Assembly (NCBI RefSeq): GCF_000003815.2
Contig: NC_049991.1
Span: 11,816,917 to 11,880,916, forward strand
DNA length: 64,000 nucleotides
Source of the DNA: Branchiostoma floridae
Taxonomy: Eukaryota; Chordata; Leptocardii; Amphioxiformes; Branchiostomatidae
Direction of reading: 5' to 3'
The notes beneath the pieces were generated by a model. It searched no databases and was not told the DNA's origin. It worked only from the letters and a program-made list of their open reading frames with translations. Shown here in pieces: positions 1 through 64,000 of the stretch (the stretch's first letter is position 1; every line of letters starts with the position of its first letter). The translations under genes were made by a program, and so were the position numbers.

Positions 1-1792
1 TGTAATAGCAAATGCCCACCTGGCCTTTTCGGATAAAGAAGAGGACGGTGTGTTCTCTCAGGTTTGCTTAAACCTGGCAGAAAAACACTCAGACGCCGTG
101 GACTTCCCAAAGACGGGTGTGCCAGTAGGCCTTAGCGATGATGAGAGACCCAAGGCGTATCCAGACTTCATGGACAAGTCGCACAAAAAGACTGTACGGA
201 GGTCGGAGAAAGCGATGGGAGAAATGTACAGAGAGTGCCAGGCCATTGAGAACATCTGCAGTGCGCCGGAAAAGACTGACGAGGCTGAAACTATCGAACC
301 CGATCCATACCTGATTCTGCCAACCCACCAACGGTACAAACGTCAGGCTGAACAGAGTAGAGGCCGGTACAACGATCAACTCAAGTACCTGATGGACAGG
401 TATGGCATCGAGACGGAAGCTGAGGCGATGTCAGGGTGCATCGGTAGAATCCACAAGCACATGGATAACCGATACGACAGGCACGAAGTCGAGAGGGTCT
501 TCAAAGAGAGAATCAAGGACCTTCGTCGGCGCACTCGAGAGGAATTCTTCGTAGAGTTCGGAGGAGAGAAGAATGTGAAGAAGAGCGACTATCCTCCAGA
601 GGTACAGGCGAAGGCATCTGCATGGTACGTTGTAACCTATTCTGATGCCAACGAGAACCGTCTTCTCAGCTTTCCTTGGATCGTTGGTGACATCCTTGCC
701 GTGATAAAAGTCACCGTCGCTCCTGACTACCCGGTATCCCTCCATCCTTCTGCTGACCACATCACAGCGGAACTGGAGACGATCTACTCGTCAAAGGCTT
801 TGGAGACCGTCCGCAACCTTTCTGTTGCGTTCAAAAGGCAGTCCGTGCAGCATCAGGTCGTCCAAGCCGTCGTCCTGCGGCATCCCGACACCGTCGCCCT
901 TATCGCGTTCCTGCTGCAGTGGGCACAACAATATCAGCTTCTCGGACGGGACGTCAGGCAAAACCAAATAAGCCAAAAATCGTTCTTGTTCCTGTTAGCA
1001 TCTCATGCCATCAAAAATGGATTCGTCCCCGATCTTGAGTTGGTCGATTACACCCTTGAATGGTCCAAACTGACAAACGACCTTCTCCACCGCTCACACA
1101 AGAGGCATGATACACCCTCTGTCTTTGGAGGCATAGGGTTACTGTGTGTGGACGTCTTCCGCTATCTCGGATCCCACACGTTTGTGTCTGCCCGCGGGAC
1201 TGCCCACATCGTGGCGGACACGGCGCTGATGTTGTCTGAAGGCTGCGCGAAGAACGTCCAGCGCCAGGCGCTCCGGGCCTACCACCTCCTCTCACAGACA
1301 GGCGACATCGGCGCGCTCATTGATACCAACATCACTCAGCGGCAGGAAGAATGGTCTAGGACCTTACCACCAAATCTCTGGAAAAACTACGTCAGCAAAC
1401 GGATCAAACAGGTAAAAAGATCGGACTTATTTCGAGGGTTTTAACTAGCCCTCCAGATTTGTTCTTTCGTCCTGTCCCTGTACGGAAATTTTGATAACCG
1501 CAGTTTTGATGACTTTACTCTCTAGGTCTTTCTTCGTTTTATTCTCACCAAACAGCCTACCATGCTCAGCACTATTTATCCGTTGCCTCCACAGGTTGAG
1601 GAAGACTTGGCCAAGAAGACTGGTGCAGAGGTGCACATCAGGCCAATCAAGGGAAGGCGTCCCAGGGGACGCGTCAGTGGCTCCGGCTCTCACGACGCCA
1701 TCTTGCGATTGGAGTCTGAAGTGGAATTCCTGATACAGTCCAACCCCCTCCAAAGAGCCTTATTTGGGATGGATTCCTGTGTTACTTCCTGA
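1..1792 (+). CDS. Cellular RNA-dependent RNA polymerase, 3' part (paralogue A)
   Basis: The gene enters from the left edge. One open exon runs from base 2 to 1411 (470 codons) and ends in a GT donor at 1412. The next exon runs from 1595 (after an AG) to the TGA at 1790-1792 and keeps the frame, giving 535 residues in the window. The protein aligns throughout with the C-terminal half of the complete RdRP on the minus strand at 2920-9358; both share the block HSDAVDFPKTG near the left edge and the motif LSFPW. Eukaryotic RdRPs of the QDE-1/EGO-1 type copy single-stranded RNA into double-stranded RNA for silencing. The catalytic DLDGD motif would lie just upstream of the window, so activity cannot be judged. 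There is no frameshift or stop in the visible part. The short last exon encodes a basic, KH-like tail. Confidence 0.9.
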
Positions 1793-2330
1793 TATTGTCT
1801 TTTATACACTGTAGAAGGAATGTGAAGAGGACATGGAAAGTGGCGATTACCTGGCATTATTATAAAACATTATAAGGATGATGCTTAGGCCTATACTGAC
1901 AACTGGTTTACTGAAATCGATTGAATGGAACAGTAGTTGACAAAACAGTATGATACGTATGGGGATATAGAGGCTACTGTTGCTAAATGAACTTTGCTTT
2001 TCCATTCAATATTCCCTGGGACAAACCAAAGTACAATATTTACTGTCGCTGGCCATTGTAATTACTTACTTAATATATGTTAAGTATGACTTTGTATAGC
2101 ACTTTGCCTGGTAGTATCTAATGCACTTCACAAAGAATGTCGTGGATTAAGTGAGAAGAAGAAGTAAAACAAATACCAATGACAAGAACAGTCATAACGT
2201 AGGTCAGAGATATTCCAGGAATTATTTCAGATATGTTTTTACCTTGACATTTTGTTATCATAAGGGAAGAAATTAAGATATGTGTATAACCTAACCTTCT
2301 TGCCTTTGTGTATGTGTGTGTGCGTGTGTA

Positions 2331-2380
<50 letters not shown>

Positions 2381-2919
2381 TGAGTGTATGTGTGTGTGTG
2401 TGTATTTGTGTAAGAGAGAGTGTGTACGTGCACATATGTGTGAGTACGTCTGTGTATGTTTATGTGTGTTATGCAAACTAAGGCCTTTGCAGAACTTGCA
2501 GCCAATTGTGTAATGTTACACCCCTGTTTAAGCTACCCAACGTTATATGCTAAAATTGAGGATATACGCCCTTCCTGTCTTACAGTGAGAGAGTAATGGT
2601 AAGTATATTGGTAAAAAAAAAAACGTCTAACAGCACAAGGTTTAAATTGTGACTTTAATGGTGGTAAAAGCCATGATTTAAAATATAGCACATTAAAAGC
2701 GTCAAGGAAACACAATAAATTCAATATCAGTCACGTCTTTCCGAGTTCAAGAGATATCTACCACACACACCGCACGCGCAACGCTGCCAAGAATATAACC
2801 GGCATTTGTAATGGAGATAACGAAAGAAGCTAATACTAAACGCGTAGACAAAAGCTAATTTCTAGTAGCAACCACACTTTTCTTGTATTTCATATTTTAC
2901 CCGCTTCCGATGACTTCCA
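1793..2919. other. Intergenic space between two convergent RdRP genes
   Basis: About 1.1 kb separates the two stop codons. It is AT-rich and holds a long TG microsatellite but no gene I can support. Short open frames over the TG run are made of repetitive Thr-His or Val-Cys codons and are not real. Confidence 0.7.
2310..2470. repeat. (TG)n microsatellite
   Basis: There is an almost pure TG core at about 2332-2378, with interrupted TG/TA/GA units on either side. It lies between the tail-to-tail RdRP genes. Confidence 0.95.
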
Positions 2920-5900
2920 CTATCTAGATTTGGGACTTTGCCGACGTCGCGACCAAGGTCGTCCGTGGTTATTCTTGTATCTATCAATCAAGTCGTCCAT
3001 GACTAGCTGGAGCTCAGTGATGCTTTCCTCTGTACCAACGGCAGACAAATGTCCCCGGTACGGTCCTGGGACTCGTTTCAGTGGACGGACATGAACCTGC
3101 TGTGCACCAGTCTCCTTTGACAGCTCTTGTTCCCGCTGTTAAGAAAAACAAAAGCAAATATCAAAGCTAACTAGAACTATGTAGCTTTGGTGGTAAACTA
3201 CTATACTTGGCTCCATTCATTTTCAAACTGTAAGTCTGGGGCAGTGGAACATTTCAACGACTTTTTAAAAAATTCATCTATTGCATATTGTAAACCATCG
3301 CATGCAGGGGGAGAAAACTATTCCTGAAAGATAGCAAGAACTGATACTCAAAGTTCGAATGATAAAACGGCACAAATATCCCACCCTCACACTCAGGGTT
3401 GACTATCGCGGCAAAGCCTAAGCTTTGTCGCGACAGTCAACCCTGAGTGTGAGGGTGGAATACAAGAATTTGACACTAACTCATGTGATTTCTTCCACTG
3501 CATATGGTAGCTGACATTTTTTAGATTTGGCACGTAAAATTATGATTAGTTTAAAATGTGCTCAGAAGACGTGTCTTATTCGATTATGAAGAACACAAGC
3601 ATCGCCCGATGACCGCAGCCCCAAAACACTCATTCGTTTATGACGGCTAGCCTTTTAGTTCTAGTTACAGGATTCAGTAGAATGTCTTACCTCCCTCTGG
3701 TGTCTGTAGAAGTACTGGCTCCACAAGTTCGGAGGTATTTCCATATCCCATCGGATTTCCTTGTAGGTGTCCATAGTGCTCGCAAGTCGCCGAATATCTC
3801 CTGTTTGTGCCAACAGGTGATAGGCTACCAGCGCCTTACCGTGGAGATTCCCTCTGGCGCTACCGGGCAGTAGTTGCGAGATGCCGTGAATAGCAACCTC
3901 GGTGGTCTCCAGGAATCCGTAAGAACTCAAGTATCTCAGAAAGCTGATGCAGAGTTCTCCCGCACATTTCCCCTCTGGCATAAAGCGCGTGTCGTAGTAA
4001 CCATTTTCCCTTGTTCGTCGAATGAAGGCACGCAGTTTTGAAATTTCATTTTCTGTCGGCATGCCCAAATCTTCAAAGAAGCCTTGTTTGACAGCATTAA
4101 CAACGAAGAGGAAGAGTAGATTTGTCTGGTTAATCTGAGAATAATGTTCACCCCAAATCATTTGATCCTTTCCCCATTGCAAGAGAAAGGAAACTAGGTG
4201 CATAGCAGTAGCGTACTGCCGTATGTACATCAGTACGTACGATAGAACTCGACTGTGTAAGTCATCTCTTGAACCCATCACATTCATAACGGTAGTGTAG
4301 AACTGTGTCCCGTACACTTCATCTAAATCCCTTGTGATTCTGTCGAAGACTGGCTGTTCAACGATTGGAGAAGAGCGTGTTGCTCTTTTCTTCAGCTCAG
4401 CTAGAACATCTGCCACCACCCATGGGAAGCTGAGCAAATTGGGATTACCCGTGCTGTAGGAGGCGTGGTACCAGGCGGACGCTTTTGCCATGACATTCTC
4501 AGGACAATGGTCTAAGTCTATGCTGTCTTCACCTCCGAATTCGGCAAAGAATTCCTGTCTGGTCTGTTTGCGAAGATGGGCGATCCGGTCCTTGGCGATT
4601 CTTTCTGCCTCAAACCTCTCATAACGGTCTTCCATGTGGTGGTGCATTCTGACGAAGCATCCCGATACGGCCTCAGCTTCTGTGTCAATCCCGTACTGAC
4701 TCATCAGATCCTGTAGCTTGTCGTAGAAGTCGTCTTTAGCCTGACGAGAAGACACAGCATACCGTTTACGGTCTTTATGTGTGAAATCTGGGTCTATTTC
4801 GATATTTTTACCTCCAGTGTCCTTGTCTTTATGTAGATGACTGCAAACCCGTTCAATCCTAAGACACTCCCGGTACATCTTGCCCTGGACGGCCTCTGAC
4901 CGTCTTGACGTCTTCCCTTTCTTCTTGCCCATAAAATCTGGATACTCCAAAGGTCTCTCTTCCATTTTTAAAGTTGGGCATACTCCTGTCTTTGGAAAAT
5001 CGACTGCATCGGAATGCTTTTTAGCTAGTCCAAGGCATTTACTGGAAAATATGCCTTCTTTCTCGGTGTGCGCAAAAGCGAGATGTGCGTTAGCAATCTG
5101 CCCAAGCCTGTCATTTGCAATGTACTCGACAATGAAATCTATGATGTCATGGGTTTCGACACTTGGTAGCTCTTTCTTCGGCTGTGCCGTGAAGTCCATG
5201 GGCCCCTGATTGGGTTTCGGGAATATCAAACCTGGATACCAGGTGACGAAGAACTGGTCGCCATCCAGGTCTCCTCCCGACATCTCGTTTGGATGCGGTC
5301 GCGGTCCTTTGGAGGGGAAGACGATGACGTCAACCATATGATGCAGTGAGGGAATGTCGACTGCCCTGAGTTTCCGTAGGTCTCCCGGGTGGAAACACGG
5401 ATTCCGTGTAACAACGACGTCTCCTGTCACTTTGGTTTGGCCCCCTTTGTCTGTGATATCCTCCGTGTATTGGACGAAGACTTGTCCGTACTCCAGTGTG
5501 CCTGTCTCGTCCAGGACACCCAACATGTTCCGTCCGTACTCGGGTGGGATCTCTATTCTCGCTCTTCGTCTTAGTTCTCCTGTAAAATAATTAGTTTTGC
5601 GTCAACATACTGCAAAGGGAAAAAACACGTTTGAAAATCAAAAATGACATTGACATATACCAGTATGTGACTGGCGATTAACAAAATTGAAGTAGTCGCT
5701 TATCAACAAGCGAATTTTATTCGGTGGTGAAATCACCGACCAGATGATGATGGAGCTCTTGGTCGATATAGGATATGATTCATGAAGTAGTTTGGGCACC
5801 CTGCTGCGTTACGTATCTGAGTTGGAGTTGGCGCCAAATCTCACACATATTACAACACAAAACCAGTCAGCAATTATTGCTTACCGAGGAAGCAGGTGAA

Positions 5901-8900
5901 CATTTTTTGTAGCATGGCCCTGAAGAACGGTTCTGTGGTGACATGGAGTCCACAACGGGACAGTCTGCCCAAAGGTAACCCTAGTGGCTGTGCCCTTCTC
6001 TTCATGGATTCGAATGCAACGTCCTCTCTCACAAGCATGTCGGACAGATTCTGCAGCATTGCCTCTTGGAGCTGCTGAAAGGTCTGGTCAGGAACGCCCA
6101 ACGCTGATAGGATAGTGATCACCTGCCTGTTCAGGTACAGTCGACCTTGAAGAGAAAATTGGTAGCTGTACAAAAGAGGAATTATAACTTAAATGACACA
6201 AGGTGGATAAAAATTACGGAGCTCGTAAACACAGGCGTAGCTGGGTGCCAGTATGTCTAATCTCTAGATCCCCTGTGCGTAAATAAGATACTTGTGTCTA
6301 ATAGTCATTGATTCTTTTAGGTAGGGTCCAATAAGTAGTTGTCAAAAGTTGACAAGGGTAGAATCCATGCTGTTTAAGTTACCTGGATGACTGGTCATGC
6401 AGATTTCAATCTGTTGATCAAAGGACAGAAACTTCATCATACTCGGCCGAACTTCCATCACATCACTGTCGAGACTTGGATCCACTGCCACCACACCCTT
6501 GACTCCTCCGTACCGGATCTGGTAGGCTGATGGTACTTCTGTTTCACCACGGCCTATCGCTCTACGTTCATTTACCTTCTGTGCCAGTGACTGTGATATC
6601 TTGCCAATACCATCAGAGAAGCAGTAGACGTTGGGATAGCCACCTTTAACCTCAGGTATCCTGACCACCTCCCCGGCAGAGATCAGGGCAGTCACACTTG
6701 GCTCGGTGTTGGAGAAGCACTGGCCCATGCGTGCAAGCACGGTAGCAGGGCATCTGAAGAAGAGAGAGGAAAATATCACTGAACATTTGATAGTGTTGTT
6801 ACATTTAATTGTAAAGGTGGTGAATTGATTTTCTTGGTATCCCATGATATTCTACAAAAATGACACAAAGCAATTACTTGATGTCAGAGAAGTCTCCCAT
6901 GTCTTTTCTGATGGACTCGGCTGTATTCTTCCCGTCTGAAGCGAAGAACCAGACGTTGTGCTCCCTAAGCTGGCTGTTAGAGGCAGCTAGGAATACGTAT
7001 TTCCTGTAAGGCAAAAGGACATTTACTATTGGGAGCATCTGTTTGATAATCTGATTTCAAATAAAATAGAAAAGACAACTTTAGTTATGAGATCTTCTGA
7101 AAGTGGGAAATGAAGAATCGGACACAACAGGATAAACCAATTAGCAGTATACGCTTGTTCAATTTTACAGACTATGTCTTGAATTGAGGAAGTTACTCTG
7201 TCTGTACCTGTCTCCGACTAACAGCCCGTCCTGAAGGAATTTTTTGACACGTGTAAATGTCGTCTCCTCCTCGCCTCCTACTGCTGACAGCTTGCAGAAG
7301 TCTTCGTCCCGAATGGACACCCTCATAAAGTTGTCCTCACCGTACTTCCGAAGGATTCTGCATATCAAACAGCAAATTCACAAACATTTACATCGTTGTG
7401 AGCCACCAGGTACCATTATTCTCGATTTAGGGCAAATTGAAAAGAAGATATGGAATTAATCATTGTCACACATTCGTAATATATCAGCTACTGATGTATT
7501 ATTTGAGATGATAAGCAGATCTACTCTCCGAGCAGAGGTTGAATCGCACAGATATATTAGTACTCGGACAAAAATATACGGGCGCTCTTTGAAGAGCGCC
7601 CGTGTAATTTTTCCGACTGCAACTATATCTGCGCGATGCAACCTCTGCTTGGAGAGTAAAGCAGATCATCCCTAACCTGTTATCCCGCACTATTTCAGGG
7701 TGCATGAACATCAGGCGGGTCGGTGTGACGAAGACGCGGCGCACCATGCGGTGGGCAGCCGGGTACTGGGACTGCTCTGCCTCGAGGATGATGTCCCTCA
7801 TGGCAAGTAGTTTCCGTAGTGTAGTGTCGATGTCCGCAAATCTACAACAAGAGTTCGAAAATCGTACTCCGTGAAATATTTACAGATTTTACTTCTAACA
7901 CCTCTGTACTTCCTACCTGTCTACTGACGATTCAAATAACTACGCACACACACACACACAAACAGACACCAAAAAAACAAAGACTTTGCACACGGAGTCA
8001 AAAAATCATTGTAGTCCATTGCTAAGCTGATGATTATGGGCAATATCTATCTTGAACTGTGTAATCTAGTAAAATAGATAGTCACCTGTTACTTTCCACA
8101 GTCAGGGTAAGCCGTCGAAGTATTTCGCAGACAAACCTCGGACCGAATCGTTCTTCGTCTTCTTCCATATCTTGGAGTTTTTGAAAGAAATGCTGGTTGA
8201 CAAGGACCTGGTCCGTCACACTGTACCCGCGCGAGAGAAATACGCGCAGCGCGTAAACACACTCGAAGTGTGTCAGTGAAGGTTCTTGCTCTAGGGCTGA
8301 AGGTTTGATACAGTGCACGGACAAATAGTTTGCTGTGAAGCCACAACTCTGGCACAGGCGGCTGAGGACAGCATGGGAGTTTACGGTATCATTATTTTCA
8401 ATAACCAACTGGAGACAGGAAGAATATCCAAGATCTCGACGTGTGCATCCTGCAAATGATGTGGTACGCCTCCAAACTGTCTTCGTATTAACGGAGTCAA
8501 TCCTGTCAACACCACAGTCGTTGCCTGGATCGGTCGCCCTGAATACCTAAACCATTGTAAAACAAAGGGTGTTGCACTGTACTTAAAGTGTCATGGTCGA
8601 CAACAGATGTACGTCATTGAAATGACAAAATTACAAAGTAGACTCTATACACATCACACGAATCTTGTAACAGCAACAACGTCTTAGTGCTGGTCACATT
8701 TATTGGGACAAATCGTTATTACCTTTAGTGGATGTTTGAGGAAGAGGTACAGTTCTGTCTGTGCATCGCTGTCGTCGACAAGGATGTAATCCTCCAGGTT
8801 GTCATAATCCACTTCGAACTTGTGAAGATCTTCGTCTTCGCATGGCTTGAAGTGAACCACAAGCTGTCTCCGGTCATGTTCAAAGGTCACCTGTCTCTCA

Positions 8901-9358
8901 AGACCTCTCGAGTCGTCTTCAGACCCAGAGTCGTGGTCTGACACGTCATAGTGGTTGATGAATGTACTTCTCTCTCGAAAAGCACCCAGGGCAAATGTTT
9001 TCAGTGCAATATCAGAGTGAGTGGGAGTGTTTCTCTGGGTTTTGTCAAAAACACCTGTTTTCTCTTCGGGAGTAAGCCATCCAAGTCCGAATATACAGTG
9101 ACCGAGTTTGCACCATTCCAGTCGCAGGAAACAGAACAATTCTTCTGTCGTGTCATATTCGTTGGCATTCCGTGGCTGTACTTTAAATTCTGTACTACGG
9201 ACAGCGTCTTGGTTCCACGTCTGACCGCTGTTTAAAGTGGTCTCAGACACAACACGGGAGTTCCTTTTCATGAAGCGGTCCAAGCTCTTTCGAACATCGC
9301 TATCTAGGGACCGTTCCAACGTGACAGTCACGGACAGGGGGAACGCTGGTTCACTCAT
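2920..9358 (-). CDS. Cellular RNA-dependent RNA polymerase, complete (paralogue B)
   Basis: Nine coding exons (minus strand) join in frame: 9358-8723, 8546-8086, 7841-7677, 7357-7208, 7003-6878, 6753-6383, 6145-5885, 5579-3691 and 3135-2920, giving 1424 residues. All introns are GT-AG. The QDE-1/EGO-1 family hallmarks appear in order: TPTRLMF (exon 3), FSDGIGKIS near residue 558, YGGVKG and VRPSMMKF near 594-621, LNRQVI at the start of exon 7, and the metal-binding MSGGDLDGD with DLDGD at residues 827-831 (bases 5257-5271). These enzymes make double-stranded RNA from single-stranded RNA in the nucleus or cytoplasm. The N-terminal 212 residues have no family motif I recognise. The last exon encodes a KH-like segment and a basic end. 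The start is the first ATG of the open exon; the exon 2 acceptor was chosen at 8547 because the alternative at 8539 breaks frame. It appears intact and is probably functional. Confidence 0.93.
3381..3458. repeat. Near-perfect 37-bp-arm hairpin in the last intron of RdRP B
   Basis: The arms are 3381-3417 and 3422-3458 with a 4-base CTAA loop. They differ at two positions out of 37. It lies in the intron between the 5579-3691 exon and the last coding exon (3135-2920). It looks like a tiny foldback MITE; no clear target-site duplication is visible. Confidence 0.9.
7523..7657. mobile_element. Foldback MITE in an intron of RdRP B
   Basis: The ends are ACTCTCC and GGAGAGT. The outer arms carry GCAGAGGTTG and CAACCTCTGC, and the centre is a perfect palindrome built on CGGGCGCTCTT. 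The element lies wholly between exons 3 and 4 of RdRP B. The AACCTCTGCTTGGAGA end is shared with the element at 54476-54633, which points to one family. Confidence 0.8.
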
Positions 9359-10900
9359 TGTGATGGTATAACGTGGAGTGGACTCAATCCTCAGCTAACC
9401 GACATCTGTCGCACCGCAGTCATCCCTCAGTAAAACACCTGAAGCCGCATAGTATCCGTGTAGAATTTTTTGTCAGCCTGGCATATCACGTGGTAGTCAA
9501 GTCTGTGTAACGTAAACCCTACTTCCCGGGGCTGCAACTGGTCCCTACCCGCCAGGGGCCGGCGATGTTGGGCGGGCCTCCATAAGCACGATTTAATCAT
9601 GCTAATCACATGATACCTAGCAATAACAAAAACAAATCGACGTTTTCATACTCCTTATGAAATAAAACAAAGCAAAACAATGCGCCTTGACATAACGTTC
9701 ATAACAAAGTTATGTCATGAAAGTATCATCAATTACAAGTGGGTCTGTTACGTACCCCCCAGACTCAACAGTTTGGGAATTAAATCCACTTGAGTCATGC
9801 AATGGCATAATATGCTTCATTCGTTCATCAACATCGAGGCGTGAGGAAAGTAGCAGCTTGGGGGGGGGGGGGGGTTCCCAACGACAGGAAGTCACACAAG
9901 GTAAGTAGACATTCACATTCAACGTAAGACGCACCAGGGGATTCCCCGGTAGGTGATGTCATTTGCCCTGTTGCTACGTACAGATCAGTTTCAGTGGTAA
10001 AAGAAATCCAACAAAAAAGCCATAAAGCAAGCCATGTACTACCCCAAAGGCATGTAACACTTGTGCTGCGTCAGTAACGGTCTTTCTGAATATACGAAAA
10101 ACACGAATAAGCGGTATATATCAGCAATAAGGAAGTACAGGGAAGTTTGTTCTAGAAAAATCGATTAGCACTTTTGCTCACTTCCTGAAAAATAACAATT
10201 TCTATAGCTCAAACACACCAGTTGTGATTACCTGGAATCAAATAAACCGTCTTACCAGGCTAAGGTTTTGTGATTACTTCTGAGCATATGCTTAAAGCTG
10301 ACGCTAATGTCACAATAGAGGAAGTTAACTGTCCCACACAAGGGCGAAACCATTTAGGACTCAGCGCCTGCAGGTAGAGAACGTACGTGTTCCATGACTC
10401 ACCTGTAGCGCTGTTCACCAGAGTACACCTGGCCATCTTGTCGACAGAAGGGAAGTACTAGTAGACACCGCTTGCCTGGCTGACACCAACACCCAAACGC
10501 AGCAGACAGGACAACCTGTGTTTCCCCCCACCACTTCGCCACGGTTTCACTCGGGACTTACCTGTTCTATAATTAGTTTGACGCTGTCAGCTACCGTGCG
10601 GGGGTAAAGGTCGAGCAAACAATGACAGGTGTGACACTTTATACCATTGCAATGCCGTCAAGTGTAGTGTTATACTATGTCCATAGAAACTTGCATTGTC
10701 ATCAGCGGCCAACGGCAATCTATATGTTGTTTAGCTTTGTACTAGTCATGTGAAGTAACTCAGTAGGGTGCCGTTCAACCAGCCGACGTGTCTTCGGACA
10801 TTTTCTCGACATGAACGTTCTGCATGAGCAAACAAACAGAATGGCGTCTGTGGATCATGTATTCGGTGCCAGTGGTCGTTACTAGTGCCTGCATTACACA
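9359..10900. other. Upstream region of RdRP B, no coding gene seen
   Basis: This is the presumed 5' flank of the minus-strand RdRP. Strong minus-strand donor consensus sites lie near 10402 (CTACAG then GTGAGT) and 10559 (GAACAG then GTAAGT). A non-coding first exon may therefore sit around 10.4-10.6 kb and splice to a site just upstream of the ATG at 9358. A poly-G run lies near 9860. The 5' exon is inference; transcript data would settle it. Confidence 0.35.
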
Positions 10901-10934
10901 GTATGGTTCGTAGGATCATTATTTCGCTCTAGCC

Positions 10935-10980
10935 CCCCCCCCCCCCCACACACACACAGACACACACACACAGAGGCACA

Positions 10981-11019
<39 letters not shown>

Positions 11020-11178
11020 ACACACACACACACACAAACAAACACACACACCCATACAGACACAGACACACACACACAGCCAGACACACACACACACACA
11101 CAGAGACACACAGACACACACTGACACACACACACAGACAGACACACACACACAGACACACACGCGCGCGCGCGCGCA
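10935..11178. repeat. Poly-C run followed by (CA)n microsatellite
   Basis: A C homopolymer at about 10932-10947 leads into roughly 220 bases of interrupted CA repeats that end in a short CGCG run at about 11163-11177. The open frames reading through it are repeat artefacts. Confidence 0.95.
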
Positions 11179-11429
11179 AAATACCCTGCAGTTACGCCAC
11201 AAGACCCCTCACGACCCACACATAACTCTATAGAGGTATATTATGGGAATTTTGATATCTGTGACAAGTGTAAGTTAGTCAAAAATTAACATCACCATAC
11301 ATTGATTATGTAAATGTGGAATTCACTTGCATGAAATTTCTCTCTATTTTCTTTCTTTTGTTATGTCTCCGAACTCTAGTTTTTGAATGTGAACTTATGT
11401 GCATACATGTATATGCCATGTGGAACCTC

Positions 11430-11892
11430 GGGTTGGCTATAAATGGTCAATTTATAACTCTGTGTTACATGTACAAATACTTGGGTATACAAATTGAAGA
11501 TCATTTGAATTTGATATGCCATGTCAAAGACGTACTAAATTAAGACGATCATTAAGTATTATGAAGCATGCCAGTCTCTTTGTGTCTACGTCAGCACTTC
11601 TTACTTTATCTTCCTACCGTACATAACATATGTTAGTTCTGTATGGGATACTGCACCGGAGCAAGACCCTCAACACTCCAACGGATGCAGAACAGGGCCG
11701 GGAAGCTGCTACTGAGGGCACCGTACAGAACACCCTCGGCGAGTCAAAACTAACGTTACTATAATTAACAATGGTCCGTAGGGATGTGTGTAGAAGATCC
11801 ATCTCCTACTTAGTCACAATTCTATGGAATAGTCTGAGGGAGTACTTGAGGCAGGCGCCTACAGTCGTTACTTTTAGGGCGACTATATAAAC
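11430..11892 (+). pseudogene. Decayed LINE reverse-transcriptase C-terminus
   Basis: Three blocks in different frames match the usual order at the end of CR1/L2/Jockey-like LINE polymerases. The first reads KYLGIQIEDHLN (about 11490-11512, compare YLGVxID). The second reads LQRMQNRAGKLLL followed by APYRTPSA (about 11675-11735, compare RVQNRAARL). The third reads LWNSLREYLRQAP (about 11823-11860, compare WNSLP near the end). Frameshifts separate them, so this is a dead copy. The clade is not certain. Confidence 0.75.
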
Positions 11893-12689
11893 TATGTAAC
11901 TATGGACTAACTATGAGATGATGGGCTTATATTATGTTGACTGTTTCGAACATGAGTATGGAATGTTGAATTGTAAATTACTTTGCGTATTTGAGAAGGA
12001 AAGATCTCTGACCCCCTTCACTCTTGAGGTCTTTAAAAACGTCTTAGGCCGAAAATGTATCAAGGTTAAACAAAGGTGGAAAAAACGTTGAAGAATTATG
12101 GTGTAGGGAACAAGGCTATGTATAATAAATGAATCTTGGAATTTCACACAGATTTCAATTTGATGAGCGATAACCAGTGCATCGTTGTGTAGCAGCCCAA
12201 TTCTTCATCGGATTTGCAGAAGACATAATGTAAACTTCCAATGTTTGTTAAAAGTACACTCAGCAACTACTGTATGCTGAATAAACTTTATTTCCAACGT
12301 TAACGTATGCATGTATGCATAAATGTGCGTTATACAATAATATTCAGATATTACAAAAACGGCAATCCCGTAATTTAGATCGGTAACAGGGTCTGTCCTT
12401 GGTGCTGAAATGGTGGTCGGCACAACAATCCCTGGTGTCATCTTCATACACACAGCTTTCACTTGCTAAAGATGCGATGCAGGGTCCTAAGATACACTCT
12501 GATTTACCCTTTCATTTTGTATAAATGTGTGAAATGTACACATAAAGCATCTCTGGCAAATGACAGACACATCATATGATCATTGGGATATGCGGTGTTT
12601 AATCATCAATACTTTACATCAACGGATTTGATGGGCATTACAGACCGGAACATTAAAAACGAATCTTTACGAACACGAGTGTTTCCAAA

Positions 12690-13235
12690 ATAACCTTAGC
12701 GTATAGCTACTGTTTGTCGATGTTGTACTTATTGCCGATGACGTTTGTGCGCGAGCCGAACCAATCGACAACGTCTGTATATCGAAATTCCCTATGGTTA
12801 ATAACCGTTCCCATGATTGCGGCTTGTCTAATAAATCCAGCAATCATGTTTCCGTGCTGACCGTTCGGCCTTCGATGATTGGATTCTTGGACAAGTTGTA
12901 CTTTGCCCTGCCTACGACGTGCCTATCGTCCATCGGCCTGATTAAATCACGCCAGAAATTATTAACTCTAATTTAAAATGTACACGCGCCCAGTAATGAA
13001 AAGCATGTCGTGTGTACGTCATAGTGCTTTGATTGGTTACTCATCCTTCGATGTTCTTCACACAACATTTGGTCCGTGTCGGGCCAAAGGAAATGAAACT
13101 AATCTAATTAGCATAATTGATGGGCCTGTTGTCCTGAGGTCTTTACTCAAGGTCAAAGTCAATCCCATGGGACCAGTCAACCTCCAATCGCAGGGAATGT
13201 CAATCAATCTTCAACTTTTCTGAAAGAAAGCAGAC
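12690..13235. promoter_or_regulatory. Candidate non-coding regulatory block
   Basis: This block has more balanced base composition than its flanks and a high density of factor-like motifs: TAATTAG with CATAATTGAT (homeodomain-like) near 13105-13125, TCAAGGTCA (orphan nuclear-receptor half-site) near 13147, and GATTAAATCA near 12941. No long open frame supports coding. This is pattern-based inference only. Confidence 0.25.
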
Positions 13236-13599
13236 AGGCAGACGTAGGTTTTCTGAAGTAATCACTTGATATGACACTTACTGACGCTTACACCAATGAG
13301 ATGATGATGTTGAGCCTTTGGATCAATGTAGTCAATAGAACTGGGAAGTTCATACGTGAACTGAAGGCGCTTCCTATTCAAAATTGTGGATCTATTTTTA
13401 GATTTGCCAATCAAATGAATCCGCATCTGACCGGAATGCGGCGGCGAGTATGACGTATTGTCAACCTTTCTTGGAAATAACATGAGATAGAATAAATACA
13501 CCCCGCTACATAGCCTGGATGAATAGTTGTGAATAGTCGGCCCATCCCGGGAGGCGAGGGAATTATCGCAATAACTTCTCACCCACCTTATCCCGTAAT

Positions 13600-13783
13600 C
13601 CGCTCACGCGTGGCCGGCCCAGACTCCAGCCCGGCGGGATGTGATGTATAACAGGTCAGCCCGCCGCTGCAGTGCCGGAATAAATTTTCCCTCACAGATT
13701 CCACGTACTGACGATCACTTCCGGTATCGCTAGGTGTTTTCAGACGACTGTTTAACGTGTGCGTGTGCTAACCTACAGGTAAG
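13600..13783 (+). promoter_or_regulatory. Possible promoter and non-coding 5' exon
   Basis: This GC-richer segment carries an ACTTCCGG ETS-type motif near 13718 and ends in a strong donor, CTACAG then GTAAGC, near 13781. A downstream partner exon could be the segment at 14520-14691, which also ends in a consensus donor. No coding continuation was found. Confidence 0.25.
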
Positions 13784-14519
13784 CCATGTTTCTTACCGTA
13801 CAGATCGCGTGACATGGTAGCAACGTTTATGTCCGTAATTCACTTGACCAGATGTTTATCTATATTTCATCACGTTCGCTGCATGTCTTAATGCAATAAC
13901 ATCGTTAAGTTTCCGATGAATCTGATCGAGTGTCTGTATATTCGCATTTTGACCTTTTTTTCTCCCACAAAGCTACGATATATATCAAATATATGTGTAC
14001 ACCCTTAGTTTAACACATTTATTGCCATTACATGGCTTGGAAGGATCGTATGACACCTTACGTCACCATACGTGAGGACGTTACCAAGTTTCCTCCAGCT
14101 GTCTTCGGTAGTTTATCACGTTACCATAGTAACCTATCTCTAGGATCATGCAACCGTCATGACATTCCTGACGGCAATTTGACCTTTATCCACACATTGA
14201 CCTACATGCAAGCCGTATCCTATATGTTCATCATCACTGCATCTTTAACCAACCATTGCCGCGTCTCTCAGCTTAATTGGTTCCACAATATTCCGTCCAA
14301 TGTCAAAGCCCATATCGCACACATTTTCTAACGACTCTAATATAGATCTGTCCTAGCGTATTCCCCCATTACATGGTTATTAGTTGGGTGTTCCCATGCA
14401 TGAAATCATCCAGAATAGGGGCTCTGCAGCCTGTGATTGTGAAGGCCAGCCGTCTGTGGTGTTGCAGGGCCGTACCATGTAGGAGAATTCCCGCCGGACC
14501 AGCTGCTCACTCCGGAACG

Positions 14520-14691
14520 ATGAGTAACGAGCGGCAGGCGGTGGAGGTGACGACATCGCGGCGTGGTGGTTGGGAGGAGGGGGTGCCGAGCTGCCTGAGA
14601 CGCACAGCGGAGAGAGGCCACAGCGGCTACAGCACCGGAGGGGGGTACCTGTGCAACCTGGCAGGGAGGCTTTGATGTCATCTTCACTTCA
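14520..14691 (+). other. Possible orphan exon ending in a consensus donor
   Basis: A GC-rich segment starts near an ATG at 14520 and ends at CACTTCAG followed by GTGAGTC. The frame from that ATG stops about 16 bases before the donor, so if it is an exon it is more likely 5' untranslated, or it is read in another frame. I do not recognise the short peptide. Confidence 0.2.
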
Positions 14692-16387
14692 GGTGAGTCA
14701 TGCGTCCATCCAACAATGTATCGAAAATATCAACACCTCGAAGCTTTTTATACATATTGATATAAAACAGACACGCAGTGCTGACATGCTGCGTCCTCTT
14801 TTACATTTACATTGGATGTATTCGCCCACATGGAGAGACTCAGTACCGTAATGAAAATCTACATCGTCTACAAAAGGTAGCCTTTATCTTACCGATGTAA
14901 GCACAGCTGCCCAGTATCAGAAAATATATTCTTAATAATATTCCTTACTTACATATAGAAATATATACAGCGTTGATAAAAGACCATGCTGTCTCATACG
15001 GAGTCAATAGTGCACCAAATATTTACATATGACGTATTCAATTGAGACACGCTATGAGAATGTTGGTCAGGGAACAACACATCAATATTTATGTCTGAAA
15101 TACCACTGATTATCAATATCTATGCCGATGTGTTGATATCATGAAACTGGAGCTGACATATGTAGACGACGTCACCCATTGTTATTGCGGCACCCCCAGT
15201 CTGTCGGGACTCACGCCATGGCCCCATACTTGGGAGGTAGTCATTAAACTTTCAACGATCCAATTTCTACCAGTAACGCAGTCTACAATGGCGGTAAAGA
15301 AAAACAATAATTGGTCCGCACTGGTCCGTAGCTCCGGATAGTTCACTTTTAATGAAGCCCTTTTCTCTTCAGAGTAGTTAACCGTGAAGTTTATCATGGT
15401 TTACAGCACTCTCGGGCTATATAGTGCTTACCTGTGAGGGTGTCTAGAGGTAGATGCCTATAATGGCTTCACAAAAGCAGTTCTATCCGCCTTTATCTGC
15501 CTTGAACAGTCTCTGTGGCGCGTCATACATGCCCATCTCAAGGCAGGTGATGAGTGTTTTGATATGTTTGTGCACAATTTAAGTCTCCATATACCCGTCT
15601 ACTGGTCGTGAGCTACGCATAGTCGACTAAACGTCGTAAATTACTAGTATCCTACCCTTTGGCAAACTTCTAACTGTTTTCCCAGCCCACAAATGGGACG
15701 GTGAAGACTGCGTTATCTATGCAGAACAAATCTTCCCAGATTCCTTAACACAGTAAAAAAAATTGTCATTTTCAGTATAACTTGTCACGTCTGTTTGCTT
15801 TACACTTGGCACTCCTGGCTCGCAGCACGAGAGTGGAATAAAATATTCCCAATGTACATCATTGAACGAGTCTAATCCTGGAACAAATTGGATTCAAAGG
15901 GTGAAAATGCCATGTCCCTTGCCAGGTATAACTTATATAGCTTGGACCTCAGCCTGTCGTTAAGGGTATATTGGACTCCAAACGATTTCTCTTAGTTGCG
16001 GTACAACTTGAGAAGTCCAAGCACGTGATGACTATGCTCCTAAATGTCCAGTCACGAAAATAACATAGGCCAGGTCCAGAACATTCCTCTACACACGTAG
16101 CACACGTAGTTACGTATACCGCACCAACACCTGATACCTTCAAGACGGGGTTGGCCAAGCACATGGGCCTCTCTACTGACCGACTGATGTAGTTGGAAGT
16201 ATATAGTGTGGCTGAAACTTCACATTGTTTTTCACTCTTTTGTTCTCGTTTATTGCACCTACTTTTTTGCACCACCACCGGCCACGCTACCGTGTACCTC
16301 CCTGGTCGGGATACACGGTAGTGGGTTTTGGCTAGTATTTATATAGATAGATAGATAGATGTTGTTTGTCCGTCGAGTCGACGAGGA

Positions 16388-17061
16388 CTTCAAAGCCGAA
16401 CTGAGCATCGTCTTAATTGAAAATGAACATTTAAAATGATAGATAGAACACGCAACACGTGCGTAACATCTTTTTGCTTCTTTGCTGCTTACTTTTTAGT
16501 CTCTTTGCCATTGCTTGTTTCCCTAATCTTTTATCTCCATTCATCGCTTTTGTCATTTCCAACAGCTAAACTATGATTCCTTTTCATCTACCCTCTAAAT
16601 TACTCCCTGCTTGGGGACCTTTCCCTGGCCGCTTAACAGTGACATTGAACGACAATATAAACACAAGTGGGCGTTTGATTGAGTATTCACACTTGACACC
16701 CCATTTCTGAGAGGTATGTCTTGATCCACCGACGCACACACAGCGTTGTAGTCGTGTCAATAGATCACTTCCTTGAAGGTGAAACACAAAGGTAATATCA
16801 TAATATCAAGCTTTGTGGAGTATATCATGCACAACCAGACATTTTGGGTATGATTTGAAAATCTTATGACATTTGAAACCCGATATTCCCTGAATTCAAC
16901 TCTAGCATAAAGATTGTTGACCAGCCTAAGTGGCTTACTTCAAGCTTCATCGATGTCAGGGAGTTGATTACATTGAAGTTCATCCCTGATGATCTCCACA
17001 AAACGCTACTTCAAAGCCGAGCTGAGCATCGTCTTAATTGAAAATTAACATTTAGAAAATG
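16388..17061. repeat. Dispersed direct repeat of about 50 bp, two copies
   Basis: Copy 1 is about 16388-16438 and copy 2 about 17009-17061. Both begin CTTCAAAGCCGA and contain GAGCATCGTCTTAATTGAAA, with a few substitutions. They lie about 620 bases apart in the same orientation. Confidence 0.85.
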
Positions 17062-20000
17062 TCAAAGGTAACGTTGTACTGCCACCTTTATTTACTAGAT
17101 GTGCGCTGAAGTAACATTGACAGAATCGTTCATTGCCATGATGACTCACGGGTGTTCTACGCATTAGTAGTCAGGTACAGGATAGCTACAACGTATCAGT
17201 GTACATGGATAAGTTGGTTTGACAAACTGGGTTGAGGTGGTCGGAATTGGAGCAATGACGCATAAAGAACGCCCGAAAATCAATGCGATGACTAACTCCA
17301 TTCTCGTGTAAGCTAAACATGAGGATTTTGTAAAGGAATTCAAAACGTGTGACAAATGTATACGTACGGTATAACATCTATCTATCTAAATGATTTAACA
17401 CCAAGGAGTCATATTGATATCCGTAGACTGTATATTGTTACTGACGTGTATAAGAGAGAAGAGATATCGCACATCCTCAATAGCATTTTACACTACACAC
17501 AAAATCAAGATGGAACGACCGTCGACTTATCCTACATAAACTGGCAGTAAAATTCACGCGAAGTTGATTGGCCACTTTGGCGTTGTTCCAGAAATGTTGC
17601 GATAACACATTCCCTCTAAACCTCTATCAAATTCTCTGAATTTGTCGGTTTCGAATGAGAGACTTCGATTAAACATCTGCATTCAACTCTCAAGAACCAG
17701 GTAGAGGGGTGGATCACAGGATCGATAAGAACTTAAGTTACTTTATTTCCAGCGTGATTCATTTATTCTTTGCCATTCCGGTGTGTTATTGTGCTTATCA
17801 AGTATTCAAACCACGCAGTGGGGTATCATTATACATTGTTGGGGGCTGGAAGTATAGTTGATCCCAGACCTAAGGGTCGATAGGTGATAATGATGGTTTT
17901 AATCTGAAGTTCTGAACTCCTGTATCGGGTATCATTTACTTGGCCTTTACACTTATGTGATGTATCATCTTTCCTTGTGCTTTGTCTGAAATGACAACAG
18001 ATTTATCATATAGAGTAACGGGGTTAATAATATCTAACGTGAAACTGATGCACTTTTTGTCGTTAACACTAGTTAAGTTTTGTACATCATCTGACCACGG
18101 TATAACCGATTAAGCATGGCTCTCTGCCATGTATTCTGCATAAGAACTTTTCTCTTGAGATACATGTAAAGGGCTCCAATTTCCTGACTACAAAGCCCTT
18201 TCTTTGTGTGATTATACATCTAGCTCAAGTATAGACAGTTTACCATGACAATGACCGACATTATTGAGCATAATAAAGTGTACGTGAATTCTGCCACGCC
18301 CATCTGTCCACAAGTGCGGCACGGATATAGATCACATGACAAACGTGTGTTATGGTTCTAGAGAGGATATCGGCTGGCAAAAAGCCAACTGAATAATCAG
18401 ATGGAGACAAATGTCCGGCACAAGGCACAACAATGGTGTGGCGTCTTCCCTCGCTGCACTTTGAGTGAGGAGCATTGATCTTCAGAAGCATTGGACACTC
18501 CATAGGTATGCTTCGTTGCGCAATCGTTACAGAATTAGACCTCCACTTGACTTCATGAAGATGAAAACCACCAGGTGCTTTGAGGTTGTTAAGTTGAATA
18601 TCGGCTTTTCTGAGATTTGCTCGAGTTTTTGGCTCACGGGTGGCGCAATGAAAGTCACCCAACATCCCTGCAGGGGCGTTGGGTCGTTGGGGCGCTGTGG
18701 TAGGGGCTCCGCACCTAGTATAGAATCCGATATTATGTAAAAATGCACAGTTATTGATATGTTCTTTGGCATGTTCAAAGGAACCAAGGTATTACTTTTC
18801 GTTGGTTGGATAGGATAAAACAGTTTTTCATGCATTGGTGGGATGCGACCAGACGTTGTTGGTTGTCATTCATGTTTCTATTTGTTGTATCTATTCGGTG
18901 CCCTGGCGACTCTGGCAGACCATATTCCGACAAGTAAGTAGGAATGTTGTTGTCATTCTTTCCAACATCTTGGTCGAATAAAACTTTCACCTTTCCTTAC
19001 TGCGTCATTAATTCGTAAGTGTAAAATGACAACTTTGCAATTCATCGTATGAAATATCGTTGCCCCCTCTTCTCATTGTGTTCTTTTAAACGGAATAGCT
19101 GCAAAACAAGATGATGTATGAGCCACTCCTGCGAACCCGGTTGTGGCTGTAATTGGGGGCGCCCTGCCCGTATAGCTGAGCATTAATTTTAGTTTCACGA
19201 CCTTCCATTGCGCACAGCTCCGCAAGGATCCGATAGACGAGACAAGGAGCGTTCCCGACTTTTAAAGTTGTGTAGATCCTCTCCTGATGCTGCACAGTTG
19301 ATCGAGGAGAGACTGCATCAATCGCTAATTGCATCAGAGTGACAAACAAGCGGGTGATACAGTGGAACACGCCCTGCACATGAGAGAACTTTCCGTGCTC
19401 ATCAACCGCGAGTCGCTATTACTATGATTAAACGTCAGGACTCCCTCCTCTGCATTCTAGTGACCCGATGTTGTCGGTAAATAGACCACGGACTATCGAT
19501 CGGGCACAAAGCGCGCTGGGGTTGTCTCCAGATGGTCCCGCCTGGTCCTGGTCAGTCCCGCTCGGATGGCAGGTCGGGAGGTGCGCTTCGAGCTCGCGCA
19601 AGTAAGTCTTAGTGTAGAAAAGAGTTTGTCTGCGTCTTCTTAGGTTGGCCTTGTCCCGGTTGAGGGGAAACCACAACCTGTGATCATCAGGACAACAAGC
19701 TTCAGTTGTGACGTCTGGGCGCTTCTCGATATATGGTATGGTTGTCCATTTCTTTACGTCGTCATTGTTTGCCGGGAATATTGTTTACTGGCAAACTACA
19801 TTATAAGTTAGAAAATGGGGCACACACGCAAGGTGCGGAATTGCTTTTCCTGTTAGTTTGGCATAATTTCTTGCGAAGAATGTAAGAGAATGTCATCGGC
19901 TCCAATGAAGTCGTTGTGAACATAGTTGTTATCCTGCAACTTTGTGGTTCGTTATGGCGATAAAAGGTACACATTGAAACTGTGCATTTGTGGAAAATCC

Positions 20001-20342
20001 GCATCTCTTGATGGCTTTGAAGAGGAATGAATCCTGTATTAGAACAGCTATTGTTGCCTTATATCCACCGACTATCCCCGTAGAATGACCTACTTCATGA
20101 AAAACCTATTACTGCGTGTGTCTGAAATTAAACCTCGACAACTGCTTCATGGAATCCAGCTACAGCTTAAAGTAATGTATCGACTTTTTCATCAACAACT
20201 CTCGTCCAATTTCCATTCTAAATGAATTCGGCTTGAAGACGTTACATGCGGGGAAATCGACTTTTCATGTTAGCGGGATTCTCACACGCCTGGCCCCGTT
20301 TGTAGATCGGCGATGGTTTGGGTGATTTTTTTCCTTATCAAG

Positions 20343-20582
20343 GTGGCGCCCAATTGCCTTGTGGCCTCGAATGGTCCGGAGTAGTCATGGGTTCGATTCC
20401 AGGCTGGATATTGTGTCCTTGCATGGGACAGACACTTCACAGTGCTTTCTTCACTCTACCCAGGTGTAAAAAGTGATACCTGACTTAAGTTGGGAAGGTA
20501 AAAGGCGGTGAAAGGAGAAGGACGGGCTCCACCTTCTAATACGCCTCAAAAGGCCTATGGGTCTACATTTAGACCTTAACTA
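20343..20582 (+). mobile_element. tRNA-derived SINE-like element
   Basis: It contains a pol III B-box (GGTTCGATTCC near 20390) followed by TGCATGGGACAGACACTT and CTCTACCCAGGTGTAAA. A tRNA-like head followed by this type of conserved body is common in marine-invertebrate SINEs. The A-box is poor and the ends are not defined. Confidence 0.55.
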
Positions 20583-22330
20583 CCTTTACTATTTTTTATT
20601 TGCCCCGTTTGTTTGAATCATCGATTCCGTCTCGCAATGACGCCACTACTAGCGAGAAAGATGATTTCATCGGCTAGCGCTGGCACTGTGACATTTTCAA
20701 AACAGATAAAACTTACAGATGACAAATTTGTGCGATAGCGAAAGTACTTTACTTTGAAATATCTTACCCAGTTTGCTGGCATGAAATGTACACACGATAC
20801 AAAAATGACATCGACGCTAATAACTGACCGTGTTTTGTTCAAGAAAAGATATAACGACACAGCTATAAAGATAGCGAAAACACGAGGATGTATCACACAG
20901 GATCTGCTTGGCGATGAATATAACAAAGTTTTTAAGATTACTCTTGTCACATAAAGTGTGACGATTCCCCTTCCTGAAGAATGGAAATTATACCGTGCTG
21001 TAATATATGAATTGGGCATTTTTTTGCGTTTATCTGTGACATTTTGACATTTTTTCATCTCGTTCAGAGACCTTGGCACAGAATAAAGTCATTACTTTTG
21101 GAATGTTGTATCGGAAGTTGCAGAATAATTAGATCTATGGGTTCTAAACTGAATTTTCCTGACATGTGAAGTGTTATAAAATAATTAGTGCGCCACAATG
21201 CGACCATGTTGCCGTACTGATTACTTCGTCCTCCACCTTAATCTGTAGGAAATGTATCTAATGCCTGTTTCATGTATATTTCACGGCAAGTCGCCTCCCG
21301 TTATCAGTGCGTGATGTCAGCCGTGTCCTATTCATTACTGGCGGCATAAAGTCTTGCATGAGACACGATACTAAAAAAACTGTTTTATTACTTTGCCGAT
21401 GGCACAGCAAGGATTATGTGACACGTGTGAGTAAGTGTTGTTCAACTTCAGACGTGTTCAGTTATATACGATATATGAGTCTGTTTCTTCATCTTCGACA
21501 TGTGTTTAAAAGGGATGTCACTGGTCCTAAGGTTGTAACCGAGAAGCCGGTTCAATCGTGGGTTGGGCATTTTGGTTGGGGCCCATCGGTTTTTCGGAAG
21601 GGATGTAATATGGGGAGGAGGTGCCTCAAGCACGTTAAGGTGGAAATGCTAGCAACCAGCCTCTGTAAAAATACCCTGCTTCTTGCTGCTTCTAGGCTCT
21701 AGAGGTGAACAACAGCATTAACAATGTGTTTGGAAACATTAACTTTTCTAAGTGTTTCCGAGACATTCCAGTGGACACCGTTATTGCAAAGGTGCTTCAA
21801 ATGGACGAGAAAGTGCTGATGAAAATACCTGACCATGACGTAGAAAACGACCATCCCAGCAGACAGGGTGAATAATGAGGACATCAAACGGTGCATTGGA
21901 CAGTCTGCCCTCCATGAACTTGACCAGATGGACCAGTGCGCCCCTGAGCCACAGGGGTCAGGGTATTAAAAAGTTCCATATCAATTCCCGGGGTTTTCGA
22001 TAAGTTTTCCTGGTCGTATAAGGTCTGTGGGACCCCAATATATTCGGTCTGTTGACGTAGGTGCATATCAGCGTTTAACTTGGCTTTATGGGCGCGATGT
22101 TATGCCTCGGCTGTTAATCTCCAAACAGATGTTCGGAAATTTCTGCAATAAAGTTCTGACTGGATTGCTTTTCTTACAGTCCTCTAGAAGCCGACTGGAA
22201 GTTTCACAATTGTTCACCCCAACGTCTGCTTAGAAATTATTGTATCCTTCCGTTTCCAGCGTTGACTGGTTCCCACCGGTCGCATTGCAAAGTGACGGAC
22301 ACAGTTGGAACTTCAACTTCAACTTGGACT

Positions 22331-22832
22331 ATCATTAAACAGTACTGAGCTTGAGGCGCAATATCTTCAGCCTTGTTTGCTATGTAATACCAATCTCAAA
22401 ACCGTTGTGATTTCACACTTGGCTATATAGTCATAACGTTGATAAACTACAATGTCTTGGTAGACATGGAATAGGCCGTCTGATCAGAAAAGCTTTGCGT
22501 CTGATTGCCCACTTCGACATCTGTTTGGAGATAAGACTATACAGCCTCTTGCAAACGAGGCCTAGACTGCAGATCTTGCGCCTCAAGACTATTATCAAAC
22601 AGTACTGAGCTTGAGGCGCAAAACTTGCAGTCTCGGCCTCGTTCGCTATGTTATATCAACATTCCGACGTTTTCAACTTCAAAACCCGTTTTTGTTTTTG
22701 CACTAAACTATAGTCATAAACCACAATGTCGCGGTGGACATGGATTAGGGCTGTCGGAAAAGACCGGGGCGCGTCCGGTCAGAAAAACTTTTCGTATGAT
22801 TGTCCGCTTCGACATCTGTATGGAGATTAGAC
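22331..22832. repeat. Diverged tandem duplication with an internal hairpin
   Basis: Unit 1 (about 22331-22537) and unit 2 (about 22591-22832) share the order AACAGTACTGAGCTTGAGGC, a CACAATGTC/TACAATGTC block, then CTTCGACATCTGT. Between and into unit 2 there is an inverted pair, about 22551-22588 against 22609-22646 (GCAAACGAGGC and GCCTCGTTCGC ends). Confidence 0.75.
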
Positions 22833-23387
22833 TCTTCATCGTGTCGTCGACTTCACAGCGAACCCTCACAGTTCAGTTAATACAGACATATCTGAAATTG
22901 ATCTCAGGATTATGCGGAAATCAGGTACTTTGTAGAGAAGTTCATCCCTCTTGAGGGAATACCCTGACAACCGCTCTCATCAGTTATCCCGTCTCCGGGT
23001 ACGACTGAGACGTGGATTTATCGACCCCGACACAAGACAATACAACACGCGAAGATACGTGTTGCCAAGTTACAAAGATCGTACCTATCAACTTTTGATG
23101 CAAACTTGCATTTTACCTCGAATGTCTCTTCAGTGTACATCAGTGTCGGATAGGATTACGTCACACACACAACATTAAATATGTGATTACTAGCATGTTC
23201 TATATTCCATCATTAGAGATTAAAAATGTACATCTGCATTTTCCTTTATAGAATATTGATAGTTACGAAGATTACACGGAGATGGATCGAAGGATGAGAG
23301 ACAGGGTAATATCGACACGTCTGACGTCAGGTAGCCTGGTAACCATTCTCATCGGTTTAGACAAGTTGTGTTTTACCGGCTAAGTCT

Positions 23388-23523
23388 TAATCTCCAAGCA
23401 GATCCTATGGTGCCATAAGATAGTATCAAATCTGGCCAAGGAGTATAGCCGGCTAAGGGAGTCAAACGGGCTACGGGAAGTTTGATACTATACATTACGC
23501 ACCGTGGATCTGGTTGGAGATTA
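23388..23523. mobile_element. MITE-like element, TAATCTCCAAGCAGAT family
   Basis: The left end TAATCTCCAAGCAGATCC is matched in inverse by GGATCTGGTTGGAGATTA on the right. Inside, a second inverted pair is built on GATAGTATCAAA and TTTGATACTAT. Related copies lie at 29922-30228 and, by the CTCCAAGCAG end, at 54476-54633. Confidence 0.75.
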
Positions 23524-23537
23524 CCTAAGTCTTACTA

Positions 23538-23784
23538 ATGCTTAGGTCACATTTCCTAAACGGGGCCCGGTCGTGCAGTATGTGAGAACGAAAAGTAGGA
23601 TAAAAAAGATAACGAAACACATAAAACGTAAAATTAATCAAGCATGAGCATGCAAAATATAAAAACATTCAATCATGAGCACTATTTGTGCATAAGCACG
23701 TGCATGTTTCTTGATACAACATTTTATTTTCAATTTCGACAAACTGCCCGGCCGGGCCCCGGCTTGGAAATGTGACCTAAGCAT
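23538..23784. mobile_element. MITE-like element with about 30-bp terminal inverted repeats
   Basis: The left end ATGCTTAGGTCACATTTCC is mirrored by GGAAATGTGACCTAAGCAT on the right, followed inward by GGGGCCCGG and CCGGGCCCC. The core is AT-rich and non-coding. Only about 14 bases separate it from the element at 23388-23523. Confidence 0.85.
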
Positions 23785-24597
23785 AAAAGTGGCTTAGATG
23801 ATACGTTAACTACAATGATTGATTTACCAACAGTTGTCACTATTTTCGGGATATATGATTATGAAGGCCATAAATTCCCTTGATAACCAATTAGCGTTAG
23901 ACTGTTCCTTTGTCAGCACCATTGGGTTCACTGGAGGTGAAGCTGAAGTTTGACCCATGGTGCATTTTAGGGATACTTGGTGCTGGTCCGTGCGTCATTC
24001 AGATATGTGCTTATCACTTCCGAGATGGAGCCGATTTGTTTCCACATAACCTCTGCATCTGGCTTTAATTAATGATCCTCTGTTTCTATCTATGGTGCCT
24101 GTATCTTGGTGATCGTGAGAGAGTCTTGACAACTGTCCGGTGACTGAAGCCTCAAAACAGCCGTTGCCCCCTGGCCAGCTCAAACGATATTCTTCAGTTT
24201 CACCAATGCCTGAGAGCAAACACAAGAAAAGCGATGTAGTCTAGCCAATAGCCTCATTTAATGCCATTAATCTAACCATGCAGTGTTTGTTTTTAACCTC
24301 CTTGGTTTCACTAAGCCCAAAACCCCACAGAGGCAAGGCTAAACTGAGTTCGATTGCGTTCGACTGCGTAAGTTTGCTTCGCCAGAGACCTGCTTCGAAC
24401 TTGTGAAAGACGTGGAAATCATCTGTTTTCATGTCGCACTGGCATCAGTGGACGAATCAGGACGGATGTTCGGCACAGGGATGGTTGAACTGTCTGACTT
24501 TTGAGGGGCGGGGTTGACGTACTTGACGCGGTTTGCACGTCAAACTTCCGCCTTGTGAACTTCCAGTCCCCAACTTCCTTGTGAACTTGCCAAAATG

Positions 24598-24715
24598 CAG
24601 TTACTCAAGCAACTGGATATGATTTGGGACACTGTCAGACGTTTCAGACAGCCATCCGACGTCTTTCGTCTGTGACACGTCCGTCCAAAATCATATTCAG
24701 TTGCTTGAGTAACTG
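24598..24715. mobile_element. Foldback MITE, CAGTTACTCAAGCAACTG ends
   Basis: The left end CAGTTACTCAAGCAACTG with GATATGATTT is mirrored by AAATCATATTCAGTTGC and TTGAGTAACTG on the right. The middle holds CAGACG and CGTCTG pairs. It is about 118 bp long, with no coding content. Confidence 0.85.
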
Positions 24716-27535
24716 ATTTCAGTTGACATATCTTTGATATTTCTGGAATGTCTAACCTTCATCGATCATCGATGTTCCTTGAACGTTTTTTCCTTTTTCA
24801 CATATCCACCCCTTATGGACCCTCTCTGGTTTTCTCGTGCATGAGACAGATCCAATAGTCGAACGGATATAAAGAATGACATAAGATAAGATAATCTGAC
24901 TTTATATATATATATATATACATGTACATTTGAAAGTACGGTCTGTAGACATGTAGCATAGGGCCATCGACCTAAGACATGTGAATCATATATGTATAAT
25001 GACATCATTATGAGATTTGATACTCAAACTTGGCTTCCCCTGTCCGTTCATGATTGGAGCATTTGACCACCACCTTGACCGCAATTGAATTGACCCTATT
25101 AATTACCCACTGCCGTTAGTAGTTGTTGATATCGCCTAAAAATAGACGCCGTTCCAAAAATTGTAAACACAAACCACACACGAAGTCGTGGTTTCGAAGA
25201 TGATGTTCAGATAATGTCAATATTGAAAACTTACTTTGTAATCATCATCACATTGTTATGAAACATAACTGGACTGGAAAAATAAGAAAGAACATAGGCG
25301 ATATTGATAACAGATTGGACATCTTATTTTCTGCAATTTTATGGAGAACGGTAGATGTCGCCATTAGAATTTAATGATTGTATTTTATACCTGAAATGAC
25401 CCTTAATCATTACAGAGCAAGCAAACTTATAACTATTGCATCAGACTGAATTGTAGGTTGCATTAATCGGACCTTTAAAAAACTTACTACATCGATACTT
25501 AGTCTGCACTTTACGTTCATCCTAGTGAATGTTCTGCCTTAAAAAAAAAGTTAAGAAAAGAAAACAACTTACTATTTAATTTAACTTTGCACAATTGCCA
25601 CGTTTTCCCTACCACAAGTCCGCCAAATACTATACCCAGAGGCAATATTTACAGACCGCTTGGCTGTATTATCATAGGTGTTGCTCAAATATTAGTCATT
25701 CCGGTTCTGCCTATCGACTTCTTGGAGTTGGACATTATTAACGGACCGTTTCCCGCGGGATACCCGTGACGTCAATGGAAACGTAAACCCCCTTACTTAT
25801 TCTTATGCAAATATTCACCTTTGACCCGCCAGTAAGTTTCCCAAACTTTCCCCAGCTTGGGACGGCCGACGACGTGTCCTGGGGTACCCTGGTCTTTTCA
25901 GCGCTCTCCGACGCTATTTCTGGACAAAACTGCGAAAATAACATATTATAGACGAGCAGAGGATATTTACGAGCAGTTGGACCTGAACCTGTGGTAAGTT
26001 TGGCTCACATAACGGTGATGTTTGAAGGTGGTTTGACCTGAATGACGAGGCGTAAAGCGTCAGGGGCATGATTATGCTGACCTTTTTTGCAACCACAACA
26101 CGAAGGCTTCAGTTTCTTATGCCGCCTTAATGGTAGTCTTGGTTACTAACCTGAGTTGAAAGGACTCTGAATAAGATACTAATAGAGTGTGGGAACGTAT
26201 AGGAGTCGCACAAGCTTGTTTACTTCACTGTAGTAGCGTTACAGGGGAAAAGTAGCGGGGGATTACACTTTGTTGTTGGCGGCGTGGTCGGCGCATGGCG
26301 GGCCGGAGGTACTCGGGGGGAAAGATCACCGGTTTTCCGGTACAAAAATTAGAAGCCATGCAATTGAACAATTCTCTAGAGTGGTAGATTTCCTTCTCAT
26401 ACTGACGGCACAACTTATCTTCTTGTTACTGAGTCGGTAAAACAGCACAAAATTTGTCCCCGTGCAAGACAGTCTTGCTGCCTCGTGTTTTGTAATTTTT
26501 CGTAGCGTTCCGACACCGTCGTGTTTCCTTTCTCCAAATCATCAGAACCTCATCAGTTGTATTCTCCCGGCGATAAGAATTTATTACCCGTAACCATGTC
26601 TAGACGATCGTAACATTTCTAACGTTCTCATTTTTTTATACCGAGCCTGAAACACCGAAGACCTGAACAAAAAAAACTCCCCATCATGCGCTATTGTTGT
26701 CACCCCCCTCCCCACGAATCCCGCCCCCCAAAATAATGAAACGTGTCAACAAAGCAAAATACAAACAACTGATAAAACAGAAGATGTTCAAACAAGTGAC
26801 AAGTTCACAGGAGATAGGTTTTATTGCATCGGGGAACTGCCAAGTGGACTATTGAACTTCCGCTGTAATACCGGTATGTCTGGGGAAGGTTGTCATCTTT
26901 AGTAGGTGTCAGGATAGTGTTGACATAAGCAAGCACCAGTCACTAATGTTTACTTGCCCGAGCGTAGATTAGCCGAGAGTTCTAATTACTCAGCACTTCA
27001 AGATCAGATAGAGGCATTGGCTGGTAACGGTACACCACAAGGTGCTGATTAGTGAAGATTATTTATGGTGTTCGGTGCCCCCTGGCACTTGTGTATCTCC
27101 TACAGTCATTCCCAGACCTGTTGTACAACCGGCTGATAGTGGGTGTTGGTGCGGAAAGGTAACTAAACATAATACATTATTGCATGGGTCACTTGATGTA
27201 CTTTGTGCCTTAAACCACAACTGGTTTCAAGGGATTTGTTCCTTGTAATTTGTTTGTATCACATAAGAGGTTTACTGCCATTGTGACCTAGCACACTCAG
27301 TTTGTACTTTGGTACCTTTGTTAGTATAATCTGTATGAGGCTAGGCTAAAGTGGTTATCCCAACCCTGTATTCTCAACTTGAGGTCTTCAAGAAACTTGG
27401 ACCTTGGTCCAATCTAGCAGTTACTTGGCAAATCATACTTTGTAGCACATGCAGAAGCAAAGAATCTTCCTAAACTCAAAGAGGTATAAAAAAAATTATA
27501 AATTATACATCGTAAAGGTTCTGTACCCTGGGAGC

Positions 27536-27685
27536 CAGATAGGACCGGGGAGCTAGCGAGTTTTGTTGGGGGACCCAAGGCAGTCAGCCCGCAGATCTCA
27601 CATTAGTGCTCCTGGGGAGTTATCGCTAACCTTTAGAAGGGTAGATAAACTGTCCTAGCTGCCCGATCCCGGCTGGCTCCCAGGG
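27536..27685. mobile_element. MITE, CCCTGGGAGCCAG family, copy 1 (TA duplication)
   Basis: The element starts CCCTGGGAGCCAG and ends CTGGCTCCCAGGG, flanked on both sides by TA, consistent with TA target-site duplication. A longer copy of the same family lies at 47753-47991 in the opposite orientation. Confidence 0.85.
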
Positions 27686-28067
27686 TAAGGTTCTGTTACT
27701 CAGCATCCTTTCCCTATGACTTGCACTTTACCTTGTGTCAGGTAAGAAAAAGGGCCTCCTCTGATAATGATCACGTCAAGTGTGAAAGCAATCATGTGAC
27801 ACTTTTGTAAATAATGAGATAATTTCATTTACAAACAATGGACTGATGAAATGAGGTGATAATTACTTTCCAGATAAGCACGTCCCCCATGGCCAGATAC
27901 GTAATCCTCTGTTGCAATGACATTTTATCAGAATTTTAGTGTTGTTGGTTGTTGGAGGATGAAACTTGGCTGGAAACAAGCAAATTTTGAGGTATTAAAG
28001 CAAGATTACCTAAAGTTGAAAATTGACAAGGTCTTGTTGATCATACCAAATTGGTGCAGCGAGTGCT

Positions 28068-28410
28068 CAGGGTTGAAGAAGTTTTCTAAAAAGTACATAC
28101 AATATTTACTTGCCCGAACCAATTTTTAACTTGCCCAAAATTCAATTGTCACTTTTATATGCATTTTCACTCCCAGCAATGGAATTCGCATCATTGTCAT
28201 TATTGCCTTTATTTTACTATGTTCACTAAGTATTGCTTGATGTCATGACTCTAAAAAGTAACGTCAAGTTACTCAAGTATGTCAAAATCTCACTCAATGG
28301 AAAAATCTTACTTGCCCGATCGGTCAAGTGGGTTAGGTCATGCACTTGCCCGATTATTCAGCACTTTGACTTGCTGTGGACAATAGGGCTAAAGGACTTG
28401 TCCAACCCTG
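28068..28410. mobile_element. hAT-like non-autonomous repeat, copy 1
   Basis: It starts CAGGGTTG and ends CCAACCCTG. The interior is rich in CTTGCCCGA/TCGGGCAAG motifs. It is clearly homologous over its length to the copy at 51170-51532, sharing blocks such as TCTCACTCAATGGAAAAATC. CAGGGTTG-type ends suggest hAT; no 8-bp duplication was found. Confidence 0.75.
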
Positions 28411-29228
28411 TAATATATGTCTCAGATCTATTATATATATATATACACATGCATATCTAACCCTGTTTCTGCTGAGTCAGTGACATATACTGTACAGACT
28501 GTATATATACTCTACAGACTGCCATTGTAATGTATAAAGGTGGCCACTATAGATTTGATAAGCCCATGTGCGTTTAATGAATACATTGTCCTCGCTGTCG
28601 ACATGTCATGAATTAAGCAAACATTGCCCAGACATGCTGTCTACATGCATGATCAGACCATGTGAGGGCAAAGTTTACCTGTTGTCCTTTGAACTCAAAC
28701 ATGACTTCTGACCACACACCTGATCAGATATGACAGGCCAGGTGGACAGGTGTGTGTCAATACCACCTGTGGGACTGATGGTCTCAGCACTATGAATAAT
28801 GAAGTCTGTTAAACTTGCAAACTGTAACATTACAGCTGTAAGAATTGGTAGGTACATGGGTCATACATGTGTCATTGGAGTGGTTATGCCATTGTTACTT
28901 TTTTGAACAGCTATTCTAGGGAAGAGTGGTAGAAAATTAACAAAACAAACAAAATTAGGATACCGTTCAGAGGTGGTATCAGATAACCAATTTTGAATAT
29001 TACAGAATCACTAGTAATCAATTATGCTGATCAGGTTTGGTAAACAACATGCTCAACTAGCAACCAACAGTAGTTGTGTCACCAAGATGATGGTATAAAG
29101 TTCAATTGCAAGAATTACACATCCAATGACAAGAAAAATGCGAGGGGAGGAGGGGGCAGAAAATGTTCAGCTAGTCACCAGTTTGCATCTTAGTTCTTGC
29201 TCTTACAGAAGCAAAGCCCACAGGAAAG

Positions 29229-29303
29229 AGGGACTAGGTCTAGTGGTTATGATTTGGTGCTCTCACTGCCAAGGCCCGGGTTCGATTCCCGGTGTGGGAA
29301 CCA
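29229..29303 (+). pseudogene. tRNA-Glu(CTC)-like sequence with encoded CCA
   Basis: The D-arm GTCTAGTGGTTATGATT, an anticodon arm with loop CTCTCAC (anticodon CTC), a perfect T-arm CCGGG-TTCGATT-CCCGG and a 3' half TGTGGGA followed by ACCA match tRNA-Glu. The 5' acceptor half (AGGGACT) does not pair with TGTGGGA, where TCCCACA is expected. The genomic CCA suggests retroposition of a processed tRNA or the head of a SINE. It is probably not a functional tRNA gene. Confidence 0.65.
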
Positions 29304-29334
29304 GTGAAACGCACAGGCGAGTAGAACAGTTTTT

Positions 29335-29442
29335 ACCCCAAGCTCGCTCCCGGGATTTGAACCCGTGTCCTTCCGTGCCAGACCCGGGCAGCCAAACTTC
29401 CCAAACCAAGCACGCTACCGATGTCGCCACAAAAGCTCAGAG
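29335..29442 (-). mobile_element. tRNA-derived SINE head, minus strand
   Basis: Read on the minus strand it has an A-box-like TGGCGACATCGGTAGCG and a B-box GGGTTCAAATCCC at about 70-base spacing. It lies just downstream of the tRNA-Glu-like sequence and opposes it. Confidence 0.5.
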
Positions 29443-29781
29443 CCCTTTGGCAAGGATGGTAGGCGGTGCTTGAACCCCACTGTTACACTAGGACTACAAA
29501 AACTTGCTGTTTTAGAAATGGAATGGCCGACAGTGCTGCTTTTGAGATTACTGAGGCCCCTTCCGTTCCTAATGAGAGGGTGTGTCTCAGGTCAAGGGTT
29601 ATCAGTATTCCAGCTGTTGTTTCATCTCTAGCAATTTTGCAGGCTACATTTGTCACAATTGCACATGTGTGACCAGGGCAATCAATCAAACATATTTGTC
29701 AGGAGAAAATCTCAATGGGCTCTATGTTTTATTTCTGGTTGTAGATTTATTGTTGTCAACATTGCTCAAATCTTAGCCTGG

Positions 29782-29852
29782 AGTCCAGCCTTGTTGTGCT
29801 TTTAGTCGTTCCCCGAAGGTACGCTTCTGACGTAAAGCAACTAGGCTGGACT
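29782..29852. repeat. Short inverted repeat (AGTCCAGCCT arms)
   Basis: AGTCCAGCC on the left pairs with GGCTGGACT on the right, with about 45 bases between. It is a possible small MITE. Confidence 0.6.
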
Positions 29853-29921
29853 GATTCTGATTTTATATTGTCCTGGTTTGTCCCACAACAGTTAAATGAG
29901 GATTGCTCCAGCCTTGGTAAG

Positions 29922-30228
29922 TAATCTCCAAGCAGATACTATAAGCAGATGGTATAAGATAGTATCAAAGCTGGAGTATAGCAGTAGGCAACTAACCTCC
30001 TCTGGCCAGCTACTTAAAATGCAGAAGCGGTTAAAACCACCGTGAACATTTTTCTAATATGGTATTAGACTGCAGTCTATGGTGTTACCGCGAACTTAAA
30101 ACCACCGCGAAAAGTCCTTTTTCCTGTTACCGCGAAATTAAATCCCCGCGAACTTGAATGCATTTACAATATACTCCTTGGCATGGTTTGATAGTATCTT
30201 ATGCAACTGGAAATCTGCTTGCAGATTA
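29922..30228. mobile_element. MITE-like element interrupted by a nested insertion
   Basis: It starts TAATCTCCAAGCAGATAC and ends ATCTGCTTGCAGATTA. Inner GATAGTATCAAA (left) and TTTGATAGTATC (right) match the element at 23388. The middle, about 30010-30175, is a different unit with repeated ACCGCGAA/CCGCGAAA words and a TAGACTGCAGTCTA palindrome, so it looks like one element inserted in another. The CCGCGAA words also occur at the ends of the transposon at 57373-60448. Confidence 0.7.
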
Positions 30229-31474
30229 CTAGGTAAGAAACCCTGGCAACAGATCTCCTATAAGAGTCCTAAGGTTTAATTGCTTATTGTCACAGTGAGG
30301 CTGTTGAGCCCAGTTGTGATCCACAGTGAAGTAGGGGAGTTACCCCAGTCCAGGTTGCTAACCCCCGGTGACAGACCTCTGGTCCTGGTCCTATTCCATT
30401 ATTCACAAGGAAACTGCCCTAGAGAACACAGATGTTCAACACTTATTGAATGTAAAAATCAATCAGCGGTTGAAGATTAAACAGAGATAAGGGATATTGT
30501 TAATGATTTTACCTCATTGGTTTGATAGAATGATTCAGCATGCTTATGACTGTGTGCATTGTTACATAACTGTCAACGTTGACATTGTGACAATCACTTG
30601 AAGTGATATTTAATGTACTATGGACTTTAATTCCTGTGCTTGTTCTATGGCTGTGTTCAAAGCCACAGTCATTGGCTGTGCCTCCCCTGCCTACAGGAAC
30701 TCTTCATCACTATCATTGACACTAGATATAGGTCAGAAGGCCACTCATTCCGGATATTCTTCCTTTTTATCTACTCATGCTATTTGAATATTCCCCTCAG
30801 ACTTGGCAGCTAAAAGCACTGTCTGTTTTGTTATGGTCCCTTCATCATGGATGAGGTAATGATTTATTCATCTCATGTCCACGAGGGTATGAAATTTGTA
30901 GGGTTATTAGACTAATTTTTTACAAAACGTGTGACTGTGACTGCATTCAGCAAAACTGGCAATAGATACACCTATCAATATACTATACACGTACAATATA
31001 TGTGCTTTAGAACGATGACCATTATTTACATTATATTATAAGAGTTACTGTATGTGTGCGTGTGTGTGTGTAGAAATTTTCCTGGCGTGAACTGGCCCCA
31101 AGTTGGTAAAGGGCAAATCGTCCTGATCCTCTCAGGCCCTGTTGTAGAAGTTAATTATCTAAAGCAAACATCTCAGGCCAAGTCATGTGACCATTGCTGC
31201 CTCATTATCTGTAAGTACACAGTGTTTTTTTTTAGGTTTTGGTTTGGCTTTTCGGGTCCTATCCTTTGTTGTTGTCAAATGATTGAAGAACAGTCCAGGC
31301 GTTACACATACCCCTGTATACATGCCAATTAGCAGTGCTGAGTGACTGGGTCAATGGTACAACCATCCATAGCATGTCACCTCTGGAATGTGAACAGGAC
31401 ATGGGAGACTGTGACTTCATGGGAAGTGGAAGCTGAGAAAGCTAAGGTAGAACATTTCATCCCAGACGACGCTG
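30229..31474. other. Non-coding flank of the transposase/nuclease pair
   Basis: No gene is recognised here. A short TG run lies near 31052-31071. Several short open frames lack similarity or splice support. Confidence 0.5.
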
Positions 31475-31675
31475 GAAGGGTGCACGTGATTTTTTTCCGG
31501 CCAATCAGAACGCAGACATGGCGCCGTCATAGCTATAGGCAGACTATAGGGGACAATGTTTTTATCCCACATTATCTTCGTTTTCTTGGAGATGGGGAGA
31601 TTTTTAGAGGCAAAGGTTGTACCAGATTGTCAGTGAGGCACCCAACTGTCATCAGAGTGTTCTTACTTCAGACAG
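31475..31675 (+). promoter_or_regulatory. Promoter and non-coding first exon of the transposase-like gene
   Basis: An E-box CACGTG (31483-31488), an ETS site TTCCGG (31495-31500) and an overlapping CCAAT box (31501-31505) cluster here. The segment ends in GACAG followed by GTACGT at 31676, a good donor that can splice to the AG before 32569, two bases upstream of the start ATG. The transcription start is inferred, not observed. Confidence 0.5.
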
Positions 31676-32570
31676 GTACGTCGCATATTTTCAATTTTCG
31701 TGCCGGTAAATGTATGAGATTTAGCTCCCTTTAACGAGACATTAGAATTTTCTCGATTTTATGCTGTTTTCAACGGTCTATTTCGAGGTTTTTTGAAAAG
31801 GTACATATACAATCTTCATATATTTGTATAGTGCGTATCTTAAACTCCTTAAAAACGTGATTGAACCTGTCTGTACCTGCCACCGTTCGGCCGCTATTAG
31901 ACCAAATCCGTGGCGGTATATCCCATGCATGTTGAATTTATGCACCCAAGATGGCGGCCGTACTATCGTCTGCAGATCGTCTGCTATCGGTGTTACGTAC
32001 TTTGTAGAGGGTGACGAAATTTACCTGAAATGTTGAGAGTTGCCCTTCATGGGTTTTTCTGAAACAAAACTAGGACCTTGTGATGTTAATTCGGGCTTTA
32101 GAGTGACTTTGTTCGTGTATTATCGCTCTATATGGATAGATATTTGTGTTTACGCTGAAGGGGGAGGGGGGCGGAGAACGCTGTCGAGTATTTTTGTTGT
32201 TTTAGTTTTGACTTGAAAAGCATGCAAAAAAAGTGGCAAATGGGAAGCAGTCTTTCCTCTCCTCATTTTTGATATAGTAAAGAAACTTGTAAAAATTAGC
32301 AGATACTATTCAATAAGATTGTGAGGTTGTGTTTTGTTGTGATCTGATGATGGTGATACATTATTTTGTATACATATTGTATGCATACAGATCTGCATAT
32401 AATAATATTTGTATATTATCAATCCATGTTCATTAGAACCATTTAGAAATCATTTTGATATGTTAAGATTGATAAAATAAGGGATATGACATTGCATTTG
32501 TAATATGAATAACTTGATTGTAAATTACTTTGTGGTTACCAAAATTATTTCTTTTCCCTCCAAATCAGTC

Positions 32571-35500
32571 ATGTCTAGAAGACCACACAAGCCAACTGGG
32601 GACACCCCAAATCCCAGTCCCAAGAGGCCATGTGGGCGTGGGCGTGGACGTGGACGTGGAAATGACCAAGATAAAGGAGTCAGTAGAGAACTTTATCAAA
32701 GTTCTGCTGTTCCTGGAGGCCTCTCGGATGGTAGCAGTACCTCGGTATGTATCACAGTAATCATGTGACATCTTTATTCATTTTCAAGTTCTTGTTGATG
32801 TCAAATGATGCATCAATGTACAGGGCTCAAAATACTGTTTTCTGCATACCTGCATTTGTAACATTGAAAATTACCTGTACCAGACAAATTTAACCTGCAC
32901 CACTTTGGACTAAGGATGTATTAATCATACTGTAAAATTGTTTAGGAATCTTTTCTTTTTTTTCGTTTATAAAAACCAGTACATGGACCAGTGCAGGTTA
33001 GTAAGTGCAGGTAGACATCAGAAATACCTGCACTAACCTGCATATGCAGTTGGTATTTTGAGCCCTGATGTATCATTGTAGTCCAAGTGTGGGCAATAAA
33101 TGTACAATGTACACTTTTTTTCATGTTCGCTTATCCTTTTGGTGCTTTGCTGATAACCCATCAATCTGCTAGTAGCACACATTCTGATTGATTGTTATAT
33201 GCATGTGTAGAACATACAGCGCAAGAAAGCTGATCGTTGGGGAGATGATGAAATTGCTGCCGTTGTCAAGTATGTGGCGTTGTACCACACTGTGGAAGGA
33301 ACGTCTGAAGGGAAACAGTGGCCAACCGGAAATGACTCGTCAACTCAGCCATTTTGGGAAGGATGTGCACGCTTTGTTGCTGAGGAAACCGGGAAACCTC
33401 CTAGAACAGGTGAAGTCAATGTCTGTTGCATTACAGAGACAAGTGTTTTCTCTATATGCTGATGTAGTCTTTTATTTTTTGTCCTGTACATTTTAGACAC
33501 AAGATGATGATATTGGAATGATGTGTCAATAAAATTGTAATATTCAATACATTTACTGAGGCTTTTTATTGTTCTAAGTGCATCTCTAAATTCATTCATA
33601 CAGCTGGTGGATGCAGGACCCTCACGTTTCGAGTGCTAAAGAAGGACTATACAACTGTCCATGAGGCAGAAGAGCACTACAACATCACATACACAGGAGA
33701 CACACGTCAGAAAGAAAACATCCCAGCAACATCCAGTTCAGCCACCAACACTCCTATCAACTCAATGACAGCACTCCAGGCACGTTACCATCTCCTAACC
33801 CCATCTCAACAGTGGGACTTCTTAGCCAACTGCTTCCAAGAGAAGTTGGAGGAGATGAGACCCAGTCTGCCTGACTTTGTGCCATGTGACTTTTTGAAGT
33901 TGTCAGCTGCGGCCATGGAGACACTACGCAAGCATGGCAGGGAAAATACAGTGTATCATTTGGCACATGCATTAGGCACTCCAAAAGATGACGGCAGTGG
34001 TCCCCGCATGCCTGTGGACCGAATGCCCTTTCCTCTGATCGAACACAACGCTAAGTTTTTCTCAGTTGAGCATCCCGACTTGTTGCGATGCCCCAAAGAA
34101 TATCTTGCCTACATGGAAACAATGTATGCCCACTTTGGCAACAAATGGGCATCCCTCCATTCTGGCCCTATGTGGAGTGGCATTGCTAATAACGAGGAAG
34201 ACAACAACGAAGAAGAAGAAGTAAGTGACATACAAGGAAAGATGGAGCTGCTAGCCATTGCAAAGTGTGCTGCACCTCAAGGACCATTTGATGTGCTAGC
34301 TGAGGCAATGAAGGAGATAGAAGGGGATCTCGGCGTTGCACCCATGCATTGGGAAGAAGATGACGTAGGAACCGAAACCTCAATTCCATGGATACAACAG
34401 GAAGATTGGGAGAAGGATTTACCTCCACCAGGCACATCAACACCATTGACATCTATCTCAATTGAAGCTACAGCTCCACTGGTCCCTTTGACACCATTAC
34501 AAGCTATGCCAACTGAGGATACAGCTCCACCAGTCACGTCAACACCATTGAAATCTGCCTCTGCTAATGATTCTTCATCATCAGAACACACCGGGTCCCG
34601 CAACTACTCCTTCCTCTTCTCAACAGCTTCACAAGCAGACCGGAGAGAACTACAAGAGTGTTTACCAGTTGAAGAAGTCCACAGATTTCACAACATCCAG
34701 CCAGCAAAGCAGAAGAAGTCAAGAGAAAGATTGAAGACAATGGATGTATGTTTACTTTTTTTATGACATTTAAGTTGACTGTTATCACTGTGGTTTATCT
34801 GATATAATTTCACCATTTATTACATGTTTGTTTTGCTGATTGTGCCAATTCTATAAGAAGTTATCAATATTGATAGGTGGTATTTCCATGTTTTTGCAGG
34901 CCAGGGTTAATGTTGCAGGAGTTTCCGGCAGAACACTAAGAAAAAAAATCAGCGCAGCGGAATTCACGTCTAATGCTTCAATTCAAGTAAGTAGTACCAG
35001 CTTTATTACAAGGAATGTAATGCATTTGTGGCAGGTCAATTCACATTTGTTATGTTTTATTTTAATGTCCAAAACATTAAAAATGCCTCCAGATTGGGGT
35101 TGTCCTTTAATTCATTTATTGTCTATTGTTACTTGAATTATCTATTGCAGATCCAAAAGCAGTTCCTGGAATACTGAATAGTAGTCCGTTGTGACAATTA
35201 ATGTGTTCAACTTTTCCTACCCAGTTCACCATGCTGAGCCAAGCCCATGCCTCCAACCCAGATGGCCGCTGGTGGGTGAAAGCGGACGCATGCGATATAA
35301 AGGCAGGCCTTCGTGAGTCCCTGAAACACCAGTGGTCAGGGGACACAGATCTAGGCGAGGGGAAGTTACAGGAAGCAGAGAAAAAGTACCAATCTCAACA
35401 AAGCTTTGTCTCGAATCTGGGTCTCGGTAACCGTGCAAACAAAGTGCAGTTCTCAAAAGATCTTGTTTGCTTGTTGGCAATAGTCAGAGAACATAAAGAG

Positions 35501-38500
35501 TTCCTGCAAAGCAATCTGAGTGAAACAGAGAGATTGTATAAAAAAAAGCAAACAGAGCTGAATGCCTCAGCAGACTCGTTGTTTGCGTTAGGATGGGAAG
35601 TGGACAGTTATAAGAAGCTCCTGGCAGTAAATGTCGAAGTGACATCCACAATGCAAAATATGGTGGATGCCCTGAAAGCAGGCAACTTTCCAGGCGGGTT
35701 GCGGGAACTTAGAGAGAAGCTGAAGTGGTACTTCAAAGGAGTCCACTCCAAGAAGAGGGAGGCAGCCAGCCACCTTATGATCTTCATGATCAGTGATGAG
35801 CAGCGTAATATGAAACCATACGCTGTTCCAGTTAGAGTCCTCCCATGTAGAGTTGTCAAGGATGAACAGCTGCGAAACCTCAAAGATGAGCTGAAGACAG
35901 CAATGGAGGCCATCGGCATGGTTGTTGTTGGTGAGATATATTGCTGCTTTGTTGTTTTCATGCAAAATCACCATACTTTTATATTTCTAAAGGTGACCAA
36001 AGTTTCCCAATTATTCTTTTTGCCGGTGTGTAGCACCAGCTTTGAATCGACAGAAGCCGTTTGTCAACCGTTTGTTTGGATGCATGGATCGGTCAATTTG
36101 ACCAAACCCTTCTGATAGCCCTTTTATACGCATGATTGCATAATTGAGTCAGTGTGGCCGTACTATATGTATAACAGTTTGCTTCTGCAGCCGTAGATCT
36201 TGGATTCGAACCCCACATGCTACAATTTTTTTTCTTTGTTAGACAAATCCCATGTACTGTTTTTTTTTTAAATAGAAGCAAGACCAATTCAGCAATTCGA
36301 TGTTTATAAACTCTTCTTTAGTGTGATTTTGTTAAACATCCAGGCTTTTTCCAAAATACGCACCGGCCAGCTTTTTCAGAAGCTTTCTTGTTTCAATATG
36401 AATGAAAATATCAATATTGAGGTATAAAGTGCATGTGAATTTGTTTGTCATTCTCGTCTGAATTTCTGAGATATGTCTCTGACCCCATTCAGGGTTTGTC
36501 ACTGATGGGGAGTGGAATTCCCTGAGAACAATGGGAGGCAGCAGACCAGTCTCCATCATTCAACTGATGATGGAGGCCAAAGCACAGGCAAGGTCCCTGA
36601 CAGCAGCTAACATTCGGAGGTACCTGACATTAAGAGGTAAAGACCTTTCAGAAGCTTGTTTGTTGGTTCACTTGTCAGTGCTTTAAATGTATGGTCTAGG
36701 TGAAATTGGAGTTGTGCAGGTACTTGCAATGTCTTCCTTTACAATGCCTACACTTGTCCTCTTATATGTGTACTTTTGAAGATATTCAGTAACATGGACA
36801 ATTCTGTTAACAAAACCAATGTATGGGCCATGTTGTAATTGCTTGTTGAAAACATTAGATATCAGGTGCTCCCATGCATTTGCAGGTAAAACTTTTATAA
36901 TGGATTTATGATGGATATTTCTTGTGTTACCTTCACCAGGTAAAGTACAATAAAAGAATCTGAGGCCTACTTGTGACAGGCAGATGATATGTTTACCCAC
37001 AAATCCCATTGCTAATGAAGAGTTTCAAAGGTTTGTCATGTGCAATTCTATCTTCCAAAATAGTAATAGTGCATGTTAACTTCACATTCTAGAGGATGCT
37101 GCTAACCCCCTCCCAGTGGTTGGACATGAGGCTGTTCCATTGGAGGATGTGATATGGTTGGCTACATTCATCAGAGACAACAACACAACCTTTGAGTCAG
37201 CTATTCATGTCCTGCGGAGGAAACATTATCCATTCGTGATGTACGATCCACATCCATGGACTCCAGGTTAGTCTCTCTATCTGTGAAAGAAGACACACTT
37301 TTTGTTGACAAAAGTTTCTGTCTTCAGTCTTGTGATGTTAGCTTGTGATGACATTAAAATGATAATATAACATAGCATTGTGCATCGCAACTGTTCCAGT
37401 ACAATTCCTTGATCAGACTGTTAGCCCTTGATAATTGAGCATTTGCTTCCAGATTAAAATGACTTAGGAGACCCATTGTTTATTTCAGGGAGAAAGAACG
37501 AGACAACAGCAGACTGCCTTAAGTCTGTTATGGCAACATACCTGTTTAGAAAGAAGGTTGATGACCTGAAGCTAACAGGTGTGGACTTCAGTCAGAACCT
37601 TTATGTTCCTGAGCTAGGCGAGAGTAAGGAGCCTCACTTCGACAGAGAAGACCACGGACATGTACTGAAGAGGTTGACGGCATGTGTGAGGGCAGGAACT
37701 GTCCCAGGCATTGACTTGTTGAGGTTAGCTGCTTGGGTGACATTTATATTTGTGGTGACTGGTTAGAATTGAATGTTTGGTGCTAGGATGTGGGCAACTT
37801 GTTTTGTGCCAATATGTACTTTGGGGGATGGAGTCACTTTTATAGAAACTTTGTACACATGATAATACAGTAGCTGCAATTAAAGCATCAATACATAAAA
37901 GCAGGTATACATTTGTAATTTTCACCATGTCATCTGTTTCTGTTGATAGGTGGATTGAAGCCATGCAGAATCCCAATACTGGGCTGACATACACGGCATT
38001 AACAGGAAAGAGGAAGCAGTCGGTGGTAGACTGTGAGCGGATGTTCTCTGCTGGTGTAGTCTCCTTCTTCAAGGACAAGGGCTACACCACTGAAGCAAGG
38101 TGTGTACACTCTGTGCTTAGATATTTTCTGTATCTCTTCACTAATGAGGACCTTCTGTTATTTGCTTGACATATTTCCCAATAGAAAGTATAAATGAAAT
38201 GGACGGTCTTGGTAAAATAGGAAATCTAACAATGATCTTCCCTCCCAAAAATTGTTTACGGTCCTAGATTTGCGGAAACAGTCCTCAACTGGCATAAAGC
38301 TACAGATGGCCGGGGGATCGATCAAGAGACCAGGAAACAGTACAACCGCGCAATGCTTTCATTTCTCCTGGAAGACTGGATGCCCTATGACTGTTTCTTC
38401 AAAGGCGAGATCAACTATGCCATGCTTGATGTTAACAGGTGTGTATACATACCCACTACATGCATATCGTTTGTATTGTCATGTGTCTTGCGGGTTCTTG

Positions 38501-39481
38501 TTTCCCCATGTTTTAGATCAGTACAAGTAATGCATCAAAATATTTATTGTTAACAGGCCAATCAAGGGCATCCAAGGGCTCACAAGAGAGGTTGTCGTGG
38601 CCCTCCTGTGCAATATTGAGAGTCAGGAGCAGCGGAGGCACATGACCACTACACATGGACTCCCTCCGGAACATCCCAGAGCTGGAACATCTGATGACGT
38701 GGAAGCGTTCATTGCGACACTACATGGGATGCTGGGTCCAATCTTTGACCATAAGACTTTCAGGGAAAATTTCAGGTAATGTGAGAAACTTCAACACAAA
38801 TAAGTTGCTTAATACGAATTTTATTCAGATAATGAGGTAGAGATATATATACACAGAAAGAATGTATGGTCTATACTATTATCTTACATGTTGTTTGGTT
38901 CCTGAAAGCTCCTATACAATGGTTCTTATGTCAGATGAATTAGCTTTATCGGTGACATTGATTGTAAAAAATAGATTGGAACATCTTGAATCTACCATGA
39001 TTTTGTACATGCTGCTGTACAGTACAGTATTTTACAATGTTCAAAAGAAATGATTGTATGTATGTATTTACAGTCAAAATATGTCAAAACACATTCTTAA
39101 CAACACAGTATGTTCACTGCTTTGATACTTGCTAACAATACATCCCATGCTATTTTTACAGAAGGTAGTATATCTAACACCATTATTTCCTGTCTTTTCC
39201 CCCATCTTAGGAAAATCTGCCATGAATACTGCAAGAGGCTAGACCAGGACCTGCCTTTTTGGTACCACACCGGGATCAATGAGAGGTTCCAGACAAAGCT
39301 GCCCTCCTTTGACCAGCCGTCAGGTGCAACTGAACGCCTGGATCGGACAAGGGTGTCTAAGTTTGCAGATCCTGGGATCGACAACCCTTGCCGGGTCCAA
39401 ATGCCGCGCAAGGGAGCGAGAACAGTCAGGAACCAATTCCATAACCTAGAAGAGCGGCTCCCCCCTCCCCCCCAGGCCTAG
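32571..39481 (+). CDS. Putative P/THAP9-like (Academ-like) RNase H-fold transposase, 12 coding exons
   Basis: In-frame exons: 32571-32744, 33211-33409, 33604-34745, 34900-34986, 35225-35930, 36493-36636, 37093-37266, 37489-37723, 37950-38099, 38268-38438, 38557-38775 and 39211-39481; 1223 residues, all GT-AG, no stops. The N-terminus has an RG-rich patch (about 20-30) and a Trp-rich, Myb/SANT-like stretch (about 67-124). I read residues 550-1160 as a DDE transposase core: KADACD (D555/D558), strand-helix-strand MIFMISDEQ...YAVPV, GFVTDGEWNSL (D774), DHGHVLKR (930-937, compare DxxHLLK of THAP9) and TSDDVEAF (E1110, compare QDxxExxF). It resembles uncharacterised multi-copy invertebrate proteins I have seen. 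Catalytic assignment is inference. It converges on the nuclease gene at 39489-43076, which suggests a shared element. Confidence 0.8.
32821..33067. mobile_element. hAT-like MITE in the first coding intron of the transposase-like gene
   Basis: It starts CAGGGCTCAAAATAC and ends GTATTTTGAGCCCTG, a perfect 15-bp inverted pair. The interior carries CCTGCA-rich inverted blocks. CAGGGCTC ends are typical of hAT relatives. No clean 8-bp duplication is visible. Confidence 0.85.
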
Positions 39482-39488
39482 ACATCAA

Positions 39489-42400
39489 CTATTTTACCCA
39501 TTGTGATGCCTTAACTACTGCAGGTTCCCATTTGCCCTTCTTTGTAATGAGTAGTTTCATATAGTATCCTGGGTGAAGGAACTCTGTTCTCAAAGTGATG
39601 TTCCCAGCTCTTACACATACCAGTCTGTCAGTGTTGAGAAGAGGATGTACATATTGCGTTAACTCTGTGACAATGTACCCAACAATCTCTGGTCCTTTGT
39701 CTGTGTGAAGGCGCACTGCAATGGCATTTGCATCGTAGAAATTGTCTGGGTCTGGTATGATATCTACAGTTGGAGGCTGAGTCATTTTTCTTCCTATCAC
39801 TAATACCTCCTGTCTTCTCAGTTTTTTGGTAACCCCCATAACTTTGAAAGCTATCTCATGTTCTCCATCATCGTCGCCACTGTCCGAGTCAGAGTCATCA
39901 CTCTCCTGATCAGTAGTGTATGCTGCATCTTCTGGTGTGTTGCCGGAACTAATGGTTGCCTGAGAAAACTGAGACATGATGTCATCTGAATAGTTATCAG
40001 GCAGGGAGAAGAAGTCCCACTCCCAAACTACAATGTATGACTGACTTTCGTGTTTTATTGTACATGATTTTTGTATTGTGATGTCAAATGGAGGTGTTTC
40101 TAAAAGTACTCTGTGGTCCGAGGCTTTGAACAAACAGGGCGAATGAGGTGTATTGTGTTCTGAAGATAGTGTGCCGGTTACAAAATCAAGTGTCATGACG
40201 GGGAAGCATGGAGGTGTCCACTGGAGCCCCTCGCCAATGCTGAACACAGTTGAAACTGGTGCTTGTTGTTGACTTCTCAGGTTGTAGTGGTTGGATGTTG
40301 TGGAGTCTGTGTCACTGCTCGGGTCTTCAAATGTTTTGTCAGTCTGGTCTGAAAGGCAAAAAGTCAACAAATTGTTACTGTAAATTGTAAATAGCATACT
40401 ATAGGAAATATAATTCTTCAGGAATATCTATATCATTCTCTGAGCATTTAAGTCCTGATACTAAGTTTGGTTCAGAGTAACTTTACCTGTTCTGTTCAGC
40501 ATCTGCTCACTGATCCAAGTTCGGCTCAAGTCAGCAATCGGTGCTCCAGATGGTGGTCTGATTACTTGTTAAGAAAAAAAATTTCTTGGACAAATGATAA
40601 AGACATCATGTTGTATGTTACAGCAGAAATACCCTTTTCACACAGGTGTGATTTAAAACTATGTATAGGGACAGAATTGCAGAATAGTGAAGGATACAAT
40701 CCAGCATACTCCATGTCTACAGCAGACATGCCAGGTGGATAGTCATGCAGCGGTACATATCCCTTGTCAGGATGGAAGACTGTCTGGTGGGTAAAGGTGT
40801 TCACGGCCATCTTCAGTTTTTCTGGATAACCAGGTGGAACTGTGATGTTACTCCTTCCTGTGATCCTGCCTATGTTCTTGATTTGCTGTATTGTAGAGAT
40901 GTACATTTTGTCAGAGAGAAAGCTACAATTGTCAAAGACATATTTGACCACTGTATAGAATTGTTCATGTAAGTGAGTGACTGTCCCTGCACCAGTTCAG
41001 ACCAAGGAGCTTCAGCAACTTCTGACAAATGTTACCCTTTGTATTGGAAGTACTTATGAATGTGATGACACTTTATACAAGTTAAGACCAATAGACATTG
41101 TGATGGGGGAAGACAATGATTTATTACTTAATGAAAGGAAATGTTACAACTAAAATCATTGAATACTGTAGCAATGTATGTAACTCTCACTTTGAAAATA
41201 TCCCCATCTCCAACTGACTTCACAAAGGTTGCTGCCCTCTTAAGTCCAATGCTTTCAATGGACCCCAAGTAGTCACATCCTGAAATAATACACATGTGCT
41301 GGAACTTTTCAAAAGTGAACTGTGGGAAGTCAGGATATGACCTGTACAGGTGATGGTGAAGGATGAGCTGCCCATCGTGTCCATCCCATTTGTAGATAAC
41401 CTGTAGTAAAACGGTAAAAAGTGTTTTTCACCATCAGTGTTGCATTTCTTTGAATGTCATGGCATATAAAAGAGTAATTTAAGATAGTGAGGAGAATATC
41501 TTTTAAAATTGCAATTGGAACATTGTGAAACAACATTTTATCATACCTTTTTAGCGCCATACACCAACAGGTCTGAGTCTTCAGTAATCACGTAGTCTGC
41601 TGCTCCACTCATACTCATGAAGGCTAGTTGTGGATCAGCTTCATACGGCGCCATCAAGTAATCCACTCCTCTGTCTTTCAATGCCTGCAAATAATGAATG
41701 AATGTAGACCTTTACTACACATACATACCCACTAGGTTAAGGATAGGTTGCAACAAAATGATAATTGACAAATACGTGGACTATAGAAGGATCATATTCT
41801 ACTATGTGAATTCAACTTCATCTCACTTTGTGTCAGTGAAAATGTTGGAACAAACATGTTTTAAAATCGAAGGGCTGTCTACATTTAAAGGAATATGACG
41901 TTGTATGTATAAGATTTCACCATGACTAAAATTTGATGGAAAAGACTGGCCCTTTATACCTAACCAACTTATTATGCAACTGGATTTAAGCAAGTAAGCA
42001 TGTAAAGTGGAACACTCACCTTGATGACATTGTCTACCATCTCAGGTTTTACTTCTAGGCCATCTTGGCAGTTCCTGTCGAACCTTGTGGTGTTTTTCTC
42101 CATAAGAGCGAAACGAGCAAAGGTCCTGGCCTTTTGCCTGTCCCTGGATGAACAAAAATTAGTAAGTCAAAACATTTCTAAACTTGCTGTGTCTCTTCTG
42201 TGGGCACCAGGCTATCAAGATTAAACATGAGTAATCAAATTTATGTTCATAAATTGATGACATTATTCAGGACAAGTTAAGATTCAGCCATGCTACAACC
42301 GGGACCTGTTGACACATTGAACACTGTTCACACTCTGGATCCACAGAGAAAAATTTCTGATCTGCTACCACAGTAAAATAATATTGTCTACCATCACAGT

Positions 42401-43076
42401 AATCAGTGATGAAAAAGAATCAACATAGATTCTGAAAAATTCAACTTACTGTTTACGTTTTGCCGTCAACTCAGCCTTGGCTGGCAATGGATTTCGGCCA
42501 TCAAACACGACAAGTGGGGTTACTCCATTTCTGAGAAGAATCTCAATTCTGCCCATGAAGTATCTGATGTAGCTGAAAAGTAAATAATAAGTATGTGTAA
42601 ATGAGTTTTCTATCCAACCTGGTTATTAACAACAACAATCTTTATTACCAGTTCATGCCCAAAGGCTAATTGCAGACAAAGTAAAGTAGTGGTGTACATA
42701 ATTGTATATTTTACAGAGAAGGAAAATGAGAACTATAGATAAATCAAAAGACAAATAGCGTTTAATCTAAATCTATTTATTTGATTGGATTGACTTACTG
42801 GTATTTTCCGTATTCAGTGGGAGATGAACCATCCAACATTATCATCAACAATAGCAGAATTGACACCAAGCCCGAGTGTTCTAGTACATTGAAGACTACA
42901 CAGTATGGTACACACCTGTCTACTGGCCGTCCAAGGAATACCTCTTTGGCACATCCAATTAGTCCACTGTGGAGCCAGCAGGATGCATCAATGGCCACCA
43001 CAGTTCCAGTCATGTCCTCTATGTTGATGGGTTCTGTAGATTTCTTGAGCTCTGGCAACAGACCTGTGATACCCAT
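39489..43076 (-). CDS. EXO1/FEN1-type nuclease with C-terminal HIRAN-like domain
   Basis: Eight coding exons: 43076-42916, 42572-42450, 42143-42020, 41684-41547, 41400-41191, 40885-40698, 40557-40487 and 40348-39489; 624 residues, all junctions in frame. The first 340 residues follow EXO1: N-terminal MGITGLLP, VAIDASCWLH (D30), VVFDG (D78), PYEADPQLAF (E151, D153), TEDSDLL (D172, D174) and SGCDYLGS (D225). All seven metal-binding acidic residues are present, so a 5' flap/5'-3' exonuclease activity is expected. After an acidic Ser/Asp-rich linker (about 485-507), residues about 508-600 contain DNFYDANAIAV and VGYIVTEL, the pattern of HIRAN domains (HLTF/Rad5), which bind DNA 3' ends. Human EXO1 lacks this domain. 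The start matches the EXO1 N-terminus, which must be free for catalysis. It is convergent with the transposase-like gene. Confidence 0.88.
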
Positions 43077-44068
43077 CCTACTGTGAAATGTATAGATCAA
43101 ATGGAAAAACGTAAAAATTGGTGTTGCAACAAATATATCAATTCCTTTCTTGGTCATTTATACTGACAAAAAGACCCCTCACACCACGTATTTGAAATGT
43201 ATGTTGTCTATAATGAATATGTTCATAAACATATCAATAACAGCAAAGAAATAGTTTTTGTCTGTATCTCTTCACAGCATCTTTGTAATGTATGCTCGAG
43301 GATATGCATAGCCACAAACATGTGAAAACACAAAGAATTTCGCACTACCTCTCATCGTTATTCAAATGCAAAAATACACGTATGCACATGGTGTCCGTGA
43401 AATAATACCACCCAAACTCTACAGAACGTCCAATAGTTTGCAAAGTTGACAAATTCACGACTACTGCTAGTTGACTTGACAGAATTTCATACACAGTATG
43501 TAGATAAACGTCAAACAAAATAATGGGGCGACCAAAGAGACTCCCTCGCTTGGACCGATCTACCGCCCCCCTCCCCCAAACAACGAAGCGTACGGACGAA
43601 ATTTTGTAGAACAAATCGTGCATCTGCAAGTTACAGCGATCTCTATTATTATCAACCCTATCATCAACCCCGACTTGCATTACGGAGAACTATAAGGAGT
43701 CTGTCTAATATCCCGAATAATCTGTGCATAACAAGTTTTGACGCCTGTGTTTTCTTAAATTTTTAGACCGCCGAGACGGTCACAAAACATCACCGATTGC
43801 ATTGAAATAACGATTAATTTTAACCGTAAGAAAAACGCACAAACAAAAAAAAACTGTAAATTAACGTTCCTACTAACCTTTTGTCTTCTGCGCGATCAGC
43901 GATCGCAGGGAAACTCGCTCAAAACACGATGGACTCTCATGCAACGGTCGCGCCAGCGGCTATGTTGTTTTCAATCTGGAGCAGCAAAACACGTCCGTCA
44001 CCTACGGCTGCCGGAAGTCAAATGAAAGCTGCCCGCGCTTCTCAGTCGGGGGTCACGTGATACCCATC
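43077..44068 (-). promoter_or_regulatory. 5' region and promoter of the EXO1-HIRAN gene
   Basis: A minus-strand donor (AAAAG then GTTAGT) at 43878/43877 can splice to the acceptor at 43082/43081, leaving four untranslated bases before the ATG at 43076. Upstream lie an ETS site (ACTTCCGG on the minus strand, about 44011-44018) and an E-box CACGTG (44054-44059) in CpG-rich sequence. The transcription start is inferred. Confidence 0.5.
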
Positions 44069-44069
44069 C

Positions 44070-47000
44070 CACACCATCTGATTTCATCCATTGTACGCTT
44101 CTTCTGGGTCATATCATGAAGATGTATATACATTGTTACATTGAACGTGTATATTTACTACATGTACATGTAACATGTATGTATTGCAATTTGAATATGA
44201 TATGATATAACTGTTTTGATGGTGTTGTTTGTTGTGCTTGTTTACGAAGATAAGATATACCTGTAACTAACTTTACATAATGACAGGTGAGTTTCAACAG
44301 GATGATGTCATTAGGCAAAGTAGTACAGTGTAGCTGTTACTTTTGTTGTCATGGTTTGTTTTGATAGTGTAAGTCAGTATTAGACCCTTTGTTCTAGTCT
44401 ATCATTTTTGCCAACACTTCCTATTGTAAGTTTGTGCTGTACTGTCAGTACAGGTAAGTTAACTGTTGTGTTATCGCTAGTTTGAAGTGTGTGGATGGAT
44501 GGATGCGTACGTAGCGTGTAATAGAATATACCTGGAACAACATTGTAAGCCCTTTCCCACAGCATTTTAGTCAAATTAATGTACTAAGATGAGTTTATTT
44601 TGTTATTTATACAACTTGTAACTTGCATCCTGTTCTTAGTACAGATATTCTCATGTAGTGCATTTGGAGCCAGTAGCTATTCATCTTGCACAGGTGACCA
44701 TAAGAGTGGGGACCTTGCCGATTCAATTGTTTTGTTGCAGTTTGTTTGCCTTGCAAGCTGACCTGTCCTACATAGCACTCATTGACCCCTGGAATTTGAA
44801 TGGTCAGTTGTCACACCAGATTGACACTAGACATACTTGCAGGGTTAACAGGTACGGCTTCGTTTCACCTGACCACGCAGTTTACCTAACCTTACCTGTG
44901 CTGAGAGGAGCAAGTAAGGACATCTCTGTATTGTCACTATGGTGTTGTGATCATATGTTAGTTATTGTCATACCGATGTGTACATTCTGTCTTGACTTGC
45001 TCCAAGACTTGTTTATGCTGTACCTTGAATGCAGTGTTTGGGACCGAAGGTACTTTATCATCATTATTAAGTATGACCTTTTGTGCTATTGAGGCAATCA
45101 CTTGCATCCTTGTGCAGTGCTAAAAGCCTTCTTTGCTTCTTTGTAAGTTTGTTTCTGGAATGCAAGGTCAATATGGAAGTAATGTTGAGATTTTTGCTAT
45201 GGCTTGGCATTTTAGGAGGTCTCCATATTTTTGCACACTTGTGTTGCATACCTGAGAAGCCTGGGAACTTGTGAGGCCTTGTAACTACTCTACATGCTAC
45301 TTGTGTAGGCTGCTGGGATGTAGGACAGTAGGACACATATATGGTAATTTGTGAGCAGTGCTAGCTTCTGTTGTTTGGTGACAGAGTTTTTCCATTTTTT
45401 TTACCCGGATATTTTTCAGTGTCAAATTGCCTATGTAAAGATAGTACAGTTTTAGTTAACACATAAATATGATAAAACAGCTGTATTGTGCATTTGTAAG
45501 CATCTACCTTTGAATTGTTTGCAGGTCTGAAATGTGAGAAAAACTCTGATGAACGCATCATTTACATGCGTACATGTAGGAGAAGTTGTTAACAGTTATC
45601 ACAGATTATTATGTGTGAATGAATCAGAAGCTATTTAGAGGGTTGGCACAAAACCACCTAAAGCCCTTTTCTATCTTTGGTCACCTTAACTGATGACCCT
45701 CTGGGCATAACTCGACTCGTAAATTACATTAACTAATGTCTCCAACATTGCCCAATCTGATTCTCGCCACAGGCTTATGTTAATGTGATTTGGATTGACA
45801 AACAAGTCATGTTGCTCTCCCCGCAGACATTCATGCGACGCTGTGCGGACATTATGCATGATTTACGAGCCCCTTTCAGGTGAAACAATGGAGCCGTGCG
45901 TGCCATGTGGTGTAGCCGGCACCATTCCTACATGTATGTACGATCAAGGAGGTTGAAAGAGGGAATGCGATGTAGGACAGCCAAATTTCACTATAAGAAT
46001 ATCAGTTGATGTTTGATTGAGTAGAGATTTTTATGCTGACTTGTCAGAAGAATTTTCTGCAGGTACCTGGTTCGTTTTCTCTACCACTGTTACTGCAGGA
46101 ATCTTGTTTGATACCTGGGATTCTTGTTGCTGATAAAGGAAACCCTCTTGACAAAGCCAAAGTCAACATGAAGTCATATAAAAGAAAGCCAGTGCTAGTG
46201 GGCCCCTAAGCTGGTGTCAAGCAACCAACATACCTTTGATACTAGCTATTGTCTTGGTGGATTATGCTGTATCATGATTAACACGACTTTATGAGCAAGT
46301 TTAGTCAAATACATAGCATAAATCGCAATAACTGATATACAGTATATTTTGACAAGAGAATCACTGATAGCACTGAAAAATCATCTTTAAAACCTTCTGC
46401 TAGTCAGATTTCCTGAGTGTTTCATTACCGAGTTCATTACCAACTGAAATCGTGGTGAACATGTGTTCAGCACAGTGTAACAGGCATATGGCATTGGGTC
46501 TGTGGTTGTGCTTCCAGGCCTATGAGAGAAAAGGGCTCGGCCCCCGCTTCAGCCTGACCATGCCTCGCTGCACTGGTCTACCCCCGCCTTCCCAAGATTC
46601 TAAGATTATAAAGGTGTTTTTTTGCCGCTGTTACTTTGATCAGAGCTTGAGTGTTTGAGACTTCCAGAGTTTCTGTCTTGCATCGTGGTAATCGCCGGTT
46701 TAGATTAAGCGTCTGTACTTATCCTCGTCACATCTTGTACAGGTATTTGTATCACTTCCTATCTGTCTGTAACTTTTCCCATTATACATTAACAGTGTAC
46801 TGAATGAATATTACATCAACTGTAAACTGGATCTGGTATTTGCATTTGTTTGGAGAGAGCACACTAGCTATATATTAACCAAAGCATCATATTGACATAC
46901 CGAGCCTGATCCATTAGATCATAGTGTCACAACATTTGCCAAAACTCTGATATCTCAAACTCTGCTGGCCACTTTTGATAAGGTCAGACCAACTGGATGT

Positions 47001-48350
47001 TGACTGAATGTTGACAGACCCTATATGAACACACCTGAACAAATTTGGCTCTGAAAGTAGGTTAACTATATAGATAAGTTTTATAACTATGTACAACAAA
47101 CGTAGCTTAACAGATATGGCCACATGTACATCCTTTATGGACTGTATCACATTGATAGCTCACCAGATTTTGACCTATAAATGATACAATGCATAAGTAG
47201 TCTTCGAGTCCTCTTATTCCAGTGACTGAACAATTTTCCTCGTTAAGGAGTTGATTTTAATGGTAACAGGTACATCTCTCTCTACATGTGTATTTATTGG
47301 TATTCAAAAATATTGTCAATTCTGTAGAGAAGTGCCTAATCTTGAATTTGTAAGTAAAATACATTTCTAGTCATGCAGATGTATAGGTGGCTCCTTGTTG
47401 TTACAGTAAATTGTGACTGGTTTAGGCTGAGATCCATGGCATACTTCCAAGGACTTGAAGGTAATTCACGGGAATGATAACAAGGACCTTCCGGTATTTG
47501 CTAGAATTACAGTGACACAGCCTGACCAAGGGAGAGTACGTGTCTGTTTTCTGCATGGTGCGCGTTACCAGGCTACGGGTGGTTTAGACAGAAAACCGTT
47601 ATATAGTCGTGTTACTGTTCTTGTCCATTATGTCTCTGGCTATGGTATTTTTAGGCTGTGTTAAGAGTTTTTTTCCTCAATTTGTGTGCTTCCATCTTGG
47701 ACCTGGTCATGCAACCCTTCAACATAAGAGTTAGACTGACCAGGTGCAGGTACCCTGGGAGCCAGCCGGGATCGGGCAGCTAGGACAGTTTATTCGGTGG
47801 CCCAAGACAGTCAGGCCCTCCCGATCTCCTATTAGTGTCCTGGCAGTTTAAGCCCGATGAGGTCCACCTGCCCTAGCGATAACTCCTTCAGGCTTAAACT
47901 CCCGGAGCGCTTATGTGAGATCGGCGGGCTGACTGCCTTGGCTCACCGAACAAAAACTCGCTAGCTACCCGGTCCTGTCTGGCTCCTAGGGTAAGGTGCA
48001 GGGGGGATGTGTAACGTTGCTGTGGATTGACTCTCCTGGTCAATTATTTCCCTTTTCGATCCATATCCCAGGAACGGCTGGTTTAGACTTATGTTGTACA
48101 CTCACGATTGCTCATGATGTAGGTTTTATTTTTTGGGTTGATCAATGTCAGTTCCTATCAACAGAAGTTGAACTTGATGATAATAATGCATGTAGAACTT
48201 AGGAGCATGTATTTGCTATTTTTCTTGTCTTCTAGTATTACATAACAAAGTTAAAGAAAGATAAAGCAAAGCATACAAGCATATGAAAGAATCGTGTAGT
48301 GCTAGCATTGTGTAGCTATGGCAGCAGAATAACAAAAGTTCATTTGTTTT
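44070..48350. other. Non-coding stretch upstream of the Kir gene
   Basis: No recognised coding exon. It contains one MITE (47753-47991). Kir 5' untranslated exons or regulatory sites may lie here but cannot be placed from sequence alone. Confidence 0.45.
47753..47991. mobile_element. MITE, CCCTGGGAGCCAG family, copy 2 (TA duplication)
   Basis: It begins CCCTGGGAGCCAG and ends CTGGCTCCTAGGG between TA dinucleotides. Its left arm (CGGGATCGGGCAGCTAGG) matches the right arm of the copy at 27536-27685, so the two copies are in opposite orientation. The middle has a further inverted pair around TTTAAGCC and GGCTTAAA. Confidence 0.85.
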
Positions 48351-48468
48351 TTCAGGAGAAGCTCTGAAGCTACCAGCATACTGGGAAGTAAACCCGTGTG
48401 TCAACATGGAACTGTGAAGCCAGTGAAGGTCAGCACTGGCTCAGTCTAAAGGATTTGAAGCTTACAAT

Positions 48469-49870
48469 ATGCCAGAGTTTCACGGAAATAAAGATCGCTC
48501 ATATTTCACGATGGATGGTGGGCCCACGAGGAACGGGCGGATCCCTCGCTCCCCGCCTCTCCATCAACACAGTCAGATGAGCCTCATCTCCGACTCCAGC
48601 ACTCCGGGGGAACGCACTCCCATGAAGAAAGCCTCCATGACGTCATCGGAGGCCGTGGTGCGGCGGCGCTGGCCACGCTTCGTGAGTAAGGACGGGACCT
48701 GCAACTACAGGAACCACCACGTTCCCATGTACAAGAGGAGGTACGTTCGGGACTTTTTCACCTCCCTGGTGGACCTGAGGTGGAGGTACAGCATCATCGC
48801 CTTCTCTGCTGCGTTCGTCTTGAGCTGGTTCTTATTTGGAATTGTTTGGTACATTGTAAGCTTAGTACATGGAGACTTTGCCCATGTTGATGACCCTGAC
48901 TTCCAGCCATGTGTCAGTGAGATGAGGGACTTCACGTCCTCCTTTCTCTTCTCACTGGAGACACAGACAACGATCGGCTATGGTTCTCGCCACGCACGAG
49001 ACAACTGTGGCTTTGGTGCCTTCCTCGTAGCTTTCCAGTCCATCGTGGGACTCATCATCGACACATTGATGATTGGCGTCTTCCTCACAAAGCTTGCCAG
49101 GCCAAAGAAACGTGCGCACACTTTGCTGTTTAGCGAGCAAGCTTGCATCGCTAACAGGGACGGAAAACTCTCACTCATGTTCCGTGTCGCTGACATTTCG
49201 TAGGAGTCACATTGTAGAAGCCCACGTTTCGCGTTCTTTGTTGTTTCGACACCACAGAAAAACTATGGAGGGCGAGGAACTCTATTTGAACTTTGAAGAC
49301 GTCAATGTCGGATTCGACAAGGGTACAGACCGTGTCTTTCTCATCACCCCAATTACAATTGTTCATGAAATCGACAAGGAGAGCCCGTTCTATGACGTCT
49401 CCGAGGACAGCCTGGCGAAGGAAGACTTTGAAGTAGTTGTCCTGTTCGAGGGTATCTTAGAAAGCAGCAGCTACACGCTTCAAGCCAGGACCTCGTACCT
49501 GGCAGACGAGATCATGTGGGGTTACCACTTTGATAACATGGTGACCTGCTCAGAGTACGGTTACGAGGTGGACTACAAAAAGTTTAACAAGACACACCCA
49601 ATCCCCACCCACGAGTACAGTGCACGGATTCTCGATGCACACCGGTCGTCCCTGTCCCTGGACAGAGACGTGGACAACAACAGGCAGGGAAAGACCCACG
49701 TAGACAGGGTAAGAGATGACGATGACAGGGGAGTGGACTCTAAGAGACTCTCCATGGCACTGGCCTATGAGAATGAAATACACACGATGGTGTGCAGCAA
49801 CAATGAGTGGGGACAAGGTGATCATACGGCGGTAGAGAATGGAAAAAAGGTGACCTGCACAAAGCTGTAG
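48469..49870 (+). CDS. Inward-rectifier K+ channel (Kir2/Kir3-like), one-base frameshift
   Basis: An exon opens after a TTTTTTCAG acceptor at 48355, and the ATG at 48469 starts a Kir protein. It has a cytoplasmic N-terminus with a conserved basic/Trp stretch (about 65-100), TM1 (about 106-132), conserved extracellular Cys (148, 180), selectivity filter TIGYG (168-172), and TM2 (about 183-207) with D198 at the strong-rectification position. RPKKR (211-215) is a phosphoinositide-contact region. The frame stops at 49201-49203 after 244 residues, but the cytoplasmic domain continues in the +1 frame from RRSHIVEAHV to the TAG at 49868-49870. One surplus T in TTT at 49196-49198 explains this; without it the length would be 466 residues. 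The end TKL fits a class I PDZ ligand. An assembly error or a null allele are equally possible. The rest is well conserved, which argues against an old pseudogene. Confidence 0.9.
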
Positions 49871-51169
49871 TGGACAGGGAAGACAATGGAAATGGAGGTA
49901 GGTTGTCTTTTTTATCCTCTCATACTTACTATGTGTGCATGTCTGTACTGTACTGTGAACTTTGCAGTAGTTCTTATTGTCAGTGTTTCGGTATACTTAC
50001 TACAAGCAGTACATCTAGCAGATATTTAGGATTCAAATTTTGAATAAGCCCAGCAGGAGATGGTGAAGAGGATGGAACATTACAATGTTGGCAATGGTTT
50101 CAGAAAAAAAAGTAAAGGTTCAACTTGAGAAAGCAGCAATGCCAGTTTCAGACGGGGGATCCATTTGTCTCCTAGTAACGTACAATTGTTATTTGACACA
50201 TTATTATATCTTCAGAATCTACACCTACACTTCTTCATGTGAGCACGTGTGCATCTACATCTGCATGTTACACACAGTCTAAGTACTCAGTGAACAGGAT
50301 TTATTCCATTGTCACGCTGCTAACACCTTACTTCCTCAGGCGCTTAGAAGTCGCAGGTGGTCTACTGGAAGCAAACTTTACTGATCTTAATGCTGCTAGC
50401 TGTAATAACTTTCCCCACCCTTTAGAATTTACAGATTGTAAGTAATGCCCCGAAGCATACAATTTCTATAAGACAAAAAACTGTTCAAACAGTTCACTGA
50501 GCCAGACATGTGCAACGTGCAAGTGTAATGTACATTCCTAATATAGCTGTAAGGAACAGTACCTGTCAGTCATGTAAATTACATCAGTGTTGGGTGGAAA
50601 GCTTTAATGTAGACCTTTGCACCCATTTATGGCTATGGGCAGTCAAAAGGTGAAGGTAAGATTTTGCATGATCATGATGATGGCTGTTTTCTGTACTGCG
50701 TCAACATACCATATCTTTACAATGTTACATGCACAACCTGTGGACAAGGGCTGGTCATAAAATCATTGATACATCAGATAATAGCAACAAATCACTTTTT
50801 ACGGTACTTAAGATGTTATTGTTCTAGGACAGAGAGTTGGGAAACCTTTGAAAGTGTGGGGGAATTTGAATGTTGTAAAATGTGTCCCAAGCATCATTTT
50901 TATTGTATGAATATGTTGACAACATTTTGGAAGGGCGGGCTTTACAAAAACTTATGACGTCAGAAGGTACTGGAAACTGGCTAAAGCATTGTCAAGGCAA
51001 CTTCTTCCTTGAAGAATAACATACAGGAATGTCAATGTTGTTTATCCTTTTTACTGTCCAAACATGTACACACCATTATTACACTTGACCTTTTTGAGGG
51101 ACGGTTAGCACAGGGAATTGTGATGTCAGAAAAAAAGGTGTGAGCAATCAAAAGTTGCTGGCAACAAAC

Positions 51170-51532
51170 CAGGGTTGGACAATTAAGTTTTCTAAAATCA
51201 ACTTGTCCTATCGGGCAAGTAAATCTTATCGGGCAAGTAAATAAAAGATTTACTTGCCCGAACGAACTTTTCACATGCCCAAAATTCAAATGTCACTTTT
51301 AATTTTCTATGCATTTTCACTTACAGCAATGGAATTCTTATTATTGCCTCTATTTTTCCATGTTGACCATTGCTTGGTGTCATGACTGTAAAAAGTATAT
51401 AAAAATCTCACTCAATGGAAAAATCTTATTTGCCCGATCGGGCAAGTGGGGTAGGTCATGCACTTGCCCGATCAGCACTTTCAAAGTTTCACTTGCCCTG
51501 GACAACAAGGCTAGTGGACTTGTCCAACCCTG
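51170..51532. mobile_element. hAT-like non-autonomous repeat, copy 2
   Basis: The ends CAGGGTTGGACAA and TTGTCCAACCCTG are perfect inverted repeats. The interior has repeated CGGGCAAGT and ACTTGCCCG words and matches the copy at 28068-28410. It has no coding capacity. Confidence 0.85.
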
Positions 51533-52007
51533 TAACTTAAAGTGTAAGATCATTGTTTGGACAGGTGACTTGCTAAAGGATAAAATACAGTCTAACCTCT
51601 ACTACAAGTACAAGTACCTGCACTACCACCTCTAAATGAGGACTACCTTGACACTTTTTGGTGGTCCCTTAGATAATTTATCCCATTGACAAAAGCATTA
51701 GGAATCCTGTATATAGTGCCCACCTGTCCACATAGACCAAGGTTTTATTGGTCCCATAAGTGGTCTTGGGGTGTGAAACTATGTCATGATACCACTGACG
51801 TAAACATGTTCCTTTTAAAATTTTGATGTGGCAAGTAGAGTCAACAGGTCAAACATAAATAAACAATTAGCAGTGCAACAAGGAAAGCACATCACCGCAT
51901 TGTTGCTGGTGTATGCAAGTTCACAGTCCTTTTTGGATTTTACATCCAACTTTTCCTAAATCATAAGGAAAATTTGTCACCCTAGGTGATCCTGACAAGC
52001 CTGAGCA

Positions 52008-52082
52008 CCATCCTCCATAGTGAACGCTGGCTCAATACTTAGCAAACAAAAGAATTGAGCCAGCGGTCACTATGGAGGATGG
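52008..52082. repeat. 75-bp hairpin with about 29-bp arms
   Basis: CCATCCTCCATAGTGA through GCTGGCTCAAT is mirrored by ATTGAGCCAGC through TCACTATGGAGGATGG with one arm mismatch and a short loop. A half copy (CCAGCGGTAACTATGGAGGA) lies at about 53361-53380. Confidence 0.85.
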
Positions 52083-54475
52083 CACACAGCTTATATACCG
52101 ACATCTCTGGCAGTCCATGGATAAGAGATAAAAAATTAGAGACTCATAAAAGATTAAATAGCGGATGCAGAATTAAGACAGTTCATGATTGGGTTTATGT
52201 TTTTGTTATGTTTATGTTATTATATATGATTATGTGTAGTTAACAGTATATATAATTATGTGTACTTATGAGTATGGGAACTGACAAAATACACTAAAAC
52301 ATTTCAATTACCTTTGATACAGAACATAACTTTGAACCACCATTCCATCTTGTATTTAGCCTTCCTTTCTGCATTTCTCGTCTTCTATTTGTAATGTTGC
52401 AGGAGCCTTCTGAACATGTAAGATTGATACACAGCCTTGGTGCAGAGAAAGACTTTGTGTTCAGACTACTGAGGGACTGTTTGTTGTTATGCTAGAACTA
52501 ACCTCTCTGCTTCACTGGCAGGACTTTTACCACACAGTGTCACTTGCTTTTAGGACAAGTCAACCAGGTGACAGTCGTCTCTGGTGTGTGACCAAGTCTA
52601 TATGGACAATTCTTCCTGCCATCTTCAATATTCCATGTAAGATATGCTTGACGGCTTCTCTATCATGTCCCATTTCATTACATGTTTGTTCTTGTAATGG
52701 TTACACAAAGCATGGGAAAAGGGAATACTTTTCAACTGGACGTGTGACCTTCAGACTTCAGTCAAAATTCTGACTGTGTCAAACATGTGTACGCAGACAT
52801 GGGTCCATCAATTTTGTACATCTCCCTTGTTAGGGAGAGGGTAAAGGTAGGGACTGGCCATGGTACAGAGGTGGCCAGGGTTGCAAGGCATGTTTACCTT
52901 TGGTAAGGTTATTAGCAGACAAGGCGTGTATAGGAAGATTATCATATGGAAGCCAAAATACAAACTCACGTAAATGTAGTCCATGAAGAGCAGGCTATTA
53001 ACCAACATAAGATAAAATGTACAAAAATAAGCATTATTTATACAAAGCTTTAGTTTGTAATATTACGTAAAGAAATTTTAGATAAACTAATGACTTGTCC
53101 CCCATCCTTTGTTAGAAACTGCTAATGTTCATAACAATATGCTGTTTATGGAGAATAAGCCATAATAATGAATGCAGATAGAATTTTTAGATTGCTGCTA
53201 TCTCCCTGGGGATATTGCCAATCACAGAATTCAAAAGGTCGACTGACTGGTGCTAATTTGATTATTGTTAGTAGTGGACAAAAATAGAGTAACAAAATGT
53301 ATGGAGATATGGGGGGACGTTGCCTGGTTACCAATCCACGATTCAGGCGATTGGTGTAAGCCAGCGGTAACTATGGAGGATGGTACAGGCTGTGATGAGG
53401 GGGGATATTCTCAGAGCGATTGTTGCAGTGGAAAATGGGAACATTTCCTGACTACAGGACATCACTGACAGAAGGCTGTGACTGAGAAATCTGATGGTTA
53501 GAAAATGTGGACCACACATTTGCAGGAGATTGTTGGAGATGGTATGGCGGGCTGGTATAAGCAAGATTTAATCAGGCTAGGGAGATTTCTGACTCAGTAA
53601 GAATACTTGTTCTGGTATTCAGCCAGGAGATCTGCAGGAGACGCAGCAGTCACATTCTAACATTCCTTATGATTTTCCCTGCTAATAGATGGCTGTAGAT
53701 CATGTTTTAGGTTCCAGACAGTGAAGTCTTTTCTGCATCTATTGCACACTGTAAAAGTTTCCATTAATTCGAGGCAATGGACATGTTGTCAGTCACTGCT
53801 ATTAATAACAGTAAAGATAAAGGATATCAGCCTAAGGATTACAGACCTCAGCCTTGAAAAACAGCCCAATTAATTAAGACGTAATTCAGGCGACTAGTGT
53901 ATGACTGGTGAAACATGCTGATAACAGGATCAAAATGGATGCTCATTTGCTGCGTAGACATAATGGCTCATTTTAAATGGGACAGAATTGCAGAAAATTA
54001 CCCTACTGGAAATGTAAAAAGTCCATTGAACTCATTATGTACAAAATGTAATTGTGGATCACATTAATCATAGTTGCGGTTTTGAATCATCTCCAGCATT
54101 TGAATCATCACCAGCATGTCAGATGAATATATAAGGTAACTTCTATGTCAGTATGTATACAAGTAACAGTATGTGGACAGTTGAGATCCAGTTCTGGCTC
54201 AGAAGGTAGGACAAATACTTTTCTCTTCCGGCCTATTTCCTACTGTTATCACACCACTGGTGCAGGGGTTACAGTCCTTCTTGAGGTAGGCACGAGATGT
54301 CTTAGACAGGAGTGATGGGAAGTGGAGATGTCCAAAATTGCAGTGAAAAAGATACCCTTCATACCAGACATGGGTAGTTTAGTAGTAGCTTTCCTTCTAG
54401 TCTGAGGTGTAACACAAACTGTAGCTAGCCCCTCTCCAAGGAGGCTGCTATCAGCGAGATTTAATCAGGCTACTT

Positions 54476-54633
54476 TTCTCCAAGCAGGGGTTTTACTTTT
54501 TAGTCGGGAGAATCATTGCTGCGGGAATCTCCCATTTTACCTCCTTTCACCTCCGGCACACAATGTGAAAGGAGGCAGCCGTAAAATTCATTACCACTAC
54601 CATTCCTCCAGCCTGAAACCTCTGCTTGGAGAA
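54476..54633. mobile_element. MITE-like element with TTCTCCAAGCAG ends
   Basis: It starts TTCTCCAAGCAGGGGTTT and ends AAACCTCTGCTTGGAGAA. A second inverted pair inside surrounds CCTCCTTTCAC and GTGAAAGGAGG. The end sequence links it to the elements at 7523, 23388 and 29922. Confidence 0.8.
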
Positions 54634-57600
54634 GAGTACCAGTAGTGACTTCCTTGTCTCGATCTACCAGACCACTACCCATCCGAATAGTAGAGGACTT
54701 TGGCCAAGCTAGGAATAAAACTAAAGCCTAGTACTAGATGTTATTTGGCCTAGTAGGAGTAAACTGACTGGCCAGCTGATAGACTACAAAAGACTGGCGA
54801 CTTTTGAAATAAATTTAACCCAAGAATAGCAGTCGGCAATGGAGAGGTGCCTGACTTCTGTGTTTGTTCGAAGGTATCCAAAACCAGCTTGGTATCCCTT
54901 TTCATTCATTTTTATTCAAGTTTCATTCTTTCACCTTATTTTTTCTGTGAATCAGCAGTAACCCACTGTTGGCTTTTGGATGATTTACAAGTAGTCAGAT
55001 AACATGCAGGCCTGGCAAACATCGTCAACATGTACAGGTAATTTCCCCCACCTGTGTGTTCACAGCGGGGCCTGTGATAGCTTCCATTGGTAAACACTGC
55101 AGGGTAAAGGTAAATACCATCTCAAGTGTTATATGGCAGCTTATGAAGTTTGTTCTGCTCTTGAACCCTGACAACTTTGTCCAATGTGGTCATATATTCA
55201 TTAATTTGTCCTGTCATATTTCTTATTTGCAGACATGGCAGCATAATCAAAATGGCAGCATATCATATTACATGTCTGACACTCGGTCTGGAATACTGTA
55301 ATTACTTCTGGCATGTACATATCATAATTCGACATTTCACAACTGCAGACTGCTACATAATTTAGTAGTTAAAATGTCAGTAGACAGGGAATGAAGTCAA
55401 CTTTATGGGATGGGCTGTTAAGCACTGCTAGGTAGCTTTTAATATTTCAGGCATAAATAGGCACAAATTTGCTTATCATAGCACTGTCTTATTGCCAATA
55501 GATAACACGGAGACACTATCCATATGCTGTATACTGAAATGTGTTCATTTGTCCTCATCTGACCTTGGCTTTATAGATGGTCTTGACCATGTGTTAGATA
55601 GATGTGGTGTGTTTTATGTATGAGGCTTTAATATGTATGGTCTTGCCAGTAGGCTTCACTGAACATCTTACATCTTCAAGTTTATTAGACTTAACAGTAC
55701 ATTCAGTGAAGGCAGAAATAAAATTTTGGTATTGAATGGTTAAGTATGAAAAGTTAAAGCATTGTGGAATTTGTGGTATATACACTTGAGGCTTCCTTTG
55801 TGAAAGTGTTGTTGACACATCACTGCTTAGGGTCATTGACTGTACTACAACGTCAGCTGCCCATAAACATAATGTATGAAAAATTTATTTATCATGTGTT
55901 TTTCTACATTCTTGATGATAAATGTAGGAAAGATTAAGTAGCTTCCTTTCTTCCACAACACAAATAGTAGAAATTCTGTTCAGTATAAAAAAAGTGGGGA
56001 TGACGTAAGTGTATCAATTATACAATTCTAATGAAAAGGTTATGCATGTGAATAAGTAAGCCTCAGACATTTTTTAAAGAAACCGACAGATTAGAGATGG
56101 TTGTGACACCAGGAAATACACCGTTCTTCAAAAAACAAGGTAACAGCATGTGTAAAAGGGACCACTTGGAAAGGTTTGCATAATGTATATCATAGTATTC
56201 AATGATTCATGACAGATAAAAAGTGACACACGAGAGCATGTTGCTTGTAGGTGACAATGGTGTGGGAAAGTCTGTAAAGAATATAGCTTATAGGGCTTAT
56301 TCACGTGACGTCATCACTCCTGCCCTCCGTCAGTGGCTATCTTGGGGTCTCTCCCTGCAGCGAAGTTTTTCGGTGTCTGTAAGTCTCTAATTGTCCGGGG
56401 AAAGTGTTTGACTGTGCAAAGAGCCTCCAACCTCACCTCCTCTTTTTACTACAAAAGTCTGTAAAGAAAATAGAATACAACAGCTGTGACCTCCATCAGG
56501 ACATGTGTAACTGTTTTCTATGGTGCTACAGTAGAACTTCCAGGTTTTCTGGACATGTATTTGGTCATGATAGATAGCTGTTGGGGCAGGGAGTAAGTGG
56601 TATAAGTTGGGGGCGATTATCAGGTTCTTCAGAACTGCAGGGGCCGATGTTGTTGGAGAATAGCTCAAAAAAGGGTTGATGGATCATCATGATTTTTGGA
56701 AAGCCGAAGTCATGCTTGTTATACATTTAGTAGCTTCCTTGTTTCTCTTTCTCTCTTAATGATATCTCCTCCTTCCTGTAAGTTTCTATATTTCTGCTTC
56801 TATCTTTGTTGGAATTTCATGTTTGACTTTTATCTTTCATGTGTCAGGAGATACTGATAATTTACAGGTATTGAATTGGTAAAGCATTTCATATGGCCAT
56901 ATCTGTGTTTCTTGTAATTATAAACCACATGAAAAATTTAGTGATATGCATTGTCCATGCACATTGCTGTGACGTGTTGACCAGTATCCTCTTGTCATCA
57001 GTTCATTCATGAATACCAGTCTTGCCTCCAATCACCTATTCTATGGCTGTAACTCCAAGAACTAGGTTTTCCCCATCTCTGAAGTGGGACAGATTAGCCC
57101 AAGTCAGTGGTGCATTCATCAGTAGCATTGTCAGTCTGTCACTTATATAGTCAGGTAAGAGATAGATGACTCAATCCCTCTTGTTAGCCCATCTAATTCC
57201 CTTATGGGAAGGTCCCCAACGATCCCATGTCATCCTGTAAACAGTGTAAACTTTAAGCAGAAGGTGTGTGTAGTTTCAAGTTATTTATTGAGATTGAATT
57301 GAATACAATTTCTTTGAATTTATGATGGAGACAGATCATGAGTAGGTATCACCAAAAGGCAGGACCAATGTACTGTAATTCCTGTTTTATTAACGGTAAC
57401 TTTATGTTCACGGTTTTCACGGTGACGTCTGTGCCGCGAAGTTATCATTGCCGTTAACAAATCATTCGTCTTTCGCCCCCCTCCCCCTTCTCCGCTACCA
57501 TCCAAGTACTTAGAACTAGTACTTACTAGTACGTTACGAATGTCTTATCCATTCACACAACACACTTTCAACACGCAACGATCGCCACAATAACAACTCA

Positions 57601-58014
57601 AACACAAATTCTCCTCAAGAAATAAAACATTTATTCTACAAGCACAAAATTGTGTCATTTCTTTTACTTATGTTCATGTTTACGTTACGATAACATAAAC
57701 CGCTATTTTGTTGACATCGCCGCTAGCAGGCAGCATGTGTACATTTACAAACTAAAAAACTACTACAGTGCCATTCAAGCAAGGAATTACTACAGGATCA
57801 TCACTGAAAGTACTAGTACTAGTACAAAAAATGACTCGTATATTGGTACAACTACAGCTAGCGATACATAAAAAAAATGTTACAAAATGGCGGTACCCAA
57901 GCCAAGCGTTAGACAAAGGAATTTTCAACAAAGTCGCGGAATTTCAGGTGATGAGTACAAATAAACCAGCGAATTTACTGAAATACCAGTATGTTGTAAA
58001 AGTAAATGAAAGAT

Positions 58015-58505
58015 ACAAGCACTGTGAAATTTACGGCAGCATAGGATTACTAGTAATTCTAAGTTCGATTTCACTTACGGCGTCACACTGAGAAAACAAC
58101 AACAATGGCGGCCTTCTTCTTAAACTTTCAAGGATTCAAGTACTAGTACTAGGAAATACAAGGATTAACTAACAACATTTTTACAATTGGTATTTGCATG
58201 GGTTATTATACATAATATTGCACAACTTACAGCACATGATAAAATCACTGTAATGTGAAATTTAGTAAATTAGGGCAGCATAGGATCAATCCTAAGTTCG
58301 AATTTTCAGTTACGGCGTCACATGAAAACAACAAAAATGGCGGCCTTTGAATTCTTCTAAACTTTCGACAGTACGTAAGTTACGGTAACGTTACATGTGT
58401 AGAACTAAAGGTATCAATGATTAACTAACAAACATTTTTACAATCCGTATTTACATTGGTAATTGTACAGAATACAAGTACTAGTATTACAACTTACAGC
58501 GGTAA
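58015..58505. repeat. Duplicated unit of about 220 bp inside the transposon
   Basis: Both copies carry GGCAGCATAGGAT, CTAAGTTCGA, TACGGCGTCACA, AATGGCGGCCTT, GATTAACTAACAA and ACAACTTACAGC in the same order (about 58030-58232 and 58273-58500). It lies 3' of the transposase ORF. Confidence 0.8.
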
Positions 58506-58508
58506 CTG

Positions 58509-60089
58509 TTAACGCACCTTCTCCACGGCGGCTTGGATTCCGGTGCGCTGCCAGCCTCGGAGGATGAGGTCCTTCTTGCCGCCCAACCTGTCCATCGCGC
58601 CGAGGAGCCAGTTGGCGTGGAGAGGTTTCAGGGTACTGAGTCTCAGATCAACCTTGGCATCGTCGATTGTGTTCTGCTCGATCTCCTTCGCCACTGACTC
58701 CGCGTAGTAGGTCATGAAGCTGGACTTCATATCCTTCTTCAGTGCGTCGTTCAGACCGCCATCTGCGTCAAGCGGCTGGAGCTCGCCCGTGCAGCTCGCC
58801 GGCACGAACACCGGGATGACGTTGGCCTCTTGCAGCTTGGTCAGGACAGATTCAGTTCGCTGTGCCTTATAAACGTCGAAGATGTCCAACCCTTTCTGGT
58901 TTTCCTGCAGTCCCAGTCGTTCGCGCTGGCCAGCCATGTAGGGTGAGATGATGGTATCCACATACCGCTTCATGCTCTCCTCGGTCGACCAGTGGGAGGG
59001 GGTGTGGTGCACGTCCCACTCCTCGGGGAAGGGGAAGTTCGGGTGACAGGCCTCGGTCTTCCCCTGGTAGAGGACCTGGGGAGGGAGGAGTTCTCCCGCC
59101 AGGCTGATGGTGAGCAGGGCGGTGATCTGGCGTTTGTCTTCGAGTCCCACCACCGCAACCTGGCGGGATCCAGCCTCCTCTAGCGTCCACCCTCCCACCG
59201 GAACGATCGGCACTCCCGTCTGATCCCAGTTCACGATCATGTCAGCCGGAATGTTGTGTTTGCGGACCGCCTCCTGGATTCTGGCGTAGAACTCGTCTCT
59301 GGTTTCTTCATAGTCCGTTGGCAGCTTCCTGGCAGCTTTTGTCGCCTTTCTCTGAACGTACTTCATACGGTTGAGCAAAGAGTTCGCCCAGGCTTGCGTG
59401 ATTTCGATGGGCCCGCCAAACTCTGACAGGAGGCTGCGGTCCTTCTGCAATACGATACCCTTGGCGGTCGACATGACGAGGCAACGGTTGACCACGCCCC
59501 CGCTGTCTCGTGTGCTGCGGATGAATTTCTGCACGTCGGCGTCCAGGTCTCCCAGCTTCAGTGGTTTCCCCACGTTTTTTCTGGGGAAACTTGCGATGTC
59601 GTTCGTGCCCTGCCGCTTCACTTCCTTCTCGTAGCTTCTTTTGATGGAGCGGGCGGTGGATTCGTTGATCTGCTTCCCCACTTCCTTGGACATCTTCTCA
59701 GCCGCCTTCTTAGGGCCGATTTCAATGCAGAGTTTTGCAATCTTCGCCCTCGTTTCTGGAGTGTACTGCCCGTAGCTGCCACGTTTCCTCTTGCGGCTGA
59801 TGGCTTCCCTCATCGCCTTCTCCACTTCCTTATTGACGGCGGCAGTGAGGTGCGGATCGTCCGTGTCGGCGGGATTCGGCAGGCCGGTAAATGTTGGCGG
59901 CTGCAGGGAGGGATTGGCCTTCTTCAACCAGCTCAGCACTGTTTCGGTGTTGTCGTCGTCTCTCGTCGAATTCACAAAGGAATGAACCAGACATGAGTCC
60001 GGGTCTTGATTTATAGCGTGAACGTCTGTGTTGTCTACAATTGTATTTTTAATAATAATAGTATTAAAGTCTTTTGAAGCAACGCACAA
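58509..60089 (-). CDS. Pogo/Tigger-like DDE transposase
   Basis: This is a single uninterrupted 526-codon ORF, clearly more GC-rich than its surroundings. Residues about 105-160 form a helix-turn-helix-like DNA-binding region (GQYTPETRAKIAKL). The DDE_1 endonuclease core follows: NWDQTG (D289), LDIFDVYKAQRTE (D405) and TGELQPLD (D441). Thirty-five residues separate the last two aspartates, a DD35D spacing. It would cut and rejoin DNA at the terminal repeats of its own element (57373-60448), giving TA duplications. The start is the first ATG; the 60 or so N-terminal residues are not recognised and may include an alternative start. No stop or frameshift is seen, so activity is plausible. Confidence 0.9.
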   Translation of the reverse strand: MCVASKDFNTIIIKNTIVDNTDVHAINQDPDSCLVHSFVNSTRDDDNTETVLSWLKKANPSLQPPTFTGLPNPADTDDPHLTAAVNKEVEKAMREAISRKRKRGSYGQYTPETRAKIAKLCIEIGPKKAAEKMSKEVGKQINESTARSIKRSYEKEVKRQGTNDIASFPRKNVGKPLKLGDLDADVQKFIRSTRDSGGVVNRCLVMSTAKGIVLQKDRSLLSEFGGPIEITQAWANSLLNRMKYVQRKATKAARKLPTDYEETRDEFYARIQEAVRKHNIPADMIVNWDQTGVPIVPVGGWTLEEAGSRQVAVVGLEDKRQITALLTISLAGELLPPQVLYQGKTEACHPNFPFPEEWDVHHTPSHWSTEESMKRYVDTIISPYMAGQRERLGLQENQKGLDIFDVYKAQRTESVLTKLQEANVIPVFVPASCTGELQPLDADGGLNDALKKDMKSSFMTYYAESVAKEIEQNTIDDAKVDLRLSTLKPLHANWLLGAMDRLGGKKDLILRGWQRTGIQAAVEKVR

Positions 60090-60186
60090 GCGACTCTAAA
60101 ACCTATGAAGCTACCGCCGACGCGCTGGGGACGCACAGGTAGATTGTTTTACAAAAGCTTCTACGCACCCACCTGTCTGTTCTTAT

Positions 60187-60350
60187 TTATGTTTCCTTCA
60201 CACCTCGGTCTGTAAATTACCGACCTGGCTAGTGTTTTATTTATGATTCATTCACACCTCCGTCCCTTTCTGTAAATCCCGCGGCATAGCCGCCTTGGCT
60301 GTTGTTCCTTTCACACCCCAGTCAAGTTCTGTAAATTACCGACTTTCTTT
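60187..60350. repeat. Imperfect tandem repeats upstream of the pogo-like ORF
   Basis: About three units share TTCACACC, GTCxxTTCTGTAAAT and a GGCTxGTGTT-like block. They lie between the ORF start and the right terminal repeat, where transposase-binding sites are often found in such elements. Confidence 0.65.
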
Positions 60351-60450
60351 TGGTGAACCGCCGCCACCGCGAACATAGAGTGCCGTTAACACTTCATTTT
60401 TTCTCACACCGCGAAATTTTGCTACCGTTAACATAAAGTGAATTACAGTA

Positions 60451-63400
60451 TATTTGGCTTCATTATTGCAAAGCAAGATATAAAGTTAAAAAAGGAAACC
60501 CATAGACTTTGATGCTACTTTCATGGTACATTTATGGAAGACTTGTGTGAAGTTTTCAGATGAAACTTTATCATACAGGCTACGTAGCATCCAGACTTAT
60601 CATTACCGTTCAACTGTTATCCTCTACAGATATACTGGGTTGATGTTGATATATCATTGAACCATCATGGACCAAGAAAGATAAAATAGACCAAATAAGT
60701 TCAGACACATCTGTCCTTTGATGTATGTCTAACTTTATCAGGAGGTATTTTAGAAGGGGAAGTTATCGTAGCCTGGTGAACTTTTCCGATAATTGGTCTA
60801 TCATACTTGGGTATTTTTCAACCATCAAAATGTTCCCTAGGCTATAAGATATTCTTCTGATTGTGTTGGCACTGGATATAATGGATGCAGGGCATGATGT
60901 AGTCTTACTATATTCTGCTGAAGAAGATATTCAGTGTAATACTAGACAACAGCCAGAAAATACAGCTCCTCCCCCTCGCGGCCTTGCCATGTGGAAATAA
61001 TTCATTTGAGATTCCTAATCATACATTGAATCTTATGCAATGTTCCAGTACAAGTAAAGCATTGTGTGAGCACTGGTGTGGGGTGGCAGTGTGATATAGT
61101 GAGGTTGATGAATGATATGAAATGAAGTGACCATTTACTCTTAAGGAAAGTGGGACAAAAGCTTATTACTTCATTCTGACTTGGACGCTCAATCACTAAC
61201 CTGTACATGTACCGAAATTAATGACTCCTTGATACAGAATGCTTGATTCTAGCTAAGGAGGGGCCAGTAGATAAGGAGCATCATCCATTAATTAAATTAC
61301 AGAAGGACAGCTAACATGAGAGTCCTCTTCACTTACATACATGTATTGATTTTACTATGTCTTCTAGATTAAGACATTGTCATCTAATCAACAGGAAAGG
61401 ACACTTTGTTGCAAAGTTTGCCCTGATTTGCAGTGACACATCTGGTCACTTAAGAAATTAAATTCCTGTTTTCTTTAGTAGAATCTGATTGATGAATCAA
61501 ACTGACCAAGGAAGTACACTCACTGTTGGGTTATTGTTTCATGTAAAAGTAAGTGATTTATCTGCATTTTGTTTCTCAGTTAAAAGCTGGTTCAAAAATG
61601 GATCATCTACACTTAGTTCCTTTTCAATAAAGAGAAAAGAATACTTCAGCCATTCATATCTTGTATTCATGCCAAAAACGTTTCCTCTCAGTCATAGCTG
61701 TGGAAGACTGCTAAAGCAGTTGGAACATTCCATCACAAATAGCCCCCTATCAAGTTGTGATGGTATGACAGTTACATACACCAGTACAGGAATGCCTCCT
61801 AAGAGTTTAGTCCAGTACTGCAAGAGTGACACACACAGTAGTGAATACTTCCAATACTGTTTTATCAAATAACTTCCCTCCTTGACATAACTTTCTTGGA
61901 CATTAAATTAGCAGTCTAAATGAACAATGCAGTTGAGCACTAGATGTACTGTGTGATACTACCGGTACATCACAGTTGTAAATGAAATTTGGCGTTTCAG
62001 TATTTATGTTCAAAAAATGTACTATTCATCCCACTAGTATGTCAACCTATTTCTAGTCATGAGCAAAATTGTGTACTTAAACCCAAATCACTGTACAGGA
62101 CACTGTTCACAGGACACTATTTGAATGAAAGAGTCTTTGTGACTTGCAGCCTCATAGTCATAGATCAATGAGTTAGGGAGATTGTCCCAGTCACCACAAA
62201 CACACACAAAGGGCTTGAATAGGAGAAGGAAGGTATAGAAAAGCACACAGATCTTCAATTAAATAATGTAATCACGATGGTGACTTTACTTTTGCTTGGT
62301 CAACTCTGGATATAATGTATTTTCTAAAATGTTTGTGGTGTCTTAGATACTCATAGTACAACAGTCTTTTAGATAACACATTTGATAATGCTGATTGCAA
62401 TACTTGGATCATTCAGTGAGTGATGTTCATAGAAAATATAGAAACAGGCTATGGCATTTTGTATCTCTTACGATTCAATACAATGGGTCTATTTTTTAAA
62501 CATCTGTTGTAAAACATGGAATGGAACTAAAAGTGAGAGAAAAAATGATTAAATTTAAGTGGCATCTACATAAGAAACACACACTAAGAAGAAACCACCT
62601 TAACATACAATGTAAACTGAGGTTGGAATTACTCAAGACCAGTGGTGAGCAGTTAACAGGGGATGCAGATGAGCAATTGTTGATCTCTGATTGGTTGAGC
62701 CTGCTATATGATATATCTTTGGGATGGAGTCACAGAAACCCAGTCTGACCATAAGGCGAACATAACTGTTACATGAACCAACATCCACTTTCCTTCAACA
62801 TTCCTCACCATGAAGTCATGACAAAGCTCAGAACATATCATGATGTCATCCATAACAGAAAAACAAATATTTCCAGCCATGGATAGTGTTATATTTTGGG
62901 GTGAGGACAAGGTTTAACAGTACCAACAGGTGCAGCTTGGATTGTGGCTATATCCATGTCAGAGTTAGGAGATCAGTTGCACCAGTTTTACAAATACTAG
63001 CTACATATGCCAAACATGCTGCCCATCATTTGGGTAGACGTTGCTGATAGGGTGGTTCTGGTTGCACTATTCTAATGAAAACTTGAAAACAGATGATATT
63101 TGCACTGCTGTAGCTTATTCACAATCCTTCAGAAATCTGTACACAATTAATTAGACATAATTCGTCAATGATATCAACACTGTAGTTGTCACAAACGTAC
63201 CTTATAGGGATAAAACATCATTAGTAGACTGTGATTCATCATTTGATACCATGAATGTACTGGCATCCTAAAGAGACAGTTCCATTTCATCCCAGCATGT
63301 GCATTACCCAAACAAAGAGTGTCCAAACATGGCTTTTGTACTACAAGCCATAGTAAAAGGCAAGTGATGTCAGTCCATCAGCATTTATGATACCCTACAC

Positions 63401-64000
63401 CTCAGCCATCATCCATGGATATATGGAGATTTCCACTCACTGTTTACACAAGGCTGAAGGTCAGGAATGTGCAGGAAAATAAGATGCTGAGGATTGCCTG
63501 GACCTTCAATAACTCAACCTGGACAAATTATCAAAGCCTTGCAGGTCGTGTCGGTACATTTGGTCAGTACTGTCATGCGCGGATTTAGGGGGGGGCGCAC
63601 CCGGCGCGCGCCCCCCCTTTGGCTGGACCCAAAAAAAAATTCGGCTGGACCACAAAAAAAAAAGGAATTCCACAAATAAATCCAGAAAATCAGCGAAAGT
63701 TTCAGCGAAGCGGCGACAATACAAAGCTGCTAACCAACAATACCAAGGCGCACTCCTCCCGCTTTTACTTCCTCATTGTGTCGGTCGTTGCGGGCATAGC
63801 CAGAATGTTTCGTAACCAGGACGTTGGCAATACTCCCGCCCTTCTTCGGAACTCGCTTATGTTCCATCTGACTCTAATATTGTTATTATACTTGCTATTT
63901 TGGTGCACTATTAGCCCATGTGGACTGAGCGACGCAAGATACAATGTTAAACATTCATTCATTCATACTGTGACGGTAAATGTCAGGACTAAAAATGTAT
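60451..64000. other. Right end of window, no gene supported
   Basis: Open frames here, the longest 127 codons at 61489-61872 on the plus strand, show no recognisable motif or splice partners. A GC-rich hairpin lies at about 63587-63618. Confidence 0.5.
63587..63618. repeat. G-run/C-run hairpin, probable MITE end
   Basis: GGGGGGGGCGC and GCGCCCCCCC face each other across a short loop, preceded by CGCGGATTTA. This resembles one end of a common hAT-type MITE, but the other end was not found. Confidence 0.5.

Follow-up and report, generated by a model that had tools for sequence, protein, structure and literature searches.

A Convergent Transposase-Like and EXO1–HIRAN Gene Pair of Transposon Origin in the Genome of Branchiostoma floridae

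Introduction

Some large eukaryotic DNA transposons encode a nuclease or a helicase of their own. The nuclease of AcademX elements is of the XPG type, and P elements generate target site duplications (TSDs) of 8 bp. In the part of the Academ report cited here, AcademX elements encode a nuclease and have TSDs of 3–4 bp, and AcademH elements encode a helicase and have TSDs of 9–10 bp (PMC10045372). According to the cited portion of the Kolobok report, KolobokE, KolobokP, and KolobokD encode accessory nucleases together with the transposase, the KolobokP nuclease gene being located downstream on the opposite strand (PMC9587614). The HIRAN domain of HLTF, in the cited excerpt, binds 3′-OH ends of DNA (PMC11237066). 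Among the titles and abstract openings listed in searches of an open-licence literature collection, none describes a transposon that carries a HIRAN domain.

A 64-kb stretch of the B. floridae genome (hereafter the window) contains two facing genes, A and B, that the first-pass annotation had regarded as a possible single mobile unit. The same genome contains both young elements, whose only proteins found were a transposase and a HIRAN protein, and a lineage with an EXO1–HIRAN fusion, and thus offers a natural comparison of the two compositions.

Structure of the Locus

Genes A (+ strand) and B (− strand) converge and are both complete (Table 1). The spliced frames contain no stop codon and all 18 introns are of the GT-AG type, in models whose splice sites were picked by hand from the genomic sequence, without transcripts. 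These models confirm the earlier description of two complete genes with stop codons 7 bp apart, and the outer limits given there (31475–44068) lie near the candidate limits derived here (31483 and 44059). An RdRP gene lies on one side of the pair and a Kir channel gene on the other.

Table 1. Positions of the two genes, their motifs and modules, and the candidate ends in the window
Feature	Position	Strand	Evidence
Candidate left end, with the 5′ UTR exon of A	31483..31675	+	GT donor at 31676
Gene A, transposase-like	32571..39481	+	Spliced model: 12 coding exons, 1223 aa
Gene A coding exons 1–6	32571-32744, 33211-33409, 33604-34745, 34900-34986, 35225-35930, 36493-36636	+	
Gene A coding exons 7–12	37093-37266, 37489-37723, 37950-38099, 38268-38438, 38557-38775, 39211-39481	+	
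Gene A exon 5: first invariant acidic motif, W.K.D..D	35225..35930	+	Gene model, family alignment
Gene A exon 6: second invariant motif, TDGE	36493..36636	+	Gene model, family alignment
Gene A exon 11: invariant DDVE motif, candidate catalytic Glu	38557..38775	+	Gene model, family alignment
Spacer, 7 bp between the stop codons of A and B	39482..39488	.	Gene models
Gene B, EXO1-like nuclease and C-terminal HIRAN	39489..43076	-	Spliced model (8 coding exons, 624 aa), Pfam, EXO1 alignment
Gene B coding exons 1–4	43076-42916, 42572-42450, 42143-42020, 41684-41547	-	
Gene B coding exons 5–8	41400-41191, 40885-40698, 40557-40487, 40348-39489	-	
Nuclease module of B, residues 1–315, exons 1–6	40698..43076	-	E 2.4e-67 to EXO1 (PDB 5uzv)
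Last exon of B: acidic linker and HIRAN	39489..40348	-	Pfam HIRAN 26.1 bits
Candidate right end, with the candidate 5′ UTR exon of B	43878..44059	-	Ends TCACGTG at 44059

Gene A

Gene A is a homologue of a mobile family that this genome carries in multiple copies, and its assignment as a transposase is based on this homology. The protein is 36% identical to the copy on C1 (657-aa row) and 38% identical to the young copy c9 (675-aa row). Asp555/Asp558, Asp774, and Glu1110 are candidate catalytic residues and are invariant in all three aligned family members. A weak match to the Pfam model TNP-like_RNaseH_N, a model linked to P elements, is located near the second Asp in each of the three members, with a best E of 0.026 that is below threshold. 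In searches of Pfam and NCBIfam no model scored above cut-off, and the transposase profile gave five matches in PDB (E 0.23–2.6), none of them a transposase; phage records and viral contigs yielded no useful relatives. Of the apparent RNase H-fold transposase core in the first-pass annotation, the transposase assignment is upheld by homology to the mobile family, and the RNase H component is limited to the weak sub-threshold match.

Gene B

By sequence, gene B is predicted to encode an EXO1-class nuclease of the Rad2/XPG family fused to a C-terminal HIRAN domain. In the nuclease module, 130 of 312 aligned residues (42%) are identical to the catalytic domain of human EXO1 (PDB 5uzv, 3qea, and others), and Pfam detects XPG_N (E 1e-19) and XPG_I (E 9e-18). 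All seven metal-binding residues of the class are present (Asp30, Asp78, Glu151, Asp153, Asp172, Asp174, and Asp225), which upholds the earlier assignment of a nuclease with a full catalytic set. Outside the window lineage, the EXO1 module was seen in no more than a few relics; none was found in two young copies or in the third lineage examined.

The Pfam HIRAN model scores gene B at 24.7 bits, exactly the curated cut-off, and the isolated domain at 28.8 bits, above it. HIRAN of the C1 copy scores 24.6–25.2 bits against the same cut-off, and the young-family domain is weak, with 13.3 and 14.0 bits on whole open reading frames, under the cut-off. All five HIRAN segments of the family match the model at E ≤ 1, and the profile built from them retrieves from PDB, up to E 10, only five HLTF HIRAN sequences (E 0.086–0.13); the window segment alone gave no PDB match in a single-sequence search. 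The region between nuclease and HIRAN has no significant similarity to the young protein. A conserved extra domain in this region was considered and rejected, as the window sequence of this region, when compared with the young-family profile, did not outscore shuffled versions of itself. A structure model of the last exon alone was uninformative (mean pLDDT 36.9).

A Young Mobile Family and Related Lineages

A young family of elements in the same genome, about 12.4 kb long, encodes a homologous transposase in several exons and a convergent HIRAN gene. Its ends are inverted over about 33 bp, and exact 9-bp TSDs are found at six of the seven loci that are readable at both outer ends. End sites at ≤3 mismatches number 23, vs. 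none for the reversed control. Six transposase-bearing copies have both ends, and a 758-bp copy joins the first 68 bp of c9-type sequence to the last 692 bp. With multiple near-identical copies that have common ends and target duplications, the family is a mobile DNA transposon.

Three lineages have a HIRAN gene that faces the transposase in convergent orientation: the window, C1:31.739 Mb, and the young copies c9 and c15. The C1 copy (31.73 Mb) is independent and decaying and has the same convergent arrangement. A third HIRAN family (C17:17.30 Mb, L087) has no transposase within the 4 kb read, and the two genes are never adjacent in convergent order on C6 among the matches listed. No match to a helicase, which in AcademH is of superfamily II, was obtained in five open reading frames or parts of them from c9 and c15, or in genes A and B. 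As the young family combines the convergent transposase–HIRAN arrangement with inverted ends and 9-bp TSDs, this arrangement denotes a mobile unit, and the pair of genes A and B is of transposon origin, one transposon-type unit.

It is very improbable that A and B are two ordinary host genes that face each other by chance and have no tie to a transposon. The many introns, the promoter-like motifs, and the site between the RdRP and Kir channel genes would fit such an origin, but it is contradicted by the young family, where a homologous transposase and a HIRAN gene converge in elements that have inverted ends and TSDs, and by the many decayed relics on C6. The hint of domestication previously drawn from introns and promoter motifs is likewise weakened, because the transposase of young mobile copies is also split over several separate pieces (tblastn).

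Candidate Ends and Mobility of the Window Copy

On the left, positions 31483–31917 are 62% similar to a relic at C9:21.38 Mb (L085); the similarity starts abruptly at CACGTGAT, the outer flanks are unrelated, and the donor CAG/GTACGT is common to both. On the right, the candidate 5′ exon of gene B has a donor AAAAG/GTTAGT at 43877 and an acceptor CACAG at 43081. The right candidate end resembles the left over 7 bp only, without a target duplication.

A scan for terminal inverted repeats (TIRs) and TSDs found none above noise around the window copy: the best candidate had 17/30 matching positions and a 9-bp repeat, and chance matches in the controls reached 15–17. The same scan detected all three young copies tried (of six in the set), at 28/30 each. 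Arms in the window reach 21/30 with a 4-bp repeat (one mismatch) and 22/30 without any repeat; these are judged to be chance because the counts of an earlier ungapped scan resembled those of three block shuffles. TSDs of 3–4 bp around the window copy are indistinguishable from chance. An intact mobile element at this locus was rejected on the absence of TIRs and TSDs above noise. The element may nevertheless have short ends of another kind, invisible to the scan.

Two other candidates for ends were rejected. The 20-mer end motif of the young family has no match in the window at three mismatches; one exact 11-mer of it is located at 31917, 434 bp inward from the left candidate limit. An exact 43-bp inverted repeat (27645–27687 and 47751–47793) was considered as the ends of a larger unit. 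Its two sides are short repeats (165 or 248 bp) that have their own inverted ends; for the left one, a first look gave 568 candidates across the genome, of which 40 were scored; it is therefore a dispersed MITE-like repeat.

No near-identical copy was found among 28 of 28 candidates scored in one search and 62 of 115 in another, and the right flank (43100–44300) matches nothing but itself. The window copy appears stationary and is probably no longer mobile at this locus. It is unlikely that the pair is a transposon, mobile today or until lately, that has short ends or ends unlike those of the young family and whose intact genes reflect a recent arrival. That both genes are fully intact, that the limit at 31483 is common to the C9 relic, and that a CACGTGA motif stands at both candidate ends would agree with recent mobility. 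However, the sole 9-bp repeat (one mismatch) near 31483 pairs with 45834/45835, where only 2–3 of 20 arm positions match, the searches for near-identical copies and for matches to the right flank argue against it, and CACGTGA at the expected place is not rare because the window contains it four times on the + strand. The proposal of one mobile unit is thus retained as a transposon-type unit, on the young family and the C1 copy, and given up for this copy as an intact transposon.

Relics and Selective Constraint

The nearest relatives of the window copy are decayed, whereas both window genes are undamaged. Frameshift-size gaps relative to the window, stop codons, or both are carried by 16 of 17 aligned relics; the exception, L021, has neither. 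Between the window and relics L047 and L048, codon positions 1 and 2 differ by 6–7%, position 3 by 24–26%, and noncoding sequence by 21–23%, in short stretches within one genome and with a skew that is unequal between relics. This skew is no proof of domestication, because earlier constraint, acting on a transposon while it was active, leaves an identical pattern.

A dead-end copy, immobile and unselected, that has stayed unbroken by luck is rather unlikely. Unrecognisable ends and the lack of a near-identical copy in the searches would be expected of it. Against it, a lack of selection since the split from the nearest relics (noncoding difference of 21–23%) predicts, by rough reckoning, dozens of stops and frameshifts in 1847 codons, none of which is seen, and the aligned relics, L021 excepted, are damaged. 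A different possibility is that only EXO1–HIRAN was domesticated, or retained for a task in DNA repair, the transposase being a passenger; the host DNA-repair roles of both EXO1 and HIRAN and the complete set of nuclease residues point in this direction, but the transposase frame (1223 codons) is equally intact and contains the family-invariant motifs, which makes this explanation improbable.

We consider that there is about an even chance that genes A and B are an old and now stranded copy from a DNA-transposon lineage with a DDE-type transposase and a facing HIRAN protein, to which an EXO1-class nuclease was fused in the window lineage. As both genes are intact although the unit is probably immobile, the pair is a candidate for joint domestication, and the two proteins were possibly domesticated together.

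A Possible Role in DNA-End Processing

The EXO1–HIRAN fusion suggests a testable way of DNA-end processing, since HLTF HIRAN binds 3′-OH ends. An EXO1-class nuclease would have been joined to the front of a HIRAN protein within the window lineage. The transposase would cut the element ends and expose 3′-OH ends, onto which the HIRAN domain could dock, and the fused nuclease may then trim the opposite 5′ strand or flap. Such trimming would allow cleavage or gap repair to be finished without waiting for host EXO1.

A broader reading, which we put forward tentatively and with some doubt, is that a chordate keeps, as a working pair at a fixed locus, a transposase and a self-sufficient EXO1–HIRAN enzyme for 3′-end finding and 5′-strand trimming, and that HIRAN proteins are an unnoticed standard accessory within one branch of the eukaryotic DNA transposons, some of whose lineages have added nucleases. 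The pair may reveal the way in which such elements deal with DNA ends, or the way in which a host makes them its own; if other lancelets prove to have conserved it, a host would in this unusual case be keeping a transposase together with its partner enzyme.

Comparison with Known Systems

The likeness to P element/THAP9-type transposases consists of the TNP-like_RNaseH_N match, present in all three family members below the curated cut-off. Judged by description only, the pair resembles Academ elements in its large DDE-type transposase and, in the window lineage, in the XPG/Rad2-family nuclease, an AcademX trait. The 9-bp TSD is a likeness to AcademH that belongs to the young sister family only and not to the window copy. 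In contrast to Academ, the constant accessory here is HIRAN, which the cited part of the Academ description does not mention (PMC10045372), and the young copies examined yielded neither nuclease nor helicase. As in the Kolobok groups, in the cited portion of that report, a transposase is accompanied by an accessory nuclease, but the nuclease folds given there are lambda-exonuclease-like, His-Me, and DnaQ, and no HIRAN is named (PMC9587614).

The HIRAN domain shares an N..D.NAI core with that of HLTF (PDB 2mzn, 4xzf), which alone in PDB is matched by the family profile (E about 0.09), but gene B lacks the SNF2 motor and has Asp in place of the first Asn of the Asn–Asn pair. The nuclease resembles human EXO1, from which gene B differs in that a C-terminal HIRAN domain takes the place of the EXO1 tail.

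Convergent Genes in the Window

Hand splicing bears out the first-pass annotation, which had described two complete, intron-rich genes facing each other: all 18 introns of the models for genes A and B are GT-AG, both spliced frames are stop-free, and the two stop codons lie 7 bp apart. The neighboring DNA contains an RNA-dependent RNA polymerase gene of the eukaryotic type, a gene type rare in animals, a potassium channel gene, and a pogo-like DDE_1 transposase frame.

Features located in the window
Feature	Position	Strand	Remarks
Gene A	32571-39481	+	12 coding exons, 1223 aa, spliced by hand
Gene B	43076-39489	-	8 coding exons, 624 aa, spliced by hand
Candidate 5′ untranslated exon, gene A side	donor 31676, acceptor ends 32568	+	plausible splice signals
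Candidate 5′ untranslated exon, gene B side	donor 43877, acceptor ends 43081	-	plausible splice signals
Candidate element limits	31483-44059		left similarity start and CACGTGA
MITE-like repeat, two copies	27524-27688 and 47750-47997		ends GTACCCTGGGAGCCAG
RdRP gene, eukaryotic type	3661-9394	-	Pfam RdRP E 4.9e-84 for 646-aa frame 3664-5601; other frames by eye
Inward rectifier potassium channel	48427-49870	+	pair of long, overlapping open frames; first frame matches IRK, E 1.1e-52
DDE_1 transposase frame	58509-60095	-	528 aa, uninterrupted; E 1.8e-9

Protein B: An EXO1-Class Nuclease Fused to HIRAN

Residues 1–315 of protein B form an EXO1-class nuclease, which scores 227–231 bits against five EXO1 sequences in a PDB search, whereas the other 32 of the 37 PDB sequences found (FEN1, XPG, Rad2, and GEN1 among them) reach at most 67 bits. 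In the alignment with human EXO1, 130 of 312 residues are identical, and D30, D78, E151, D153, D172, D174, and D225 align with the seven metal ligands of the human enzyme. The Rad2/XPG-family nuclease with all catalytic residues noted at first reading is thus upheld, and placed in the EXO1 class. At the C terminus lies a HIRAN domain, scoring 28.8 bits as an isolated segment (Pfam cut-off, 24.7 bits). As a lone query this segment has no matches in PDB; a profile of five HIRAN segments, all from this genome, has five PDB matches up to E 10, every one the HIRAN domain of HLTF (E 0.086–0.13). HLTF HIRAN binds the 3′-OH end of single-stranded DNA (PMC11237066).

Protein A and Its Relatives

Protein A on its own has no convincing match in Pfam or PDB, and is called a transposase because of its relatives within the same genome. 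A 720-residue query against the 513-Mb genome yields at least 71 matches (62 of 115 candidates scored), among them the window exons together with decayed fragments that are numerous on contig C6. Copies of the young family, ~12.4-kb elements on C1, C2, C7 (two), C9, C15, and C168, are 98.7–99.6% identical in their main matches; C6:27.146 Mb and C233, which lie outside this DNA comparison, have similar matches at the level of protein search. In an alignment of the window with two relatives, protein A is 36% identical to the independent, decaying copy at C1:31.73 Mb and 38% identical to the young copy c9; the W.K.D..D, TDGE, and DDVE motifs are invariant, and all three members have a below-cut-off match to TNP-like_RNaseH_N (Pfam). 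These acidic motifs may constitute the catalytic triad.

Many decayed relics of the window transposon family lie at 19.6–21.6 and 25.6–28.0 Mb of C6, in a graveyard-like arrangement. Introns 9 and 10 of the window gene are missing from the relic L051 (C6:26588442), which is 65–77% alike to window exons 9–11, and c9 and C1 are unbroken over the region of exons 7–10. Either introns arose in the window lineage or they were lost elsewhere.

Mobility of the Young Family

Flanks of the young family stop on the left at CAAGGGGGGATTTGCATATATCCCATGATGCAC, and the right limit is an inverted near copy of the left end (CAGGGGGAATTTGC...). A genome scan for this end motif finds 23 sites, against 0 with a reversed control. 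At first reading, exact 9-bp direct repeats were present in three of six two-ended copies (c7a, c7b, c1) and absent at c9, c15, and c2; the left end of c168 was not found. The scan located outer ends at c15 and c2, and both have exact 9-bp repeats when read there, as does a 758-bp C7 copy in which c9-type sequence is reduced to its first 68 and last 692 bp. Exact duplications therefore occur at six of seven loci, c9 being the sole locus without a match, a tally to be read knowing that the outer ends of c15 and c2 were sought only once the inner ends had failed. The young family is mobile: the common boundaries and target duplications that the first-pass annotation had proposed to look for are found in it. 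In addition, the 9-mer GTGGAAGCT adjoins both the c9 left end (C9:7204223) and the c15 inner right end (C15:14926972), as if a single insertion had been split between two sites, whether through recombination, partial duplication, or an assembly join. Toward their interior, the ends (TATCCCATGATGCACCGCGG on the right) resemble the ZNF143/Staf promoter motif, and they may double as promoters.

Status of the Window Copy

We tuned an end scan on the young family, looking for inverted ends plus a 9-bp duplication. All three young copies supplied reach 28 of 30; the best window score is 17, within the 15–17 of chance matches in controls. The same scan gives the window 21 with a 4-bp repeat (one mismatch allowed) and 22 without any repeat, and counts from an earlier ungapped scan of the window resemble those of three block shuffles. 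The initial reading that clear terminal repeats are lacking thus holds, and its suggestion of a possibly intact transposon is not supported. On the left, similarity to C9:21.38 Mb sets in sharply at 31483 (319 of 511 aligned columns), with similarity also to C4:19.15 Mb further inward; on the right, 43100–44300 has no genomic match other than itself. The two candidate ends, 31483 and 44059, share CACGTGA, a match of 7 bp only in a motif with four plus-strand occurrences across the window, and the 9-mers flanking these ends differ, giving no duplication. We conclude that the ends of the window copy are decayed or of another type, and that there is no evidence of recent movement. A 43-bp inverted repeat at 27.6/47.8 kb was ruled out as the outer ends, as its two arms belong to separate copies of a MITE-like repeat dispersed in the genome (left copy: 568 first-look genome candidates, 40 of them scored).

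The possibility of domestication had first been left open in part because of the introns, but the transposase of young, mobile copies is likewise split over several separated pieces (tblastn), so the introns are no sign of it. Relic loci align with the window in 17 of 18 cases tested (L043 failed). The nearest relics, L047 and L048, differ from the window by 6, 7, 24, and 23% and by 7, 7, 26, and 21%, respectively, at codon positions 1, 2, and 3 and in noncoding DNA. Differences at positions 1 and 3 are nearly equal in L013 (14/18%), L019 (16/18%), and L022 (17/19%), as expected of relics that have long been neutral. The codon-position skew shows selection on the window lineage, but alone it does not show domestication, because active transposition would produce such a skew as well.

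The HIRAN Partner Gene

A HIRAN-containing reading frame converges on the transposase in c9, c15, and the C1:31.73 Mb copy; a HIRAN gene in this facing position belongs to the transposon unit. All five segments compared (window, C1, c9, c15, C17) match Pfam HIRAN at E ≤ 1, those of c9 and c15 being weak when alone (13.3 and 14.0 bits). The nuclease was not found by tblastn in c9, c15, or the C1 copy, apart from a 28-residue piece (E 0.16) present in both c9 and c15. In a six-frame search of open reading frames of at least 20 aa, the best nuclease match outside the window has E 4.3, and the six window nuclease frames score 5.6e-23 or better. The EXO1 module was found elsewhere only in C6 relics (3.99, 4.00, and 28.0 Mb) and at a C3 locus that looks like the host EXO1 gene.

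c9 and c15 are near-identical across the 9.4 kb containing the transposase (halves 99% identical), whereas on the HIRAN side the blastn match is confined to the last 0.4 kb, at 78%; their HIRAN proteins are related to each other. Because the transposase parts match and the HIRAN sides mostly do not, the HIRAN gene appears exchangeable, and looks to have been swapped between young subfamilies as a modular accessory gene.

Another multi-copy HIRAN family (C17:17300780-17301448, C13:3283981, C12:16883116, C2:22453347, C2:27038090, C15:3192486) scores 19.9–20.6 bits, under the Pfam cut-off. Five of its six matches have one internal TAG and the C15 match has none; the 4 kb examined at C17 contains no transposase.

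Proposed Mechanism and Relation to Known Transposons

In the proposed mechanism, the transposase would expose 3′-OH ends, HIRAN would bind them, and the EXO1 module would then remove the 5′ strand or flap. Among the titles and opening lines of abstracts listed in searches of open-licence literature, none mentions a HIRAN accessory protein or HIRAN–EXO1 fusion in transposons; such cases may be recorded in the main Academ paper or Repbase. Accessory nucleases as such are already known from Academ, the DNA transposon superfamily to which the window pair was first likened, and from Kolobok lineages (PMC9587614). In Academ, the length of the target duplication is tied to the accessory enzyme, being 9–10 bp with a helicase and 3–4 bp with a nuclease (PMC10045372). 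The young family has 9-bp duplications, and HIRAN is the only gene found beside its transposase.
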